Of a DNA stretch of 64,000 nucleotides, positions 1 through 64,000 are shown in pieces. Under the pieces are notes generated by a model. The model saw nothing but the letters and a program-made list of their open reading frames with translations. It was not told where the DNA came from and searched no databases. Numbering within the stretch: the first letter of the stretch is position 1; the number at the start of each line of letters is the position of its first letter. The DNA is from Bacteriovorax sp. MedPE-SWde (GTDB lineage: Bacteria; Bdellovibrionota; Bacteriovoracia; Bacteriovoracales; Bacteriovoracaceae), in contig MPCU01000005.1 in NCBI GenBank assembly GCA_001874305.1, forward strand, positions 186,001 through 250,000, read 5' to 3'. The position numbers and the translations under genes are program-made.

Positions 1-510
1 GCGGCCAAAACAACGAATGGTAAAATACTCATAGTTGGTGGTGGACCAGATCAGGAAAAGCTAGAGCAGAAAGTTTTCGATTCTCGTATTGAAAACGTAG
101 AGTTCCTTGGAAAGGTTTTAGATGAGGACTATTTTTCAGCTCTTTATCATGCATCTAATTTCATGGTTCTACCTTCTACAACACATGCTGAAAATTTTGG
201 TGTTGTTCAACTTGAGGCCATGTATTGTAGAAAACCGATGATTACTACTCGAATAGATTCTGGTGTTCCTCTTGTTGGAAAACATAATGAAACATCATTT
301 ATAATTCCTCCAAAAGATTCTGAAGGTCTTAGTAGAACAATGAATATTTTATTTGAAAACCAAGAGCTTGTTCGCCAAATGGGCCTTAATGCAATGAAGA
401 GATTCTTTAAGCTTTATACTAAGAATATCTTTAATAAGTCTCATGATGAATCTTATCGAGCTCTATTGGAAGATACCTCTGAAAATGAAGACTTTAAGAT
501 TGCGGCATAA
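1..510 (+). CDS. Glycosyltransferase, GT4-like, C-terminal part (5' end outside window)
   Basis: The frame is open from base 1 to the stop at 510, so only the last 169 residues are present. They look like the nucleotide-sugar-binding domain of a GT-B fold glycosyltransferase. A beta-strand/glycine loop (KILIVGGGPDQEKLE) is followed by VEFLGKVLDEDYFSALYHAS and then the hallmark HAENFGVVQLEAMYCRKPMI, which carries the E-x7-E pair that contacts the donor nucleotide sugar in family GT4. It probably adds a sugar to a surface polysaccharide or lipid at the cytoplasmic face of the inner membrane. Acceptor and donor cannot be read from this fragment. The fold is clear; the specific function is unknown. 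Confidence 0.85.
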   Translation, partial: AAKTTNGKILIVGGGPDQEKLEQKVFDSRIENVEFLGKVLDEDYFSALYHASNFMVLPSTTHAENFGVVQLEAMYCRKPMITTRIDSGVPLVGKHNETSFIIPPKDSEGLSRTMNILFENQELVRQMGLNAMKRFFKLYTKNIFNKSHDESYRALLEDTSENEDFKIAA

Positions 511-744
511 CTCATTGAATACATGCTATATGAAGACAATTTTGTAATTACTTCATGAATATTTCCCATCTGAAACAGAAGCTGTCCCACTGCGGAAAGT
601 TAAAGTTTTCTTAACCCATTCTATTTATAACAACTTATATCTAAACAATAAGTATAAGTTTTTCACTTTTGAACTACTGAACAAGATTCATTGTAGAACT
701 AGTGAAACACAAAATGGCAAAAATGGTAATTAAGGGGAATGGTA
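511..744. other. Intergenic region with an inverted repeat (possible operator)
   Basis: No coding sequence was seen here. The region contains a perfect 8-base inverted repeat (AACTTATA at 632-639, TATAAGTT at 653-660, 13-base spacer). Its right arm is part of a tandem ATAAGTATAAGT at 648-659. The repeat lies about 85 bases upstream of the start of a putative DNA-binding regulator, a plausible place for an operator, but binding is only inferred. Confidence 0.4.
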
Positions 745-1500
745 ATGGACAAGGTTTATTTGAACCGTCCGAATGCATGCGAGGTCCTTCGCACACGCAT
801 TCGACAGTACAAGAGAGAACACCCGAGACTCAACTCATCTCAAGTAGCACGAAAGTTTGGTGTAGCGACATCTTCTTTCAATAGAATAGAAAATAACGAT
901 ATTCGCAACCCTAGTATCGATCAGGCAGTTAAAATACTACGTGGCTGTGGAAGTAATGAAGACGTTGCAGACTTCATCAGAATGTATTACCCAGAGATTC
1001 ACGAAGGCCTTTTCGAATACTTCGTAGAAAGTTCAAAAACAGAAACACTGGATGAATCAGTTGAAAAATACTTCTGTGATGAATCAACATATAAAATGAT
1101 GATGCTTGCGACATCTAAGTGTGGCCTTGATGAAAACTATGTCCTTCAGGAATTCGGTCGTGCTGGTCATAAGACATTCATGAAGCTTGCTGCTAAAGGT
1201 GTTTTGGTTAATCGTGATGGGCGATTCTTTGCTGCTTCTAAGGATGTCTATGTTACAGATGTGATGATGTGTAATATTTCAAAATACATGTTTGAAGAGG
1301 CTACTCAGAAATATAATATCGGAGAAGAATGTATCGGAATGACAGCATTACATTATGAATCAATTGATTTAGGAAAGATTGGCAATGATTTAAAAGCGCT
1401 AACAGAAGACTATCATATGTCTGTTCAGAAGCTTTTAAAAAATCCTAATAATCATGGTGATCAGCTTGTAGCTGTTTCTAGTATAGTAAACTTTATATAA
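745..1500 (+). CDS. TIGR02147-like putative transcriptional regulator
   Basis: A 251-residue protein. The ATG at 745 is preferred over the one at 739 because AGGGG at 733-737 lies 7 bases upstream of 745 but only 1 base from 739. The N-terminal 60 residues form a helix-turn-helix-like region (LNSSQVARKFGVATSSFNRI) of XRE character. The rest resembles the C-terminal module of TIGR02147 proteins, including the AGHKTFMKLAAKGVLVNRDG segment that looks like the typical 'L..LG-L' winged piece. TIGR02147 proteins are abundant in Bdellovibrio relatives and Fibrobacter and have no settled function. The family match was made by eye and is probable rather than certain. An inverted repeat upstream could be its operator. 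Confidence 0.6.
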   Translation: MDKVYLNRPNACEVLRTRIRQYKREHPRLNSSQVARKFGVATSSFNRIENNDIRNPSIDQAVKILRGCGSNEDVADFIRMYYPEIHEGLFEYFVESSKTETLDESVEKYFCDESTYKMMMLATSKCGLDENYVLQEFGRAGHKTFMKLAAKGVLVNRDGRFFAASKDVYVTDVMMCNISKYMFEEATQKYNIGEECIGMTALHYESIDLGKIGNDLKALTEDYHMSVQKLLKNPNNHGDQLVAVSSIVNFI

Positions 1501-1514
1501 GAGTGGAGAATAGA

Positions 1515-1901
1515 ATGAAATTAATTATAACACTAATAATGAGCTTAAATATATTTGCCGGTGGTTATGGAAGTACTGGGACTTGGCCGACAGGAAAACG
1601 TATAATTAACTTAGATGAAGTTCTTAAAATTAGACCAAATTTTAAGTTAAAAAAGTTTAAGCATGGTATTGTTGACATTGATAAAGAGTCAGGTCTTCTA
1701 CTTTTAAAGACTAAAGCTAGAGTCGTCGCAGTAAAGTCAGTCGACGATATTTCAAGCTATAGAAACAAAGAAACAGACATGAAAGAAATGGTAGATTTCG
1801 AAATGTTTTACGAAGACACCAGAGAAAATGCAGTTTTAAAGATTAAGGAAAGAATTAACCCTCAAGAGCTCTTACCTTTTAACTTTGAAGATTTTCTTTA
1901 G
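1515..1901 (+). CDS. Small exported protein of unknown function
   Basis: 128 residues from ATG 1515, which has GGAGA at 1505-1509 five bases upstream. A GTG at 1503 would add four residues but leaves no ribosome-binding site. The first 20 residues form a Sec-type signal peptide (MKLIITLIMSLNIFAGGYGS). No cysteine is near the cleavage region, so it is not a lipoprotein. The mature part (about 105 residues) is rich in Lys, Glu and Asp, with no domain I recognise. It starts 15 bases after the regulator and may be co-transcribed with it. Its stop codon overlaps by 4 bases the stop of the convergent lipoprotein gene. Confidence 0.7.
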   Translation: MKLIITLIMSLNIFAGGYGSTGTWPTGKRIINLDEVLKIRPNFKLKKFKHGIVDIDKESGLLLLKTKARVVAVKSVDDISSYRNKETDMKEMVDFEMFYEDTRENAVLKIKERINPQELLPFNFEDFL

Positions 1902-3106
1902 TTACAGATCTTGATATCTTGAACTTTTGATAAGTCATTTTTTACTATAAACTTGCCGTCTCGAGTGAACTCGTATTGACGGTAAGTTTCATTCTTTGAA
2001 ACAAAAAACTTAGATGTATTCGACAAAGCTGTTACTGTCGAAAAGCTTAGTGAAGCACGCTTAAAGCTGTCATAATTAGAGGTTAATCCAATTGGTATGT
2101 ACCTGTTTTGTAATCTCTTCGGTGTACTGTGTAATGAAATAACATTATTCTTAACAGAATAAGGTAGCGCCATCATATAGTCGAAGTGTCTTAATTTATG
2201 GTTTTTTAAGCATGAAATTTCGTTATAAAAAATAACTAAGCTATCAGTAACCATAACATTTGGCTTACCTATTGAGTAGGAGTTATCGATGGATTCTCTT
2301 TTAAGAAAAGAGAGCATACGAACATGTTTTTGATTTTTTGACCTATTTATTAAATTAATAAACTTCTCTTTTAGATAACCCCTTTTTTCACACTTGTTTG
2401 CTAGACAATATAAATTTGTCCCATAATCTTTAGATTGTGCAATAAGTAGACTCTTCGACTGGGTAACAATATCTCCCGCTTCTAAAGTACACTTAGCAAT
2501 ATTCTGTAGCTCACTTTTATTACTAATTACTGAAGGGAAATTAATTAATCGATATGATAATTTGCAACTGGTTTTAGTTTGGGTAACTAGTTGATTCCTT
2601 TTTGAAGTACTAATTACATCTACATCAGTATTCCCTTTCTCAATCTCACCGAACTTCGGCTCAGCAACATTTCTCAAATCAGAATTTAAACTAATTTTAT
2701 AAATGCTATCACCCAATGAATTTGTATATTTATTTGTTACTTTCTGGCATTTTGCGATTTTTCCATCAACATCATGAACTTCTATTTTTTGATCACAGGC
2801 GCGGTTTAGCTCTTCGAGTTCGCGAGTGAAACAAGTACTTGCGACGAGAACTTCAGAAGGGGAGACTTGGGTTCCCGTGCAAGTATTTAATTCTTTTTTG
2901 TTTTTGATTGCGACAAGGACGACATTTTCATTACAGTCGGCCGTTGTACATGAGTATTTAAGCGATGAAGAGAAGAACTGGTCCGATGCTGTTCGTAGGA
3001 CCATCTTGTCGTTTTTGATCTTTCCAAGGCTTGTATCACCGGTGTTTTTTCCACCACAGGAAACTAACATTAATGGAAGGAGGGCTATCGCTAAAAGTTT
3101 TTTCAT
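1898..3106 (-). CDS. Lipoprotein resembling a trypsin-like protease with lost catalytic residues
   Basis: 402 residues. The N-terminus is a lipoprotein signal with lipobox LVSC (Cys17), so the protein should be anchored in the envelope. Residues about 50-225 follow the layout of a chymotrypsin-fold domain. CTGTQVSPSEVLVASTCF matches the usual 'CSGTLISPxxVLTAAHC' block, but the catalytic His is Thr. GDSIYKISL resembles the Asp strand. The EAGDIVTQSK stretch sits where GDSGGP is expected, without the Ser. The remaining 180 residues are unassigned. An inactive protease homologue is therefore likely, but this is inference from motif spacing. No Shine-Dalgarno is seen; TATAAC lies 6 bases before the ATG on this strand. 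Confidence 0.6.
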   Translation of the reverse strand: MKKLLAIALLPLMLVSCGGKNTGDTSLGKIKNDKMVLRTASDQFFSSSLKYSCTTADCNENVVLVAIKNKKELNTCTGTQVSPSEVLVASTCFTRELEELNRACDQKIEVHDVDGKIAKCQKVTNKYTNSLGDSIYKISLNSDLRNVAEPKFGEIEKGNTDVDVISTSKRNQLVTQTKTSCKLSYRLINFPSVISNKSELQNIAKCTLEAGDIVTQSKSLLIAQSKDYGTNLYCLANKCEKRGYLKEKFINLINRSKNQKHVRMLSFLKRESIDNSYSIGKPNVMVTDSLVIFYNEISCLKNHKLRHFDYMMALPYSVKNNVISLHSTPKRLQNRYIPIGLTSNYDSFKRASLSFSTVTALSNTSKFFVSKNETYRQYEFTRDGKFIVKNDLSKVQDIKICN

Positions 3107-3212
3107 AGTTTAGTTATACGGAAAAAGGGTTCCATTTTGTTTAAGGTAGTAGTTATTACTTAGCCCGTATAAAAATTGGTCAAAGCTAACTATTTGATAA
3201 TTGGAGAAAGTT

Positions 3213-3305
3213 GTGGCCCTAAACAATGTAAAAATAGCAGGGCATGGACAAAATGCAGGCCAATCCCTCTCATACATGATAGGTAGAAAGCGGATAAGCT
3301 TATGA
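3213..3305 (+). CDS. Possible 30-codon leader ORF upstream of ribD
   Basis: A GTG-initiated ORF of 30 codons (VALNNVKIAGHGQNAGQSLS...) begins 3 bases after a good ribosome-binding site (GGAGAAAG at 3203-3210; GGAG is 7 bases from the GTG). Its stop TGA at 3303-3305 overlaps the ribD start codon, giving the ATGA arrangement typical of translational coupling. ribD itself has no clear Shine-Dalgarno. It could be a coupling leader peptide, or chance. There is no homology evidence. Confidence 0.35.
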   Translation: MALNNVKIAGHGQNAGQSLSYMIGRKRISL

Positions 3306-4420
3306 ATTTACAAGATACACTAGACATTAAATACATGGAAATGGCCCTTGATCTCGCGAAACGTGGGATGGGAACAGTTGCACCTAACCCAATGGTTGGG
3401 GCAGTTATTGTTAAGAATAATATTATTCTTGGTAAGGGATGGCACGTTCAACCTGGTCGGCCGCATGCGGAACCGAATGCAATTGCTGATTGTATTGAGA
3501 CTTGTGAAGACGCCACTATTTATGTGACGCTTGAGCCTTGTTGTCATACGAATAAGAGAACACCTCCTTGTACTAATGCCATACTTCAAAATAAATTTAA
3601 AAGAGTTGTGATTGCGACGCTTGATCCAAATCCTAATGTTGCAGGTAATGGAGTTAAGATTCTTGAAGGCGCAGGAATTGAAGTAACTGTTGGTGTCTTA
3701 AAAGATGAGTCTCAAAAACTTAATGAGATTTTCTTTAAGAATATACTTACGAAGAAGCCTTACGTTCATTTGAAAATGGCACAGACACTTGATGGAAAGT
3801 TATCAACAATGTCTGGGGATTCGAAGTGGATAACTGACGAAAATGCGAGAACGCTGGTTCACCAAATGCGTCTACAATACGATGCTGTTATGGTGGGTAG
3901 AAATACTCTTAACAACGACAATCCATCACTAAATATTAGAATGGGAATTGATTCAAAAGATAAAGTCCCCTACCGCATTGTTGTCGGAAATATTAGAAAG
4001 ATAGATTTTAATACGAAGATCTTCACTGATGAGCATACAAATAGAACCATTGTTCTTACTAGTATTGAAGACTATCAGAATGCTTCTGATGAAAAAGTAC
4101 AATTAATAAAAGACAAGAAAATACAAATCATCTTCACTTCAATTAAAGACGACAAAGTTGACATTGAAGAAGGCCTTAACAAGTTAGGTGATCTTGGAAT
4201 CACTTCTATTCTTGTTGAAGGCGGTGGAGCACTGGCATCTTCCCTACTTGAAAGAAAGTTGATTGATAAAGCGACCGTTTTTATCGCGCCTAAAATTATT
4301 GGATCAGGAATTAGTTATTTTAATCAGAGTTTTGAAAAGATGTCTGAAGCACTTAACTTTAATAATGTAGAAATAAAGAAGCTTGGAAACCAAGCAATGT
4401 TTGAATTATATCCGGAATAA
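3302..4420 (+). CDS. ribD: Bifunctional riboflavin biosynthesis deaminase/reductase
   Basis: 372 residues, the usual RibD length. It deaminates the GTP-derived pyrimidine and then reduces the ribosyl side chain. The N-terminal cytidine-deaminase-like domain (about 1-145) has the zinc site HAE at 55-57 and PCCHTNKRTPPC at 79-90. The C-terminal reductase domain (about 150-372) begins with VHLKMAQTLDGKLSTMSGDS and contains the NADPH-binding ILVEGGGALASSLL segment. It is the first of four contiguous riboflavin genes. No FMN riboswitch (RFN element) was recognised upstream. Confidence 0.96.
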   Translation: MNLQDTLDIKYMEMALDLAKRGMGTVAPNPMVGAVIVKNNIILGKGWHVQPGRPHAEPNAIADCIETCEDATIYVTLEPCCHTNKRTPPCTNAILQNKFKRVVIATLDPNPNVAGNGVKILEGAGIEVTVGVLKDESQKLNEIFFKNILTKKPYVHLKMAQTLDGKLSTMSGDSKWITDENARTLVHQMRLQYDAVMVGRNTLNNDNPSLNIRMGIDSKDKVPYRIVVGNIRKIDFNTKIFTDEHTNRTIVLTSIEDYQNASDEKVQLIKDKKIQIIFTSIKDDKVDIEEGLNKLGDLGITSILVEGGGALASSLLERKLIDKATVFIAPKIIGSGISYFNQSFEKMSEALNFNNVEIKKLGNQAMFELYPE

Positions 4421-4422
4421 TT

Positions 4423-5079
4423 ATGTTTACAGGTTTAGTAAAAGAAATTGGAAAGGTGAGACGAGTTAGCAAAAATGCTGAAGGTAAGGTTTTAGAAATC
4501 GAGTCCAAAGTCCTGCTTCCAGAGATTGCAATTGATGACTCTGTATCGATAAGCGGAGCATGCCAAACAGCAGTTACAATTACTGAAGACTCTTTTATTG
4601 TTCAGGCCGTTCATACAACGCTAGATAAGACGACGCTTGGCAAACTTAACGTCGGTGATGAAGTAAATATGGAACTTGCGCTTCAATTAAGCGACAGGCT
4701 TGGCGGTCATATGGTTCAGGGTCATGTAAATGACGTTGGAACAATTGCCAATATCCAAAATACTGGAAAGAACTATGTTGTAACAGTTCGAGTTTCTCCG
4801 GATCAAATGAAATACATTGTGAAGGAAGGATCGATTACAATTGATGGAATTTCACTAACAGTTTCGAACCTCTTTAAAGAAGATTGTTCGTTTCAAGTTT
4901 CAATTATTCCACATACTTGGGACCATACAGTTCTACGTAATCGTAGGGTTGGAAGTCTTATAAATATAGAGGTTGATATCCTCGGAAAATATATAGAGAA
5001 CTTGCTTTTTCACGGCAAGCAAGCTACTAATGCTCAAAGTCAAATGACCGAGTCTTGGTTAAGGGATAAGGGTTTCTAA
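4423..5079 (+). CDS. ribE: Riboflavin synthase, alpha chain
   Basis: 218 residues. The enzyme dismutates two molecules of 6,7-dimethyl-8-ribityllumazine into riboflavin and the pyrimidine. The family's diagnostic N-terminus MFTGLVKEIGKV is present. The two tandem lumazine-binding barrels are visible: the first ends near residue 90, and the second contains GHMVQGHVNDVGTI. The gene starts 2 bases after ribD, and its stop overlaps the start of ribB (TAATG). It is also called ribC in some genomes. Confidence 0.96.
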   Translation: MFTGLVKEIGKVRRVSKNAEGKVLEIESKVLLPEIAIDDSVSISGACQTAVTITEDSFIVQAVHTTLDKTTLGKLNVGDEVNMELALQLSDRLGGHMVQGHVNDVGTIANIQNTGKNYVVTVRVSPDQMKYIVKEGSITIDGISLTVSNLFKEDCSFQVSIIPHTWDHTVLRNRRVGSLINIEVDILGKYIENLLFHGKQATNAQSQMTESWLRDKGF

Positions 5080-5753
5080 TGAATAATTTTAATACCATAG
5101 AAGAAGCACTAGAAGATATTCGTCTAGGAAAAATGGTTATTGTAATCGATGATGAAGATCGTGAAAATGAAGGTGACTTCGTTATGGCGGCCGATCGTGT
5201 TACTCCAGAAGCTATTAACTTTATGGCATCTGTTGGAAAGGGTTTGATTTGTACACCTATTACAAAGCAAAGAGCTGAAGAACTAGATCTTCCTCTTATG
5301 ATATCTAAAGACAAAGCGGATCACGATACAGCTTTCACTGTTTCTATTGATACGAGAAAAGGAACAACGGGAATCTCTTGTTGGGATAGAGCTCTAACAA
5401 TTATGGATCTTGCACAAGCAACAACAGTTCCAAATGACCTAATGAGACCAGGACATATATTTCCATTAATCGCACAAGATGGTGGAGTTCTCGTTCGTAA
5501 TGGTCACACTGAAGCGGCGATTGACCTAGCGAGACTTGCTGGATGTCATCCTTCTGGTGTAATTTGTGAAATTATGGATGATGATGGATCTATGGCAACA
5601 ACTCCAAAGCTATTTGAAGTGGCCAAAGAGCATGACCTAAAGTTCATTACAATTGAAGCTCTTGTTGAGTATAGAAAGAAAGCACAAGATCTTATTAAAG
5701 AAGAAGACAATACAGAAATTATAATTGAAGAAAATGGAGTCTTAAATGCCTAG
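5079..5753 (+). CDS. ribB: 3,4-dihydroxy-2-butanone 4-phosphate synthase
   Basis: 224 residues. It converts ribulose 5-phosphate to the four-carbon unit of riboflavin. The Mg-binding acidic loop [15 protein letters not shown] and the catalytic [18 protein letters not shown] segment are intact. It is a stand-alone RibB: the GTP cyclohydrolase II half found in many fused RibBA proteins is absent, so ribA must lie outside this window. An acidic tail of about 20 residues follows the domain. The start overlaps the ribE stop (TAATG), with AAGGG upstream. The 3' end overlaps ribH by 8 bases. Confidence 0.95.
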
Positions 5754-6216
5754 AAATTTAGAAGGACATTTAAATGCTTCTGGTAAAAGATTTGCAATCG
5801 TAGCTGGAAGATTTAACGAATTTATTACAAGTAAACTACTTGGTGGTGCAATTGACTGTATCAAGAGACATGACGGAAACGTTGAAGATCTAGATATTGC
5901 ATGGGTTCCAGGTGCATTTGAAATATCTCTTATTGCTAAGAGACTTGCTGATACTAAAAAGTATGACGGAATCATCACTTTAGGTGCGGTAATTAGAGGG
6001 TCAACTCCACACTTTGACTATGTTTCAGGTGAAGTTGCAAAAGGTGTAGCAAAAGCATCTTATGATACTAATACTCCAATTATTTTTGGTGTATTAACTG
6101 TTGATTCAATTGAGCAAGCAATCGAAAGAGCTGGTACTAAGGCCGGTAATAAAGGTTGGGAAGCTGCAATGTCTGCTATTGAAATGGCGACATTACTTCA
6201 GACTATAGAAAAGTAA
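5746..6216 (+). CDS. ribH: 6,7-dimethyl-8-ribityllumazine synthase
   Basis: 156 residues, the standard length. It condenses the RibB and RibD products into lumazine and normally assembles as a pentamer or icosahedral capsid. Visible signatures are the substrate loop [25 protein letters not shown], and [21 protein letters not shown] with the catalytic His. It is the last gene of the operon and is followed by a strong intrinsic terminator. GGAG of the overlapping ribB coding sequence serves as its ribosome-binding site. Confidence 0.96.
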
Positions 6217-6229
6217 TTGAAAAATATAG

Positions 6230-6255
6230 GGCCTCTTAATTGAGGCCTTTTTTTT
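6230..6255 (+). terminator. Rho-independent terminator after ribH
   Basis: GGCCTC (6230-6235), a 6-base loop, GAGGCC (6242-6247), then eight T. A shorter T-rich run on the other strand suggests it may also end the convergent methyltransferase transcript. Confidence 0.9.
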
Positions 6256-6258
6256 GCT

Positions 6259-7026
6259 CTATTTTAAAACTGAGTGATATAGAAAAATTGAAGCAGCACT
6301 TGCAGCATTTAAATGAGCAACATAGTTAGTGATTGGAATTGATAACTTAACATCACAAGCATCAATCACCTCTCGATCCATTCCATTACCTTCATTTCCA
6401 ATAATTAAACAAAACTTTTCAGGATACTTATAGTCTGGAAGATTAAAGGCACCTTCTTCGTTAGCTGTTGCTGCAACTGTATAACCGTCGTCTTGTAGTT
6501 TAGAAATAGTTCTAGGAAGATAGTCACTTTTGTGGATTGTCGCTTCGAAAACATTACCCATAGAAACACGTGCACATCTTCTAAGAAATGGTGATGCACT
6601 CTTGTAGTCATAGATAATAGAATCAAAGCCAAAGGCCATCGCTGCTCTGGTCATCGTTCCTACATTTTCAGGAGATGTAACACCATTAAAAATAAGAACC
6701 CTATTACCGAGCTCTTCAAGCTTAACTAAGTCTGGAACTCTAACAAGTGCCATAATTCCATGATGTAGTTTGTGTGCGACAAGAGATTCTAGATGAGACT
6801 TTTCGATGATAAATATATTCTCGGCCTTTCCGTCGATGAGGTCCTTATTCTCAGAATAGAATTCTGGAGTTGCTAGAACCTTAAGAACTTGAAAGTTAGA
6901 GTTAAGGGCCTTCATTACGACTTTAGGACTTTCCGCCACAACTAGGTTCTGTGGAAGGAGATTCTTGTCTTTAATATTTCTAAACTCGTCTAGTCTAGAG
7001 TCATCGATTGTATCTAGTTTTATCAT
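6259..7026 (-). CDS. SpoU/TrmH-family RNA 2'-O-methyltransferase
   Basis: 255 residues. An N-terminal substrate-binding domain (about 1-95) precedes a SPOUT methyltransferase domain with its three motifs: GVTSPENVGTMTRAAMAFGF, LIIGNEGNGMDREV, and IPITNYVAHLNAASAASIFL. The last two build the knotted S-adenosylmethionine pocket. Family members methylate a ribose in tRNA or rRNA; the target cannot be told from sequence. It is the last gene of a minus-strand run, starting 1 base downstream of uvrA. Confidence 0.88.
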   Translation of the reverse strand: MIKLDTIDDSRLDEFRNIKDKNLLPQNLVVAESPKVVMKALNSNFQVLKVLATPEFYSENKDLIDGKAENIFIIEKSHLESLVAHKLHHGIMALVRVPDLVKLEELGNRVLIFNGVTSPENVGTMTRAAMAFGFDSIIYDYKSASPFLRRCARVSMGNVFEATIHKSDYLPRTISKLQDDGYTVAATANEEGAFNLPDYKYPEKFCLIIGNEGNGMDREVIDACDVKLSIPITNYVAHLNAASAASIFLYHSVLK

Positions 7027-7027
7027 A

Positions 7028-9850
7028 TTACTTCTTTAGTACTTTCTTAATAAAAGATCCAGTATAAGATCCTTTCACCTTGGAAACTTCTTCAGGTGTA
7101 CCTGTTGCAACAACAAGTCCGCCTCCGGTTCCACCTTCTGGACCAAGATCTATAATATAATCAGAGACCTTAATTACATCTAAGTTGTGCTCAATTATTA
7201 GAACCGAGTTACCTTGAGTAACAAGGCTATTGATAGCTTCAAGAAGAACAGCCACATCTTCAAAGTGAAGACCTGTCGTTGGTTCATCTAAAACATAGAG
7301 AGTGTGACCTTTGGTTCTTTTAGCAAGTTCTCTAGATAGTTTTAAACGTTGAGCTTCACCACCTGAAAGAGTTGTGGCCGCTTGACCAAGTTTCATATAG
7401 CCAAGGCCTACATCATTCATAGTCTTTAGAATTCTCGCCATTCTTGGGTGGTTTGCTAAGAACTCATGTGCTTCTTCAATTGTCATTGCCAGGATATCTG
7501 CAACACTCTTTCCTCTATAGAGAATAGATAGTGTTTCATTGTTATATCTCTTTCCATGACATTCAGGGCAAGTGATATAAACATCTGGAAGAAAGTGCAT
7601 TTCAATTTTCTTTACGCCATTACCTTCACATTCTTCACAGCGTCCACCTTTTACATTGAAGCTGAATCGGCCTTGTTTGTAGCCACGAATCTGTGATTCT
7701 GGAGTTGAAGCATATAGTTTTCTAATATCATCAAAGAGGCCAGTGTATGTTGCAGGATTTGAGTTGGGAGTTCGCCCAATAGGGCTTTGATCTAACTCAA
7801 TAACTGTTTTAATTTTCCCTTCACCAGTAAGGGACTTGTAGTTTGTCTTTTCATAAAGGGATTTATTGGCACGAGTAAGTTTACTCTTAAGTGCTGGAAT
7901 AAGTACTTCATGCACAAGAGTTGATTTACCAGAACCCGATACTCCTGTTACACAGGCCAGAACATTGAGTGGAATCTCAACATCAATTCCACTTAGGTTA
8001 TTATGCTTGGCACCCTTTAACTTTATAAACTCAGTAAGTTCGCGACGCTTCTTTGGTACAGGTATAAGCTTTTTACCTTTTAGATATTCAGCAGTTATTG
8101 AATCTTTATTCTTTATAAAGTCAGCAGTCTTTCCATGGGAGACAACTTCTCCTCCATGAATTCCAGCACCTGGTCCCATATCGATAATATAGTCAGATGC
8201 CATCATCGTATCTTCGTCGTGTTCAACAACGATTACAGTATTTCCAATATCTCTAAGCTCTCTTAAAGTCTTTATCAACTTAACATTATCTCTTTGGTGA
8301 AGACCAATACTAGGCTCATCTAAAACATAGAGCACACCAGATAGAGCTGAACCAATTTGAGTTGCTAGTCGAATTCTTTGAGATTCACCACCTGAAAGAG
8401 TTCCCGCAGATCTATTTAATGTTAAATAATCCAGACCGACTTCAACTAGAAATGATAGTCGACTACGAATTTCTTTTAACAACTTCTCCGCTATTTGGGC
8501 CTTAGTACCTTTTAACTTTAAGGTCTTAAAGTATTCATGAGTATCTTCTATAGGACATTCACAGAGGTCGATAATATTTTTCCCATCAAGCTTTGTGCTA
8601 AGAGCGATCTCGTTTAAGCGCTTTCCATCACAGTCAGAGCATTTTTTTATGCTCATACTTTTTTCAAGATCAATTCTAACTTTCTCAGAACTTGTCTCTT
8701 TATATTTCTTCTCTAACCATTCAACAATTCCAGGAAATGGTTTGCTAAACTCAAAGTTAGAGTTTTCTGATTTAAATTTATATGTATAAACTTTTGATGT
8801 TCCTTCAAAAAGAGTTTTAAAAAACTTCTTCGGAATTTTTTTGAGTGGAGTATCTCTCTCGATTCCCTCTTCAATCATTACACATTCAATCATCTTATTC
8901 ATGAAGCTATTTTTCTTTGTAACGACAGGAATTGCGCCACCAAGTACAGGAAGAGAATCATCAAATATTAATGTATCAAGATCAAAAGTCTTAGACTCAC
9001 CTAACCCGTTACACTTTCCACAAGCACCCACAGGTGAATTAAAAGAAAAAAGTCTAGGTTCTAGATCTGGAAATTTCTCTCCAGTAGAAGGCGATAGATT
9101 ATGCTCACTATAAGTAACAATCTCATCATCAATAAGTATATGTGTTATTCCATTACCAAGCTTAAGAGCATATTCTACAGAGTCTGTTAAACGCTTTTCT
9201 ATACCGGCCTTAACGAGAACTCTATCTACAATAGAATAGACTTCATCACTTGCTTTTAACTTCTTTAAAGTATCATCGTCGGCAAGATTAACTTCTCCAT
9301 TAATCATAAATCTAGAAAATCCCATTCCCATGAATTTTGTAACTTGAGCCTTAGATTCCTTTAGAGTCTTTTCATCTATAGAAATCATTATATGAAGCTT
9401 AGTCTTTTCTTTGTTCTTCAGTAGCGCTGTTGTGATTTGGCCAGGACTATAACTCTTTACCAGTTCACCAGAAGTTGGACAGTATAAATCCCCTGCTCTT
9501 GCAAATAGAACTCTTAAATAGTCATAGATCTCAGTTATAGTACCCACTGTAGATCTCGGATTTTTATTAGTTGTTTTTTGGTCGATAGCAATTGCCGGAG
9601 AGAGTCCTGTAATAGATTCCACATCAGGTGCTTGTTGTTGTCCAAGAAACTGTCTCGCATATGAAGAAAGTGATTCTATATATCGCCTTTGTCCTTCGGC
9701 ATAAATAGTATCAAAAGCTAATGAACTCTTTCCTGAACCAGATGGCCCAGTGATAACAGTCATTGTGTTCTTTGGAATATCGATGCTCACATCTTTTAGA
9801 TTATGTACGCGAGCTTTGTGAATTTTGATTAAGTCATTTTGTTTTGACAT
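7028..9850 (-). CDS. uvrA: Excinuclease ABC subunit A
   Basis: 940 residues from the ATG at 9850 (MSKQNDLIKIHK), preceded by AAGG at suitable distance; a longer reading frame upstream adds only an unrelated 16-residue tail. UvrA is the damage-sensing ATPase of nucleotide excision repair. Two ABC modules are present, with Walker A GPSGSGKSSLAFDT near the N-terminus and GVSGSGKSTLVHE mid-protein, and signatures LSGGESQRIRLA and LSGGEAQRLKLS. Zinc-finger cysteine pairs include CGKCNGLG, CSDCDGKR, CEECEGNG and CPECHGKR. The start overlaps the end of pdxA by 22 bases, implying co-transcription with pdxA and, further upstream, mfd. Confidence 0.97.
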   Translation of the reverse strand: MSKQNDLIKIHKARVHNLKDVSIDIPKNTMTVITGPSGSGKSSLAFDTIYAEGQRRYIESLSSYARQFLGQQQAPDVESITGLSPAIAIDQKTTNKNPRSTVGTITEIYDYLRVLFARAGDLYCPTSGELVKSYSPGQITTALLKNKEKTKLHIMISIDEKTLKESKAQVTKFMGMGFSRFMINGEVNLADDDTLKKLKASDEVYSIVDRVLVKAGIEKRLTDSVEYALKLGNGITHILIDDEIVTYSEHNLSPSTGEKFPDLEPRLFSFNSPVGACGKCNGLGESKTFDLDTLIFDDSLPVLGGAIPVVTKKNSFMNKMIECVMIEEGIERDTPLKKIPKKFFKTLFEGTSKVYTYKFKSENSNFEFSKPFPGIVEWLEKKYKETSSEKVRIDLEKSMSIKKCSDCDGKRLNEIALSTKLDGKNIIDLCECPIEDTHEYFKTLKLKGTKAQIAEKLLKEIRSRLSFLVEVGLDYLTLNRSAGTLSGGESQRIRLATQIGSALSGVLYVLDEPSIGLHQRDNVKLIKTLRELRDIGNTVIVVEHDEDTMMASDYIIDMGPGAGIHGGEVVSHGKTADFIKNKDSITAEYLKGKKLIPVPKKRRELTEFIKLKGAKHNNLSGIDVEIPLNVLACVTGVSGSGKSTLVHEVLIPALKSKLTRANKSLYEKTNYKSLTGEGKIKTVIELDQSPIGRTPNSNPATYTGLFDDIRKLYASTPESQIRGYKQGRFSFNVKGGRCEECEGNGVKKIEMHFLPDVYITCPECHGKRYNNETLSILYRGKSVADILAMTIEEAHEFLANHPRMARILKTMNDVGLGYMKLGQAATTLSGGEAQRLKLSRELAKRTKGHTLYVLDEPTTGLHFEDVAVLLEAINSLVTQGNSVLIIEHNLDVIKVSDYIIDLGPEGGTGGGLVVATGTPEEVSKVKGSYTGSFIKKVLKK

Positions 9851-10737
9851 GAAATACCTTCTAGTGCACTTAGTGCAAGCTTCATTACATAGTAGCAACC
9901 CATGTAATTGGCCTGGTTCTTACCATATAATTCAAATGCTGTTCCATGATCTACACTCATTCTTAGGTATGGTAGACCTAATGAGATATTGGCACCTATA
10001 GTTTTATAAAGACTCTTAAAAGGTGCAAGACCTTGATCATGATACATATAGACGAATAGCTTTTCAGCTTCGAAGTCAGTACTTACTAAAAGTCCATCTG
10101 CTGGAAGTGGACCAATAATTTCTTGTTTAAGGTTTTTTTGAAGGTGAGTAATTGCATCATTAATTACAGACTCTTCTGTTCCTAAAATACCACCTTCACC
10201 TGCGTGTGGGTTGATTCCCGTAAGGTAGATATTCTTTAATTTATTAAAATATTTTTCGTAGTTATCAACACAGAGTTTTACTTTGTGCTGGATCCTTTCA
10301 GTTGTTATGTAGTGAGTCACTTCTTTCAAAGGGATATGATCTGAGATTAAAAGAACATTACTGTCCTTTGATTTAAAGAACATATCAACAGGACAGTTAT
10401 AGAGCTTTCTAAAGTATTCAGTGTGGCCCGCTACCATTTCACCATTAAGAGTTAACTGGTCCTTACTCGTTGGTAAAGTAAGTAAGATATCAGTCTCAGA
10501 GCAAAGCTCAATTGCTTTTGCCAATGCCGAAGTTGAAAGGGGAGTTTTTGTGACGAAAGTTGTTTGAAGAGGATCGTGAGCTAGAGAAATATTACATAAC
10601 TCTAGATTTCTTTTTAAAACATCTTCATTGGAGATTAAGTGAAATTTCTTCTGTTGAGTCTTTGACAGAAGAAGGTAGCTCTTTAAGAAAACTTCAAGAC
10701 CAATTCCTTCTTCGTGTCCGGCCGAGACAAAAATCAT
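9829..10737 (-). CDS. pdxA: 4-hydroxythreonine-4-phosphate dehydrogenase (vitamin B6 synthesis)
   Basis: 302 residues, somewhat shorter than the E. coli enzyme. It oxidises 4-phosphohydroxy-L-threonine in the deoxyxylulose-dependent pyridoxal phosphate pathway. Metal- and substrate-binding segments are visible: AGHTEYFRKLY, LTGINPHAGEGGILGTEE, YMYHDQGLAPFK and SVDHGTAFELYG. The gene overlaps the preceding SurA-like gene by one base and uvrA by 22 bases. The surA-pdxA adjacency is also seen in E. coli, which supports both calls. Confidence 0.93.
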   Translation of the reverse strand: MIFVSAGHEEGIGLEVFLKSYLLLSKTQQKKFHLISNEDVLKRNLELCNISLAHDPLQTTFVTKTPLSTSALAKAIELCSETDILLTLPTSKDQLTLNGEMVAGHTEYFRKLYNCPVDMFFKSKDSNVLLISDHIPLKEVTHYITTERIQHKVKLCVDNYEKYFNKLKNIYLTGINPHAGEGGILGTEESVINDAITHLQKNLKQEIIGPLPADGLLVSTDFEAEKLFVYMYHDQGLAPFKSLYKTIGANISLGLPYLRMSVDHGTAFELYGKNQANYMGCYYVMKLALSALEGISCQNKMT

Positions 10738-11645
10738 TAGAGAAAGTTTTTTATGTAGTGGTTAGAAGCTTCTCTTTGAAACCATACCTCTGTAACTTCC
10801 ATTGCTTTCTTTTCATAGATTTTAGCTCTAAGCATATTCTTAGAATTTATGTAGAGCTCAGACTCAACCACATCTCTATTTTTAATAAAGAAAATGTGAG
10901 TCTTACCAAACATATTTATAGGGTCTGTGAATTGACCTTCCTGAGTTTTAATTAAAAGCTTTCTAAGTTCATTAGTAAGACCTTCCGCTGTAATGTCTCC
11001 GAGAACTGATGAATCAAGAGAAGCATACTTCTTTGGAAGTGGTCCACCCTTTTGGTAATCTTTCATCATAAGCTTAAAACTCTTCCACTTCTTTTTTGGA
11101 AGCTTACTTGGCTCGATAGAAAAATCTACAAGAGTATATTTAAATGAAACAGTCTTGTTGTTAACATTTTCTTTAAAGAATCTATTTTTTATTTCTTGTT
11201 CAGAAACAGAAACAAGAGGAAGAATTACCCAAGAATTGAATCTATTAAACTCAATAGCTTCACGAGTGATTTCAAAAAATTCTTCATAGTTTGTTTTGTT
11301 ATTTTTTAAGAATGCTAAAAGTTGTGGTCTAGAAAGACCAAGCTTTTGTTCTCTACTTTTGATTTCTGATTCAACTTGATCGTCAGATACAATATATCCA
11401 AGTTCTTTTAGCTTAGAACGGATGATCTGTTTTCTAACGAGTAGCTCTGAAACTTCTTCATTTGAATATGTATTCTTTCTATAAATAAATGGTGATACAT
11501 TTTTTCTGGCAGGTAAGCTCGACTGAACTCTTTTAATCATTGAAAGAGTGACAACTTCACTATCAATAACAGCTGCAATTTTATCAAGTAATCTAGCTTG
11601 AACAGAAAATGTAAGGGCAAGAACGATTAAAAGCCTCACGGACAC
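10737..11645 (-). CDS. SurA-like periplasmic chaperone
   Basis: 302 residues with an N-terminal signal peptide (MSVRLLIVLALTFSVQA). The following segment LLDKIAAVIDSEVVTLSMI is the start of a SurA N-terminal chaperone domain, whose usual opening is 'VDxIVAVVNxxVI'. Residues about 30-170 are helical, like SurA-N. Residues about 180-270 could be one strongly diverged parvulin domain, but the catalytic motif is not evident. SurA escorts outer-membrane proteins through the periplasm. The position directly upstream of pdxA matches the E. coli surA-pdxA order. PPIase activity is doubtful. Confidence 0.75.
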   Translation of the reverse strand: MSVRLLIVLALTFSVQARLLDKIAAVIDSEVVTLSMIKRVQSSLPARKNVSPFIYRKNTYSNEEVSELLVRKQIIRSKLKELGYIVSDDQVESEIKSREQKLGLSRPQLLAFLKNNKTNYEEFFEITREAIEFNRFNSWVILPLVSVSEQEIKNRFFKENVNNKTVSFKYTLVDFSIEPSKLPKKKWKSFKLMMKDYQKGGPLPKKYASLDSSVLGDITAEGLTNELRKLLIKTQEGQFTDPINMFGKTHIFFIKNRDVVESELYINSKNMLRAKIYEKKAMEVTEVWFQREASNHYIKNFL

Positions 11646-11713
11646 TCCTAACTTTAAACATTAACAAATTTAACGTCTAAAGATAGCCTGTCCATGAGGC
11701 TTGCACAAGTATT

Positions 11714-12520
11714 TTACTTAAGTTGTTTGTCGTGGATTTTGATATTTGCTTTCTTTCGTAACGCTGCGAAATAATCTGCAATAATCTTGTCTCTTTTTCT
11801 ATCATATACAAATTTCTGGTATGGTGGCTTAGCAATTTCTTTGAATTTCTTAACACCTAGTACCTTAATTATATGATAACCATATTGAGTTCTCACTGGA
11901 GATGTCATATGACCAACTGCTTTTCCTTTTATGGCCTTGAAATACTCTGGAGCTAGAAAGAATGCTGGCTTATAACCAATGTCTCCGCCTGTTTCAGCAT
12001 TAGGAGATTGAGAGTATTTGTTAGCAAGCTCACCAAACTTCTTTGGGTTATTTTTTAGATCTTTATAAATTTCAAAGATTTTCTTTTGAGCTTCTTGAAT
12101 CTCTAGTTCAGAAGGAGCAACTCTAACTCTTAAAAGAATATGTGCCGTTCTGTATTCTGGAAAGTCACCGTAGAAGCTTTTAACGTCTTTATCAGTAACC
12201 GTAATTCTTTTAAACTTTGGTTCAAGGTCTTTTGAAACTTGAGCATGGAAAAGAACTTCTTCCATTTTAGCTTTAACGACAGAATCATTTTGTAACTTTG
12301 CCTTCTTAGCTTTCTTAATCCCAATTTCTTTATTGATCAGATCCGTAAGAACCTTCTTCATTGTTACTGGGCTATTTGAAACAACATATTTGTTTAGTAA
12401 ATATGCTTTATCAAGATCAGATTTTAGAATCTTTTTTCCATTGATCTCAGCTACTACAGGGTCTTTCGCTGCGAAAGCACTTAGAGTGATAGCTGTACAG
12501 AGAATAAGTTTCTTTAGCAT
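11714..12520 (-). CDS. Parvulin-type peptidyl-prolyl cis-trans isomerase, exported
   Basis: 268 residues with a signal peptide (MLKKLILCTAITLSAFAA). VVAEINGKKILKSDLDKAYL opens a SurA/PrsA-like N-domain. The parvulin domain (about 120-225) is well preserved: YRTAHILLRVRV, FGELANKYSQSPNAETGGDIG, and SPVRTQYGYHIIKVLG. It should speed proline isomerisation of exported proteins in the periplasm. It lies 68 bases upstream of the SurA-like gene and 71 bases after mfd. Two consecutive foldases suggest a local envelope-folding module. Confidence 0.9.
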   Translation of the reverse strand: MLKKLILCTAITLSAFAAKDPVVAEINGKKILKSDLDKAYLLNKYVVSNSPVTMKKVLTDLINKEIGIKKAKKAKLQNDSVVKAKMEEVLFHAQVSKDLEPKFKRITVTDKDVKSFYGDFPEYRTAHILLRVRVAPSELEIQEAQKKIFEIYKDLKNNPKKFGELANKYSQSPNAETGGDIGYKPAFFLAPEYFKAIKGKAVGHMTSPVRTQYGYHIIKVLGVKKFKEIAKPPYQKFVYDRKRDKIIADYFAALRKKANIKIHDKQLK

Positions 12521-12591
12521 TGCTTCTTCCTTTTTAGGTTATAAACTTACTTCTATTGTATCAAAAAATAGATTTAGTTCTAATGATAACA

Positions 12592-15500
12592 CTAACATGG
12601 AACAATTTGCTCAGCGATCTCCTTACAGAACTCTACTAAATAACTCGGTGATACAGTTTTGTCGTGTCCATATATGAGTTTAAAGTCCGGTGTGAATTGA
12701 TATTTTCTAGTTCTCTTTATAAAAGCATCAATGATTGTATTTCTTAAATCTTCATTTACATCGAGAAGACTCTTTTCAAAATGTAGTATGATATTCGTAT
12801 CGATAACCTGAACAGTTTTAATCGCGCAGGCCATGAGGTGAGCCCTTGAAGTCAGAATAGAGAAGAGATTATTTAACTCATCTGGCATTGGGCCATAGAT
12901 ATCAAATAGTGTTTCTTGTAGTTGCTCAATCTCCCCGATCGATTTTGCATTTGAAAGTTGCTTATAAAATTTAAGTCTCTCTGATGCATCTTGAACAAAG
13001 TGACTTGGAATGAATGAAGCATAAGGAGTGTTAATCTCTATATCTTTTTTGATAATCTTCTTCTCTCCACGTAGCTCTTGAATTGCTTCCGTTAAAAGCT
13101 CCATATAAAGTTCAAGCCCAACCGCTTCAATATGACCAGATTGACTAGCTCCAAGTATATCCCCTGCTCCTCTAATTTCTAAATCGCAGTTTGCAATTTG
13201 AAATCCGGAACCCATATCTGCATATGTTTGTAGAGCTTTAAGGCGTTTTTGTGCAACTTCACTTATTCCCCTATTACTTGGTACTACAAAGTAACAATAT
13301 GCCTTTTTATCACTTCTACCAATACGTCCTCTTAATTGGTGGAGCTGAGCAAGACCAAACATATCAGAACGATCTACGATCATAGTGTTAGCGTTTGGAA
13401 TATCAATCCCCGACTCTATAATTGTAGTGGAAATGAGGATTTGATAAGCACCTTTGTAGAAGGCCGTTATTCGAGACTCAAGTTCTTTTTCGGCCATCTG
13501 GCCATGAGCATAAACTATTTTTGCATCAGGAACTAAGCCTCTAATATATTCAACATAGTTCTCCATATCTTGAACTCTGTTATGAACAATAAAGACTTGT
13601 CCTCCCCTTCTAAGCTCTCTATTTAAAGCGCTTTGAATGGTATTATCATCTTCTTTAATTAGGTAAGTTTTAATTGACTGTCGTCTTGGCGGTGCAGTTT
13701 TTATTAGCGCAAGATCTTTAAGACCGAGAAAAGATAATTGAAGTGTTCTTGGAATTGGTGTTGCAGTTAAAGTTAAGAAATCGACACTCGACTTTAGAAG
13801 CTTTAATTTATTCTTATGAGCAACTCCAAAACGTTGTTCTTCATCAACGATAACTAAACCAAGGTCTTTAAACTTTAAAGTTTTAGATAGAATTTTATGA
13901 GTACCAATAAGGATATCAATTTCTCCACTTTCTAAATTTTCTCCCGTTTCCTTTGCCTGTTTTCCAGTTTTAAAACGTGAAATATAATCGATATTAACAG
14001 CGAAGTTTTTAAATCTTTTAACGAAAGAATTATAGTGTTGAAGCGCAAGTACCGTTGTAGGAACAAGCACGGCGACCTGCTTCCCGTCGAGTACTGCTTT
14101 GTAGGCGGCCCTCATTGCTACTTCTGTTTTACCAAAACCAACATCACCGCATACAAGAAAGTCCATTGGTAATGGCTTTTGCATTTTATCAACTACTGAG
14201 TCTATTGCGTTTTTCTGATCAGGAGTTTCATTAAAAGGAAAATCTAACTCAAATTCCTTAAACTCATGATCTGGTGCAGAGTACGCAAAAGCAGGTGAGG
14301 ACTGTCTTTCGGCCTGAAGTTTAAGTAGATCAAACGCAAGTTTCTTTGCCGATTCTTTTGCACGTGACTTAACAGCGCCAAATTTATTTGCTCTTAAACT
14401 ATCGACATGAACGGTTGCAGTTGAGTCAGCATACTTTTGGATTAAGTTCATTTTGTAAATAGGAACGAAAACCTTATCGTTACCTTTAAACGTAAGAACT
14501 AGATAATCTGTTTTTGACCCACCGATATCCATTGCCTCAAGGCCTTGGTACTGACCAATTCCATGCTTTGAATGAATAATATAATCACCAGATTTTAAAG
14601 ATGCCAATTGCTCAGCAAATAAATCGTAGTCGGCTTTCTTTATAACCTTTGCCTTATCACGCTTGATTGCAAAGAGGTCACTATCTGAAACAACTAATGT
14701 TTTTTCATTTTCATAGAAGAATCCGTTCTCTAATTTAAAAGGTAGAAAAGAGATACGACCAAGTAATTTACTATCAAAATCTAAGAGATCTAAAATATGT
14801 AATATTTCATTTTTTGAATTATCGTTTTGAACTGTGAAAATTATATTTCCACTATGTCTAAATTCAGCTTTTAAAAAGTTTAAAGTATTCTTTAGTAACT
14901 CATGTTTTGGAGTTGCTAAGTTAATATGTTGTGAGAAGTAGTGGCGAGAGTTCTCTAACTTGAGTTCCAGATGATCGATATCTTCTTCAAATATTTCAGA
15001 GTACACATTGATATTATTAACATTTAAACATTTTTGACTTGAAAGCTTTTCTAAAATATCTAAGTCATAAAGATACGAAGGATCGGGGAGTAGTGATTCT
15101 CCATCATTAACAGACGTCTCTTCGTAGTCTACACGTAACTCTTCTTGATACTCAGTATCGCGTTCTTCAATTTCAGTACTATTAATAAAGGTAATGACTG
15201 TATTTGATTTATTAAAAAAATCAAAAACATTAGAAGTCTTTTCAAAAAATAGAGGAGTATAAACAGGGTAGTTTTCAAAAAGTTGGTTATCACTAATTTG
15301 TGAAAATATCTGTTTCCTTTTTTCAAACTTTTCTTTCTGAGCTAGGGGAGGTCTTACAATATTTCCTCTTAAGTTATTCGCGTAAGAGCTTTGTGTAAGA
15401 ATTCCAGGAGCAGGACAAATTGAAATAGACTCTACTTTGTGATCTTTTAATGTCTTTTGAGTATCTTTATCTACAAGATAAATTTCTTCAATCATATCGT

Positions 15501-16092
15501 CGAAGTAGTGAATACGAACAGGGTGATGAGAGATAGGGTAGATATCAAATATCTCACCTTTTTTACAAAATGTTCCAGGCTCTTCAATTGTATGAGAGTG
15601 TGAATAGCCAAGGGCTACGAGTTTACCGGCCAGTTCATCAGGTGAAACAATATCACTTTCTTCTAAATTTAAAGCATTCTCTGCAAAAAAAGACTTTGGA
15701 GGTTGTCTTAGTGCTAGAGCTTCAATAGATACAACAAGAATAGTTTTCTTTGGTGTATTTAACTTCTGATTTTTTAAAAGAGTATCAAGAACACGAAATC
15801 TAAATAAAAGACTACGTTCGGAAGAAATTAGGCCACTATATGGTGACGCATCAAGTCCAGAAAAGTGTAGAAAGTTAACCTTCTCAAGAAAATTCTTTTT
15901 GACGCTATGATAGAAACTCTCAGCATCTTCATTAGTTTGAAAGACAAAAATTTGATCTTCTTTATGTGAGTCAACATTTAAAAAACTATAAAGTCCCCAT
16001 TGCTCTGGCGTAATGCCACTTAGCGTAAGTGTTGACTGCCCCTTTGAGAGCCATGAGTTAAGTCTTGTGCGTAGTGCCGAAAAAGTATCCAT
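12592..16092 (-). CDS. mfd: Transcription-repair coupling factor
   Basis: 1166 residues from the ATG at 16092 (MDTFSALRTRLNSW), which has GAGG 6 bases upstream; the longer frame adds an implausible 23-residue hydrophobic tail. Mfd pushes stalled RNA polymerase off damaged DNA and recruits UvrA. The UvrB-like N-terminal part, the polymerase-interacting region (DYIIHSKHGIGQYQGLE), helicase Walker A GDVGFGKTEVAMRAAYKA, DEEQRFG box, TATPIPRTLQ, and motif VI LRGRIGRSDKKAYCYF are all visible. It is the first gene of the minus-strand run that also contains uvrA. Confidence 0.97.
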   Translation of the reverse strand: MDTFSALRTRLNSWLSKGQSTLTLSGITPEQWGLYSFLNVDSHKEDQIFVFQTNEDAESFYHSVKKNFLEKVNFLHFSGLDASPYSGLISSERSLLFRFRVLDTLLKNQKLNTPKKTILVVSIEALALRQPPKSFFAENALNLEESDIVSPDELAGKLVALGYSHSHTIEEPGTFCKKGEIFDIYPISHHPVRIHYFDDMIEEIYLVDKDTQKTLKDHKVESISICPAPGILTQSSYANNLRGNIVRPPLAQKEKFEKRKQIFSQISDNQLFENYPVYTPLFFEKTSNVFDFFNKSNTVITFINSTEIEERDTEYQEELRVDYEETSVNDGESLLPDPSYLYDLDILEKLSSQKCLNVNNINVYSEIFEEDIDHLELKLENSRHYFSQHINLATPKHELLKNTLNFLKAEFRHSGNIIFTVQNDNSKNEILHILDLLDFDSKLLGRISFLPFKLENGFFYENEKTLVVSDSDLFAIKRDKAKVIKKADYDLFAEQLASLKSGDYIIHSKHGIGQYQGLEAMDIGGSKTDYLVLTFKGNDKVFVPIYKMNLIQKYADSTATVHVDSLRANKFGAVKSRAKESAKKLAFDLLKLQAERQSSPAFAYSAPDHEFKEFELDFPFNETPDQKNAIDSVVDKMQKPLPMDFLVCGDVGFGKTEVAMRAAYKAVLDGKQVAVLVPTTVLALQHYNSFVKRFKNFAVNIDYISRFKTGKQAKETGENLESGEIDILIGTHKILSKTLKFKDLGLVIVDEEQRFGVAHKNKLKLLKSSVDFLTLTATPIPRTLQLSFLGLKDLALIKTAPPRRQSIKTYLIKEDDNTIQSALNRELRRGGQVFIVHNRVQDMENYVEYIRGLVPDAKIVYAHGQMAEKELESRITAFYKGAYQILISTTIIESGIDIPNANTMIVDRSDMFGLAQLHQLRGRIGRSDKKAYCYFVVPSNRGISEVAQKRLKALQTYADMGSGFQIANCDLEIRGAGDILGASQSGHIEAVGLELYMELLTEAIQELRGEKKIIKKDIEINTPYASFIPSHFVQDASERLKFYKQLSNAKSIGEIEQLQETLFDIYGPMPDELNNLFSILTSRAHLMACAIKTVQVIDTNIILHFEKSLLDVNEDLRNTIIDAFIKRTRKYQFTPDFKLIYGHDKTVSPSYLVEFCKEIAEQIVPC

Positions 16093-16279
16093 TTTAAACC
16101 TCAAAGATTGAGCAAAATAAATAACATATAAAGATAAGATTTGCATCGCAAAGTTGATCAAAACACTCTCTTGTGAGTTGTGCTAAGCGTTTAAAAAAAG
16201 GGAGGACAAGGCGTTTTCAAAGTGCTAATTTTCGTGTAACCTTGTTATGCTTAGTTTACTTATACATGGAGTTTAAAGA

Positions 16280-16708
16280 ATGTCGTCACACAATCTTGAC
16301 GTCTACATGCCTGTATTAATTTTAATGGCATTTGCGGCAATCATGGTCTTAGGAGCACTTCTAGTAGGGAAGTTAGTTAGACCACAGAACCCAACCGAAC
16401 TTAAGAACGCACCATATGAGTGTGGTGAAGCACCTATTGGTAGTGCATGGTCTAACTTTAACGTTAGATTCTATGTTGTTGCCCTAGTGTTTATCATCTT
16501 CGATGTCGAAGGTGCTCTTATGTTTCCAGTTGCAACAGTCTTCAAAAAATTCGTAGAAATTGGAGAGGGTGGAGCTATTCTTGGAACCTTTCTTATCTTC
16601 GTTTCAGTACTTGTTTTAGGTATTGTTTACTGTTGGAAAAAAGGCGATCTGGACTGGGTTAAAAGTTACCAAGTTGATACTGACTATAACGAAGAAAAGG
16701 ATAAATAA
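16280..16708 (+). CDS. nuoA: NADH-quinone oxidoreductase subunit A
   Basis: 142 residues with three membrane helices. The conserved loop PTELKNAPYECGEAP carries the Cys that lines the quinone cavity region. The second helix has the invariant acids in IIFDVEGALMFP. GGAG at 16268-16271 precedes the ATG. It is the first gene of a membrane-arm-only complex I cluster; its stop overlaps the nuoH start. The usual nuoB-G genes do not follow. Confidence 0.96.
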   Translation: MSSHNLDVYMPVLILMAFAAIMVLGALLVGKLVRPQNPTELKNAPYECGEAPIGSAWSNFNVRFYVVALVFIIFDVEGALMFPVATVFKKFVEIGEGGAILGTFLIFVSVLVLGIVYCWKKGDLDWVKSYQVDTDYNEEKDK

Positions 16709-17910
16709 TGAACGAAACAGTTGTATCATATTTATCTCAAGCACCAGGCTACGCTCTATTAGTTGAAAAACTATCAGAGTTCTTTGGTTTTGATGCTGAA
16801 GGTTTTGTTACATTCTTAATATTTGCACTAGTTTGTTTTGTTGTCGTTAACGTAATGTCAGCAATTGGTGGTCTTGGAACGTATGCAGAAAGAAAGATTT
16901 CTGCAGACTTACAGATGAGACAGGGACCAAACAGAGTTGGACCATTTGGTATACTTCAATTCTTAGCTGATGGTGTAAAGATGTTAGGAAAGGAAGATAT
17001 CCTTCCAGCACAGGCCGATAGATTTTTATTCTTAATCGCGCCACTGATGTGTATGGTTGGTGTTTTTGCTTCTCTTGCAGTTGTGCCTTTCTCAAGCGGT
17101 CTTACTTTAACAAATTTAAATATTGGTGTTTTCTACCTTATCGGTGTTTCGTCACTGGTTGGAGTAGGGATTTTCCTTGGTGGTTACGCTGCAAATTCTA
17201 AGTGGTCAATGCTTGGTGGTATGAGGGGTGCTTCACAGATTATTTCTTACGAAGTTCCAGTAACACTTTCAATCTTAGCAATCGTACTAATGACAGGAAG
17301 TTTATCTTTTAATGTTATTACAGATGCTCAAGGTGGTTTACCTCACCAGTGGTACATATTTCATAACCCATTTACATTTATAGCATTCTTCGTACTATTC
17401 ATCGGAGCTCTTGCTGAAACAAACCGTGCTCCTTTTGACTTACCAGAAGCAGAGTCGGAACTTGTATCTGGTTACCATACAGAATTCTCTGGGATGAGAT
17501 TCGCATTCTTCGCTTTAGCAGAATATGTTGAAGTCTTTGTTGTTTGTGGTGTTGTTGCCGCACTTTTCTTAGGTGGATATAAAGTTCCATTTGATCTAGG
17601 AAATGGTGAGCTGATCGCGAAAACTTTCCCAGCAATTCATCCAATGCTTGCTAAGCAAATTGGAAATGTACTTCAACTTAAAGCTTTCATTCTTAAGACA
17701 CTAGCTCTTTATTATGTAGTTATCTGGATTAGATGGACTCTTCCAAGATTAAGAGTTGATAGTCTTATGGTTCTATGTTGGAAATACTTAACTCCAATTG
17801 CTCTATTCAACCTTGTTGGTTGTGCCGTTTGGTTATGGGCATTTGAAGGTAAGTCGATGTGGGCAATGATTTTTAAAAGTGGAGTGGCCGCAGCTGGCGG
17901 ACACCACTAA
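16708..17910 (+). CDS. nuoH: NADH-quinone oxidoreductase subunit H
   Basis: 400 residues with about eight to nine membrane helices. It forms much of the ubiquinone tunnel and joins the peripheral and membrane arms. Family signatures are complete: MRQGPNRVGPFGILQFLADG, the acidic quinone loop AETNRAPFDLPEAESELVSG, and the C-terminal WIRWTLPRLRVDSLM. Its acidic loop implies a functional enzyme. It should contact NuoB, D and I, none of which is encoded nearby; nuoI, which normally follows, is missing from the cluster. Confidence 0.97.
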   Translation: MNETVVSYLSQAPGYALLVEKLSEFFGFDAEGFVTFLIFALVCFVVVNVMSAIGGLGTYAERKISADLQMRQGPNRVGPFGILQFLADGVKMLGKEDILPAQADRFLFLIAPLMCMVGVFASLAVVPFSSGLTLTNLNIGVFYLIGVSSLVGVGIFLGGYAANSKWSMLGGMRGASQIISYEVPVTLSILAIVLMTGSLSFNVITDAQGGLPHQWYIFHNPFTFIAFFVLFIGALAETNRAPFDLPEAESELVSGYHTEFSGMRFAFFALAEYVEVFVVCGVVAALFLGGYKVPFDLGNGELIAKTFPAIHPMLAKQIGNVLQLKAFILKTLALYYVVIWIRWTLPRLRVDSLMVLCWKYLTPIALFNLVGCAVWLWAFEGKSMWAMIFKSGVAAAGGHH

Positions 17911-17926
17911 ATATAAGGGATAAGAG

Positions 17927-18457
17927 ATGTTTCTAAAAATTATGTTCATCCTTGCAGCAACAATGACACTTGGTGGGGCTTTTTTAACTGCTTACACTAA
18001 GAACCTAATGCATGCATGTGTGTACTTACTTGTTTCACTTTTTGGTGTGGCCGGTCTTTATGCAACACTTGGAGCAGACTTTCTAGCTGCTACTCAGTTA
18101 GTTGTTTATGCTGGTGGTGTTGTAATTCTTATGTTGTTTGCGATTATGCTTACAGGTGGGATTCAAAACTTTGTTAATAAATTTGGATTAGATAAAGTAC
18201 CTTCAATGGGTAACGGAAAGACTTATACGATTGCTGGATTAAGTATGATCATCACAGCATTCATTATAATGAAAGTTCTAGCTCCAATCTTTAAAACAAA
18301 TGTTCAAGGTGAATTACCAGCCTTCGCAAGTACTGTAGAAGAAATTGGTGTTCTTCTAGTAACTGACCATGTCCTGGCTTTTGAGATCTCTTCGATATTA
18401 CTTCTTGGAGCTCTTGTTGGTGCAGCGGTAATCTCTAGACCAAGGAGAGGAAAGTGA
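17927..18457 (+). CDS. nuoJ: NADH-quinone oxidoreductase subunit J
   Basis: 176 residues with five membrane helices. TQLVVYAGGVVILMLFAIML contains the TM3 pi-bulge segment that is typical of NuoJ/ND6. The C-terminal helix (LAFEISSILLLGALVGAAVI) keeps its Glu. A loop NGKT at 96-99 recurs in the second-set homologue. It follows nuoH by 16 bases and overlaps nuoK by 4 (GTGA). Confidence 0.96.
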   Translation: MFLKIMFILAATMTLGGAFLTAYTKNLMHACVYLLVSLFGVAGLYATLGADFLAATQLVVYAGGVVILMLFAIMLTGGIQNFVNKFGLDKVPSMGNGKTYTIAGLSMIITAFIIMKVLAPIFKTNVQGELPAFASTVEEIGVLLVTDHVLAFEISSILLLGALVGAAVISRPRRGK

Positions 18458-18759
18458 TTAGTTTAACAAGTTACCTAATTATTTCATTTTGTTTATTTAT
18501 TGCGGGTATGACAGTAATGATCGCCCGTAAAAATATTATTGCTATGCTTTTAGGTATTGAGTTAATTCTCAATGCTGCTGCAATTAACTTTGTAGCATAT
18601 ACAAGATTTGTGAATCAGAACCTTGACGGTCACGTCATGTCTCTATTCATTATAGTAATAGCAGCTGCAGAAGCAGCTGTTGGTTTAGCAATCGTGATTC
18701 GTTTCTTTCAAATTAAAGAAACTATTCACATTGATGATGCAACTGAATTACAGAGCTAA
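18454..18759 (+). CDS. nuoK: NADH-quinone oxidoreductase subunit K
   Basis: 101 residues with three membrane helices. The two buried glutamates essential for coupling in E. coli NuoK are present: Glu36 in MLLGIELILNA and Glu73 in AAAEAAVGLAI. The start is GTG, overlapping the nuoJ stop, with GAGAGGAAA just upstream. The first 12 coding bases are identical to those of the second-set NuoK-like gene at 25660. Confidence 0.97.
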   Translation: MISLTSYLIISFCLFIAGMTVMIARKNIIAMLLGIELILNAAAINFVAYTRFVNQNLDGHVMSLFIIVIAAAEAAVGLAIVIRFFQIKETIHIDDATELQS

Positions 18760-18781
18760 TTGGATATAAGGATATAGTAAG

Positions 18782-20974
18782 ATGGATTATACGATTTCAA
18801 GTGTAGCCCCGATTGTACTTCTACCGTTTTTTGCCTTCGTTATAAACGCGTTCTTGGCAAGACTTGGTGGAAAAGCAACTGTAGCGGCAGTTTTTATTAG
18901 CTGTGCTTCAATTATCGGTTCTGCTATTTATGCTTTAGGAATTTTCAAAGACTTCGTTTTTGGAAACTATGCAACGAACTATCACATTCACAAGTTTTTT
19001 ACTTGGTTTGATCTGAATGGTGGTGGACAGACTTTTAATGTAAACATGGGTATCTACATTGATAACATGACAGCAGTAATGCTTGTGATGGTAACAGTAG
19101 TAGCTGCAATGATTCACATTTTCTCTACCTACTACATGAAAGATGACATGAATTACGGAAGAAACGGACGTTTCTTTGTTTATATGTCTCTCTTCACGTC
19201 AGCTATGTTAGGTCTTGTTCTTTCAGATAACCTTTTCTCAGTATTTATCTTCTGGGAACTTATGGGATTCTGTTCTTACTCACTAATCGGTCATTACTAC
19301 GAAAAAGAAGTTACTGGTAACGCAAACGTAAAAGCGTTCATGACAACAAGAGTTGGAGATGTTTTCTTCCTACTTGGTATTGTTGCTCTTTGGACACAAA
19401 TCGGTTCTGTTGCTTTCGTAGATATTTATAATGCTGTTGAAACAGGAGCTTTCCTTAATACAACAGTTCTTGGTATGCCTCTAGCAATGTTCACTGGAGC
19501 TTGTATCTTCATGGGAACAATTGGTAAATCAGCTCAGTTCCCACTGAATGTTTGGCTACCAGATGCGATGAATGGTCCAACTCCTTGTTCTGCACTAATT
19601 CACGCAGCGACAATGGTTGCAGCCGGTGTTTATCTTTCATTAAGAATTTACCCTCTACTTGAGGCCGGACAACTTACAACACTTGTTGCTTATATTGGTG
19701 GTATTACAGCTTTTGGTGCAGCAACTATTGCACTTGTTCAAACAGACTTTAAAGCGGTACTTGCCTTTTCTACTATTTCACAACTTGGATATATGGTTCT
19801 AGGTGTTGGTGTTGGTTCATACAACGCTGCATTTATGCACTTAATTACACATGCCATCTTTAAAGCATGTTTATTCCTAGCTGCTGGATCAGTAATTCAT
19901 TCACTACATGATCACCATACACATGCTCACGTTCAAGAAATGCCGAGAATGGGTGGTCTAAGACATAAGATGAAATACACTTGGATTGCAATGTGGTGTT
20001 GTACTCTAGCAATCGCAGGTATCCCATTCTTCTCTGGATTTGTATCTAAAGATAGAATTCTTGGTGATGCTTTAGTTGCAGCTTCTCATAACCCAGTTAT
20101 GATTGGGCCAGCAATCTTAGGATTCCTTGGAGCACTTCTAACAGCATTTTACATGTGTAGAATGATGTTCTTAGCTTTCCACGGTGAGCCAAGAGATAAA
20201 GAATTATATGATCATATTCCTGAAGAAAAACTTTCATGGAATAGAAATATCCCTCTACTTTTCCTATCGGTATTTACTCTAGGACTTTGGTTCTCAGGTT
20301 CTTTAACTGGTCAAGGTCTTGTAAAACTAGCTGATTATAAGAACGGTAAGTACGAGTGGTTTCAAACTCTTATTGCTAAGCCTTCTGTTGGTAACTTTAA
20401 AAATTACCAAAGAGAAGAGTTTGGAGCAACGGATACAAGAGTTAAGAATAGCCTTGAAAAATCTAAGTATGACAGTACATATGGTCTAAGTGAAAAAGAG
20501 TCTCATCATGTACATCAAGTTCACGTTATTGGAGCTATCGCTTCAATCATAATTGCTTTCTCTGGTGTATTCATTGCTGCAATGATGTACCTATGGAAGA
20601 AGTGGGACCCAGGATTTTGGGTTAGAACCTTCAATAGATATTACAGAATTTTACAAAACAAATACCACATGGATGACTTCTACATTAAAGGGTTTATCCA
20701 AGGGATGCTGTTACCGTTTAACAACTTGCTAGCTAAATTAGATATGGGTCTTTATGACAGATATGTAGTTGATGGTTCAGCTTCAGTTGTTAAGTTTATT
20801 ATGAGAGTAGCGAACTGGTTTGATAACTTATTCGTAGATACAATCATGGTAGATGGTACAGGGGCAAGTGTTCGTTTCTTTAACGTAATTTTAAGAACGA
20901 TCCAGTCTGGTAAGATTCAGTTCTACTTTATTATTATTATATTAGTACTATTTGGTTATATATTAGCGTTGTAA
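18782..20974 (+). CDS. nuoL: NADH-quinone oxidoreductase subunit L (antiporter-like)
   Basis: 730 residues, slightly longer than typical. It is the distal proton-pumping subunit. The antiporter core shows GIYIDNMTAVML (90-101), TM5 Glu159 in FIFWELMGFCSYSL, and the TM7-8 block FPLNVWLPDAMNGPTPCSAL. The C-terminus holds the long lateral helix and final anchor helix. A hydrophilic stretch at about 525-585 precedes them. It follows nuoK by 22 bases. All residues expected of an active pump that I checked are present. Confidence 0.97.
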   Translation: MDYTISSVAPIVLLPFFAFVINAFLARLGGKATVAAVFISCASIIGSAIYALGIFKDFVFGNYATNYHIHKFFTWFDLNGGGQTFNVNMGIYIDNMTAVMLVMVTVVAAMIHIFSTYYMKDDMNYGRNGRFFVYMSLFTSAMLGLVLSDNLFSVFIFWELMGFCSYSLIGHYYEKEVTGNANVKAFMTTRVGDVFFLLGIVALWTQIGSVAFVDIYNAVETGAFLNTTVLGMPLAMFTGACIFMGTIGKSAQFPLNVWLPDAMNGPTPCSALIHAATMVAAGVYLSLRIYPLLEAGQLTTLVAYIGGITAFGAATIALVQTDFKAVLAFSTISQLGYMVLGVGVGSYNAAFMHLITHAIFKACLFLAAGSVIHSLHDHHTHAHVQEMPRMGGLRHKMKYTWIAMWCCTLAIAGIPFFSGFVSKDRILGDALVAASHNPVMIGPAILGFLGALLTAFYMCRMMFLAFHGEPRDKELYDHIPEEKLSWNRNIPLLFLSVFTLGLWFSGSLTGQGLVKLADYKNGKYEWFQTLIAKPSVGNFKNYQREEFGATDTRVKNSLEKSKYDSTYGLSEKESHHVHQVHVIGAIASIIIAFSGVFIAAMMYLWKKWDPGFWVRTFNRYYRILQNKYHMDDFYIKGFIQGMLLPFNNLLAKLDMGLYDRYVVDGSASVVKFIMRVANWFDNLFVDTIMVDGTGASVRFFNVILRTIQSGKIQFYFIIIILVLFGYILAL

Positions 20975-20995
20975 AACGATATTAAGGAGTAACGA

Positions 20996-22531
20996 ATGAG
21001 TGGTCATTCTAATTTACTAAGTTGGATTCTGTGGATGCCTATTATTGGTGTTCTTGGAACATTATTAATTCCAAGATCTAAAGAGACGATGATCAGAGTA
21101 TGGTCTCTCTTAAACACAGTTGTTACTATGGGGCTTTGTGCCGTACTTTATATGAAGTTCGACATCACGCAACCAGGTATGCAATCATTTTTCACAATTA
21201 AGATGCCTTGGATTAAGCAATTCAATATCTTCTACCACTTAGCGGTAGATGGAATTTCTCTTCCAATGATTCTCTTAACTTCACTGCTATTCTTTATTTG
21301 TATTCTGTCTTCATGGACAATTAAGAAACAAATTAAGGGATACTTTGCACTTCTACTGTTTCTACAGTCTTCAGTGTTTGGTGTTTTCTTAGCAATGGAC
21401 TTCTTCCTATTCTATGTTTACTGGGAAGTAATGCTTATTCCAATGTTCTTCCTCATCGGTATTTGGGGTGGAGAGAACAGAGAGTACGCAGCTGTTAAGT
21501 TCTTCTTATATACATTCTTTGGATCGATCCTAATGCTTGTTGGTATGGTTGCACTATACTTCATGACAGGTCAGGGTGTTGACTCATTTAATATCTTAGC
21601 TCTTTCGGGTGGTCAGTTTACTGATAAGACAGTCGAATTATTTGGATTTGTTCTACCATTTGCTAAAGTGTTCTTCGTAGCTCTTTTCATTGGTTTCGCA
21701 ATTAAAGTTCCAGTATTTCCATTTCATACATGGCTTCCACATGCTCACGTTCAGGCACCTACAGCGATTTCAGTAATCCTAGCTGGTGTACTTCTGAAAA
21801 TGGGAACATATGGATTCTTAAGAATTGCATTCCCAATCTTCCCAAGTGCTTCTGTTTATTTTGCAGATGCAATTGCTTGGCTTGGTTTAATAAACGTAAT
21901 TTACGGAGCATTCTGTGCAATGGCACAAAATGATGTAAAGAAACTTGTAGCTTATTCTTCAGTTTCTCACATGGGATTCGTAATGTTAGGTCTTGCTGCT
22001 ATGACAGTACAAGGTATGAACGGAGCTGTTCTACAGATGTTCAACCACGGTACTTCAACAGCTATGATGTTCCTTCTTATTGGTATTCTTTATGAAAGAT
22101 CTCACCACAGATGGATTATCAGACCAGACGGTACAAAAGGTTTTGGTGGTCTTTATACTCAACTTCCAAAATACTCTATCGTATTCATTATCGCGATGTT
22201 CGCTTCAATGGGTCTTCCAGGACTATCAGGTTTCATCTCTGAAGCACTAATCTTCCTAGGGATCTACGAAAGATTTACAACAATTACTGTTATTGCAGTT
22301 GTTGGTCTTCTACTTGGTGCTGCTTACCTACTTTGGATGTTCAAGAGAATGTTCTTTGGAGAGGTTATTGAAGAGTGTAAGTCATATACAGATATGAATG
22401 CACGAGAGATCTTCTATATGACTCCACTTTGTATAGCAGTTATCGTATTTGGTGTATGGCCATCTCCGCTTCTTAACATGATGAAGGCGTCAGTTGGTAA
22501 ACTAGTTTCGCTTCTAGCAAGCTTTTCATAA
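20996..22531 (+). CDS. nuoM: NADH-quinone oxidoreductase subunit M (antiporter-like)
   Basis: 511 residues with about 14 helices; central proton-pumping subunit. The core opens with FNIFYHLAVDGISLPMILL (76-94). TM5 has the essential Glu144 in VYWEVMLIPMF. The TM7-8 block reads FPFHTWLPHAHVQAPTAISV. ATTAAGGAG lies 5 bases before the ATG. It is in the same run as nuoL and nuoN, with spacings of 21 and 12 bases. Confidence 0.97.
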   Translation: MSGHSNLLSWILWMPIIGVLGTLLIPRSKETMIRVWSLLNTVVTMGLCAVLYMKFDITQPGMQSFFTIKMPWIKQFNIFYHLAVDGISLPMILLTSLLFFICILSSWTIKKQIKGYFALLLFLQSSVFGVFLAMDFFLFYVYWEVMLIPMFFLIGIWGGENREYAAVKFFLYTFFGSILMLVGMVALYFMTGQGVDSFNILALSGGQFTDKTVELFGFVLPFAKVFFVALFIGFAIKVPVFPFHTWLPHAHVQAPTAISVILAGVLLKMGTYGFLRIAFPIFPSASVYFADAIAWLGLINVIYGAFCAMAQNDVKKLVAYSSVSHMGFVMLGLAAMTVQGMNGAVLQMFNHGTSTAMMFLLIGILYERSHHRWIIRPDGTKGFGGLYTQLPKYSIVFIIAMFASMGLPGLSGFISEALIFLGIYERFTTITVIAVVGLLLGAAYLLWMFKRMFFGEVIEECKSYTDMNAREIFYMTPLCIAVIVFGVWPSPLLNMMKASVGKLVSLLASFS

Positions 22532-22543
22532 ATAGGTGTAATA

Positions 22544-24019
22544 ATGGCTTTAAGATATTTAGCAAGCATTAGTCACTACATTCCTGAAATGCTTCTGTGC
22601 CTAACAATGGCCGGTTTGATCTTGATCGAATCGACATATGGTAGAGAAGTAAAAGGGCGTGCAAAAGGAATGGTTTACGCAGGTGCTTACCTGGGTCTAC
22701 TTGCTACTTTTGTTTCTCTCTTTAAAACTATGGGAACTGAGCCACTACAAATCTTTACTGGCTCAATCGTAATTGACTCTTTTGGAACTTTGGCCAAAAT
22801 GGTTATGGTTGTTGGTACAGCTGCTGCAATTTACTTAGGAAGACAATCTCTTGATATTTACGAAGAGGTTAAGTCTGAATTTGTAATACTTGCAATCGGT
22901 GTTCTTATTGGTGGGATGTTAATTGTCTCAGCAAATAATATGCTAATTTTCTATATTGGGATCGAAACACTTTCAATCCTTTCATATGTAATGGCATCTC
23001 TTAAGAAAAATGATGAAAGATCTTCTGAAGCTGGTCTGAAGTACTCTCTATATGGAGGTATTACTGCAGGTATCATGCTATTCGGAATGAGTCATATTTT
23101 TGGTGTATTAGGGACAATTCAGTTTAATGAAGTAATCCCAGCAATGGCCGCTCTTACTAAGACGCAGTCACTGATAATTATGCCAGCATTCGTTCTATTC
23201 TTCGCAGGAATTGGATACAAGATTGCTTGTGTACCTTTTCACATGTGGTCACCTGATGTTTATGAAGGTTCACCACTTCCTGTAACGAACTTCTTTTCAA
23301 TTGTTCCAAAGATTGCTGGTGTAGTTGCTTTAGTTAGAATTACAAACACATTCTTTGGTGGTGATACGTCAATAGTGAGAGAAACTTGGGTTTGTCTTCT
23401 TATGATCGCATCAGCTCTTACAATGACTGTAGGTAATGTTTCAGCTATTGGACAAAGATCTGTTAAAAGAATGCTAGCGTATTCAAGTATCTCACACGCA
23501 GGTGTTATGTTACTTGGTGTACTTGTTATAGATGACCTTGGTGCTAGAGCAATCCTGTTCTACGCAGTAACGTACCTATTTATGACACTTGTAGCTTTCT
23601 TCATTACTTCATTTGTTCAGGACCACTATGGTAACGATCACTTTGAAAGATTTAATGGTTTAATATCGAAGCACCCTCTAATGAGTATCCTTATGATTAC
23701 CGTAATGTTCTCACTTGCTGGTCTTCCACCATTATCAGGATTTGTTGCAAAGTTTAATATTCTAGCAGCTATCATTGCTAAGAAGTATTATGTATTAGCA
23801 GTTATTGCTGTACTAAACTCAGTTGTATCACTTTACTATTATCTTAAGATTGTAAGAATTATGGTTTTCAAAGATGCTGAGTCTGATGAGACAATTCCAG
23901 GATTTGGATTCTCTAATCAATTAGTAATTACTATAATGACTCTTCCTGTTCTACTATTAGGAATCTTCTGGGAGAAACTAGTTGTTATTGCTGGTGGAGC
24001 TAAGATCTTTATTCAGTAG
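22544..24019 (+). CDS. nuoN: NADH-quinone oxidoreductase subunit N (antiporter-like)
   Basis: 491 residues, the proximal antiporter-like subunit. The core opens at IVIDSFGTLAKM (Asp78). TM5 carries Glu141 in YIGIETLSILSYVM. The TM7-8 block is FHMWSPDVYEGSPLPVTNF. It closes the canonical set A-H-J-K-L-M-N. The next coding sequence begins 2 bases after its stop, so transcription very likely runs on into the divergent second set. Confidence 0.97.
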   Translation: MALRYLASISHYIPEMLLCLTMAGLILIESTYGREVKGRAKGMVYAGAYLGLLATFVSLFKTMGTEPLQIFTGSIVIDSFGTLAKMVMVVGTAAAIYLGRQSLDIYEEVKSEFVILAIGVLIGGMLIVSANNMLIFYIGIETLSILSYVMASLKKNDERSSEAGLKYSLYGGITAGIMLFGMSHIFGVLGTIQFNEVIPAMAALTKTQSLIIMPAFVLFFAGIGYKIACVPFHMWSPDVYEGSPLPVTNFFSIVPKIAGVVALVRITNTFFGGDTSIVRETWVCLLMIASALTMTVGNVSAIGQRSVKRMLAYSSISHAGVMLLGVLVIDDLGARAILFYAVTYLFMTLVAFFITSFVQDHYGNDHFERFNGLISKHPLMSILMITVMFSLAGLPPLSGFVAKFNILAAIIAKKYYVLAVIAVLNSVVSLYYYLKIVRIMVFKDAESDETIPGFGFSNQLVITIMTLPVLLLGIFWEKLVVIAGGAKIFIQ

Positions 24020-24021
24020 TT

Positions 24022-24312
24022 ATGACAGAAGCATTAGTAATATTTTCAATATTATTTTTCATATTAGGGGTAGTGTTTATCTACCCCTTATTTTTTTCTA
24101 AAAGAAACACAGAGTCGCAGTCTAACTTACAATTCGTTTATCACCGAAGTACTTATAGACCTCAGTTGTCAAAAGTCCTTAAACTCATCTTCGCACTTAT
24201 CATTCCTGCAATGTTTCATGTAATGGTTGCAAGCTCTAGTTCTCTAGAATTCTCTAAAGAAACATATGCTTTTCTTGTTGCAGTTGCTACAATTTTACTA
24301 TTCCTTATTTAA
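24022..24312 (+). CDS. Divergent NuoA-like membrane protein (second set, A position)
   Basis: 96 residues with three predicted membrane helices and a short loop after the first, the topology of NuoA. Set against nuoA, VVFIYPLFFSKRNTES aligns without gaps to ALLVGKLVRPQNPTEL. The loop Cys block (ECG) is replaced by FVY. The buried acids of helix 2 (FDVEGA) have no counterpart in ALIIPAMFHVMVA. On its own this protein would be an orphan. The assignment rests on topology, the loop match and its place as the first of seven genes repeating the preceding gene order. It starts 2 bases after nuoN. Confidence 0.6.
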   Translation: MTEALVIFSILFFILGVVFIYPLFFSKRNTESQSNLQFVYHRSTYRPQLSKVLKLIFALIIPAMFHVMVASSSSLEFSKETYAFLVAVATILLFLI

Positions 24313-24330
24313 TAATATTGAGAGGATAGC

Positions 24331-25215
24331 TTGATTAACTTTATGTTAATGGCCGTAGGAATAGCACTACTGTTTATAATTTATAAGTTTATGAAACACG
24401 AAATGGTTTCATCGAATATCTCTATTCAGAGGTACTGTACTCTTGCAAAATTTGATGAACTAAGAGATAGCAAAATTATTCTAATTCGTTTAGCATCCGT
24501 CGGTGTAAACTTCGCATTGATTGTCTTTGGTTTATACTATTGTATCTTTGGCGAGGAACTAAATAGCCGCTACAATGCTGGAAGTATTAGCCTGTATATC
24601 GTAGCAGACATTACACTGTTCTATATCGTACATCTCGGTGTCATTAAGCAACGCCACGACATTCTCACATTTTTAAGAATTGCTATTTTAGAGTTAATGA
24701 TAGCTTTGGTGATTATTGCTTCGCTCATAGTAAATGTTCAAGGAATAAATATACTTGATATTGTTTTGGCCCAAAATGAGTTAGTCGCTGGAATTCCACA
24801 ATGGAATGCAATAGTTCTATTGCCACTCTTCTACATTTGGAATGCCAACTCTGTTGATTGCGTAAGGTCATTGGCCGAAGACAGGCTTGAAACTGAAGTT
24901 GATAGATTTCAGACAAGACTTCTTTATGCTGCTAGATATATTGCATGGGGAGTATTAACAATTACTCTCTTTTTTGGTGGTGGTAATTTCTTTGAACTTT
25001 TTGACCTATTTAACTTTAATAACACGGGAATAAACTCATTAGAGCTAATATTATTTTTAATAAAATTCATCTTAGTTCTACTAGTTGGAAAAATATATAC
25101 ACGTTTAGTAGGCCCAAGGAAGCTTGTAGAAATAGAATCGCTCTATAAGAAAAGAGCACTATTTGTTGTAGTTATTTTTATCTGTATATCTCTATATAAG
25201 GTGGCCCAGTTTTGA
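24331..25215 (+). CDS. Divergent NuoH-like membrane protein (second set, H position)
   Basis: 294 residues (NuoH here is 400) with about seven to eight membrane helices; TTG start with GAGAGGA upstream. Two regions echo NuoH. The mid-protein hydrophilic stretch SLAEDRLETEVDRFQTRLLY falls where NuoH has its ETNRAP...ESELVSGY quinone loop and is followed by a helix ending in a glycine cluster. The C-terminal FLIKFILVLLVGKIYTRLVG then PRKL...LYKK parallels FILK...WIRWTLPRLRVDSLM...WKY. The conserved ETNRAPFDLPE motif itself is lost, so quinone chemistry like that of NuoH is unlikely. Confidence 0.65.
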   Translation: MINFMLMAVGIALLFIIYKFMKHEMVSSNISIQRYCTLAKFDELRDSKIILIRLASVGVNFALIVFGLYYCIFGEELNSRYNAGSISLYIVADITLFYIVHLGVIKQRHDILTFLRIAILELMIALVIIASLIVNVQGINILDIVLAQNELVAGIPQWNAIVLLPLFYIWNANSVDCVRSLAEDRLETEVDRFQTRLLYAARYIAWGVLTITLFFGGGNFFELFDLFNFNNTGINSLELILFLIKFILVLLVGKIYTRLVGPRKLVEIESLYKKRALFVVVIFICISLYKVAQF

Positions 25216-25667
25216 TAATTTTGCAGCTATTAACAATATTGCTACTATTATGCTTGGCGATCTTTGAATTAAGAAAATGGCGAGAGATCATTCTTGTCGT
25301 ATTTATTGTTTCTTTAGTTCTTTCTGTACCGACATTTACTGTATTCTATAAAAACTACGTTCTTATGCTCTCTTTTGTAATTGCATTTGTTCTTATGTTC
25401 TTCAGGCGAACTTTTCCATCAGTTGTATCCGGTTACAGTATTAATATAAATGGAAAAACAAAAGTATTCGTTTGTGCTTCATTGGTAATTGGATTTACAC
25501 TTCTAAATTACATTCAATATAGAACAGGACTTATTTTAGATAAATCTGTTGTTACAATGGGGAACTTAATTTTTAATATTAAGAGTGAGCACATATTAAG
25601 GTATACAGCTATTACCCTTATGTTTATTACAATTGCTTTGGTGAAAACGGGGGAAAGTCGTGATTAG
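25212..25667 (+). CDS. Divergent NuoJ-like membrane protein (second set, J position)
   Basis: 151 residues (NuoJ here is 176) with five predicted membrane helices; TTG start overlapping the previous stop. The central loop INGKTKVFVCASLVIGFTLL aligns without gaps with the NuoJ stretch beginning GNGKTYTIAGLSMIIT, sharing NGKT. The last helix region MGNLIFNIKSEHILRYTAI parallels IGVLLVTDHVLAFEISSIL, with the Glu replaced. The glycine-rich TM3 of NuoJ (VVYAGGVVILML) has no clear counterpart. It overlaps the next gene by 8 bases, as nuoJ overlaps nuoK. Confidence 0.65.
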   Translation: MIILQLLTILLLLCLAIFELRKWREIILVVFIVSLVLSVPTFTVFYKNYVLMLSFVIAFVLMFFRRTFPSVVSGYSININGKTKVFVCASLVIGFTLLNYIQYRTGLILDKSVVTMGNLIFNIKSEHILRYTAITLMFITIALVKTGESRD

Positions 25668-25917
25668 TTTAGATAACTTTCTATTTCTTTCGATACTCGT
25701 ATCGATCTCTTTTTCGGGTTTAATTTTTGCTAAGAACCTACATAAGAGGCTTATCTTTTCATTCATTCTCATTTTTACAAGTGTAGGTCTGTTAGACTTA
25801 AAAATTGCTCAAAGAGCAGATCTATCAGGAGGGATTAATATTTTAATCTATATTGTACCTCTATTAGTTATCCTTATTCTTATATTTGAACAGTTTAAGA
25901 AGAACTTAAGGGATTAG
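25660..25917 (+). CDS. Divergent NuoK-like membrane protein (second set, K position)
   Basis: 85 residues with three membrane helices. The N-terminus MISLDNFLFLSILVSISFSG parallels nuoK MISLTSYLIISFCLFIAGMT. The GTG start and first 12 coding bases are identical to nuoK. Both essential glutamates are gone: position 36 is Ile (LIFSFILIF), and the third helix (IYIVPLLVILILIF) has no acid. This is the clearest single pairwise match between the two sets. It overlaps the NuoJ-like gene, as nuoK does nuoJ. Confidence 0.72.
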   Translation: MISLDNFLFLSILVSISFSGLIFAKNLHKRLIFSFILIFTSVGLLDLKIAQRADLSGGINILIYIVPLLVILILIFEQFKKNLRD

Positions 25918-25918
25918 A

Positions 25919-27280
25919 ATGTTTTATATAGTCGTCATATGTACACTGATTCTCATATTAGACCATTTTCTTAAATCAAAGAAATTAAACATCTCTAGGC
26001 TCTTAACAGTAATTCCTCTAGCTATTATTCCACTTGCAAATATCACTGGTATTAGCTTAGATCTAATATTCAACTTGCCAATACTTTTAACTGTATTTCT
26101 ATTGTTGGATACTAAATTAACTATTGATAAGAAGTTAATTGGCTTACTGCCGTCATACATACTTTGTGTTCCTGGATACAACCAACTAGTTCTGATTTTT
26201 CAAATGATATACTTCATGAACTTTTGTAGTGATAGAGAGGATCGTGGAACATCCCTTTTACAATCTGTAATATTTATCGTTGGAATTTATATTGAAAGTA
26301 GCTATGTATCAACGATTATGATTTCACTTGGGATTGGACTAATGCTGTTTGACTATGGTCGCAATAGTAGCTTTGCCCTAAGAAAACTATATAGTGTTGT
26401 AGTAATGTTGTTTTTAAGTACAGGGACACTTCATATAAGTACTCAACTAAATTTTTACCTTATTGGTCTAGCACTACTTGTGTATTTAATGTCCATAAGT
26501 AAGAAAAATATTGAAAGAAATGGATTAATCTTTCTTATTATCGTAAATAGTTATTTCATAAGTTCTAAGCAAATTATTAACATGCTAAACATTTACTTTG
26601 TTTATATATTCTTATGTGATCTTGTAGAGTTTATAATTAATAAATACGGTAGAAAAAACAGTAAGGAATATCTAGATCTTCTCAGAAGAGGGAGTGTTTT
26701 ATCTCCACATATTCTATTCTTATTAGTAATAGGCAATGGTGGTGAGTTTCAAACCTTTTCTAATATTTGTCTTTCTGTAGTAATAGTTTTAAACATCCTA
26801 TTCTCAGATATATCAAAAGATATAAAAGATAGATTCCTACAGAAACTAATAGTAGCTTCCCTATTTATAACATTAATATTTATGCCTTTTGGTAATAGCT
26901 CTGGAAACTTTCTGTTCTTAAATAGTAGTGAGTTTTTAGAGTATGGAACTTGGACTAATACAACAGTAACAATCTACGTACTTATTGCGATCTTTTCTAT
27001 TATTTTTCTTATTCTAAGTGAGAGGATTAAAGCGGTTTTAGACCCTATGGTATTCAAGGTCGATTTCACAAATGGTAAGAGAACAGAATTAATATATAAC
27101 AATATAAATTTGATGCTAGAAAAAGATATAACTAAATATGATCGTAAAAAAATAAAGCATCGTAGGCCATTATTTATTGAAATGTTATTAATCTTTGCTG
27201 AATTTATAACAGAGAGATTACCTGTTACGGTATGGGCAATAATTCTTTCACTCTTAATCACTATGGTTGTATCTATATGA
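25919..27280 (+). CDS. Divergent NuoL-like membrane protein (second set, L position)
   Basis: 453 residues (NuoL here is 730) with roughly 11-13 membrane helices. TGISLDLIFNLPILLTVFLL (43-62) aligns with the NuoL opening GIYIDNMTAVMLVMV. FQMIYFMNFCS (94-104) aligns with FWELMGFCS of TM5, with Ile in place of the pump Glu. After the helical core comes a basic cytoplasmic stretch (about 375-420) and a final hydrophobic anchor, recalling the NuoL C-terminal arrangement. The WLPDAMNGPTP block is not found. The gene starts 1 base after the K-like gene and overlaps the next by 4 (ATGA). Confidence 0.62.
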   Translation: MFYIVVICTLILILDHFLKSKKLNISRLLTVIPLAIIPLANITGISLDLIFNLPILLTVFLLLDTKLTIDKKLIGLLPSYILCVPGYNQLVLIFQMIYFMNFCSDREDRGTSLLQSVIFIVGIYIESSYVSTIMISLGIGLMLFDYGRNSSFALRKLYSVVVMLFLSTGTLHISTQLNFYLIGLALLVYLMSISKKNIERNGLIFLIIVNSYFISSKQIINMLNIYFVYIFLCDLVEFIINKYGRKNSKEYLDLLRRGSVLSPHILFLLVIGNGGEFQTFSNICLSVVIVLNILFSDISKDIKDRFLQKLIVASLFITLIFMPFGNSSGNFLFLNSSEFLEYGTWTNTTVTIYVLIAIFSIIFLILSERIKAVLDPMVFKVDFTNGKRTELIYNNINLMLEKDITKYDRKKIKHRRPLFIEMLLIFAEFITERLPVTVWAIILSLLITMVVSI

Positions 27281-28149
27281 AAAACTTAAACCTATCAAAT
27301 ATTAGTAAACACTTAATACTAGTTATAATTAGTGTTTTAAGTATTTTCTTATATGTAAATATGGGAATTCAAGAGATAACGAATCTTTCTTTATACGAAC
27401 TTTATTTCTCTAAAAGCTTTTTTAATATTTTTATTGGATTAGATCATTTAACAATATTAATGATTATACCTTTTTGTATAACTTTTTCTAATGGATATAA
27501 GTTAAATAGTGTCCTTCAGTTCTTGATCTATAGTATTCTCTTTTTAATTTCACCCTCAATCTATTTTCAAATACTATGGGCATATCTACTTTTGTCAGCA
27601 ATGAATGACCAAAGAGGTAAGAAGAACTTATTGTTTACTTTAATATCAATAGCTTTAATAGGAATACTCTTAAGGGCTACAGATTACTCTATTCAATATT
27701 ATGTCCCGTTTATAATCATAACTGCTAGATCTTTGTTTAAAAGAACGTCGATTGTATTTGATATAATTTCTTTAGCCTTTTGTATAAATACTTTACAGCT
27801 TCCTGGAGCAGTTCCTGAATTGTGGAATAACATATTCTTTGTTCTGGTATTTCTTATAGGTCGTATAAAAGAAAACTCAAGAGATGAATTAACTCTCTTT
27901 GCTTTTTGGGCCTTGTTTTCAGGCTTCCCTGTTCACTTAGTAGTAACTATCTATGCTCTTTCAATCTATAGAAAGAGCCTTGGTAAAATAGAAATCAAGC
28001 CTGAGATCAATAATCTTATAATGGCCACTCAACTATTTATCTACATATTTATATTGTATAGTTCACATCAAAAAGCATTACTATTGGTATTTCCACTTCT
28101 TATGGCCTTTAGGTACGTTAGTGAGGAAACTAAAGAGATGAGGTTATAA
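27277..28149 (+). CDS. Divergent NuoM-like membrane protein (second set, M position)
   Basis: 290 residues (NuoM here is 511) from the ATG at 27277, which overlaps the previous stop as ATGA; the longer frame from 27232 lies inside that gene. FFNIFIGLDHLTILMII (48-64) is a close counterpart of FNIFYHLAVDGISLPMIL in nuoM. ILWAYLLLSAM (99-109) matches YVYWEVMLIPM, with Trp kept and the essential Glu144 replaced by Ala102. Roughly eight to nine helices remain. The second half of the antiporter repeat seems reduced or missing. Confidence 0.7.
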   Translation: MKNLNLSNISKHLILVIISVLSIFLYVNMGIQEITNLSLYELYFSKSFFNIFIGLDHLTILMIIPFCITFSNGYKLNSVLQFLIYSILFLISPSIYFQILWAYLLLSAMNDQRGKKNLLFTLISIALIGILLRATDYSIQYYVPFIIITARSLFKRTSIVFDIISLAFCINTLQLPGAVPELWNNIFFVLVFLIGRIKENSRDELTLFAFWALFSGFPVHLVVTIYALSIYRKSLGKIEIKPEINNLIMATQLFIYIFILYSSHQKALLLVFPLLMAFRYVSEETKEMRL

Positions 28150-29150
28150 TGATATCTGAATATTATTTACTAATTTTCTTATACCCAATTTCTTATGCTC
28201 TTTTTCAAGTGTCTAAAAAGTTGAAGATTGATGAGTCGATATCGTTGAAGTTTCTTTTTACATCATTCTTCTTTGTGTTTTATGGTTTATTTTCAACTTA
28301 TGTCGTAAGTAGTACTGAGAATGGTTACTTGTTCATGACAACTATTATCTATAGTTTAGCGATTTTTAAAGATGATTTAACCCTATCTAATATTTATAAA
28401 TACTTCACATACTATTGGTTATCGCTTCTTCTTATTTGGGGCTTTATCAGCTTTACAGATACACTTTTAATTTTAGGTGTAATCCCTCTGTTAATGGCCA
28501 ATAAGAAAACAAATATGGTTATTGGAAAGTTAGTTATTTGGTTGAGTCTTGTATTCTTCAATAACTTGATTCCACAAATTGGAGTTGGAGAAGGTCTTAT
28601 TTTTAAAAATTGGCTTATCGAATTATTCTTTGTTTTATTGGCATTATTAACTATCCCAGATGAAGATAGAAAACATCACAGTAATTTACTCCAGTATCTT
28701 TTGTGTCTTGGGGTCTTCCATATGGCATTGGCCAATTTTGGAATGATGCCTTCAACGTTTGTAAAACTACTTATTGTAGGTCAATTAGTGTCGCTTTTTA
28801 TGTATTTAAAAACGGAAGAACTGAAGTACTTAACAACTGGTTTAATCTTTGGGTCATTAGTACTAATACCGTACGAAGGTGTTTCAACGTTAACTCAAAT
28901 GTCGCTAGTCGCTTATGGTGCTGTGTTCATCTATGATAAATATAAATTGAACTACGTGAGACAAGTTTATACAGCCGCACATTTAACAGTTTGTCTCTAT
29001 ATTTTCTACTTAATCTATAAAGTTGACTTAAATGGTTCTCCATATGTAACAGTTTCGACAGTTATATTATTTGGTCTAATAGCGATAAATTTTATGTTTA
29101 GAGAGAGATTATTCTTATCTCGAAAACTGATCAAATTTAACCACGGTTGA
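28149..29150 (+). CDS. Divergent NuoN-like membrane protein (second set, N position)
   Basis: 333 residues (NuoN here is 491) with about ten membrane helices; start overlaps the previous stop (TAATG). KIDESISLKFLFTSF (26-40) parallels VIDSFGTLAKM. IYSLAIFKDD and then YKYFTYYWLSLLLIWGFIS (83-101) parallel SYVMASLKKND and LKYSLYGGITAGIMLFGMS, sharing the Lys-Tyr pair. The TM5 Glu position is Leu61 in ungapped alignment; the nearest acid is Glu57. It closes the second set and is the last gene before a possible promoter at 29147-29175. Confidence 0.65.
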   Translation: MISEYYLLIFLYPISYALFQVSKKLKIDESISLKFLFTSFFFVFYGLFSTYVVSSTENGYLFMTTIIYSLAIFKDDLTLSNIYKYFTYYWLSLLLIWGFISFTDTLLILGVIPLLMANKKTNMVIGKLVIWLSLVFFNNLIPQIGVGEGLIFKNWLIELFFVLLALLTIPDEDRKHHSNLLQYLLCLGVFHMALANFGMMPSTFVKLLIVGQLVSLFMYLKTEELKYLTTGLIFGSLVLIPYEGVSTLTQMSLVAYGAVFIYDKYKLNYVRQVYTAAHLTVCLYIFYLIYKVDLNGSPYVTVSTVILFGLIAINFMFRERLFLSRKLIKFNHG

Positions 29151-29175
29151 TTTTTTTGTAATGCATTAACATAAT
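29147..29175 (+). promoter_or_regulatory. Candidate promoter giving a leaderless GYF/TPR transcript
   Basis: TTGATT (29147-29152), 17-base spacer, CATAAT (29170-29175). The expected transcription start, 7 bases after the -10 box, is the A of the ATG at 29182. No Shine-Dalgarno is present before that ATG. Confidence 0.4.
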
Positions 29176-29181
29176 GTAATT

Positions 29182-32100
29182 ATGAGGAAATACCGAGTTA
29201 AGAATGATGACGGTAGAGTTTTGGGCCCATTCTCCAAAGGTCAACTTGAAGAACTATATATAAAGAATCAAATATCTGAAACAAGTCTGTTTCAAGTCTT
29301 CCCTGTTGGTGACTGGGAAAAACTAAATGATCTTAGCGAAATTAAATCTGTGTTTGCTCAAATGTCTGCTGAGGCAGAGACTGTAACAAAGACAATACCT
29401 GTAGTGGAAAAAGATCCAGGGGTAAAGGAAAAATCTAAGCCACCTGTTGAAGAGAATACTGCTTTTAGGGAATTTAAATTTAGTAATCAAAATGATGAAC
29501 CCGTCGATTATTCAAACTTTGAAAAAGAAATGAAGCCGGAAGTGGAAACTGAGCCAGAGGTTCCTGCTGGATTTGATAAAACGGTCGTCGTTAAAAGGCC
29601 TTCTGCTCCAGTGAATATCGATAAGACCGTTGTTGTTAATAAGAATACCCTTGCTGAGCTAGACGTGGATATTGAAGATGATGTTGATAGTGAAGTTGAA
29701 TCTGAAGCTGCTCCAGTGGAACCTGTAAAACCGGTAGAACCAGTTGTTGAAGAAATTAGTACTGACGACAAGACCATGATTGCTAACGTAAAAGATCTTC
29801 TGCCAGAAACAAATAGTATCGAAGACGATATTGCAGAGATAGAAAGTAAACTTAGAAGCTCCGAAGTTGAAGGTAACGTAGAACAAAAAAGAAGAAGTAA
29901 GAAAAAAGAACCAAAAAGAAGAAAAGAAGAAAAAGGAAAACTAAAAAGTAAGAAGAATCTTAGTGTTGCGCTATTTCTTGTAATTGCTCTAGTATTCTTA
30001 ATGCCAGATGATAAAGAGGAAAAGGTTACAAAAGTTCTTCGTCCTAAAATATCATTTCCAGTTGCTGAAGCTTATAAGAAGCCGGCAGAAAGTAAGCAAA
30101 AATTAAAAGAAGGAATTGAGAAATTCTATGTTGGTGGATACATCAATACTATTAAATCTACAGGTTTCTTTAAAAGATCATTAGAACTACAGTTTAGAGA
30201 TAACGAAGCTCTCTCATACCTTATCTATGCCTATAGTAAGTTACTTCCGGAATCAGGGAATGCTCTTCGAGATGGAAAGACTTTATTCAAACTAATTAAT
30301 ATTCAAAGGCCTAAGATTCTAAGTGATTCGAATATGGCACTAGGTACAGCAGGTTTCTATTCGTTCTTTGGCAAGCATGACACTGCAATTTATTACATAG
30401 AAAACTATTTAAGGCTTAATAAACCAACTCCTCTATTATTTGCAAGATATCTAGAAGAGCTACTTGCGGTTGGGAACTATGTTCAAGGCCAGAAAATCTT
30501 TGATAAGTTAGTAAAAGCAAAACGCAAAAAGTTTGAAGTCATTAGGGCCTTAACAAAGTTTTATATAGCAAATGAAAAACTTGATGAAGCTTTAAAATTA
30601 GCTCAAAGCTATCATGAAAAATATATAACTAACTATAAGTTCTTAACTCTATATGGAAACTTATTATTAAAGAAACAAAATTATAAGAAATTAGTAAAAA
30701 TAACAAAGTACCTCATTGAAAATAAAGGAGGAGGATCACCTTACGTATATTCAGAAGCATTAAAATTTATGGGTTATATCGCAATCTATAAAGGTAAGAC
30801 TGAAGATGTTGCAAAGTATTTTAAAGCATCATTAAAGTATCATGATTCTGAAGAGTTAAAAGGTGTTCTTGCATCTCTTGATATCGCAGGTACAGATCTT
30901 TCAAAAGAAATTATTAAGAAAAGCAAGATAGAAGTCTTGATTAAAAAATCTATGGCTGAAGCAAAGAACTTGGAATGGGACAAGGCATTTCAATATGCAG
31001 TGGAAGCGAGTGATTTAGATGAAATGAATTTGGCCTCTCAGCTATATATGGCAAGTATTCAATCAAGGCGAGGATATCTTAACTCGGCCATTAAAACATT
31101 GAATAATCTAAGAGAAAAATATCCAACAAACAGGCATGTGAATTATGAGTTGGTAATGGCCAATATCAGATCTTTTAAAAAGTCTGAAGCCAAGAGACTT
31201 ATTGCTACTTTATCGACAATACCTAACTTTAAAAGCTCTTTTGAGTACTTGGCGATCCTAGGGCATTACTATGCTTTAGCAGGCAATAGTAAACTTTCAT
31301 TTGAAAGATTTAAAGGTGCCATTCAAAAGAACCCGTTAAGAGATGATATTTACTATGAGATGGCGTTAGTTGCTTATGTAAACAAGAAGTTTAAAAAGTG
31401 TAAGCAGTTTCTAAATGAAGCACAATTATTAGACCCTAGAAATATTCAGTATAAAATTTTATACAGTAAAATTATATTTGAAGAGGATGGTATTGAAACT
31501 GCTATTGGATATTTAAGAAACCAACTAGAAAAGTTCAAGGATAGTCCTCAGATTCTTGGTCAGATAGCTGTCTTCTACTATAAAGATCAAAGTATTGAAG
31601 AGTACAAAGAGTACCGAGAAAGACTGGAGAGGCTCTCAACAAAAGATGAAGGTCTTTATCGATTCCTAGTAGAAACATCAGAACTAGAGAAGAATGATAA
31701 GTCGATAATAGAAAGTGCTGAAAAGTTATTAATCATATCACCTGGAAGTCTTGATATTAGAATGACATTGGCCAGCTCTCTAACAAGGATGGGAAAACAT
31801 CAGGCGGCAATAGATCAACTAAATGAAGTTGAAGAGCGCCTTAATTCTTATCCAAAGGTTAATTATTTTAAAGCAAAGATTTATATTATAAATCGAGATT
31901 ATAAGAAGTCTGAGTTTGCGGCTAAGAAAGAAATTGAGCTGAATCCATCTTCAGAATATGGATACTATATTCTAGGAGAAACTTATTTAAAAACAAAGAA
32001 TTATGCCCAGGCGAAAAAGAATCTAGAGAAAGCTATCCAATTACGTCCTGACTTTTATGAATGTTTACTGTCATTAGGTTGGTTAAAGTTCAAGCAGGGT

Positions 32101-32304
32101 TATTATCCAGCAGCTCGTGAACTCTATCAAAGAGCATTAAGGCAGAGACCAAGTGACCCAGAGATTCATAAGAGACTTGGCTATGTATATAAAGAGATTG
32201 GACAGAGTGCTATGAGTATTGAGGAATTTAAGACTTATTTAAACTTGAATCCTGTTGCACCAGATCAAAATAAAATCAAAAGACTTATAAGACAAATGCA
32301 GTAA
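29182..32304 (+). CDS. GYF-domain / TPR membrane protein
   Basis: 1040 residues. Residues 1-50 are a GYF_2 (DUF4339-like) module: YRVKNDDGRVLGPFSKGQLE then a Trp in GDWEKL. Residues 60-230 are acidic, Pro/Glu-rich and probably unfolded, with DKTVVV at 132-137 and 147-152 and DKTMIA at 196-201. A Lys/Arg-rich stretch (236-258) precedes one membrane helix (about 260-275). The remaining 760 residues are TPR repeats, clearest near the C-terminus (AQAKKNLEKAIQLRPDFYEC, AARELYQRALRQRPSDPEI). The GYF half is predicted cytoplasmic and the TPRs periplasmic. GYF plus disordered linker is also known from the myxobacterial motility protein GltJ/AgmX; a similar role is speculation. Confidence 0.8.
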   Translation: MRKYRVKNDDGRVLGPFSKGQLEELYIKNQISETSLFQVFPVGDWEKLNDLSEIKSVFAQMSAEAETVTKTIPVVEKDPGVKEKSKPPVEENTAFREFKFSNQNDEPVDYSNFEKEMKPEVETEPEVPAGFDKTVVVKRPSAPVNIDKTVVVNKNTLAELDVDIEDDVDSEVESEAAPVEPVKPVEPVVEEISTDDKTMIANVKDLLPETNSIEDDIAEIESKLRSSEVEGNVEQKRRSKKKEPKRRKEEKGKLKSKKNLSVALFLVIALVFLMPDDKEEKVTKVLRPKISFPVAEAYKKPAESKQKLKEGIEKFYVGGYINTIKSTGFFKRSLELQFRDNEALSYLIYAYSKLLPESGNALRDGKTLFKLINIQRPKILSDSNMALGTAGFYSFFGKHDTAIYYIENYLRLNKPTPLLFARYLEELLAVGNYVQGQKIFDKLVKAKRKKFEVIRALTKFYIANEKLDEALKLAQSYHEKYITNYKFLTLYGNLLLKKQNYKKLVKITKYLIENKGGGSPYVYSEALKFMGYIAIYKGKTEDVAKYFKASLKYHDSEELKGVLASLDIAGTDLSKEIIKKSKIEVLIKKSMAEAKNLEWDKAFQYAVEASDLDEMNLASQLYMASIQSRRGYLNSAIKTLNNLREKYPTNRHVNYELVMANIRSFKKSEAKRLIATLSTIPNFKSSFEYLAILGHYYALAGNSKLSFERFKGAIQKNPLRDDIYYEMALVAYVNKKFKKCKQFLNEAQLLDPRNIQYKILYSKIIFEEDGIETAIGYLRNQLEKFKDSPQILGQIAVFYYKDQSIEEYKEYRERLERLSTKDEGLYRFLVETSELEKNDKSIIESAEKLLIISPGSLDIRMTLASSLTRMGKHQAAIDQLNEVEERLNSYPKVNYFKAKIYIINRDYKKSEFAAKKEIELNPSSEYGYYILGETYLKTKNYAQAKKNLEKAIQLRPDFYECLLSLGWLKFKQGYYPAARELYQRALRQRPSDPEIHKRLGYVYKEIGQSAMSIEEFKTYLNLNPVAPDQNKIKRLIRQMQ

Positions 32305-32309
32305 ATGTC

Positions 32310-32338
32310 TTGACAAATAAGTTAGAAAGCCTTATTAA
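32310..32338 (+). promoter_or_regulatory. Promoter of the tRNA-Ser pair
   Basis: TTGACA (32310-32315), a 17-base spacer and TATTAA (32333-32338), about 60 bases upstream of the first tRNA. Confidence 0.75.
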
Positions 32339-32397
32339 TTTAGAACTTACTTTTTTTAGTAAAGCTCTTTTAAATTTACGTTTACGTAGTTATATGC

Positions 32398-32485
32398 GGA
32401 GGATTGGCTGAGTGGTCGAAAGCGGCGGTTTTGAAAACCGTTGACCCGAAAGGGTCCGCAGGTTCGAATCCTGTGTCCTCCGCCA
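32398..32485 (+). tRNA. tRNA-Ser (anticodon UGA)
   Basis: Acceptor GGAGGAT pairs with GTCCTCC, followed by discriminator G and encoded CCA. The anticodon arm GGCGGTTTTGAAAACCGT presents TGA. The variable arm (TTGACCCGAAAGGGTC) is long, as in class II serine tRNAs. The T-loop GGTTCGAATCC is standard. Confidence 0.96.
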
Positions 32486-32546
32486 TTTTTTTGAGCTGTT
32501 TTTGACACACTTCATTACATTTCAGAAAAATCAAATTACAATATAT

Positions 32547-32638
32547 GGAGACGTGGCCGAGTGGCCGAAGGCAACGCCTTGCTAAGGCGTCGTACGGGTC
32601 AAACTGTACCGTGAGTTCGAATCTCACCGTCTCCGCCA
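32547..32638 (+). tRNA. tRNA-Ser (anticodon GCU)
   Basis: Acceptor GGAGACG pairs with CGTCTCC, with G and CCA at the 3' end. The anticodon arm ACGCCTTGCTAAGGCGT presents GCT. A long variable arm (CGTACGGGTCAAACTGTACCG) and T-loop GAGTTCGAATCTC complete a class II tRNA. It lies 61 bases after tRNA-Ser(UGA), so the two are probably co-transcribed. Confidence 0.96.
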
Positions 32639-32645
32639 TTTAAAA

Positions 32646-32674
32646 AGGTTAGCTTAGCAGCTAGCCTTTTTTTT
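32646..32674 (+). terminator. Rho-independent terminator after the tRNA-Ser pair
   Basis: AGGTTAGC (32646-32653) pairs with GCTAGCCT (32660-32667, one G-T pair), followed by a T run to 32674. Confidence 0.88.
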
Positions 32675-32698
32675 CGCCTTTTAAAGGAGTTTGTTCAA

Positions 32699-33532
32699 AT
32701 GAAACCCATTAATACTCGAGTTAGCTTTTGGTTGGTTATAACTGTAATTACGTGGCTTATATTTAGCGTAATTTACTGGTTGGTTCCTAAGTCTTTTAAA
32801 GTAACCGATGTAAGGGATGAGCTGTTCCTAGAAAAGTCTCAAGTAACAATATCACTTGTCCTTGAATCTCTATTTGAAATTGAAAAACAAGAATGTAATT
32901 TTAGAAACGATAATATTTATTGTCGAGCAAGATTAAAGGCTCGAGAGTTTTGTTATGATAGTAAAGTATGTGTAACAGATAAGGTCGACATAGTTCTTGC
33001 TACTAACTCAATAGATTCTAGTTCAATTAATGCTTCTCTATATCTGTTTGATAGTAGCGAAAAAGAGAGAAAATTTTCAAAAGATCAGTTGGTAATAAAG
33101 TGGCCTAAGCTTGAGCAGTATATTCTAAAGACAAGAGGCTTCTATGTTGAAATTCCCAAGACACTTAACTTCTCTCTAATTAAAAATAAAAAAGTTAAGA
33201 ATGCTAACTTGTCTAAAAACTTTTTAGATATTGTACGAAGAGAGAACTTGAGTGAGATTAGAAATCAAATCTTCTTAAATGTAGATACGCCTAAGAATTA
33301 TTTTGAAGAGCTAGAGTCTGTTTTGGTTTCTTATACAAATAGACCAAACTTTTATAGATCATTATACTTTAGTGGTATAACTTTGTTGTCCATTGGCTAT
33401 GGAGATATAGTTCCAGTATCAACATTTGGAAGAATGATGGCAATCCTGGAAGGGTTTATTGGATTGGTTCTAATGGCGATTATTGCTGTTGTTTTTTACG
33501 ACGGATTAAGAAATAGAAAGGGCCAGGAGTAA
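32699..33532 (+). CDS. Potassium-channel-like protein with large extracytoplasmic domain
   Basis: 277 residues; AAGGAG upstream of the ATG. TM1 is at about 8-30 (FWLVITVITWLIFSVIYWLV). A pore helix and selectivity filter TLLSIGYGDIVP are at 228-239 (GYGD 233-236), and TM2 is at about 248-268. This is the two-helix KcsA/MthK layout. Unusually, about 180 residues separate TM1 from the pore helix, where ordinary two-TM channels have a short turret. That domain contains four clustered Cys (about 65-95) that could form disulfides outside the membrane. No cytoplasmic RCK domain follows. The channel fold is well supported; ion, gating and ligand are unknown. Confidence 0.82.
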   Translation: MKPINTRVSFWLVITVITWLIFSVIYWLVPKSFKVTDVRDELFLEKSQVTISLVLESLFEIEKQECNFRNDNIYCRARLKAREFCYDSKVCVTDKVDIVLATNSIDSSSINASLYLFDSSEKERKFSKDQLVIKWPKLEQYILKTRGFYVEIPKTLNFSLIKNKKVKNANLSKNFLDIVRRENLSEIRNQIFLNVDTPKNYFEELESVLVSYTNRPNFYRSLYFSGITLLSIGYGDIVPVSTFGRMMAILEGFIGLVLMAIIAVVFYDGLRNRKGQE

Positions 33533-33540
33533 CCTGACCC
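33520..33540. terminator. Imperfect hairpin between convergent genes
   Basis: GGGCCAGG (33520-33527) pairs, with one mismatch, with CCTGACCC (33533-33540). It overlaps the channel gene's stop and lies just past the RND gene's stop on the other strand. The T tract is poor in both directions, so its activity is uncertain. Confidence 0.4.
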
Positions 33541-33546
33541 AAAAAA

Positions 33547-36500
33547 CTATTTGATGAATTTATCTTTAAGAGAAATTATATCTATTTTAATAAAGTAAAA
33601 TGTCGGTACTAATATTAGAACAACTGTTGTTCCAAACAATAAACCATAAGCAAGAGTTAAACACATTGGTGAAATGAATGGATCATAACCACCTATAGCG
33701 TATCCCGTAGGAAGTAAGCCAAGAACAGTTGTTATAGTTGTTAAGCAAACAGGTCTAAGCCTTGAAACAGCTCCTTCGATAACTTTATTAAACTCTGCTA
33801 CACCTTCTTTAAGAAGTCCTTGTATTGTGAATACCATTACGATTGAATCATTAACAATAATTCCGGCTAACCCAATAACAGACATCATTACAAACATTGA
33901 AATGTCTAGGCCGTGACCCCATGCTGAATACATTATTCCGATAACAGCAAATGGAATAGCTGACATAACAATTATAGGAAGTGTAAATGAATTCAAAATT
34001 AATGAAATAGTTAAGAATATTCCAAATACTGCCATGAGTGCTGCAATTGAAAGATCCCCAAAAATCTTTTCATTTTCTTTTGGTTCACCAGCAATTTCAA
34101 TATTAACTTTTCCGTCAGATTTAAATCTGTCCTCAAGAAGAGTCATTATCTTAGTAGGGTTAATTTTTTTCTTATTGAGTTGTCCGTAGACGCTTGTCGT
34201 TCGTTGACCTGCAATATGGTAGATTTCTGAAAGAGCATCTTTTTCTTCAAATGTGATAAATCGAGAAAACTTTATAAGATTACCAGTCGAGTTCATTACA
34301 CCTAAGTTCTTAAGGTAACTTATATCGGTAACACCCTTCTTATCAATTCTCAGTCTAAAGTCTATTGATTCATTATGTTCAACAATATTAGAGATGATGA
34401 CACCGTCAAAAGCTGTTTTGATTGTTAAGAGAATATCTTCAACTGTAACACCAAGCTCTGCAATTCGATCGTAGTTGATAAGAAGATTAACTTCAGGTTT
34501 TCCAACAAGTACATTATCCTCTATGTCATAGACACCTGATACTGTCGCTAGATAATTCTTAACCTCTTCAACTTTCTTCTTTCTTAAGTTATCAAACTTT
34601 GATGCTACTCTGACTTCAAACGGGTGACCAACAGGAGGACCTTGTTTTATAAGTTCAAAAACAAATGTCGAACCTTCATCAGCAAATGACTTATTAATTT
34701 TAACTCTAAGGTCTTCTAGTATAGCACTTGCAAGACGATCTCTTTTTTCAAACTCAGTTAAGTATACGAAGATCGCGGCAAGGTGAGTATCTGTTCCTCT
34801 ATCCGTATGAGGCTGTAGAGAATGAGTACCTAATCTTGAAGAAGTTCCAACAAGCTCTTCTTTTGGAAGTTGCTGAATAATTTTTTCAATTCTAATAATA
34901 TTTTTAAGAGCTTTCTTAGGTGAGATCCCTGCCGGTTGTGTTACCTGAATTGTGAAGGTTTCAACTGCATCTTGTGGGAAAGGTTCAACTTTCAACTTAT
35001 TTTTAGAAACCCAAACAGAAGAAGCTAACAGCATAATGAAAACTAGAATAACTCCATATCTAAACTTTTTAACAAGTCCAAGCATCTTACGATAAGCATT
35101 TTCTGACTTAATGATAAATTGTTTCTTCTCTACTTTTTTTGCTTTTCCGTGTGCTAAGTGAGCAGGAAGTAAAATATAAGTATCAATCAGAGATGCAACT
35201 AGGGCAATTGCAATAACAGCTGGCATTTGCCAGATAAATTTACCTGAAATACCACCCATTTGTATGAGAGGACTATAGGCGATTATGGTTGTCATTGAAG
35301 CACCTAGAATCGGTAGCCATACTTTTCTAACGGCATTAAAACTTGCTTCTTCACCATTATGGCCATCTTCTTTTTCGGAGTTTATCTGTTCAGCAATGAC
35401 TATGGCATCATCTACAAGCATACCAATTACAAGAACAAAACCACCAAGAGCGATTGAGTTAAACGTAATTCCCATTTGATCGATGATAATAATGGCACCA
35501 AGAAATGATAATGGAATAGAGAAAGCAGTCCAAAAAGCCGTCTTTAAATCTAGTATAAATAGAAGAACTGCAAAAACAAGAATCATCCCCATTAAAGCAT
35601 TTGAAGCCAGTAGGCTAATTCTTGATTTAGTGAACTCTGATTTGTCATTGAAGTAAATTAGTTTTACACCCTCTGGTAATTCGATCTCAGAGATTCTCTG
35701 TCTAACCTTTTCAATAGTATCTACCATGTCGGCATTAGTTTTCTTTTTAAGTGAAAGAGACATTCCTGGCTCACCGTTATTTCTAACATGGAGCTTTAGG
35801 TTTTGTTCACTTCTTTCAATCTTAGCAATGTCTTTTAAACGAACACCTTTACCGTCAAAGTTTCTACGGATATTGGTATTCATTAAATCTTTCACATCGT
35901 GGAATTTTGAATAGGCTACGATTTGTCTTTCACCGATATGTGATTCAAGAGATCCTCCAGAGCCTTCAACGTTTCTCTTCCTTAATGCGTTTGAAACCTG
36001 TCTTAAGTCTAGATAGAGATCATTAGCTTTTTTAGCATCTACGAGAATATGATACTCTTCGTCAGGAAACCCAACTCTATCGATTGTCGAAACACCTTCT
36101 ACCTTTTTGATTTCGCCTTCAAGATAAGGAACAAACTTTCTTAATGTATCTTTTGGACCAGTAAGGGAAATTTCTAAAATACCCATATCATCTGTAGTGA
36201 TGGATTTATATGAAGGTGTTTCTGAATCAGTTGGAAGATTATTAATTGAAGCCAGAGCGTTTCCTACTTCATCATAGACCTTGTCGAATTGTTTCTCCGT
36301 AAGATCATCCTCAGCTTCTATCGTGATTGTCGAGAGACCTTCTTGAGAGGTAGATAAGATATCCTTCACACTTGAGACATCTTCTAACTCTTCTTCAATG
36401 ACTTTCGTAACATTGATTTCTACATCTCTAGCAGATGCCCCGTGATATAAAGTTGTTATAACAACCTTATTAATGGCAACTGATGGATAACTTTCTTTTT

Positions 36501-36600
36501 TAATTGTTGATATTGTCTTTATTCCTAAGAGAATAACTGCGGCTATCAAAATATTGACAAGCATCGGTCTTTTTAAGAAAAAACGGGTTAAGTGTTCCAG
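33547..36600 (-). CDS. RND-family efflux permease
   Basis: About 1017 residues, a full-length AcrB/MMPL-like RND pump (HAE1 type) that exchanges protons for an exported compound. A CTG at 36600 is taken as start. The frame from it reads LEHLTRFFLKRPM, the family's normal N-terminus ('FxxRP'). GAGGAG lies 6 bases upstream at 36607-36612, while the first ATG (36564) would truncate the opening helix. Core features are FILDLKTAFWTAFSIPLSFL, the proton-relay segment GMLVDDAIVIAEQ and the C-terminal repeat GLAGIIVNDSIVMVFTI. No membrane-fusion protein or outer-membrane channel gene is adjacent. Its substrate is unknown. Confidence 0.88.
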   Translation of the reverse strand: MEHLTRFFLKRPMLVNILIAAVILLGIKTISTIKKESYPSVAINKVVITTLYHGASARDVEINVTKVIEEELEDVSSVKDILSTSQEGLSTITIEAEDDLTEKQFDKVYDEVGNALASINNLPTDSETPSYKSITTDDMGILEISLTGPKDTLRKFVPYLEGEIKKVEGVSTIDRVGFPDEEYHILVDAKKANDLYLDLRQVSNALRKRNVEGSGGSLESHIGERQIVAYSKFHDVKDLMNTNIRRNFDGKGVRLKDIAKIERSEQNLKLHVRNNGEPGMSLSLKKKTNADMVDTIEKVRQRISEIELPEGVKLIYFNDKSEFTKSRISLLASNALMGMILVFAVLLFILDLKTAFWTAFSIPLSFLGAIIIIDQMGITFNSIALGGFVLVIGMLVDDAIVIAEQINSEKEDGHNGEEASFNAVRKVWLPILGASMTTIIAYSPLIQMGGISGKFIWQMPAVIAIALVASLIDTYILLPAHLAHGKAKKVEKKQFIIKSENAYRKMLGLVKKFRYGVILVFIMLLASSVWVSKNKLKVEPFPQDAVETFTIQVTQPAGISPKKALKNIIRIEKIIQQLPKEELVGTSSRLGTHSLQPHTDRGTDTHLAAIFVYLTEFEKRDRLASAILEDLRVKINKSFADEGSTFVFELIKQGPPVGHPFEVRVASKFDNLRKKKVEEVKNYLATVSGVYDIEDNVLVGKPEVNLLINYDRIAELGVTVEDILLTIKTAFDGVIISNIVEHNESIDFRLRIDKKGVTDISYLKNLGVMNSTGNLIKFSRFITFEEKDALSEIYHIAGQRTTSVYGQLNKKKINPTKIMTLLEDRFKSDGKVNIEIAGEPKENEKIFGDLSIAALMAVFGIFLTISLILNSFTLPIIVMSAIPFAVIGIMYSAWGHGLDISMFVMMSVIGLAGIIVNDSIVMVFTIQGLLKEGVAEFNKVIEGAVSRLRPVCLTTITTVLGLLPTGYAIGGYDPFISPMCLTLAYGLLFGTTVVLILVPTFYFIKIDIISLKDKFIK

Positions 36601-36679
36601 AGTAGACTCCTCGTATCGTTAATATTTTTTGTTAATACTAACATCTATATACGGGGAGATAAAAGAAAAGTTCTTTAGA

Positions 36680-37018
36680 TTATAATACAAAAACCTCTTC
36701 TAAGATTTTCGCAGGGATTGCGTTAGAACAATCATTCTTCTTGCTTACTTTGGCTTGTTTGTAGTCTTCTTCTGCGCAAACACCATAAGATTTACCTTCT
36801 TCAAACTTACAATAAGATCCAACATAGACTCTGTGACACTTTACTTCACATGTCTTAGTTCCTTTGTCAGATATATCTTCTGTTTCAACGAGAAAACATG
36901 CTGTAGATTCATCGGTTAAGTTTTGGCATTGAGCATGAGTAACGCAATAGCTTTCCTGTGCGAAAGCAGCTGGAGTAATACTGATAATAACAGTCAAGAA
37001 TATGGTCTTTAAATACAT
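36680..37018 (-). CDS. Small Cys-rich exported protein
   Basis: 112 residues with a clear signal peptide ending at AAFA before QES; AGAGGG precedes the ATG. The mature protein of about 91 residues has eight cysteines (YC, QC, AC, TC, KC, YC, VC, DC contexts), an even number consistent with four disulfides in an oxidising compartment. I do not recognise the family. It could be a secreted or periplasmic effector or inhibitor, but nothing in sequence proves this. It lies 79 bases upstream of the RND gene on the same strand. Confidence 0.65.
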   Translation of the reverse strand: MYLKTIFLTVIISITPAAFAQESYCVTHAQCQNLTDESTACFLVETEDISDKGTKTCEVKCHRVYVGSYCKFEEGKSYGVCAEEDYKQAKVSKKNDCSNAIPAKILEEVFVL

Positions 37019-37182
37019 AATTCCCTCTTTGCTAGATTAATACATACTACTCTTCTCGGAGAAAAATAAATAAAATTAAGAGAGCTCTTCTGACTACAGG
37101 AGTAGGTTATTGAAAGAATCTCCCTATATCCTAAATAACTATAATTTCATAAAATTAGGAAGTTAATGAATAAGGAATAGAA

Positions 37183-38711
37183 TTGTTTAAGGATAGATCA
37201 CTCTCATTTAAAACATTGTTGATTACATGGACTATCACGAGTGCATTTACAATTCTGTTTACGACGATACAGATTATTTATGAGTATCGTGGCGAGCGAG
37301 ATGACCTCTATGAAACATACAATATTATTAATGATCTCTATGTAGCGCCTTTATCTGAAAGTTTGTGGATTATGAATAAAAGTATAATCACGACTCAGGC
37401 CAATAGTTTAATTAGTTTTCCCTACGTCTCATACGTTAAAATTATAGATGAGGACGTTGTCTATTTTGAGAAAGGAACAAAGGATACAAAGACCTCTAAA
37501 AGATTTGATCTTGCTTATAAGAATGAAAAAATAGGAGAGCTTGAAGTTGGACTAAATGTTTCATTGCTCGAGGGTAAGTTCTTAAAAAGGGTAATGGTTA
37601 CAGTTCTTATTCAGGGACTTAAGGCGATCTTTGTTTGTATTCTTCTCTTCTTTGCCTACGAGCTATTAATAACGAGAAGTTTGAGAAGAGTGAGTCAGTT
37701 TCTTATCACACATCCAGATGCTACGAGTAAGGGAGAGAATATACCTTTTGATGCAGACAGAAATGACGAGCTTGGAATTCTCGTTAAGAACATGAATGGA
37801 TTTATAAATTACATTTTTGGATTAAATCAAAGCCTTAAGACATTGAATGACGATCTTGAAAAAAAGGTAGATGAAAGAACCCATCAGTTAAAAGATAAGA
37901 ATTTGAAGCTTGTCGAAGTTATTGAGGATTTAGAAAAGGCACATGAGCAACTTGCTACGAGTGAGAGACTTGCTTCTCTTGGTAAAATGACTTCGGGAAT
38001 TGCCCATGAAATAAAGAACCCTGTTTATATTGTTGTAAATTCAATGTCATTAATTAGAGAGTTACTTGATGAGTTAGTCGATGAGATTCCTGAAGAAGTA
38101 AAAAAGGATGTAGATACAGAGCTAGTGGCCGAAATTAAAGACCTTTGTAATAGATCTGAAAAGTCTTGCGACAGAGTAGGAAATATTATTAACAGTATGC
38201 TTTCCCTAAGTAGAGGGTCTGACGATAGTAGAGAGAATACAGATGTTGGTGAGCTGGTTAAAAGTGCCGTTGAGTTTGCCTATGAAGCCTTTAAGTCAAA
38301 AAATCAGTTTGCGTGTAGCTTAAGATTCAATGCGGATTTAAAAATGGATCGCATTCCTATTTATAAAACCGAACTAAGTCGGGCCGTAATAAATATTGTT
38401 GATAACGCTCTCTATTCTATGAAAAGAAATAGTCTAAATGTTGGTGATGAGTATAAGGCGACATTAATTGTCGATATCCACAAAGAGGACGAAGAGGTTG
38501 TTATAGAGATTAATGATAATGGGGAAGGTATACCTGAGGAAGTAAAGAAGAGTATATTTAATCCATTCTTTACTACGAAACCTGCTGGAGATGGAACAGG
38601 TCTTGGTATGTCGATGACTTATGATATAATAAAAAAGCATGGTGGTAATATTGAGTTAGAATCTGAGCTTGGAAGTGGAGCAAAGTTCAAAATCAATATA
38701 CCTATAAGTTA
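37183..38711 (+). CDS. Membrane sensor histidine kinase
   Basis: 509 residues (stop at 38710-38712 region) with a TTG start preceded by AAGGA at 6 bases. TM1 (about 11-33), an extracytoplasmic sensor domain of about 105 residues and TM2 (about 138-162) are followed by a linker and a coiled coil (about 215-262). The HisKA box LGKMTSGIAHEIKNP has phospho-accepting His275. The ATPase domain has the N box ELSRAVINIVDNALYSM, G1 DNGEGIPEEV, and G2 GDGTGLGMSM. It should phosphorylate the receiver protein encoded immediately downstream. The signal is unknown. Confidence 0.92.
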
Positions 38712-38725
38712 AATTGGGATTAAAT

Positions 38726-39121
38726 TTGAATACAGATATAGTTTTTATAGATGATGAAGATGATATTCTAAATCTTGTAAGATTAAGATTTAGAAAATTA
38801 GCAAAAGCTGATGGTGTAAATTTACATTTGTTTAGTACCTCAGCTGACTTTGAAGAGTATATTAAGGATACTAAATCGGACGTAGTATCGATTATCTCAG
38901 ATATCAATATGCCAAATAATAACGTTCTAGTTTCTCTCGATAGTGAGAAGAGTCGCTTTAAGTTTGCTTTGGCCTATTTATGCTCGGCATATGACCAAGA
39001 TGAATATGTAGATATGATAGAAAATCATGACATCAAATTCTTCTTTAAAAAGCCGTTAAATATTGATTTTATTAAAGATAGAATACTAAGTGACCTTACA
39101 GAGAGGGGCGTGCACCTGTAA
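38726..39121 (+). CDS. Single-domain response regulator (receiver only)
   Basis: 131 residues from a TTG at 38726, which has GGGA 6 bases upstream; a TTG at 38714 would add four residues without a ribosome-binding site. The receiver shows the acidic pocket FIDDEDD, phosphoacceptor Asp in IISDINMPN, and the conserved Lys in FFFKKPL. The switch Ser/Thr position appears as YLCSAYD. No DNA-binding or enzymatic output domain follows, so it probably acts by protein contact, like CheY. It directly follows the kinase gene. Confidence 0.85.
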   Translation: MNTDIVFIDDEDDILNLVRLRFRKLAKADGVNLHLFSTSADFEEYIKDTKSDVVSIISDINMPNNNVLVSLDSEKSRFKFALAYLCSAYDQDEYVDMIENHDIKFFFKKPLNIDFIKDRILSDLTERGVHL

Positions 39122-39129
39122 AATATTGT

Positions 39130-39157
39130 TTGACAAGGCACGCTAAAAACTTATATA
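39130..39157 (+). promoter_or_regulatory. Promoter of tRNA-Arg
   Basis: TTGACA (39130-39135), 16-base spacer, TATATA (39152-39157), 12 bases before the tRNA gene. Confidence 0.75.
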
Positions 39158-39169
39158 TATCAAATCTAT

Positions 39170-39246
39170 GCATTCGTAGCTCAGCTGGATAGAGCGTCGG
39201 ATTACGGACCCGAAGGTCGCAGGTTCGACTCCTGCCGAGTGCGCCA
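39170..39246 (+). tRNA. tRNA-Arg (anticodon ACG)
   Basis: 77 bases including the encoded CCA. Acceptor GCATTCG pairs with CGAGTGC (one T-G). The D-arm GCTCAGCTGGATAGAGC and T-arm GCAGGTTCGACTCCTGC are regular. The anticodon loop TTACGGA presents ACG, whose A34 must be deaminated to inosine to read CGU/CGC/CGA; tadA lies 1.6 kb downstream. The closing pair of the anticodon stem is A31-C39, a mismatch where T39 would be expected. Confidence 0.94.
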
Positions 39247-39255
39247 TTTTAAAAA

Positions 39256-39285
39256 AAGCCCTTATTTAACGATAAGGGCTTTTTT
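39256..39285 (+). terminator. Rho-independent terminator after tRNA-Arg
   Basis: AAGCCCTTAT (39256-39265) and ATAAGGGCTT (39272-39281) form a perfect 10-base stem with a 6-base loop, followed by T. Confidence 0.92.
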
Positions 39286-39308
39286 GTATAAACTACACTT
39301 GGTAAGTT

Positions 39309-40067
39309 ATGACTGGATATGAAACTAGATTTGCAGGAGTGGGATCGCTACTTGGTAATGAATCTCTTGAAAGACTAAAGAATGCACATTTCTTAGTTAT
39401 TGGTCTTGGAGGTGTAGGAACCTGGGCCGTTGAGTCTCTAGTTCGTTCAGGCCTGGGCAAGCTTACTCTAGTTGACCTAGATGATATCTGTGTTTCCAAT
39501 ACCAATCGTCAACTTCATGCTCATGAAGGAAATTATGGAAAAATGAAGGCGGAAGCTCTTGCTGAGAGAGTAAAGTTAATTAATCCAGAGTGTGAAGTCG
39601 AAATTATATTGAGCTATTTCAATAAGAAAAATGCTGACGAAATCCTTTCAAAGAAATACTCAATGGTTGTTGATGGAATAGACTCAATCGATGAAAAAAC
39701 AATTCTACTAAATTTGTGCTACCGAAAAGGCTTGAAGGTCGTAACTGCTGGAGCTGCTGGTGGAAAGACTGATCCAACTAAGATTACTGTCGCAGAAATT
39801 ACAAAGACAAAACAAGACAAGCTGATAAAAGCAATTAAGAAGAAATTAAGAAGAGAGTTTAACTATCCTCTGGGAAACGGGAAGGCTAAGGTTAAATGCG
39901 TTTACAGTTTCGAGCCTTCTAAGAAGATAAAAACCTGTGATGTAACTAATAGTACTAAACTAGATTGTTCAGGTGGTCTTGGTACCTCAACTTATATGAC
40001 TGGTACATTTGGATTTCTGCTGTCATATATTGCTATTGATGAATTTCTTAAAACCAAGACCTCGTAA
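39309..40067 (+). CDS. tcdA: tRNA threonylcarbamoyladenosine dehydratase
   Basis: 252 residues of the E1-like ThiF/MoeB superfamily. It resembles TcdA (CsdL), which cyclises t6A37 of ANN-reading tRNAs in an ATP-dependent step. It starts with YETRFAGVGSLLG, then the nucleotide loop VIGLGGVGTWAVESLVRSG and the acidic DLDDICVSNTNRQ with its conserved Arg. AGAAGGKTDPTKITVAEI is typical of TcdA rather than MoeB. No Cys-rich zinc module is seen, consistent with TcdA. It lies beside a tRNA gene and near tadA, another tRNA-modifying enzyme. Confidence 0.9.
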   Translation: MTGYETRFAGVGSLLGNESLERLKNAHFLVIGLGGVGTWAVESLVRSGLGKLTLVDLDDICVSNTNRQLHAHEGNYGKMKAEALAERVKLINPECEVEIILSYFNKKNADEILSKKYSMVVDGIDSIDEKTILLNLCYRKGLKVVTAGAAGGKTDPTKITVAEITKTKQDKLIKAIKKKLRREFNYPLGNGKAKVKCVYSFEPSKKIKTCDVTNSTKLDCSGGLGTSTYMTGTFGFLLSYIAIDEFLKTKTS

Positions 40068-40125
40068 ATATCAGAGAAAATACTTCCCTTTACCTTTCTG
40101 GCCACAGACGGTGTAAAATTGTCAT

Positions 40126-40866
40126 ATGTTCATGACATCAATTTCAAATTTAAAGTTCAAGGACGAGTTCGATAAGATACTCGCATTATTCATCTTACAC
40201 GGTGGTCTCTTCTTATGTGCCAAAGTTTATGAGTTCATTCGCTATGAGTTTAGCTTACTCTCATTTGTAGGTTTCATAATTTGGTTCATATATTATAGAT
40301 TTTTCTATCGCATGGTTAGATTTCTTTACTACTCTTTTTGGACGATGGCCGGAGTTACAATTTTTGCGATAATAACAGATATGTATTCTTCACTTCAAAA
40401 GTATGAAGATATATCGCTGTTTTATTTTTATTTCTTATCTATGGCCGCAATCTTTGCAGTTATATACTTTCTCTATTCTCCTATTTTCTACCCCAATGTA
40501 AGTTGGTGGGAATATGACTTCAGATACAGAAATGACATTGTAACAAAAGTAAAAGTTAAAGATGAAGACGAAGGTGAAGGTCGTCTTGTAGATCTGCGAA
40601 GAGGGAATGGAGGACTTTCATTCTTTGGAAAATTGGAAGTTGGGGACAAGGTAATTCTAAGACCTGAATATAATGAATTAGATAAAGCTTTTAAAGTTGA
40701 AATCATGTCGAAGAGACAGCATTCAATTGGTAGGCCTTATACATATGGATTAAAATTTCATTTTGACTCTATCGAAGAGAAGAAAGATTTTGTCAAATTC
40801 CAAAAGTTTTGGCAGTTTGAACGAAAGCATAAAAAGCTTAGTAAGTTTAAAAACGGAAACACATGA
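40126..40866 (+). CDS. Membrane protein with PilZ-like C-terminal domain
   Basis: 246 residues. About four hydrophobic helices fill residues 15-125. The C-terminal half (about 130-235) looks like a degenerate PilZ barrel: an Arg pair in FRYRND, DLRRGNGGLSFFG in place of the D/NxSxxG motif, LEVGDKVIL, and the closing strand RPYTYGLKFHFDS. PilZ domains bind cyclic di-GMP; the altered motif makes binding uncertain. TAAAAT lies exactly 6 bases before the ATG and there is no Shine-Dalgarno, so the mRNA may be leaderless. The stop overlaps tadA (ATGA), suggesting coupling. Confidence 0.55.
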   Translation: MFMTSISNLKFKDEFDKILALFILHGGLFLCAKVYEFIRYEFSLLSFVGFIIWFIYYRFFYRMVRFLYYSFWTMAGVTIFAIITDMYSSLQKYEDISLFYFYFLSMAAIFAVIYFLYSPIFYPNVSWWEYDFRYRNDIVTKVKVKDEDEGEGRLVDLRRGNGGLSFFGKLEVGDKVILRPEYNELDKAFKVEIMSKRQHSIGRPYTYGLKFHFDSIEEKKDFVKFQKFWQFERKHKKLSKFKNGNT

Positions 40867-41348
40867 GTCTAAAAAATCACAATTGGTATATGAACCTTGC
40901 TTTAGAAGAAGCAGAAAAAGCATTTAAAAAAGGCGAAGTACCTGTTGGATGTATCGTTGTTGATTCAAACGACAATATTGTTTCAAGATCACATAATCTG
41001 AAAGAATCGATTAATGATACAACTGCACACGCCGAGATGTTAGCGATACGTGAAGCAAGCCAAAGTTTGGAAGACTGGAGATTATTAGATCATACGGTCT
41101 ATGTGACTCTTGAGCCATGTCCTATGTGTATGTATGCACTTTTGCAGGCGAGAGTCAGTAAAGTTATCTTTGGTGCATATGACTCTAAAGCAGGCTCTAT
41201 TTCGCTAGGATATAATTACCATTTAGATCAAAGATTTAATCATACATTCGATGTAATTGGTGGAGTTGAGCATTTTAAGTGCTCGAAAACCCTATCAAAC
41301 TTCTTTAGGCAAAGAAGAAAAGGCTACAAAGTATCCGGTCAGCCTTAA
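40863..41348 (+). CDS. tadA: tRNA-specific adenosine deaminase
   Basis: 161 residues. It deaminates A34 of tRNA-Arg(ACG) to inosine. The zinc-dependent deaminase core is complete: HAEMLAI supplies His and catalytic Glu, and PCPMCMYALLQAR supplies the two Cys. Length and the VPVGCIVVDSNDNIVSRSHN opening are those of TadA rather than of cytosine or guanine deaminases. The substrate tRNA gene is at 39170-39246. It overlaps the preceding gene by 4 bases. Confidence 0.94.
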   Translation: MSLKNHNWYMNLALEEAEKAFKKGEVPVGCIVVDSNDNIVSRSHNLKESINDTTAHAEMLAIREASQSLEDWRLLDHTVYVTLEPCPMCMYALLQARVSKVIFGAYDSKAGSISLGYNYHLDQRFNHTFDVIGGVEHFKCSKTLSNFFRQRRKGYKVSGQP

Positions 41349-41413
41349 ATATTCTGACACTTCTTTACAACATTAATAAATTTTAGTCCCATATATAGTT
41401 ATAAGGGAAATTT

Positions 41414-42703
41414 ATGAAACTAATACTATTAGTGACCGCCGTTCTGTTAAATCAGATAACGATGGCGAGTGAAAATTATATGTATTTCTTAGTTAGTTCA
41501 ATGAACATGACTAAAGAAAACTCTGAATCACCATTACTAGGTTCTGCTATCGCGAATCATATATATGTGAATATGCAAGGAAACGAGTTTGAAATTCAAA
41601 CTCAAAACGATGATTACTTTACTGCTCATGCAATCCTAGAGCCGGATAGATTTACATTTATTAAAGAGGGCATGAAGTTTTCAACGGAGCTAGAAGACAC
41701 CAACCCTCTATATTCAATTGATATGCTTAAGGCTGAAAATGCTGAGATCGAATTATCGAGTTCTGTTATAGACATCAAGGGTGATGAGTTCAATGTCTAT
41801 CTTGGGCCAGTAGACTTTGCTGTTAACAATATTAATATGAAATGCCAGGTCGAGAAGTTTACGACATCGATAGATGAAGCCTGCATTAAAGACACTCTTA
41901 TCAAACCATTTAATGATGAAGAGATTGGTTCAATTACCCTCTCAGATCTATCAAAGGCTAAAGAATATAAACTGGATATTCAGACAAACCTTTTATCAAT
42001 TAAAGATGATGAACTTTTTATTGAAGTTAATACTATTAATGGCGAATACCTAAAGAACTTCTTCGGTATTAGTAGAGGTCAGCTTAGTTGTTATAAAGAC
42101 CCTAATTTAAATAGTATTGATGTTGAAAACTTAGTTTATGGTTGTTTAAAAAGATCAAAAATAATTGGGGAAAAATTAAAGTACAAGATCCCAAGTTTGA
42201 ACGCACATATAAATACAGCATCACTTAGTTTTGATGACAATAGTATGAAGTTAAATGCAGACTATGCAAGTTTTAAAACAGGTGAATTAGTGACTTATGT
42301 TTCTGGAATGGCACTGACTTGCGATAAAGATCCAGTTGTATCAGATATTAATAATCCTAATGCAATTTTAAATGGCTGTATGAGAAATACATCTTTTCGA
42401 CTGGATAAGATGGATAATGGCAGTCAGCTTGACAAGAAAATGTCTGACATTAAAGACTTTAAGCTAAAAGTCACTAATGGAAACTTTAAGCTTACTGGGA
42501 AGGTTAAACTCTTGATGCATATCTCACTAGATATTAAGGGTCGAGTAACTCACGATAAGAAAACTAAGCGAATAATTATTGATGTGGACAAGGCGAAGGT
42601 AGGAAAGATCTCGGCCAGAAAGTTTGCGCTCAGTATCGTAAAGAAATTTATTAATGTAGATAATGTGAAAGTAGTTGAAAACTCGATAATTATTCAGCTT
42701 TAA
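41414..42703 (+). CDS. Exported protein with repeated Cys-pair modules, unknown function
   Basis: 429 residues with a signal peptide (MKLILLVTAVLLNQITMAS) and AAGGG before the ATG. The mature protein is mostly beta-predicted. It carries three similar units with a Cys pair each: MKCQVEKF...EACIKD, LSCYKDPN...YGCLKR and LTCDKDPV...NGCMRN, spaced about 100 residues apart. The pairs probably form disulfides. The C-terminal 90 residues, ending in VENSIIIQL, vaguely recall lipid-binding DUF2993/LmeA-type ends, but this is only an impression. No family assignment is made. Confidence 0.65.
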   Translation: MKLILLVTAVLLNQITMASENYMYFLVSSMNMTKENSESPLLGSAIANHIYVNMQGNEFEIQTQNDDYFTAHAILEPDRFTFIKEGMKFSTELEDTNPLYSIDMLKAENAEIELSSSVIDIKGDEFNVYLGPVDFAVNNINMKCQVEKFTTSIDEACIKDTLIKPFNDEEIGSITLSDLSKAKEYKLDIQTNLLSIKDDELFIEVNTINGEYLKNFFGISRGQLSCYKDPNLNSIDVENLVYGCLKRSKIIGEKLKYKIPSLNAHINTASLSFDDNSMKLNADYASFKTGELVTYVSGMALTCDKDPVVSDINNPNAILNGCMRNTSFRLDKMDNGSQLDKKMSDIKDFKLKVTNGNFKLTGKVKLLMHISLDIKGRVTHDKKTKRIIIDVDKAKVGKISARKFALSIVKKFINVDNVKVVENSIIIQL

Positions 42704-42712
42704 GCTAATAGA

Positions 42713-42742
42713 TTGACACATACCAACCCATTTGTTTATTAT
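42713..42742 (+). promoter_or_regulatory. Promoter of the SRP RNA gene
   Basis: TTGACA (42713-42718), 18-base spacer, TATTAT (42737-42742), 6 bases before the RNA's first paired base. Confidence 0.8.
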
Positions 42743-42748
42743 GCTCGT

Positions 42749-42847
42749 GGTAGTCGGGCTGAGCAAGTGTTTACTGGGTGAACTCCGCCAGGTCGGGAAC
42801 GAAGCAACGGTAACTTTTGTTGCATTGTGTTTATGTTCGGCTGCCCC
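42749..42847 (+). ncRNA. ffs: Signal recognition particle RNA, small (4.5S) type
   Basis: About 99 bases. The 5' segment GGTAGTCGGGC pairs completely (with G-T pairs) with the 3' segment GTTCGGCTGCC. The apical part carries the universal SRP core GGTGAACTCCGCCAGG then TCG-GGAA-CGA, a GGAA tetraloop, and AGCAACGG. It binds Ffh for membrane protein targeting. A T-rich stretch follows, and dnaX is next, a frequent neighbour. The exact ends are inferred from pairing. Confidence 0.92.
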
Positions 42848-42928
42848 TTTTCTATTTGCCTACCCTATTAGAATCCTTTAAATTGATAGAAGCTAAAATG
42901 TAAAAGACATATTAAGTATGGGAGCACC

Positions 42929-44749
42929 ATGTCATACCAGGTATTGGCTCGTCGTTGGCGTCCGCAAAAGTTCGAAGATGTTGTTGGCCAAGGCCATATT
43001 GTAAGATCATTACAAAACTCGTTAAAAGAAGACCGAGTAGGACACGCCTATATCTTCTCTGGAACGAGAGGAATTGGTAAGACTTCTATTGCACGTATAT
43101 TTGCTAAGGCCCTTAGATGTGAAACACGACTTGAGAGTGGTGACGCTTGTGGATCTTGTCGTTCATGCGAAGACTTTAATACTAGCTCTTCAATGAATGT
43201 AATTGAAATTGATGGTGCCTCAAATAATGGTGTCGATGATATCAGAGACCTAATTGGAAATATTCAATACTTACCTTCATCGGGAAAATATAAAGTTTAT
43301 ATTATTGATGAAGTTCATATGCTTTCAACACCGGCCTTTAATGCACTTTTAAAGACACTGGAAGAACCACCTGAACATGCTATTTTTCTTATGGCGACAA
43401 CTGAACCAGAGAAACTTTTGGGAACAGTTTTGTCGAGATGTCAGAGATTTGATTTTAGACATGCTGGAGTTAAAGACCTTGCAGATCATATTAGGAAAGT
43501 TTCTGTAAAAGAGGGAATTGAGTTTGAGCAAGAGATTCTTATTACTGAACTTGCTAAACTTGGTAATGGATCTTTTAGAGATGCTCTATCACTTCTCGAT
43601 CAAGTTTTAAGCTTTTCAACAGATAAGAATATAAGTGAAGAGGTATTCTCACGTTCTCTTGGTGTAGCGAAAACAAGTGCAATAAAGAATATTATAGAAG
43701 GTGTCATAGAGGCAGATGTTCAAAGAATCACTGAAACATACAGAACTATGATTGCTGAAAATGTTTCTCTTAAGAATATCGTAAAGTCACTTCTTGAAAG
43801 TGTTTTCGGGATTATAAGTTCAAAAGATTTTAATGATTATAATAGAGTTTCAGATCGAATCTCAAAAGAAGTCTTTGATAAAGCATCAAGAGCAGAGCTT
43901 TATTGGATATATGAAGTTTTGGCCCAGGATTTTGCTTGGTCATTAACTTCAATCGCTCCAGAGGATGCAACTGAGATTGTAATTAGAAAAGTAGCTCTTC
44001 GAAATGACTTCATTGCAGAGGTAAGCGGAGGTCAGCAGACAAGTTCGGGAAAGCCACAAGCTAGCTCGTCTGAGCTTGAACAGGTAATTGAAGAAGTTGT
44101 TGAAGAAAAGCCTGTTGTACAAGTTCTTGAACAGCCTATTGAGCCAGTTATCGAAGCAGTTAAAGAAGCTAAAGAAGTTGAAGAGATAGTAGAAAAAACC
44201 GTTGAAGCACCAAGGAAGATCGTTATTCCAATCCCTGAGAAGGTTGAGGAGACTGTGAGTGCTGAAGCTGAAAACAAAGTTGAAGAAAAAGAAGTTATAG
44301 ATAATAGTGATAAATCTTGGGAAGGTTTTTTAAATTACCTTACTGGGGTATCACCGGCTTCAAGTTCAAATCTGGAGCAAGGAAATCTCACAAGACCTCT
44401 TGCATATGTAGAGGGAACTGTCGCTGTCTCACTAGGCTTTCCACAAAGTTCAAAGGTTTTCTTTGATTACCTAAATGAAGCGGAAGCATATGAGAAATTG
44501 AAAACGAATATTGCAAAATATTTTGATGTGGAGCTTGAGAAAGTTTCGTTAATTCTGAACTTGGTAAATAAGGCAGAAGCTGAGAAGACAAGTTTTCAAT
44601 CAAAGTTTGAAATTAAAGTTAAAGAAGAAGAAATAGTGAATCAAAATAAAGAAAAAGAAATTGCTTCAGATGAAATGATTAAACATGCTGAAGATATATT
44701 TGGTTCATCAATCGATAAAATCGTTTTAAATGAAAAGAACAGGAGCTAG
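42929..44749 (+). CDS. dnaX: DNA polymerase III subunits gamma/tau
   Basis: 606 residues. It is the clamp-loader ATPase that also tethers polymerase cores. The N-terminus SYQVLARRWRPQKFEDVVGQ, Walker A SGTRGIGKTSIARIFAKAL, zinc-binding Cys (DACGSCRSC), DEVHMLS and the sensor SRCQRFDF are canonical. Residues 370-470 are a low-complexity Glu/Val/Pro-rich linker (VEEVVEEKPVVQVLEQPIEP), followed by a weakly conserved tau tail. No obvious slippery heptamer for a gamma form was found. GGAG precedes the ATG, and ybaB follows after 2 bases. Confidence 0.96.
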   Translation: MSYQVLARRWRPQKFEDVVGQGHIVRSLQNSLKEDRVGHAYIFSGTRGIGKTSIARIFAKALRCETRLESGDACGSCRSCEDFNTSSSMNVIEIDGASNNGVDDIRDLIGNIQYLPSSGKYKVYIIDEVHMLSTPAFNALLKTLEEPPEHAIFLMATTEPEKLLGTVLSRCQRFDFRHAGVKDLADHIRKVSVKEGIEFEQEILITELAKLGNGSFRDALSLLDQVLSFSTDKNISEEVFSRSLGVAKTSAIKNIIEGVIEADVQRITETYRTMIAENVSLKNIVKSLLESVFGIISSKDFNDYNRVSDRISKEVFDKASRAELYWIYEVLAQDFAWSLTSIAPEDATEIVIRKVALRNDFIAEVSGGQQTSSGKPQASSSELEQVIEEVVEEKPVVQVLEQPIEPVIEAVKEAKEVEEIVEKTVEAPRKIVIPIPEKVEETVSAEAENKVEEKEVIDNSDKSWEGFLNYLTGVSPASSSNLEQGNLTRPLAYVEGTVAVSLGFPQSSKVFFDYLNEAEAYEKLKTNIAKYFDVELEKVSLILNLVNKAEAEKTSFQSKFEIKVKEEEIVNQNKEKEIASDEMIKHAEDIFGSSIDKIVLNEKNRS

Positions 44750-44751
44750 TT

Positions 44752-45066
44752 ATGGCAAAAGGTATGAATAACTTAATGAAGCAAGCACAAATGATGCAAC
44801 AGAAAATTGCAACATTACAAAAAGAACTTGAGACTAGAGAGCTTGAGGTTTCTGCTGGTGGTGGCGCTGTAAAAATTAAAATAAATGGAAAGCAAGAAAT
44901 ACTAGAGATGAAAATTGATAAGGATGCAGTAGATCCTGAAGATGTTGAAACGCTAGAAGATCTAGTGCTAGCAGCAGTAAATCAAGCAGTAAAAGAATCA
45001 CAAGACATGGTTTCTTCTGCTATGAATAAAGTTACTGGTGGTATGAATATCCCTGGAATGTTTTAG
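44752..45066 (+). CDS. ybaB: YbaB/EbfC nucleoid-associated protein
   Basis: 104 residues, the family length. It opens with MNNLMKQAQMMQQKIATLQK, a coiled-coil helix, and contains the hallmark VSAGGGAVKIKINGKQEI and a C-terminal helix ending near MNIPGMF. YbaB proteins bind DNA as dimers. The dnaX-ybaB-recR order is conserved across many bacteria, which secures the call. Confidence 0.95.
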   Translation: MAKGMNNLMKQAQMMQQKIATLQKELETRELEVSAGGGAVKIKINGKQEILEMKIDKDAVDPEDVETLEDLVLAAVNQAVKESQDMVSSAMNKVTGGMNIPGMF

Positions 45067-45079
45067 TCTCGAGGCTTAA

Positions 45080-45673
45080 GTGAAGTTACCTGATAAAATC
45101 TTAAATGTAGTTGATATGTTTGCTAAAATCCCTGGAATTGGGGAAAAGACGGCACTTCGTAATGTACTACAGTTAACAAAGTGGTCTGAAAAGGAACTTG
45201 AAACATTTGCTAATGTTTTAAATGAACTTGGAACTCTACAAAACTGTCAGGAATGCGGTACTTTTGCTGATGATTCAATTTGTGGAATTTGTAATGATGT
45301 CCACAGAAAGAAATCACAAGAGCTTTGTGTTGTTGAAACGATTACTGATTGTTTAGCAATTGAGAGAAGTGGTCAGTATCGTGGCCTTTACCACATTCTA
45401 GGAGGAGTTTTAAATCCTCTTCTTGGTGTGGGGCCAGATGAGCTAAGATTAAATAAGTTAGCTCAAAGAGTAAAAGACTTGAATGTTCAGAGTCTTGTAT
45501 TGGCCATCAGTCCTTCTGTTGAAGGAGATGCTACTAGTAGTTATATTAAAGGGCTTTTGCCTGAAGATGTGCAAGTTGATAGAATCGGGTTTGGAATTCC
45601 AATGGGTGGAAATCTTGATTACTTAGATTCAATGACAATTTCAAAAGCATTGGAAAATAGAAGAAAAATGTAG
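45080..45673 (+). CDS. recR: Recombination mediator protein RecR
   Basis: 197 residues; GTG start with GAGG at 45071-45074. RecR acts with RecO to load RecA at single-strand gaps. The N-terminal helix-hairpin-helix (FAKIPGIGEKTALRNVLQL), the Cys4 zinc finger (CQECGTF...CGICND) and the Toprim domain (ELCVVETITDCLAIERSGQY, ILGGVLNPLLGVGPDELR) are present in order. Co-transcribed with dnaX and ybaB. Confidence 0.96.
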   Translation: MKLPDKILNVVDMFAKIPGIGEKTALRNVLQLTKWSEKELETFANVLNELGTLQNCQECGTFADDSICGICNDVHRKKSQELCVVETITDCLAIERSGQYRGLYHILGGVLNPLLGVGPDELRLNKLAQRVKDLNVQSLVLAISPSVEGDATSSYIKGLLPEDVQVDRIGFGIPMGGNLDYLDSMTISKALENRRKM

Positions 45674-45681
45674 GAGATAAA

Positions 45682-46176
45682 ATGGATAACATGGAGTTAG
45701 TTATTCATAGCTTTTTTAAAGAATACGCCGGGCTCGAAGGGATTGATAACGCAGCTATCATAATCTCTAGAAGAGATGGTGTACCTCTTTATAGTTATAA
45801 AGAATTTGATTCAAATTGGAATGATTCTACTGTTGGAGCACTTGTTGGGGGTATCTGGCAAGCGGCGGAAACATTAACACAGTTTATTCCAAATGATGAA
45901 AATGAAGAATTTAGATTTTCATATGAAACTTCATCGCGCGGTATTTTTATTGTAGAACTTTGCGGTGATTTTGAACCTTTATATTTGAGCTTTATTTATT
46001 TCGATATGCTTAACCCTGCAAAAATGAAAGCGAGGGTAAGGTCACTAGAAAGTAAGCTAACGTCTTATATCGAAGAAAAGTTAGAGAATAACTTTCAATC
46101 AAATGATGAGATATTCTTATTTAATGAAATTTCAGATGATGAAATGGATGACTTATTTTCTAATGTTGTTAGTTAA
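45682..46176 (+). CDS. mglB: MglB-like Roadblock/LC7 protein, presumed MglA GAP
   Basis: 164 residues. It has the Roadblock layout: an N-terminal helix, AAIIISRRDGVPLYSY (the 'xxVxxxDGxxI' strand-turn), a helix with GGIWQAAETL, then strands. The C-terminal tail FNEISDDEMDDLFS closely matches the tail of Myxococcus MglB as I remember it (FAEISDDDIDNLFS). MglB homodimers stimulate GTP hydrolysis by MglA and mark one cell pole. The gene sits 18 bases before mglA. The Roadblock core is quite divergent, so GAP activity is inferred. Confidence 0.75.
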   Translation: MDNMELVIHSFFKEYAGLEGIDNAAIIISRRDGVPLYSYKEFDSNWNDSTVGALVGGIWQAAETLTQFIPNDENEEFRFSYETSSRGIFIVELCGDFEPLYLSFIYFDMLNPAKMKARVRSLESKLTSYIEEKLENNFQSNDEIFLFNEISDDEMDDLFSNVVS

Positions 46177-46194
46177 TAAAGACTTGGAGGAAAA

Positions 46195-46788
46195 ATGTCT
46201 TTTGTAAATTATAATACAAAAGAGATCAATTGTAAGATTGTGTATTACGGACCTGGTTTAGGTGGTAAGACAACAAATATACAGCATGTTTATCAAAAAA
46301 CAGCGGGTGGGAATAAGGGAGAAATGGTCTCTCTAAATTCTGAAAATGAGAGAACAATATTCTTTGATTTTCTACCTTTAGATCTTGGTGAAATAAGAGG
46401 CTTTAGAACAAGGTTTCATCTCTATACTGTTCCTGGACAAGTTTTCTATGAGTCTTCTCGTAAGCTTATCTTGAGAGGCGTTGACGGCGTAGTATTCGTT
46501 GCTGATAGCCAAGTTGAAAGAATGGAAGCAAATATTGAAAGCTTAAAGAGTTTAGAAAATAATCTCGCTGAACAAGGTTATGATATTGAAAATATCCCTC
46601 TTGTTCTTCAATGGAATAAAAGAGATCTTCCAAATGTTTCAGCAGTTGAAGATTTAAATCTTACTTTAAATAGGTTTAAGCGTCCTGCATACGAAGGTAT
46701 TGCGACGGAAGGACCTGGTGTTTTTGAAACACTGAAAATGATTAGTAAATTAGTTTTAATGAACTTGAAAGGCGGACTAGGAGACTAG
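46195..46788 (+). CDS. mglA: Ras-like GTPase MglA (cell polarity/motility)
   Basis: 197 residues, the length of Myxococcus MglA. It begins [20 protein letters not shown], with P-loop [10 protein letters not shown], switch [18 protein letters not shown] (PGQ instead of DxxGQ, as in MglA), and the guanine motif WNKRDLP. MglA-GTP sets front-rear polarity in myxobacteria and is needed for prey invasion in Bdellovibrio. Together with the upstream MglB-like gene this is a polarity module. GGAGG lies just before the ATG. The 3' end overlaps the convergent hydrolase gene by 12 bases. Confidence 0.95.
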
Positions 46789-46791
46789 TCC
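46774..46791. other. Hairpin at the overlapping ends of mglA and the hydrolase gene
   Basis: GGACTAG (46774-46780), loop GAGA, CTAGTCC (46785-46791). The stem spans both stop codons of the convergent pair. No T tract follows on either strand, so if it ends transcription it is not a standard intrinsic terminator. Confidence 0.5.
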
Positions 46792-48066
46792 CCTATAGTG
46801 TAAAAATATAATGAGGGACTCAAGCAACGCCTCTTGGCAGAAAAAGCTAGATCTCGTTCCAACTAAGTGATGCCCTCTCATTATCCCAAGGTTTATACCT
46901 CTATCGAAATAGTAAGGATAAAGAGAATTCTCGGCATCTACAACACCATCATTCTTCATCGTACTTTTAAAAATAGCTTTTGTTAAAACCATCCATAAGT
47001 GACTTTCATACCACTCACTCTCAAAGCCCAGTGCCGTATAAAATAAATTTTCTGGTAGTTCATTATGATTCTTTCTAAGCCATGGCCTTTGGTAAGTAGA
47101 AGATATTGATTGCTGAAATTCTTTCGCTAGAATATCGTCACTTCTATTATCAAGGAGCTTATACATTTTAGTATCAGAAAAATTATGCACATTATTTAGG
47201 AACTTGATTACTTTATGGTTTAAGTGATCTGATCCCATAATTGGAGATGCAATAGTTGAAATCCCTAAGATTTTGTCATTAGCAAGCTCTGTATTTTCTT
47301 TGAGGTAGTGAAGAGCATCTAGGCCACCTTTTGAATAACAGATCAGCCAAAGCTTTTCATTGGGATGTTTTTCAACATACTCGTCGATTTGTTCTTTTAG
47401 AAGCTTCGAATTATGTGAGCATGCCTTGAATCCATTAACTTTTGGAGCAAAGTATTTTATCCCTGTCTTATCTTGTAAGTGCTGAGCGGCCCTCTCAAAA
47501 GCAGCAGAAGAGAAGAGTTCATTAAAAACTCCTGGAATCAATACTAGTGTACATTTAATCTCGGGAACAGTTAGCAGAGGCTTATGTTCAGGGTAGTAAT
47601 GTGAGTACTCCATTTCATCATAAATACACTTGAAGATCTCTTCTTCATCATATTCATCAATATCATTTAATTGTTGTACTCGTTTGAGAATACTTCTTTG
47701 AGCGGGAGTAAGCTCTTCGTTATCTCCCTTTGAGGTAAAGTCGACTATTGAATGGATATACTTTACTGAAGACCTTCCTATCCATACTCCAGAGTTTAAT
47801 AAATTACGAAGTAGAAATATTGCTTCTTTTGGAGTTGGTCTTTCTTTTAGGCCCTGTACTTTTAATTGGAGATCTTTTTTAGACAATCGAGATGCACTCT
47901 TAAGAAAGCTCTTAGATCTGACAATACGAGACCTATACTCAGAAGTACGTCTCTTGAGAGTATTAATTTTGTCATAGAATTTTCTATTTAATCTAATATC
48001 TAAATCAGTCATATATATTGAAGAAATCCTTTCAAAACCTTTTTTCAGGGAGTAAAATTTTGTCAT
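46777..48066 (-). CDS. Alpha/beta hydrolase, lipase-like
   Basis: About 429 residues from the ATG at 48066; upstream ATGs overlap mtnP, and no start has a clear ribosome-binding site, so the N-terminus is uncertain. The first 170 residues are basic and helical. Then comes a hydrolase core: [16 protein letters not shown], a nucleophile elbow [14 protein letters not shown] (Ser in C-Y-S-K-G, the first Gly of GxSxG replaced), DGVVDAENS for the acid and RGHHLVG for the His. It is probably an esterase or lipase acting on an unknown lipid; no signal peptide is seen. It is convergent with mglA and divergent from mtnP. Confidence 0.72.
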
Positions 48067-48103
48067 TGATGAAATAGATAAGTCAAATTTTGGAGAGGAT
48101 CTC

Positions 48104-48943
48104 ATGCAAAAGTTAGGTATCATAGGCGGAAGTGGAGTCTATTCTTTAGAAAATATAAAGATTGTTGCAGAGCATATTGTTGATACTCCTTTTGGTAAGC
48201 CTAGTGACGCTGTTATTCAGGCAGAGATAAATGGAGCCGAAGTTTATTTTATGCCGCGTCATGGACGAGGTCATAGTATTCTCCCAAGTGAAGTAAATTA
48301 TAGAGCGAATATCTTTGCTCTAAAAACATTTGATGTTGATGTGATCGTTAGTGTTTCAGCTGTTGGTTCTTTGAAAGAGGAACATGCACCTACTCACTTT
48401 GTACTTCCGGACCAGTTCATAGATTGGACAAAGGGTGGAAGGCAGAGAACATTCTTTGGTGATGGGATTGTTGCACATGTATCAACTGCCTATCCTATTA
48501 ATAAAACACTTCAAGAAAGAATACATGAAAACTGTTCAAAGTTAGATATTAAGGCCCACAAAGGTGGAAGCTACATATGTATTGAAGGACCTCAGTTCTC
48601 TTCAAGAGCTGAGTCAGAACTATATAGATCGTTTGGAGCAGATATAATTGGTATGACAAATGTTCCCGAGTCTTATTTAGCGAAAGAGGCGGGAATGGCC
48701 TATGCAACTATTGCAATGGTTACTGACTATGATTGTTGGAAAGAAGAGCATGTTGAAGTTGAATCAGTAATGGCGGTTATGAAGACAAATAACGAGACAA
48801 TTCAAAAACTTATGATGACTCTTGTTCCTGATCTTGTTAAAAACCCAATAGAATTCAGAAAAGAGAATGCCGTAGGTGTAATGACTCCAGAAAATCTATG
48901 GACTGAAGAACAAAGTAAATGGATGAAGGTTCTACTAAAATAA
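48104..48943 (+). CDS. mtnP: S-methyl-5'-thioadenosine phosphorylase
   Basis: 279 residues. It phosphorolyses methylthioadenosine in methionine salvage. The signatures LGIIGGSGVY, the phosphate-binding MPRHGRGHSILPSEVNYRAN, and the substrate strand CIEGPQFSSRAESELYR then DIIGMTNVPE are complete. The MTA-specific features (His in RHG, Met in GMTN) match MtnP rather than purine nucleoside phosphorylase. GGAGAGG precedes the ATG. Its stop overlaps the rsmH start. Confidence 0.94.
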   Translation: MQKLGIIGGSGVYSLENIKIVAEHIVDTPFGKPSDAVIQAEINGAEVYFMPRHGRGHSILPSEVNYRANIFALKTFDVDVIVSVSAVGSLKEEHAPTHFVLPDQFIDWTKGGRQRTFFGDGIVAHVSTAYPINKTLQERIHENCSKLDIKAHKGGSYICIEGPQFSSRAESELYRSFGADIIGMTNVPESYLAKEAGMAYATIAMVTDYDCWKEEHVEVESVMAVMKTNNETIQKLMMTLVPDLVKNPIEFRKENAVGVMTPENLWTEEQSKWMKVLLK

Positions 48944-49947
48944 TGACTTATACTTCTCACTACTCAGTATTAAAAAAAGAATGTCTCGATAGCATGTATG
49001 CTGATTGGGAAGAATCTAATGAAGAAAACCTTCTTTTTGCAGACTTAACTTTTGGTGGAGGTGGTCACTCACTTGCCATTGTTGAAAGAGATAAGAGAGC
49101 AAACTTAATTTCTTTTGATCAAGATCCTGATGCATTAGCAAATGGAAGAAAGTTAATTAAAGAAAAAGGTTTTGAAGATAGACATCACCTTGTTGATTCA
49201 AACTTTTGTCACTTTGGCGAAGTCGTTAAGGGTCAGTATCAGGAGCTTGTAGATAAGTGTGGTGGATTTTCTGCAATACTTATGGACTTGGGAGTTTCGA
49301 GTCATCACTTCGACGAAGGTAATCGAGGATTTTCATTTAGAGTTGATGCTCCACTAGATATGAGAATGGATAGTGATAATGATGAAGTACCAACTGCACA
49401 GCATATAGTTAATACTTACAGTGAGATAGAACTAGAAAGAATATTCAAAGAATTTGGTGAAGAAAAATTCTCAAAAAGAATTGCTAAAAAGATTGCTGAA
49501 CAGCGAGAAGAGAAGCCAATTGAAACAACTTTTGAATTAGCTGAGCTCGTTAAATATTGTTATCCGATTAAGTTAAGGTATGGACGTATTAATCCGGCCA
49601 CTAAAACATTTCAAGCACTGAGAATAGAAGTTAATAGAGAATTACACGTATTGTCCGAGGTTATTCCTCAGATAATACCTTTATTGAAAATTAATGGTAA
49701 AATATGTGTAATAAGCTTTCACTCTCTTGAAGATCGTATTGTGAAACACGAGTTTAAGAAGATTGAAAAAAATAGTGTTGATAGTGAAGACGAAATATAT
49801 GAAGTCGTCACAAAGAAACCAATTGTACCGGGAGAGGTTGAGCTAGATGAAAATCCTCGATCACGAAGTGCAAAACTAAGAGTTATAAAAAGAGTAAGTG
49901 AGCGTAAAGTAAAAAATAAGTATGCGAAGTTTTCCACGGTTAAATAG
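48943..49947 (+). CDS. rsmH: 16S rRNA (cytosine-1402-N4)-methyltransferase
   Basis: 334 residues from the ATG at 48943 (MTYTSHYSVLKKECL), overlapping the mtnP stop; an in-frame ATG at 48919 would add an eight-residue tail with no homology. Also known as mraW. The SAM motif ADLTFGGGGHSLAIVERD, ILMDLGVSSHHFDEGNRGFSF, and LRIEVNRELHVL then ISFHSLEDRIVK are typical. It is the first gene of the division/cell-wall cluster here; mraZ, which usually precedes it, is not present. Confidence 0.95.
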   Translation: MTYTSHYSVLKKECLDSMYADWEESNEENLLFADLTFGGGGHSLAIVERDKRANLISFDQDPDALANGRKLIKEKGFEDRHHLVDSNFCHFGEVVKGQYQELVDKCGGFSAILMDLGVSSHHFDEGNRGFSFRVDAPLDMRMDSDNDEVPTAQHIVNTYSEIELERIFKEFGEEKFSKRIAKKIAEQREEKPIETTFELAELVKYCYPIKLRYGRINPATKTFQALRIEVNRELHVLSEVIPQIIPLLKINGKICVISFHSLEDRIVKHEFKKIEKNSVDSEDEIYEVVTKKPIVPGEVELDENPRSRSAKLRVIKRVSERKVKNKYAKFSTVK

Positions 49948-49957
49948 GAGATTTTAA

Positions 49958-50284
49958 GTGGCCTCAAGGACGAGATCTAAGAAAACAGTAAAGAAAAGCC
50001 CAATTAAAGAAAAGCTAAAGTCAGTTTTCTTTAGTGCTCAAGGACTACCGATTGTTCTGAGTTTGGTTCTTATAACTATTCTTTTCGTATTATTTAGAAT
50101 GAAGGGTGTTGAAATGAATTATCAACTATCTTCGATTTCTAAAGATATTGAAAAAGTAAAAGTTGAAGGAAAAGAATTAAAGGCGAAAAAAGCAAAATTG
50201 CTATCGGTTAACAATTTAAGAAAAATGGCAAAGAGCTATAAGCTTCAACAGCCGAAACAGAAACAAATTATTGTAATACCGTAG
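49958..50284 (+). CDS. ftsL: FtsL-like cell division protein
   Basis: 108 residues; GTG start with AGGAG 7 bases upstream. A basic cytoplasmic tail (1-30), one membrane helix (about 31-48) and a periplasmic coiled coil (about 52-95) give the bitopic FtsL layout. FtsL sequences are poorly conserved; the call rests on topology and its fixed place between rsmH and ftsI. With FtsB and FtsQ it activates septal peptidoglycan synthesis. Confidence 0.82.
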   Translation: MASRTRSKKTVKKSPIKEKLKSVFFSAQGLPIVLSLVLITILFVLFRMKGVEMNYQLSSISKDIEKVKVEGKELKAKKAKLLSVNNLRKMAKSYKLQQPKQKQIIVIP

Positions 50285-50288
50285 GTTC

Positions 50289-52205
50289 ATGGAAGAAATA
50301 GAAAAGAAGAGAATTAAAATAGCCTTTTGTATATTCGCAGTCGCATTTACTGCAATATTCTTCAAGGCCTTTAAAGTTCAAGTCATTGATAAACAAGCTC
50401 TACTTACTAGAGCGAAAAGACAATTCTTTAGAGAAAGAAAGGTCTTTCCACGTCGTGGTCATATTTACGATAGAAGTGGAAATCCTCTAGCTATCAATAT
50501 CAGAACTTACAGTATCTTTGTTATTCCTAAAAATATTGAAGACAAGGGAGCTTTTAAAAAGCTCGCTAAAGCAATTCCTCATTTAACTTTAGATAAAATA
50601 AAAAGAAGAATGAAGAATAGGAAGCGCTTTACCTGGGTCGCAAGAAAAGTTGAACTTACAACTGAACAGCTAGAATCTATTAAAAAAATTAAGGGGATTT
50701 ACACGGAAGTAATTCCTAAAAGACTTTATCCGAACCATGAACTTGCATCACAAACTCTAGGTTTTGTAGGACTTGATAATAATGGTCTATCTGGAATAGA
50801 GCATAGATTTGATAAAGAATTGAGAGGGGAACCTCAAATTATAAAGTACCTTATTGATAATAAGGGAAGACCTGTTCGCTACGTTAGTCAAAACAATGGA
50901 GATAGATCTCTTGACCTCCATTTAAGTATTGATAAGGAAGTACAAGCAGTTGCAGAAAAAGCACTTAAAGAAGCAGTTGAAGGTGTTGATGCCTTTAGAG
51001 GTGGAGTTGGTGTAATGAATGCTGAAACTGGGGAAGTCATTGCGATTGCAAACTACCCTTCTTTTGATCCAAACGATTTAAGTAGCTCGAAGAATACTCA
51101 TCGAAAGCTCTCGTTTGTAAGTGATCCTTTTGAGCCAGGATCGACGTTTAAAGTTTTAACCGTAGCTTCTGCATTAGAAAATAAAATAGTACGACCAGAA
51201 ACAAATTACTACTGTGAACAAGGTCGATTAAAAGTAGAAGACCATATAATATCGGAAGCAGAATCTAGAAAGAAATTTGAATGGCTATCTGTTACAGATA
51301 TTATTAAATATAGTTCTAATGTTGGAACAACAAAAATTGCATTTGATTTAACCTTTCCAAAACTTAAAAATACTCTTGATAAGTTTAAAGTTGGTCATAA
51401 GACAGGGATTGAAATACCTGCTGAGTCCAGAGGTATTTTTACAAGTGATAAGAATGTTTCACCTCTTTCTTTAAGTAATATTAGTTTTGGTCAGGGAGTT
51501 GCAACCACTGGTATTCAGATGCTCGCAGCGTATGCAGCTATTGCGAATGGTGGTAATTACGTTAAGCCGACAATCCTAAAAGTTAAAGATAGAAAAAAGG
51601 TTGAAAAAACGAGAATCATGTCTGAACAAACAGCTAAAGAGTTAACAGACATGATGTTACAAACTGTTGAAAGTGGTACAGGATCGAAAGGAAAAATTAG
51701 ATATTTTAAAATTGCAGCGAAGACAAGTACAGCGCAAAGATCAGATGGAACAGGTCGATACAGTGGTTATGTTCCTGGATTCCTAGGATTCCCTGTAGAT
51801 GTGGACAGTAAGTTTGTTGTATATTCATATATTGATAATCCAGCACCAGGGAAACCGTATTACGGAAATCTCGTTGCAGGGCCAGTCTTTAGAAAAGTAA
51901 CTGAGTTCTTATTATTTAAAAATAAAGAGTTTCAAAAACTTGCGGATGATAAGTCCTATAAGAATGAAGATGCGTTTGACTCTGTTAAATTAAAGCAATC
52001 ATCTAAGCGAAATACTGGATCAGGAAATGTTCCAAATTTTATAGGATTGGATAAGAAATCTGCTTCAAAACTAGCTGAAAAAATGGGTGTTGATTTAAGT
52101 CATTCTGGTATTGGCGTTGTTAAATCTCAGTCATTAGATGCAGGGACTGTTTTATCAAAAGATGCCACTGTTAGGTTGAAATACGCACCTCCTACTTATG
52201 AATAA
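50289..52205 (+). CDS. ftsI: Septal peptidoglycan transpeptidase (PBP3) with PASTA domain
   Basis: 638 residues. An N-terminal anchor helix (about 9-28), the pedestal domain starting RGHIYDRSGNPLAI, and the transpeptidase domain with catalytic Ser285 in GSTFK, the SSN box in YSSNVGT and KTST near residue 479. One PASTA repeat closes the protein (about 575-638, VPNFIGLDKKSASKLAEKMG). A PASTA end is absent from E. coli FtsI but common in Gram-positives and in delta/bdello groups. It overlaps murE by 8 bases. Confidence 0.95.
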   Translation: MEEIEKKRIKIAFCIFAVAFTAIFFKAFKVQVIDKQALLTRAKRQFFRERKVFPRRGHIYDRSGNPLAINIRTYSIFVIPKNIEDKGAFKKLAKAIPHLTLDKIKRRMKNRKRFTWVARKVELTTEQLESIKKIKGIYTEVIPKRLYPNHELASQTLGFVGLDNNGLSGIEHRFDKELRGEPQIIKYLIDNKGRPVRYVSQNNGDRSLDLHLSIDKEVQAVAEKALKEAVEGVDAFRGGVGVMNAETGEVIAIANYPSFDPNDLSSSKNTHRKLSFVSDPFEPGSTFKVLTVASALENKIVRPETNYYCEQGRLKVEDHIISEAESRKKFEWLSVTDIIKYSSNVGTTKIAFDLTFPKLKNTLDKFKVGHKTGIEIPAESRGIFTSDKNVSPLSLSNISFGQGVATTGIQMLAAYAAIANGGNYVKPTILKVKDRKKVEKTRIMSEQTAKELTDMMLQTVESGTGSKGKIRYFKIAAKTSTAQRSDGTGRYSGYVPGFLGFPVDVDSKFVVYSYIDNPAPGKPYYGNLVAGPVFRKVTEFLLFKNKEFQKLADDKSYKNEDAFDSVKLKQSSKRNTGSGNVPNFIGLDKKSASKLAEKMGVDLSHSGIGVVKSQSLDAGTVLSKDATVRLKYAPPTYE

Positions 52206-53568
52206 AATATTTTCTAAATTTGGAATTGATGTACCTCTAGATAACTTCGACAATTTGGTTGAAGTTACGACTAATCTTCAAGATGGTACTTTAAAACATA
52301 TAGTCTTCTATAGATTAAACAATACAGATATATCTCAGAATCTATTTAGAAGTAGAATTGAGAATAAAGAGATTGGACTTCTCATTTTAAATTGTGAACC
52401 CAGTAGTAAAATAAATATTCCATATGTTGTAATTAACTATGATGATTTCTTTAATCTTCAAAAAGAAATCTGTAATCAACTCTACCCAAAAAGTTTTGAT
52501 GTAAAATTAATCGGTATAACTGGGACCAACGGTAAGTCTACTGTGGTTCATCTTTGCCATGAAATTTTAAATAAGAGTGGGCATAAGGCATTTACGGTTG
52601 GGACGATTGGAATTTGTGAAGGGGAGAAAGAGATTCTTCCTGCTCCTGGAGCTACAACACCATCCTATGTAGACCTCAGAAGAATACTCCATAAACTATC
52701 AAGTTATGAATATGCCTGTATTGAGGTAAGTAGTCATGCCTTAGATCAAGCAAGGTTAAATGGTTTTGAGCTAGAAGTTTCTGGTTTTACAAATCTATCT
52801 CAAGATCACTTGGACTACCATGGAACTATGGATAAATATCTCAAAGCTAAGTTACTAATAGGTGATTTGTCTAAGAAGCCATTAATAGTTCCCCATGATG
52901 AAGATGATCTTGTAAGCATGCTAACAGAAAATAATGTTGATTTTGAAATAGCTAAGAAAGCTTCTGTTAAATCAGTAAATGATAGCTTCTCTCTTTCATA
53001 TAATGAAAAGAATCTGTCTCTAGCAAGTTTACTCGCTAATAGGGCGACGAATTCAGTGTTAGAAATTCCTAAAGATATCTCTCTTCCTAAGGGACGATAT
53101 AATAGTTTTAGATATAATAAATCTCTTTATGTTGTTGATTATGCACATACGCCAGATGCACTCTCAAATGTGGTTAGCGAGACAAGAAGAGCATTTCCTA
53201 AGAGTCATATAATTACTATCTTTGGATGTGGTGGTGACAGAGATAGACTAAAGAGGCCGAGAATGCTTGAAGCAATTCTTGAAATTAGTGATGAGATCGT
53301 TGTGACAACAGATAACCCTCGTACTGAAGATCCTCAGAGTATTATTGATGATGCAGTTAAAGGAAATATTGAAAACCCTAAGGTCGAAACAATTCTTGAT
53401 AGAAAGTCGGCCATAAAGAAGTACGTGAGAGATTACAGTGATGAAACGATCGTAATTGTCGCTGGAAAAGGTCATGAAGAGTATCAAGATGTTAATGGTG
53501 TTAAACATTACTTTAGTGATATTGAGGAAATTAAGACCGTTATAAGTGAGATGAAAAGTGAAGGTTAG
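52198..53568 (+). CDS. murE: UDP-MurNAc-tripeptide synthetase (MurE)
   Basis: 456 residues, a little short because the N-terminal domain is reduced. The P-loop GITGTNGKSTVVHL, EVSSHALDQARLNG, and the amino-acid selector DNPRTEDP are present. DNPR is the signature for meso-diaminopimelate, fitting Gram-negative peptidoglycan. The start lies inside the end of ftsI without its own ribosome-binding site, so translation is probably coupled. Confidence 0.95.
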   Translation: MNKIFSKFGIDVPLDNFDNLVEVTTNLQDGTLKHIVFYRLNNTDISQNLFRSRIENKEIGLLILNCEPSSKINIPYVVINYDDFFNLQKEICNQLYPKSFDVKLIGITGTNGKSTVVHLCHEILNKSGHKAFTVGTIGICEGEKEILPAPGATTPSYVDLRRILHKLSSYEYACIEVSSHALDQARLNGFELEVSGFTNLSQDHLDYHGTMDKYLKAKLLIGDLSKKPLIVPHDEDDLVSMLTENNVDFEIAKKASVKSVNDSFSLSYNEKNLSLASLLANRATNSVLEIPKDISLPKGRYNSFRYNKSLYVVDYAHTPDALSNVVSETRRAFPKSHIITIFGCGGDRDRLKRPRMLEAILEISDEIVVTTDNPRTEDPQSIIDDAVKGNIENPKVETILDRKSAIKKYVRDYSDETIVIVAGKGHEEYQDVNGVKHYFSDIEEIKTVISEMKSEG

Positions 53569-54892
53569 TGACTTTAAAAATATCCAAGGGATTATCGAGT
53601 TCAATGGAGAATATTCAAATACAGAAATTAGTATCACGACGGACTCTCGTTCAATGACGAGTGAGAATGTTTTCCTTGCTCTTAAAGGTGAAAACTTTGA
53701 TGGGTTTGACTATATGAATCCTGCTCTTGAGAAAGGAGTTGAAGTTGTTATTTATACACATCTTCCTGAGCGAACAGAAATAGTAAAAAGTCTTAAAGAA
53801 AGATACAAGGATGTATTGTTTATAGCTGTGGGTAACACTCTAAAATATCTTCAGGATTCAGCTTCTTGGTGGATGAGAGAGTGGCAAAAAAGTAATGGTG
53901 GTATAACAATTGGCCTAACAGGCTCCAATGGTAAAACTACGACAAAAGAGTTGCTTTTTGCTCAAGCTGAAATAATTTTAAAAGATAAAGTTCTTTGCAC
54001 GGCCGGTAACTTTAATAATCACATCGGAGTACCCCTTACTGTTCTAAGAATAAAGAATAAACACAAACTCGCAATTATCGAAATGGGAACTAATCATCCT
54101 GGTGAAATAGAGGTACTTTGTAATATTGCAAATCCAAAGTTTGGTTTGATTACTAATGTCGGAGCAGCACATCTTGAGTTTTTTAAAGACGAAAGTGGAG
54201 TACTAAAAGAAAAGTCATCTTTATATGATTATATAAATAAGCATGGAGGAGAGTTTTACCTCAATATGTCTGACAATAATTTAAAAACTCTAGAAATTAC
54301 TAAGCAAGTCTATCCATTTGGAGAAGATGAGTCAGAGTTCTACCAAGAGCTTAATAATGAAAATATAGAAGAGTCGTATAATATATGGAACCTTAAAGCT
54401 TCACTATTTACTCTTTCAAAAATATATCCTGACAAAGAAGAACTACTTATAAAGAATGCGGCGACTATTAAGCTGCCTGCAAATAAGAGATCAGAATGGA
54501 TTGAAAAATCTGGAAAGAGAATCTTCTTAGATGCTTATAATGCAAATCCTACTTCAATGAAGAGCTCACTAGAATCTTTTGCTAATAAATATGGCGACGC
54601 ACAAGAAAAGTCGCTCTATGTTGTAGGTGATATGAATGAGCTTGGGGAATCATGCCAAAAATTCCACGAAGACATTTCAATACTAATGAATGATCTTAAA
54701 ATAAAGAATGCAATATTTGTTGGACGCTATGCACATTATTACGAGTCGAAATTCAATGGCAGTTCAAAAGTTTATACTAATAGAGAAGATCTTCTAAAAG
54801 ATTGGAATAAAGTATCAAATTCGTATCAATATATATTCCTGAAGGCGAGCCGCTCTTTACAACTAGAGGCATTAATAGATATAACTGACTAA
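53558..54892 (+). CDS. murF: UDP-MurNAc-tripeptide-D-Ala-D-Ala ligase (MurF)
   Basis: 444 residues; GTG start overlapping murE by 11 bases. It adds D-Ala-D-Ala to the stem peptide. An N-terminal UDP-binding domain (ITTDSRSMTSENVFLALKGE), the P-loop GLTGSNGKTTTKEL, EMGTNHPGEIEVL and the C-terminal DAYNANPTSMKSSLESF are all family hallmarks. The D-Ala-D-Ala supplier ddl is not encoded in the window. Confidence 0.95.
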   Translation: MKVSDFKNIQGIIEFNGEYSNTEISITTDSRSMTSENVFLALKGENFDGFDYMNPALEKGVEVVIYTHLPERTEIVKSLKERYKDVLFIAVGNTLKYLQDSASWWMREWQKSNGGITIGLTGSNGKTTTKELLFAQAEIILKDKVLCTAGNFNNHIGVPLTVLRIKNKHKLAIIEMGTNHPGEIEVLCNIANPKFGLITNVGAAHLEFFKDESGVLKEKSSLYDYINKHGGEFYLNMSDNNLKTLEITKQVYPFGEDESEFYQELNNENIEESYNIWNLKASLFTLSKIYPDKEELLIKNAATIKLPANKRSEWIEKSGKRIFLDAYNANPTSMKSSLESFANKYGDAQEKSLYVVGDMNELGESCQKFHEDISILMNDLKIKNAIFVGRYAHYYESKFNGSSKVYTNREDLLKDWNKVSNSYQYIFLKASRSLQLEALIDITD

Positions 54893-54917
54893 CAGATTTT
54901 TTTAATCGGACTCGTCT

Positions 54918-55994
54918 ATGTTATATCACTTTCTATACCCGCTGAGTGAGCAGTTCTCTTTGTTCAATATCTTTAGATATATAACATTTAGAACAGTTGT
55001 AGCTTTTCTCGTAGCGACTATTTTCTCAATTATCTGGGGAAAGTACTTCATAAAATATATGCAAAGAAAGCAATTTGGCCAAGTGGTTAGGGATGATGGT
55101 CCTCAGTCGCATTTAAAAAAGGCCGGAACACCTACAATGGGTGGGATTGTAATAATAGGAAGTATTCTTTTTACTCTTCTATTTACAGGGAACTTTGACT
55201 CAAAGCCCCTATTAACAACACTCTTTGTAATGCTCTCCTACTTCGTGTTGGGCTTTATAGATGATTACTCGAAAATAGCTAAGAAGAACACTAAAGGTGT
55301 TTCAGCTAAGGGAAAACTTCTTTGGCAGTTTGTTACTGCTGGAGCTGCGATCTATTTTCTTAAAGAATATAATGTAATTAGTACTGAGTTATATGTTCCA
55401 TTCATGAAGGGACCAATTATAAATATGTACTCTGTGTTTATCGCTTTTGGTGCATTTGTTGTTGTTGGCTCTAGTAATGCTGTCAATTTAACGGATGGGT
55501 TAGATGGTTTGGCGATAGGTCCGATCATTACATCGGCGGCTTCTCTTGGGATTATTGCCTATGCCACAGGGCATAAGGAGATAGCTTCATATTTATTTGT
55601 TCCATATATTGAAAATATCGGGGAGTTAGCTGTCCTCTGCGCTGCAATGGTAGGTGCTGGAGTAGGTTTTCTGTGGTACAACTCGTACCCAGCTCAGATT
55701 TTTATGGGTGATGTAGGCTCACTATCTCTAGGTGGAACACTTGGAATGATGGCCGTACTAACTAAGAACGAGATTCTCTTTGTTCTAATTGGTGGAATCT
55801 TTGTTGTTGAAGCGCTGTCTGTAATTATTCAAGTCGCTTCCTATAAGACGAGGAAGAAAAGAGTTTTTAAAATGGCACCTATACACCATCACTTTGAGTT
55901 ATTGGGATGGCCGGAGCCAAAAGTAATTGTAAGATTTTGGATTATTAGTATATTTTTAGCGATCCTCGCGGTTGCTACACTTAAAATGAGGTAG
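54918..55994 (+). CDS. mraY: Phospho-MurNAc-pentapeptide transferase (MraY)
   Basis: 358 residues with ten membrane helices. It makes lipid I on the cytoplasmic membrane. The Asp cluster FIDDYSKIAKKNTKGVSAK, the second motif NAVNLTDGLDGLAIG, FMGDVGSLSLGG and the His-rich PIHHHFELLGWPE are intact. No clear ribosome-binding site precedes the ATG. It lies 25 bases after murF and 4 bases before murD. Confidence 0.96.
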   Translation: MLYHFLYPLSEQFSLFNIFRYITFRTVVAFLVATIFSIIWGKYFIKYMQRKQFGQVVRDDGPQSHLKKAGTPTMGGIVIIGSILFTLLFTGNFDSKPLLTTLFVMLSYFVLGFIDDYSKIAKKNTKGVSAKGKLLWQFVTAGAAIYFLKEYNVISTELYVPFMKGPIINMYSVFIAFGAFVVVGSSNAVNLTDGLDGLAIGPIITSAASLGIIAYATGHKEIASYLFVPYIENIGELAVLCAAMVGAGVGFLWYNSYPAQIFMGDVGSLSLGGTLGMMAVLTKNEILFVLIGGIFVVEALSVIIQVASYKTRKKRVFKMAPIHHHFELLGWPEPKVIVRFWIISIFLAILAVATLKMR

Positions 55995-55998
55995 ATAA

Positions 55999-57381
55999 AT
56001 GGAGAGATTTAGAAACAAAAAAATTCTCATCGTTGGTATTGGGAAGACTGGTTTCAAACTCATCAACTTTTTTAATACGCTTGATTGTGCAATTCGCGTA
56101 ACTGATATTAAGCCGATTTTCGATCTTAATAAGCCAGTTAAAAAGCTGAAGAAAATTAAGCCGGCACCAGATATGTCATTTGGTGAACACAAAGATGAAG
56201 ATTTCTTAGAAGCAGATGTAGTTGTTTACTCTTCTGCCGTAGACCCTAACCTTCCTCAGCTAGAACTAGCTCGTAAGAATGGTAAAGAAGTTTACAGTGA
56301 ATTCGCTCTAGGTAACAAGCTATGTAGAAAGCCTATCATCGCAGTATGTGGATCTTACGGAAGATCAACTGTTGCTCATATGATTGGGTTTACAATGAAG
56401 CAAGACGGAAAAAATATTTTCGTAGGTGGAACTAGTGATAGTCCATTCATTGAATTTTCAATGCTTCCTAATAAAGACGAAATTGATTATGTAATTGTTG
56501 AGCTTTCAGCAGTTCAAATGAGACGTTTAACTGACTTCCACCCAAAGATGGTTGTCTTTACTAACATCTCTGAGAACTACCCTGCTGGTCACTTTACTTC
56601 AATGGGTGAATACATGGAGACTAAGCTGTCTATTGTTAAGACTCTTTCTCCAGACGACATTCTTATTTGTAACTTTGATAAGCTTGCAAATAACACTTTC
56701 TTTAGAAATGCTAACTGCCAGACTTACTGGTACTCAAGAAGATCATTCGTAAAACTTGGTGTTATGGATGAAATTCAAGGAACACATTTCCACGATAGAA
56801 GAATCCACTCAAATATTAGCTGTCACTCTGAGTTCTCAGTTAAGAAAATGAGAATCATTGGTCAAAATAATAGAGAAAACCTTCTTGCTGCAACAACTGC
56901 TTGTAAAGCTCTTGATGCATCAGATGAAGCTATCCAGACTTGTGTTGAAAGATTCCCTGGAATCCCTCACCGCCTAGAATTCCTAATGGAGAAGAACGGA
57001 GTTTCTTTCTATAACGATTCTAAAGCTGAGACGATGGATAACCTTGTTGAAAGTATTAAGTCTTTCAAAGGGCCAGTAATTTTAATTGCTGGTGGTAAAG
57101 ATAACGAAGAATTTGATTTCGAACCATACTCTGAGAAGCTAATTGATAACACTAGAGTTATTGTACTAGTTGGTGAGTGTAAGGAAAGAATGAACAGAGC
57201 ACTAGGTGAGCACAATCAAACGTTCATCGTTGGTTCATTTGAAGAGTCAGTACTATTCGCTTATCAAAAATCAAGAACTGGAGATACTATTTTACTTTCT
57301 CCAGGGAACTCTGCTTCTGACTTCTTCCGTGACTATGAAGAAAGAGGAAACTACTTTAAAAAACTTGTTTATCAATTATAA
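55999..57381 (+). CDS. murD: MurD-type ligase with altered P-loop (UDP-MurNAc-L-Ala:D-Glu ligase position)
   Basis: 460 residues; GAGG upstream. The N-terminal UDP-binding domain (ILIVGIGKTGFKLINFF), the carbamylated-Lys equivalent Lys209 (EYMETKLSI), PHRLEF (323-328), NDSKA (339-343, Lys342) and the C-terminal LLSPGNSASDFFRDYEERG establish a MurD homologue at the right place in the cluster. Yet the P-loop reads CGSYGRSTVAHM: Arg122 replaces the invariant Lys of GxxGK(S/T). ELSSFQ is ELSAVQ, the DHxDRH stretch reads ENYPAGHF, and DSKATN is DSKAETMDN. Either the mechanism tolerates this in the lineage or D-Glu addition has moved elsewhere. Confidence 0.85.
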   Translation: MERFRNKKILIVGIGKTGFKLINFFNTLDCAIRVTDIKPIFDLNKPVKKLKKIKPAPDMSFGEHKDEDFLEADVVVYSSAVDPNLPQLELARKNGKEVYSEFALGNKLCRKPIIAVCGSYGRSTVAHMIGFTMKQDGKNIFVGGTSDSPFIEFSMLPNKDEIDYVIVELSAVQMRRLTDFHPKMVVFTNISENYPAGHFTSMGEYMETKLSIVKTLSPDDILICNFDKLANNTFFRNANCQTYWYSRRSFVKLGVMDEIQGTHFHDRRIHSNISCHSEFSVKKMRIIGQNNRENLLAATTACKALDASDEAIQTCVERFPGIPHRLEFLMEKNGVSFYNDSKAETMDNLVESIKSFKGPVILIAGGKDNEEFDFEPYSEKLIDNTRVIVLVGECKERMNRALGEHNQTFIVGSFEESVLFAYQKSRTGDTILLSPGNSASDFFRDYEERGNYFKKLVYQL

Positions 57382-57391
57382 GAAAGAAAAG

Positions 57392-57416
57392 GGCTCCGTT
57401 TGGAGCCTTTTTTTTT
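57392..57416 (+). terminator. Rho-independent terminator between murD and ftsW
   Basis: GGCTCC (57392-57397), loop GTTT, GGAGCC (57402-57407), then nine T. It splits the division/cell-wall cluster into two transcription units. Confidence 0.9.
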
Positions 57417-57442
57417 ACCTTAATGAAAAATTAAGATAGAAT
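57414..57442 (+). promoter_or_regulatory. Candidate promoter for ftsW (leaderless)
   Basis: TTTACC (57414-57419), 17-base spacer, TAGAAT (57437-57442). The expected start falls on the A of the ftsW ATG at 57449, which has no Shine-Dalgarno. The -35 element overlaps the terminator's T run. Confidence 0.45.
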
Positions 57443-57448
57443 CTCTCT

Positions 57449-58639
57449 ATGGTTGTCAGGGAAGAACTACTAGAAAAATTTGGAAATTACTTAAAACTCG
57501 TTTTAGGGATACTTGTTGGTGTTGGAATCATCATGGTTTACTCTGCGAGTTATATGTATTCAAAAGAGCAGTTTGGATCTTCTCTATACTTTCTTTGGAG
57601 ACAGCTCTTCTTTGCAGTAGTTGCTACAGGTGGCGCTATTGTCATTGCAAAAACAAAGTACCAGTTCTGGTATAAATATAGCTTTCATTTAAACTTACTA
57701 GTCGCTTTTGGAATTATCTTAACCTTTGTTCCTGGTTTAGGTGTCGTTGCCAAAGGTGCAAACAGATGGATTTCACTTGGAGGGTTCTCCCTTCAGCCTG
57801 GAGAGTTTGCAAAATACTCAACACTACTCCTGTCTGTATTTATATTTGAGAACTTCGACAGAATGGATCAGAAAGAAAAGATTAAGTATGTCGCAAACCT
57901 AGGTTTTCCATTGATCCTGCTACTTGGTCAGCCTGACTTTGGAACATTCTTTATTTGTAGCTTAGTTATCTTCTTTTCGTGTTTTCTAAGTAACTTTCCT
58001 AGAAAAATATTCTACTCAATGACTGCGATTGGCTTTGTCAGCGGTGTGATTATATTGATTTCACAACCTTATAGAGTAAGAAGGCTTACAGCATTTTTAG
58101 ACCCTTGGAAGAATGCTCAAGGAAGTGGCTTCCAGGTTATTCAGTCATGGATTGGATTTGCTAACGGTGGCTTCTTTGGAAAAGGTGCCGGAAATAGTAT
58201 GGAGAAACTATTCTTCTTACCTGAAGCGCATAACGACTTTATATTCTCAGTTATTGGAGAAGAGTTTGGCCTAATCGGTGTAATATTTATGATAGGGCTC
58301 TTTGTGTCTTTTATCTATATAGGCTTTAGGCTTTCACTACTTATGAAGGACAGAGTCGCAATGATGATGACTGCCCTAGTAACATTTGTAATTGGCCTTC
58401 AAGCTGCTCTGAATATGGGTGTTGTTCTTGGCCTATTACCGACTAAGGGATTAAACTTACCTTTCATTAGCTACGGTGGATCTTCCCTAATGGCGAGTCT
58501 CTGTGCAATAGGTTTAATCTTCTCATGCGTAAAGAGACAGAAGGAAGTGTTGGGCACAGCGTCTATAAATAGTGTAGATCCTATTTTCTCTCGAGCGAAT
58601 GAGACATCACAATTCAAAAGTGATACAAATAACATCTAA
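57449..58639 (+). CDS. ftsW: Septal peptidoglycan glycosyltransferase (FtsW)
   Basis: 396 residues, a SEDS-family protein with about ten membrane helices. It polymerises lipid II at the septum together with FtsI. Conserved stretches include GANRWISLGGFSLQPGEFAK, QPDFGTFFI, the loop QSWIGFANGGFFGKGAGNSM with PEAHNDFIFSVIGEEFGLIG, and LPTKGLNLPFISYGGSSL. Placement next to mur genes favours FtsW over RodA. murG, which usually follows, is missing. Confidence 0.94.
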   Translation: MVVREELLEKFGNYLKLVLGILVGVGIIMVYSASYMYSKEQFGSSLYFLWRQLFFAVVATGGAIVIAKTKYQFWYKYSFHLNLLVAFGIILTFVPGLGVVAKGANRWISLGGFSLQPGEFAKYSTLLLSVFIFENFDRMDQKEKIKYVANLGFPLILLLGQPDFGTFFICSLVIFFSCFLSNFPRKIFYSMTAIGFVSGVIILISQPYRVRRLTAFLDPWKNAQGSGFQVIQSWIGFANGGFFGKGAGNSMEKLFFLPEAHNDFIFSVIGEEFGLIGVIFMIGLFVSFIYIGFRLSLLMKDRVAMMMTALVTFVIGLQAALNMGVVLGLLPTKGLNLPFISYGGSSLMASLCAIGLIFSCVKRQKEVLGTASINSVDPIFSRANETSQFKSDTNNI

Positions 58640-58666
58640 GTAAAAATTGATATTAAGGAAATTATC

Positions 58667-60052
58667 ATGTTAAACGCAACGTTTGATGCCAAGCTTCATT
58701 TTATTGGTATCGGTGGTATTGGAATGAGTGGTATTGCTGAGGTTCTATTAAGCCTTGGTTATAAAGTTAGTGGATCTGATATTTCTGAATCGGCGAATGT
58801 TCAAAGATTAAGAGATAAGGGTGCACAGATATATATAGGTCATAAAGTAGAAAATATTAAAGATGCAACAGTCGTTGTATATAGTTCTGCGGTAACCGAC
58901 GAAAACCCTGAGATGAGGGGAGCTAAAGACGGTAATATTCCAATCATGAGAAGAGCAGAAATGCTCGCCGAGCTTATGAGGCTTAAGTATGGAATAGCGA
59001 TTGCTGGTACACATGGTAAAACAACAACAACAAGTTTCTTGGCCACAATCCTTCAGGGAAGTGACTATGATCCGACATACATAATTGGTGGAATCGTAAA
59101 GAACCTAGATGGTCATGCAAAAGTTGGTAAAGGCGAGTTTCTTGTAGCTGAAGCTGATGAGTCTGATGGTTCATTTTTGCTTCTAAACCCAATGATGTCG
59201 GTTGTAACAAATATAGATAACGACCACATGGATCACTATGGTACAGAAGCAAAACTTCTAGATTGTTTTGAAGAGTTTATTAACAAAGTTCCATTCTATG
59301 GAATATGTGCTCTGAACGCCCATGACGATAGACTTATGGATATGGTTAAGAGAATTAAGAAACCATTTACAACATTTGCTATTGGAGACGAGTTAAAGTC
59401 TGGTGCTGATTTTGAAGCAAGAGATGTAAAAATAAAAGAAATCTCTTCAGTGTTTAATCTTTATTATAAAGGTGAAAAAACTGTTGAAATAACAATCAAT
59501 CTTCCTGGAACACATAATATCTTAAACGCACTAGGAGCAATAGCAATCGCCCATAGAATGGGTGTTAGCTTTGAATTAATTGCTAAATCTATTAAAGAGT
59601 TTGAAAGTGTTGGAAGACGTTTTCAGATATTACACAAGACTCCAGATGCAGAAATCATTGATGACTATGGACATCACCCAACTGAGATCGCAGTAACTCT
59701 AAAGACAATTAGAGATACAAGAAAAGGGAAAGTTATAGCAATATTTGAACCACATAGATTTTCAAGAACAAGAGATTGTTGGAATGAATTCCTTCACTGT
59801 TTTAATAGTGCTGATGAGTTATATCTAAGTCCTATTTACCCAGCGAGTGAAAAACCAATTCCTGGTATCGAGTCTGAAAGATTAGTTCAAGACATTAATA
59901 AATTACACCCAGGTTTTGCAAAACATATAAGTTCATTAGATGAAATGGATAAAGTTATTAAGGCAAATAAGGGAGCTTCTTTCGCTGTTATGGGAGCAGG
60001 GTCTATTGGTAGAAAGATTCGTGAGTGGGTTTTAGATAATGCTGAAAGATAA
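58667..60052 (+). CDS. murC: UDP-MurNAc-L-alanine ligase (MurC)
   Basis: 461 residues; AAGGA precedes the ATG. It attaches the first amino acid of the stem peptide. HFIGIGGIGMSGIAEVLL, the P-loop GTHGKTTTTSFLAT, EADESDGSFLLL, and DDYGHHPTEIAVTL are canonical MurC motifs. It overlaps murB by 14 bases. Confidence 0.96.
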   Translation: MLNATFDAKLHFIGIGGIGMSGIAEVLLSLGYKVSGSDISESANVQRLRDKGAQIYIGHKVENIKDATVVVYSSAVTDENPEMRGAKDGNIPIMRRAEMLAELMRLKYGIAIAGTHGKTTTTSFLATILQGSDYDPTYIIGGIVKNLDGHAKVGKGEFLVAEADESDGSFLLLNPMMSVVTNIDNDHMDHYGTEAKLLDCFEEFINKVPFYGICALNAHDDRLMDMVKRIKKPFTTFAIGDELKSGADFEARDVKIKEISSVFNLYYKGEKTVEITINLPGTHNILNALGAIAIAHRMGVSFELIAKSIKEFESVGRRFQILHKTPDAEIIDDYGHHPTEIAVTLKTIRDTRKGKVIAIFEPHRFSRTRDCWNEFLHCFNSADELYLSPIYPASEKPIPGIESERLVQDINKLHPGFAKHISSLDEMDKVIKANKGASFAVMGAGSIGRKIREWVLDNAER

Positions 60053-60941
60053 TCTTTTAAAAGATATTGAAGGTGTTGAAGTTGAGCTCAATAAAGATTT
60101 GAGTAAGTTTTCGACAATGAGACTTAAGGCCTACGGAGATTTAATCACTGTGGGAAGCGTCGAATCCTTAAGCAGCGTATTAAAAAAATTAAAAGAATTA
60201 AAAATAGAGTTTATAGTTTTAGGAATGGGTGCGAACCAGCTTTTAAAAAGAGAATCATCCCTCCCCTACTTAATGATCAAATTTCCATTTGATAAAAATT
60301 CACTTAATGAGAAAAAAGAAATCTATACACTTCCGGCTTCAGTTCGCTTAAGCGTACTAACAAGTCATGCGAGTAAGTTTGCTCTAAAGGGATGGGAGGT
60401 CTTTACAGGCGTTCCTGCAACTTTAGGTGGAGCAATATTTATGAATGCAGGAACAGGTTTAGGTGAAATAGGTGAACTTGTTACGAAAGTGTGGCTCATG
60501 AATAGTAATGGAGAGTCACGATTTGTAGAAATAAATAAGGATAGCTTTTCTTATAGAAAAAATAATTTTGTTGAGGCCGGTGAAGTTATTTATCAGGTTG
60601 AGATGAAGCACTTTGGAGAAGATTCTGAAGTGACAGAAGTTATTAGAAAGTACCTTGGAAGACGAAATGCAACCCAGCCGATGAAAGAAAAGACATGTGG
60701 CTGTGTTTTTAAAAATAGTAATTTTGATGGGCTTCCTTGCCCTGCCGGAAAATTTGTTGATATAATTGGTCTTAAAGGACTTCAGGTCGGCGGCATTCGC
60801 ATCAGTGATATCCATGGAAACTTTATGGAGAACTGTGATGATGCCACATACGATGATGTTGTTGCTCTAATCAATATAGTTCAAAGAGAAATGAAGTTAC
60901 AATTTGGTGTCGATTTTGAACTTGAAGTAAAGGCAAAATAA
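60039..60941 (+). CDS. murB: UDP-N-acetylenolpyruvoylglucosamine reductase (MurB)
   Basis: 300 residues. It is an FAD enzyme that completes UDP-MurNAc. FAD-binding LGMGANQLLKRES, GVPATLGGAIFMNAGTGLGE, SYR (171-173) and CGCVFKN are visible. The proton-donor position is Cys222 (GCVFKN) rather than the Ser of E. coli-type enzymes. The insert distinguishing type I MurB appears absent, so this is a type II enzyme. The start lies within murC. Confidence 0.93.
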   Translation: MLKDNLLKDIEGVEVELNKDLSKFSTMRLKAYGDLITVGSVESLSSVLKKLKELKIEFIVLGMGANQLLKRESSLPYLMIKFPFDKNSLNEKKEIYTLPASVRLSVLTSHASKFALKGWEVFTGVPATLGGAIFMNAGTGLGEIGELVTKVWLMNSNGESRFVEINKDSFSYRKNNFVEAGEVIYQVEMKHFGEDSEVTEVIRKYLGRRNATQPMKEKTCGCVFKNSNFDGLPCPAGKFVDIIGLKGLQVGGIRISDIHGNFMENCDDATYDDVVALINIVQREMKLQFGVDFELEVKAK

Positions 60942-60944
60942 ATA

Positions 60945-61676
60945 ATGAAAATAATCTTACTCTCTATCTTTAGTTTATCTGTGTTAGCTGCAACTCCAAA
61001 GGGAATTGAAAATAAAGTTAAATACAGAACATCGTTTGGTAAGTGTCCATCACGTGCGGCAGGTACGTTAACATTAAAGTTAGTAAAAGATTTTGAAAGG
61101 AATCATTCATTAAGATCAGTAAAAGGTCTAATTGATAGAGAAAGATTACAAGAGAAACACTATGTTTCAGACTTTACAATAAACTTTGATCCTATGGATG
61201 GAATGTTAAGTTTTATCTACGATTGTCCAAGTCCTTTAATGAAAGTTCAGATCTATAAAGAGAATGGACTTGAGTCATATGAAGCTATTTTAGTAGAAAA
61301 TGGAAAGCTTTATGATCCAACTTATGAAGTTTTACTCAGAAGTGAGAAAAAGTTAAATTATAGTTTACCGTTTCTTGCAATCCCTGTTGGGGACATGGAT
61401 AAGGACGTTCAGCAAAAAATTACAAGTATTGTGAGCGGCTTAAGTCTTGCTTTTAGAAAGCAATTATCTGAAGTTATTATTAGTGATTCTAAAGAGTTGA
61501 CTATGATAATGTCAGTTAAAGGTCACCCTTCGAGTGTCTTTCTAGGACGTGATGAATGGGATGAAAAGATCACTAAGTTGACAAAAATAATAGGGTATAT
61601 GAGTAAGAAGAAAAAGGTCCCAACAATTATAAATCTTACAAATCCCAAAAAAGTTGTTGTCAAGTTCAACGAGTAA
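60945..61676 (+). CDS. FtsQ-like division protein (divergent)
   Basis: 243 residues, starting 3 bases after the murB stop. It sits exactly where FtsQ is encoded (murB-ftsQ-ftsA). The N-terminus MKIILLSIFSLSVLAATP is a hydrophobic segment that looks more like a cleavable signal than the anchor helix with cytoplasmic tail usual in FtsQ. The C-terminal part, with VFLGRDEWDEKITKLTKIIG and a final VPTIINLTNPKKVVVKF, resembles the FtsQ beta domain closing strand. A POTRA domain is not evident by eye. Position is the main argument. Confidence 0.6.
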   Translation: MKIILLSIFSLSVLAATPKGIENKVKYRTSFGKCPSRAAGTLTLKLVKDFERNHSLRSVKGLIDRERLQEKHYVSDFTINFDPMDGMLSFIYDCPSPLMKVQIYKENGLESYEAILVENGKLYDPTYEVLLRSEKKLNYSLPFLAIPVGDMDKDVQQKITSIVSGLSLAFRKQLSEVIISDSKELTMIMSVKGHPSSVFLGRDEWDEKITKLTKIIGYMSKKKKVPTIINLTNPKKVVVKFNE

Positions 61677-61767
61677 TTCTAAAATTTTCTTTGATAGCTT
61701 GCGGAAATAATTGCCGCCTAACTATAAGAACAGAATGAATCTGTTTTTTGAAGAGAAAGGATTCTCT

Positions 61768-63006
61768 ATGAAAGAAAGAAGTATTGTTGTTGGCCTAGAT
61801 ATAGGAACTACAAAAGTCTGTACCATAGTCGGTATTCAAAATCCTGGAAATGAATTAGAAATTATCGGAATAGGAACTCATCCTAGTCATGGCCTTAAGA
61901 AAGGTTCGGTAGTTAATATAGATAAGACTGTTAAGTCTATTCAAAACTCTCTTGAAGAAGCAAAGCTAATGGCCGGTGTTGATATCGCAAGAGCGACAAT
62001 AGGTATAGCTGGAAGTCATATATATAGCTTTAATAGTTCAGGTGTTGTTGCTGTTAAAGGTAAAGAAATCACACAAGACGATATTGATAGAGTTTTAGAA
62101 GCTGCTAAAGCAGTAGTGATGCCTTCAGATAGAGAAATAATACATATTATCCCACAAGAGTTTAGAGTGGATAATACATCAGGAATAAAGAATCCTGTAG
62201 GAATGTGTGGAACAAGACTTGAAGCACATGTCCATATCGTAACTGGATCAATTTCATTAATTCAAAATTTAGTAAAATGTGTAGAGCAAACAGGTATTGG
62301 TGTTGATCACGTAACACTTCAACCAATTGCTTCTTCTGAATCAGTATTAAGCTCAGAAGAAAAAGAAATGGGAACTCTACTTGTTGATATTGGTGGTGGA
62401 ACTACTGATTTAGCTTTCTGGAAAGATGGAAGTTTAATACATACGCAAGTAATTCCTGTTGGTGGAAATCACTTCACAAATGATTTAGCTGTGGCCTTAA
62501 AAATTCCTCATGCAGAAGCAGAAAGAATTAAAGTAAACCACGGAAGTGTTCTTGCTGAACAAATGAATCAATCAGCTCACATAACTGTTCAAGGAATAGC
62601 TGGAACAAAGCCAAGAGAAGTTCAATTGAGCTTTATTGCAAAGGTTCTTGGAGCAAGAGCAGAAGAGTTATTTACTCTCATTCAAAAAAGTCTTAAAGAG
62701 AAGCAACTTTCAACAGATATCACTGGAGGAATTGTTATCACTGGTGGTGGCGCCTTAATTAAGGGAATGCCAGAGTTAGGTGAATACCTTTTAGAAAGAC
62801 CACTAAAGCTTGGGTATCCAGTAGCTTTTGGTGGAATGACAAATGTAATGCAAAATCCAAAATTTTCAACGGTTTTGGGACTTCTATTAGATGCTTCTAA
62901 TAGAGGAGATAAACAAATAATTATGGAAGATGAAGAAGTTATTCAAGCGGACCTTATTGGTAAACTTGGAGAATCTCTTAAGTCAGTTTTCAAGGAAATA
63001 TTTTAA
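61768..63006 (+). CDS. ftsA: Cell division protein FtsA
   Basis: 412 residues from the ATG at 61768 (MKERSIVVGLDIGTTKV), with AAAGG 7 bases upstream; the longer frame from 61711 is not supported. It is an actin-like ATPase that tethers FtsZ to the membrane. Phosphate 1 VGLDIGTTKVCTIVG, the SHS2 domain (IGIAGSHIYSFNS), phosphate 2 LLVDIGGGTTDLAFW and adenosine motif GGIVITGGGALIKGM are present. The C-terminal amphipathic membrane-targeting helix is LIGKLGESLKSVFKEIF. Confidence 0.96.
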   Translation: MKERSIVVGLDIGTTKVCTIVGIQNPGNELEIIGIGTHPSHGLKKGSVVNIDKTVKSIQNSLEEAKLMAGVDIARATIGIAGSHIYSFNSSGVVAVKGKEITQDDIDRVLEAAKAVVMPSDREIIHIIPQEFRVDNTSGIKNPVGMCGTRLEAHVHIVTGSISLIQNLVKCVEQTGIGVDHVTLQPIASSESVLSSEEKEMGTLLVDIGGGTTDLAFWKDGSLIHTQVIPVGGNHFTNDLAVALKIPHAEAERIKVNHGSVLAEQMNQSAHITVQGIAGTKPREVQLSFIAKVLGARAEELFTLIQKSLKEKQLSTDITGGIVITGGGALIKGMPELGEYLLERPLKLGYPVAFGGMTNVMQNPKFSTVLGLLLDASNRGDKQIIMEDEEVIQADLIGKLGESLKSVFKEIF

Positions 63007-63019
63007 ATAAGGGGGAAAC

Positions 63020-64000
63020 ATGTTTGAAATCTCTGAGAATGCAGGATTAAAAGTAGTAGATGGTGCAAAAATTAAAGTTATTGGTGTAGGTGGCGGTGGT
63101 TGTAATGCCGTTAACACAATGATCAAGGCTGGATTAACTGGTGTTGAGTACATTGTAGCAAACACAGACTCACAAGCTTTAAACGCAAACTTAGCACCGA
63201 CTAAGATTCAACTAGGTGTTGAACTTACAAAAGGTCTAGGGGCCGGAGCAAACCCTGAAGTTGGTAGAAAAGCCGCTTTAGATGAATACGAAAAACTAAG
63301 TGAGATTCTTCAAGAGTCTGACATGGTATTTATTACTGCCGGAATGGGTGGTGGAACAGGTACAGGTGCTGCGCCAGTAATTGCTAAACTAGCAAAAGAA
63401 TTAGGAGCATTAACTGTAGGTGTTGTAACTAAGCCATTTATTTTCGAAGGTAAAAAGAGAATGAGACAAGCTTCTGGTGGAATCTCAACTCTAGAGGAAA
63501 ATGTTGATTCACTAATCACAATTCCAAACCAAAGATTATTATACTTAGCAGGTGAAAGTTTATCTTTAGTAGAAACTTTTAAGAGAGCTGATGAAGTTCT
63601 ATTAAATGCTGTTAGAGGTATCTCTGATTTAATTAATACTACAGGACATATCAATGCTGACTTCGCAGATGTTAGTACTGTTATGGCGAATAAAGGACTT
63701 GCTCTTATGGGTACAGGACTTTGTGCAGGACCTGATAGAGCAATTAAAGCTGCAACTGAAGCGATTTCTTCTCCATTACTTGAAGATATCTCTATTGATG
63801 GTGCAACAGGGATTATCATTAACATTACTGGAAATGATTCATTAACTATGCATGAAGTTAACGAAGCGGTTACATTAATTATGGAAGCTGCGGATGATGA
63901 CGCTGAAATCATTTTTGGATCAGTTGTTGATGATACTTTAGAAGATAATATTAAAGTTACTGTTGTTGCGACAGGACTTGGTGGACCAGAAGCAAATCAA
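63020..64000 (+). CDS. ftsZ: Cell division GTPase FtsZ (3' end outside window)
   Basis: 327 residues are visible from the ATG at 63020, preceded by GGGGG; the frame is open at the window end. This tubulin homologue forms the Z-ring. [17 protein letters not shown], the signature [22 protein letters not shown], and the catalytic T7 loop [11 protein letters not shown] are intact. Only the C-terminal linker and FtsA-binding tail are missing from the window. 13 bases separate it from ftsA. Confidence 0.98.

Follow-up and report, generated by a model that had tools for sequence, protein, structure and literature searches.

A second, divergent NADH-type complex I, largely without pump motifs, in the Bacteriovoracaceae

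Seven membrane-protein genes directly behind the nuo cluster of Bacteriovorax sp. MedPE-SWde are best explained as part of a second complex I, namely its membrane half. On this reading, to which we assign a probability of about 0.6, the complex has been retained, no longer pumps and has been repurposed, its present function being one that we infer. The stretch of DNA analysed, here called the window, comprises 64,000 nucleotides (contig MPCU01000005.1, positions 186,001 to 250,000). The original prediction, made from the letters of the window, had described these genes as a further complex I membrane arm, extremely divergent and ordered A-H-J-K-L-M-N, a description borne out by the synteny of the block in 35 of 42 genomes of the family and by long versions of the same set that are true Nuo proteins. 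The term "membrane arm" correctly names the A-to-N half of the complex and is incomplete, since B', CD' and I' genes stand at another locus and a 14-subunit version exists in some genera.

Two membrane gene sets in the window

The first complex I cluster, with the gene order A-H-J-K-L-M-N, occupies 16280–24019 on the forward strand, and all seven of its products score above the Pfam cut-offs: nuoA (16280..16708; Oxidored_q4, E 3e-31), nuoH (16708..17910; NADHdh, E 3e-110), nuoJ (17927..18457; Oxidored_q3, E 2e-31), nuoK (18454..18759; Oxidored_q2, E 2e-23) and, each with a match to Proton_antipo_M, nuoL (18782..20974; E 6e-73), nuoM (20996..22531; E 4e-70) and nuoN (22544..24019; E 1e-67). The seven membrane ORFs that had been reported after nuoN are all present at 24022–29150 on the same strand, each overlapping or abutting the next. 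As members of a second set they are given primed working names: A' (24022..24312, 96 aa), H' (24331..25215, 294 aa), J' (25212..25667, 151 aa), K' (25660..25917, 85 aa), L' (25919..27280, 453 aa), M' (27277..28149, 290 aa) and N' (28149..29150, 333 aa). The L'/M' junction is an ATGA overlap (27277–27280); the best start of M' lies at 27277, although with the in-frame ATG further upstream, at 27232, the protein would measure 305 aa. Next comes a linked neighbour identified through TPR families, a 1040-aa protein with one transmembrane segment and a long TPR array (29182..32304, forward strand), which stands in the same place in most relatives, after N' or, where the second arm is missing, after nuoN.

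The sizes of the second set follow those of the first closely (Pearson 0.985). Their ranks correlate with a Spearman coefficient of 0.89, a value reached by 31 of the 5040 permutations; a single pair (M'/N') is swapped. No significant match to a Pfam or NCBIfam profile was obtained for any of the seven window proteins, the one suggestive match being that of K', whose best Pfam family is the NuoK family (Oxidored_q2, E 0.23), and J' and L' of the window have no sequence match. These blank searches would suit a reading in which the ORFs encode seven unrelated membrane proteins whose sizes agree by coincidence, a reading that we consider hardly credible given that the block is syntenic with full-length Nuo sets and that H' has a NuoH fold, as described below.

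The block across the Bacteriovoracaceae

A direct protein search with L' found no relative at all, the same genus included, so synteny was used to trace the block; a search with H' found only a few relatives, window H' being 30% identical to its counterpart in G012 and 46% to that in G115. The DNA behind nuoN was read in 41 relatives, which together with the window genome make 42 Bacteriovoracaceae genomes. In 35 of these (34 by automatic chaining and G085 by eye) nuoN is succeeded by seven membrane ORFs whose sizes run in the same order, and in most cases the TPR protein comes next. In G111 five block ORFs are followed by the end of the contig, and no block was found behind nuoN in G002, G019, G035, G063, G071 or G109.

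The summed length of the block grades from 2368 aa (full size) to 1613 aa. Full-size sets occur in the g6 genomes (G005, G047 and G043), and each of these long versions matches its own subunit when compared with Nuo subunit profiles built in this analysis (hhalign 97.5–100% on the diagonal, with 99.1% for A' against NuoA, 98.7% for J' against NuoJ and 97.5% for K' against NuoK); L, M and N also match one another, as expected. Between the long and the short versions lie intermediates that match their own counterparts: all seven subunits in G037, A, H, J, K and N in g16, H, L, M and N in G040, M and N in G021, and N in G016. With genus profiles, M' matches NuoM at 97.3% in G021 and 91.9% in G040, N' of G021, G016 and g16 matches NuoN at 89–99%, and L' of G040 matches NuoL at 97.9%; the A' genus profile has NuoA as its best match, at 17.7% only. 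A pooled profile of 27 short versions matched no Nuo subunit except H, because its rows are too divergent for alignment, and the stepwise genus profiles did better. For L' and N', aligning 25 genomes likewise gave results too poor for use. Within the window genus, J', L' and M' are assigned through position and through intermediates in other genera only, and N' of the window is placed by synteny together with the NuoN matches of the intermediates. The assignment of K' likewise goes by position, next to its weak NuoK-family hit, and that of A' by position and synteny.

Since the same seven ORFs recur in 35 of 42 genomes and the long versions are unmistakable Nuo counterparts, the block is far beyond chance. 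This conclusion makes no use of the short local motif matches cited in the original prediction. Of the checks that had been proposed, the search for the block in relatives thus turned out in its favour; profile comparison identified the long and intermediate versions as Nuo subunits and gave the window versions no significant match to a curated family.

Structure prediction for H'

An AlphaFold2 model of window H' was computed from 20 short second-set orthologues, with neither full-length second-set nor any first-set NuoH in the input (pLDDT 78.5, pTM 0.82). For this model Foldseek lists NuoH/ND1 and its counterparts as matches (best E 1.3e-4), and the structural aligner, in which all 50 of the 50 listed entries are complex I or NDH, reported VIA Z 21.6 at 3.3 Å over 282 residues. 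NuoH landmarks are retained in the short versions: H' shares Q, P, GG and K columns with the intermediate H' proteins, and the window protein has the invariant Q and K of NuoH together with the GG of the FLGGY motif. As modelled, window H' has the NuoH fold, which is the agreement with the matching Nuo subunit that had been proposed as a check, and together with its conserved columns this marks it as NuoH-derived. The corresponding model of N', built from four rows, was too poor to interpret (pLDDT 56, meaningless folds, no match). An assignment of the ORFs to seven unrelated families is contradicted for the whole block by synteny with the full-length sets, and for H' by its fold.

A second peripheral arm at a separate locus

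A family-wide NuoD search revealed a second copy. In G005 this copy belongs to a complete second peripheral arm, B-CD-E-F-G-I (L101:7048-13147). The window genome carries at the corresponding place (contig C14 of the assembly, L099 9576-11856, reverse strand) just three genes of the arm, which resemble B, CD and, in a small version, I, and both loci have the same neighbours, namely a lipoprotein of about 500 aa, aat and an arginase-like gene. Window B' matches Oxidored_q6 (E 1.5e-11) and window CD' matches the 49 kDa (E 9.4e-22) and 30 kDa (E 3.6e-7) families, both above the Pfam cut-offs; I' is assigned by a ferredoxin-like CxxCxxC motif and its position. The B'-CD'-I' operon recurs through the family, full-length CD' is listed in about 80 genomes, and the lipoprotein is present in 109 of 129 genomes of the class. 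The lipoprotein is cysteine-rich and is predicted to lie at the periplasmic side. Because the cytoplasmic half is encoded elsewhere, the second set amounts to a whole second complex I, more than a membrane arm.

For the second complex, g6 and G094 possess NuoE, F and G, and G050 has at least E; the whole second complex is kept in g6 and g44, and probably in g29. The NuoF family PF01512 adjoins the second CD in G005 and G047 and was not found in the window genome, where the first complex is therefore of the 11-subunit kind. The lipoprotein-B'-CD'-I' operon of G027 has as its direct neighbour a third NADH-type complex, which is intact.

Origin and independence of the second set

Adjacency and identical gene order had led to the proposal that the second set arose by duplication of the neighbouring, already rearranged cluster. 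A tree was built from the concatenated sequences of H, L, M and N; the window set is too divergent for inclusion and has its place from synteny and from the intermediates. The long second sets do not cluster with their own genomes' first sets and group instead with L108, the third complex of G071, which is intact, and with L127, a locus from Oligoflexia, a placement to be read with caution for composition and long branches. When the analysis was repeated without the long-branched G037, the AU test rejected first and second sets as one clade (p-AU 3.9e-6). The tree contained complex I sequences and no Ehr sequences, and the second set groups with the complex I sequences in it. On the sequence evidence, the second set is a separate NADH-type complex I lineage and not a duplicate of the first, the two sets lying in different parts of the complex I tree. 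The likeness that had suggested duplication arises because both sets keep the usual A-to-N order with the peripheral genes removed. Tandem duplication is rejected as an origin by the AU test, and the second set has B, CD and I genes of its own.

The same observations bear on the idea of a shadow arm, produced by tandem duplication and serving the first complex as a structural or assembly partner, for which adjacency and gene order would again speak. Besides the rejection of a single clade and the ownership of B, CD and I, two genomes (G028 and G080) have neither the first nuoN nor the first NuoD and nevertheless possess the second membrane set, the TPR protein and B'-CD'-I'. The second complex is therefore not simply a partner of the first; the suggested partnership is weakened, and the shadow arm as a whole now appears very improbable.

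The opposite loss is also seen. Genomes of g12 keep the lipoprotein-B'-CD'-I' operon, and in those read the second membrane arm is missing behind nuoN; H' and N' profiles, used to look for a hidden second arm in g12, matched only genes of first and third complexes. Loss of the arm in g12 is likely, a relocated and very divergent arm less so. Its absence behind nuoN in the g12 genomes read, G019, G035 and G002 indicates that the second membrane arm is dispensable.

Loss of pump motifs and partial loss of redox ligands

Of the 42 first sets, 41 have the E-channel motif of NuoH, as have all three g6 second sets; it is absent from all seven intermediates and all 24 short versions, the window included. 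The TM7 PFHxW motif of NuoM and NuoN shows a similar pattern, occurring in 42 of 42 first sets, 3 of 3 g6 sets and 0 of 24 short versions (again with the window among them), and in the intermediates in 2 of 7 NuoM and 1 of 7 NuoN. Relative to their counterparts, L', M' and N' of the window have lost between a third and two fifths of their length. Counting buried charges gave no useful information. In the CD' alignment the HPATHG loop is replaced in all short versions and the RLNY tyrosine column is likewise not conserved; the histidine of the former and the tyrosine of the latter are what we take to be quinone-site residues of NuoD.

The N2-type cysteines of B' (CC..C..C) have fared differently among lineages: all four presumed ligands are kept in the window genus, g2, G037 and G082, and they are lost in g12 and G004 and partly in G041 and G040. 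Window-genus I' keeps one C..CxxCxxC set. Thus the pump motifs are gone generally, and the redox centre in some lineages only; complete loss of redox function does not follow for the window genome, in which redox ligands are partly kept, among them all four presumed N2 cysteines of B'.

These residues bring in another explanation, according to which the complex would still carry out redox chemistry, as a quinone reductase of the 11-subunit type that is fed by ferredoxin or flavodoxin and has given up pumping, as might be the case in the window genus. The CC..C..C of window-genus B', as expected for cluster N2, and the single cysteine set of I' would fit such an enzyme, as would the missing NADH module, which known 11-subunit complexes also lack (PMC11238625). 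Against this, the cysteines have been lost in G041, G040, g12 and G004, which keep the complex or its peripheral half, and short versions of CD' do not conserve the loop in which the quinone-site histidine sits. A functioning redox enzyme is rated improbable, well behind the reading as a repurposed complex.

Rates and selection

In same-genus pairs with estimable dS, dN/dS of the second set is mostly about 0.12–0.3, with single values up to 0.7, and that of the first set mostly 0.01–0.1; A' against G115 gives 0.22 at dS 1.05. These ratios are to be read with dS near saturation in most pairs and many values saturated. In genera other than those with a retained NADH module, evolution of the second set is 5–20 times faster than that of the first, and in g6 it is as slow. 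All seven reading frames are open in the 34 genomes found by automatic chaining (35 with G085), at a same-genus dS of about 1 or more. The second-set proteins appear to be under weak purifying selection.

The main rival to a repurposed complex is a relic in slow decay, made redundant by the loss of the NADH module and eroded piece by piece under relaxed selection, with no function of its own. The rates are consistent with such decay, as are the repeated, independent motif losses (B' cysteines in g12, G041, G040 and G004) and the absence of the membrane arm or of the whole complex in g9, g12, G035 and G002. Yet seven frames have stayed open in 35 genomes despite the high dS, the dN/dS ratios mostly lie at 0.12–0.3 and not near 1, gene order is kept, and the lipoprotein and CD' persist across most genera; a neutral remnant is not expected to persist family-wide. 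We regard a relic as unlikely, though it is the rival to be taken most seriously. The NADH module and the pump motifs have been lost in nearly all of the family, yet the gene set is largely intact, so the complex may have acquired another job.

A model for the second complex

The data presented above have led us to propose that the ancestor of the family would have possessed a full NADH-type complex I (A, B, CD, E, F, G, H, I, J–N) distinct from the complex next door. The genes of this complex have been split into two groups, one of which, A'-H'-J'-K'-L'-M'-N', stands after the first nuo cluster, the other, [lipoprotein]-B'-CD'-(E-F-G)-I', at a different locus. Comparison shows that in most genera, that of the window included, the NADH module and the E-channel and antiporter motifs have disappeared, L, M and N have been shortened and the quinone-site residues changed, with reading frames and gene order apparently held intact by weak purifying selection. 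The proteins would still assemble as a complex I-shaped membrane particle, one that would not pump protons by NADH oxidation. Most probably this particle would serve as a scaffold or as a conformational or redox-sensing device joining the cytoplasmic B'CD'I' to the periplasmic side; the co-encoded cysteine-rich lipoprotein is predicted to lie at that side and could provide the connection between cytoplasm and periplasm. In its most specific form, the model holds that throughout the family a complete complex I became a pseudo-complex I, a membrane machine without catalysis that is composed of the seven membrane subunits together with B', CD' and I' and is selected for a structural or signalling task with the periplasmic lipoprotein, which we put forward tentatively, at somewhat less than even odds.

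Significance and comparison with known systems

No second or degenerate complex I was found described for Bacteriovorax or its relatives in the literature searched, which lay mostly outside subscription journals, in agreement with the earlier statement that no such arm was known. Complex I is among the most conserved energy-converting machines, and within the family there is a natural series that begins with an intact 14-subunit enzyme and ends with a ten-subunit set, unrecognisable yet retained; along this series loss of the NADH module accompanies a release of constraint. A long-standing question thereby becomes testable, namely which components of complex I its shape requires and which serve coupling and pumping alone. 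An "orphan" membrane operon next to nuo genes could likewise be a disguised complex I, one that annotation pipelines would overlook.

With the 14-subunit NADH-type complex I, represented by E. coli Nuo and by the intact third complexes of some g12 genomes (L108), the second complex has the subunit set, the gene order and the NuoH fold in common, and NuoC and NuoD are fused in it as they are in E. coli, whereas they are separate in the first complex of the window. It differs in that the window version has no E, F or G, has lost pump and quinone motifs, has shortened L, M and N, and is encoded at two loci. The 11-subunit complex I (PMC11238625), to which the first complex of the window also belongs, resembles it in combining B, CD, I and seven membrane subunits with no NADH module; the known enzyme is active and has a conserved sequence, whereas the second complex is degenerate in motifs of both arms.

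Mrp antiporters likewise contain complex I-related membrane subunits without NADH oxidation (PMC9568556). The second complex differs from them in possessing H', B' and CD'. To our knowledge, Mrp has no counterpart of NuoH, B or CD. Ehr complexes, paralogues of complex I and group 4 hydrogenases, offer a further parallel, since in them as in the second complex the architecture has been retained while catalytic-site ligands were lost (PMC6349859). Ehr goes back to a hydrogenase whose Ni-Fe ligands it has lost, and it still has antiporter subunits that are thought to translocate ions, whereas the second complex of the Bacteriovoracaceae is an NADH-type complex I minus its electron-donor module and its pump motifs.

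Genes flanking the second complex I

Directly after N', the last gene of the degenerate second membrane arm, lies a gene for a 1040-aa TPR protein with one TM (window 29182-32304), and nearly all relatives carry this protein after nuoN or N', with or without the second arm. Further downstream are two consecutive tRNA-Ser genes (window 32398-32485 and 32547-32638), of which the minus-strand ORF at 32382-32639, rejected as a gene, is only the antisense reading, and a small membrane protein (window 32699-33532) with a potassium-channel-like pore (SIGYGD) at its end.

The degenerate peripheral subunit genes B'-CD'-I' (locus L099) are preceded by that of a predicted lipoprotein of ~500 aa (L099:11901-13421, minus strand) with ~9 invariant cysteines, which belongs to no known family and was found in 109 of the 129 genomes of the class. 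G035 retains the lipoprotein, with no B', CD' or I' detected adjoining it. A permuted papain-like peptidase C92 protein is encoded near the same locus (L099:5097-6818); G005, with a full-size second set, seems to have a similar neighbor at the corresponding place.

Types of complex I

Some genomes of genus g12 carry an intact NADH-type complex I as a third complex of this kind (L108; L228 of G027), which in G027 directly adjoins the degenerate lipoprotein-B'-CD'-I' operon. A search of the whole window genome for PF01512 (NuoF) gave no matches. Judged from sequence, its first complex I (G000:C8:443000-462900, L100; window 16280-24019) is the 11-subunit type lacking the NADH module, here in Bacteriovoracaceae.

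Follow-up and report, generated by a model that had tools for sequence, protein, structure and literature searches.

A MurD with altered catalytic residues, conserved in the dcw cluster of Bacteriovoracia alongside an intact second MurD

Replacing the P-loop Lys normally leaves an enzyme unable to use ATP, and the MurD encoded in the dcw cluster of Bacteriovorax sp. MedPE-SWde carries Arg at this position, which raises the question of how D-Glu is added to the peptidoglycan precursor in this bacterium and what such a protein is kept for. The locus lies in a window of 64,000 nucleotides (the whole stretch of DNA that was analysed), on contig 11 of a 3.76 Mb genome that is 99.7% complete. A previous sequence-only reading of the window had suggested a changed mechanism, a different substrate or a D-Glu-adding activity moved elsewhere. 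Our results confirm the underlying observation and partly support that interpretation, a moved activity being most likely; we consider it likely that the dcw MurD is a pseudoenzyme kept for a non-catalytic job, with catalysis taken over by a second MurD.

The dcw MurD encoded in the window is referred to here as MurD1, and residues are numbered as in E. coli MurD minus its first Met, unless stated otherwise (Table 1). MurD1 scores 278 bits against NCBIfam TIGR01087 (murD; cutoff, 212), as a full-length MurD, and its best Foldseek matches are MurD structures (E about 1e-26, TM 0.5-0.6); the AlphaFold model (24 rows), with a pLDDT of 74.7 and low-confidence stretches at 249-290 and 442-451, suits fold assignment, not active-site geometry. 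MurD1 resembles the MurD of E. coli (1UAG and 2JFF, among other structures) in fold, full length, cluster position and a family score above the cutoff, but differs from it in the absence of the P-loop Lys, N138, H183 and the D-Glu contacts T321 and K348. Its P-loop region reads AVCGSYGRST, placing an Arg encoded by AGA at the K115 position, as had been noticed, and the other motif changes then pointed out are likewise present in the open reading frame (DH-x-DR to NYPAGH, SSFQ to SAVQ and SKATN to SKAET). The K198 equivalent and the PHR motif, described as kept, are indeed intact in MurD1, but K198 is gone in 27 of 107 family rows. The C-terminal domain had also been considered preserved, which applies to its fold but not to its D-Glu contacts (T321E, K348N and S415A), the three residues described as contacted by D-Glu-site ligands (PMC3527612).

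Table 1. Coordinates of the features discussed. Positions without prefix refer to the window; G000, window genome; C, contig.
Feature	Position	Strand	Basis or score
murD1, dcw MurD, catalytically degenerate (putative), 460 aa	55999..57381	+	ORF; TIGR01087; residue table
murD1 P-loop codons GSYGRST, residues 118-124	56350..56370	+	computed from ORF start
murD1 Arg122 codon AGA	56362-56364	+	computed from ORF start
murD1 Thr145 replacing E. coli N138	56431..56433	+	residue comparison
murD1 Tyr194 replacing E. coli H183 (metal/substrate His)	56578..56580	+	residue comparison
murD1 Lys209, carbamylated Lys (E. coli K198), present	56623..56625	+	family rows
murD1 Glu344 replacing D-Glu-binding T321	57028..57030	+	residue comparison
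mraY, immediately 5' of murD1	54918..55994	+	ORF; named loci
ftsW, 3' of murD1	57449..58639	+	ORF; named loci
Second MurD, 452 aa	G000:C8:127515-128819	-	search of same genome
MurI-like protein, window genome	G000:C2:176936-177661		145.2 bits, just under cutoff 146.65
Mpl-like murein peptide ligase	L006:1072-2538 (G000 contig C15)		277 bits, below NCBIfam cutoff 388.7

The replacement is a trait of the whole class, which in the searched collection comprises the same 129 genomes as the window's own family (f1, within the family codes f1-f28). Named relatives of MurD1 belong to Bacteriovorax, Halobacteriovorax and unclassified Bacteriovoracaceae, the nearest being that of Bacteriovorax sp. DB6_IX (94%). 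In a family alignment of 107 rows (106 loci and the window), Arg occupies the K115 position in 106/106 rows having a letter there, and in 86/86 distinct dcw MurDs of Bacteriovoracia having that position, where it is encoded by all six Arg codons (AGA, CGT, CGC, CGA, AGG and CGG). This rules out both a sequencing error and a single-strain oddity, and points to selection for Arg, rather than error or drift. Further, H183 is kept in 0/107 rows, N138 is replaced by Thr in 104/107 (84/87 distinct sequences) and T321 by Glu in 99/107 (79/87 distinct sequences), while the carbamylated K198, whose mutation in E. coli MurD is described as strongly reducing activity (PMC4816537), is present in 80/107 rows and missing in the remainder. 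Residues E157, N268, N271, R302, D317 and K319 are intact in at least 96% of the 107 rows. When compared with the 81 columns conserved in single-MurD rows, MurD1 keeps 46, varies at 28 and has switched to another fixed residue at 7, K115R and T321E among these; 56 further columns are invariant in 19 rows of f1 and not so in single-MurD rows. Taken together, these losses suggest that MurD1 is catalytically dead. Its D35, S159 and Q162, which we take to be contacts of the UDP-MurNAc site, are intact, and because of this MurD1 could possibly bind ligand without turnover.

MurD1 had been noted as the only MurD of the cluster, which is right, but a search of the genome retrieved a second, canonical murD (Table 1), a result that the earlier reading had itself named as one that would refute it. 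Its product scores 290.8 bits against TIGR01087, displays 23-27% identity to MurD1 over two stretches, and contains GTNGKTT, N138, E157, H183, K198, R302, D317 and K319. In 65/65 family sequences of this second MurD (five further rows of the 70-row alignment, from other families, are excluded from the count), K115, N138, E157, H183, R186, Y194, K198, R302, D317, K319, T321 and S415 are invariant; because these 12 checked residues are intact throughout, D-Glu addition has probably moved to the second MurD, which would be the active ligase. Consequently, an Arg-based ATP mechanism becomes unnecessary, and the moved activity is the one of the three earlier suggestions that fits best. The second murD sits outside any wall cluster, since its neighbours include a serC-like gene, a weakly methyltransferase-like gene and, by translation, a tgt-like gene and DEAD-box helicases.

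At least two murD matches were found in 70 of 73 good-quality family genomes (E 1e-30 or better; matches not individually checked), and both proteins were extracted from 41 relatives. Among the three genomes that fall short, G066 carries the second MurD as a fragment, and G026 and G109 show MurD1 alone, which counts against a moved activity; nevertheless, assembly gaps are the likely cause in these two, as their assemblies consist of 220 and 310 contigs. Conversely, genomes G191, G142, G112 and G016 were initially taken as cases where the second MurD alone suffices, an argument that was dropped because no MraY match occurs there either, so that the cluster stretch is probably missing from their data. 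The existence of the second murD does not make the finding ordinary: the dead-looking copy is strongly selected across the class, and the pattern recurs in the phylum.

Regarding selection, median pairwise identities, sampled from at most 16 loci of the family, were 76% for MurD1, 75% for FtsA, 69% for MraY, 55% for FtsI, 52% for MurC and FtsW, 45% for MurB, 39% for MurF and 38% for MurE, MurD1 being the highest of the nine cluster proteins measured. As a separate observation, MurE and MurF (window 52198-54892) are unusually divergent within the family when compared with MraY, MurC and MurD1. Across the 41 paired genomes, identity to the copy of the window genome was 60-94% for MurD1 and 32-66% for the second MurD. 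Against its nearest relative, MurD1 shows a dN of 0.041 at a dS of 1.0, and the dN values of MraY, MurC, MurE, MurF and the second MurD are 0.065, 0.073, 0.32, 0.29 and 0.29, with dS near or past saturation for most genes in this comparison. We had considered high conservation to be unique to the dead copy, and abandoned this idea after a control in single-MurD families, whose dcw MurD is also conserved (70% in f8, 77% in f3 and 71% in f11); a fair statement is that the constraint on the dcw MurD was not relaxed by the loss of catalytic residues. MurD1 combines lost catalytic residues with strong purifying selection on the protein, a combination expected of a pseudoenzyme. The cluster position is preserved as well, with mraY directly 5' of murD1 in 44/44 named loci having a MraY match, and ftsW within 400 bases 3' in 40/45 named loci.

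The pattern extends beyond this class. Eight catalytic residues were scored in the dcw MurD of 29 two-MurD genomes (19 from f1, 3 of 15 f6 genomes read, and all those read from f7, f14, f23, f24 and f27) and 29 single-MurD genomes (one row, L314, being cut at the C-terminus). One or more of the eight residues are missing from the dcw copy in 29/29 two-MurD genomes, and all eight are in place in 29/29 single-MurD genomes. On the best tree each trait changes six times, concordantly; restricting the count to well-supported branches leaves four independent pairs, every one concordant, which alone are too few for significance (sign test, p 0.125). The losses differ among families: K115R, N138 to T or S (one row keeps N) and loss of H183 in f1; E157V with loss of K198 and K319 in f7; N138A and K198Q in f14; N138D, K319R and loss of H183 and K198 in f23 and f24. 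The dcw MurDs of f6 (N138A/S) and f27 (N138S) may still be active, since N138 is the only one of the eight residues lost there. N138 is gone in all 15 f6 genomes examined; family f6 includes a single-contig genome of 3,782,950 bases. Family f27 was at first picked as single-MurD and proved to have two MurDs with a damaged dcw-type copy in the cluster, the outcome that the two-MurD rule would have predicted. In a MurD tree obtained by a quick method and with several long branches, a single clade (support 87) contains all dcw MurDs except those of f9, the second MurDs of f1 form a separate one (support 100), and those of f6, f7, f23 and f24 another (support 100); this tree gives no support to the second MurD being a recent copy of the dcw gene. 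Family f9 was left out of the two-versus-single comparison for lying outside the dcw clade: its single, divergent, intact MurD (L171-L173), encoded just 3' of MraY, joins those second MurDs that belong to f6/f7/f23/f24 (support 86) and not the dcw type, and is perhaps an in-place replacement.

A pseudoenzyme with a retained job is our preferred explanation because several parts of the ATP/metal centre are disrupted, strong selection acts on the fold and on many other residues, and an intact MurD is present. According to this proposal, D-Glu-ligase activity would pass from the dcw MurD to the catalytically complete second MurD encoded elsewhere, and the dcw copy would be retained through a second, non-catalytic MurD function, most likely as a subunit that tethers cytoplasmic Mur ligases to MraY/FtsW and that may also bind a UDP-MurNAc precursor without turnover. 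Such a role would probably lie in Mur/MraY/FtsW assembly; a structural subunit is favoured because the mraY-ftsW position is kept and published Mur complexes include MurD. In Thermotoga maritima, a complex of Mur enzymes including an active MurD is described, with MurG as the proposed scaffold (PMC6420597). A physical complex of cytoplasmic Mur enzymes like that one is proposed for MurD1, but, unlike it, Bacteriovoracia display no MurG-like motif between ftsW and murC in 44/45 named loci. The same motif search found no murG in that interval of the window (58640-58666); a GGGTGGH-type MurG is present there in f6, f8, f11 and f27 relatives, and L096, a deep-branching family member, retains it. 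A literature search of open-licence papers for a second or inactive bacterial MurD, or a MurD pseudoenzyme, found no report among the matches listed, and 'murD' is absent from the main text of a Bdellovibrio Tn-seq paper (PMC6561027).

A broader version, which we advance tentatively as slightly short of an even bet, is that the dcw MurD of Bdellovibrionota has a non-catalytic function important enough to keep it in place, as a structural or sensing component of the wall-synthesis complex, on every occasion when catalysis passed to a second MurD and its own catalytic residues were lost, the cases being Bacteriovoracia, f6 with or without f14, f7, f23/f24 and f27. If true, nature would have run the same separation-of-function experiment between four and six times. 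It is hard to test whether Mur ligases operate as a physical complex linked to the divisome and elongasome, beyond acting as sequential enzymes, as the chemistry of every one of them is essential; here, the chemistry and any structural role of MurD appear to be split between two genes, such that manipulation of murD1 could read the structural role alone, and that of the second murD catalysis alone. There is also a warning for annotation: in these genomes the protein called MurD from cluster position and TIGR01087 probably does not act as the ligase, in which case screening inhibitors against it would be misdirected. Why an apparently dead MurD is the best conserved of the measured cluster proteins remains the main puzzle.

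The main alternative to a structural subunit, which we regard as rather unlikely, is that MurD1 acts as a regulatory partner of the second MurD, by heterodimer formation or allosteric tuning, in the manner of pseudokinases. The two murD genes do co-occur in the family, and where a second MurD is present the dcw copy has lost catalytic residues; nonetheless, the second MurD evolves much faster than MurD1 in the same 41 genomes, and the second MurDs of different families belong to different clades, both of which speak against such a partnership. The pseudokinase Fam20A is described as activating Fam20C (PMC5413348), and MurD1 is comparable to it as a conserved enzyme relative without catalytic residues that co-occurs with an intact paralogue, although it differs in fold and pathway, and a regulatory role of MurD1 is only a candidate.

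That MurD1 is still a ligase, either through a changed mechanism in which Arg stands in for the P-loop Lys or on a different substrate, is improbable. In its favour, E157, R302, D317 and K319 are kept, as is K198 in most rows, and several of the changed residues are fixed rather than random; against this, MurD1 has also lost H183, N138 and most of its D-Glu contacts, a quarter of the rows lack K198, and an intact MurD exists in the genome.

Similarly improbable is a change of pathway, in which the second MurD would ligate L-Glu, like Xanthomonas MurD2, and a MurL epimerase would act next, MurD1 being dead in this case too. The Glu-site residues of Xanthomonas MurD2 are given as Glu, Arg, Pro and Phe at 182, 348, 414 and 416, in E. 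coli numbering (PMC8788868). The second MurD resembles it as a MurD outside the usual type, matching three of the four positions (Arg in 65/65, Pro in 64/65 and Phe in 64/65), and glutamate racemase (TIGR00067) had no match at E 1e-20 in 12/57 family genomes, some of them nearly complete. However, the fourth position, 182, is Asn, Ser or Thr in 65/65, so that the four-residue MurD2 signature is incomplete; the same source indicates that specificity is not determined by the Pro and Phe, and that Streptococcus mutans MurD also has the Arg (PMC8788868). Furthermore, a MurI-like protein just under the family cutoff is encoded in the window genome (Table 1), and none of four neighbours of the second MurD matches a MurL-like family. 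Given this mixed Glu site together with the MurI-like protein, the second MurD may be specific for either D-Glu or L-Glu. The passages of PMC8788868 on Xanthomonas MurD2/MurL describe no dead dcw MurD. The Mpl-like protein of the window genome suggests peptidoglycan recycling.

Finally, MurD1 might be a relic that persists only because removing it would interfere with how its neighbours are transcribed or translated. Its location in a tight cluster, flanked by mraY and ftsW, would allow this, but the reading is scarcely credible, given that the 76% median identity and the low dN point to a selected protein sequence and not a mere open frame. At the nucleotide level, fourfold-site identity of murD1 is somewhat higher than that of most neighbours and about that of ftsA in most of ten loci; this low synonymous divergence is more simply explained by codon bias or expression than by an RNA element.
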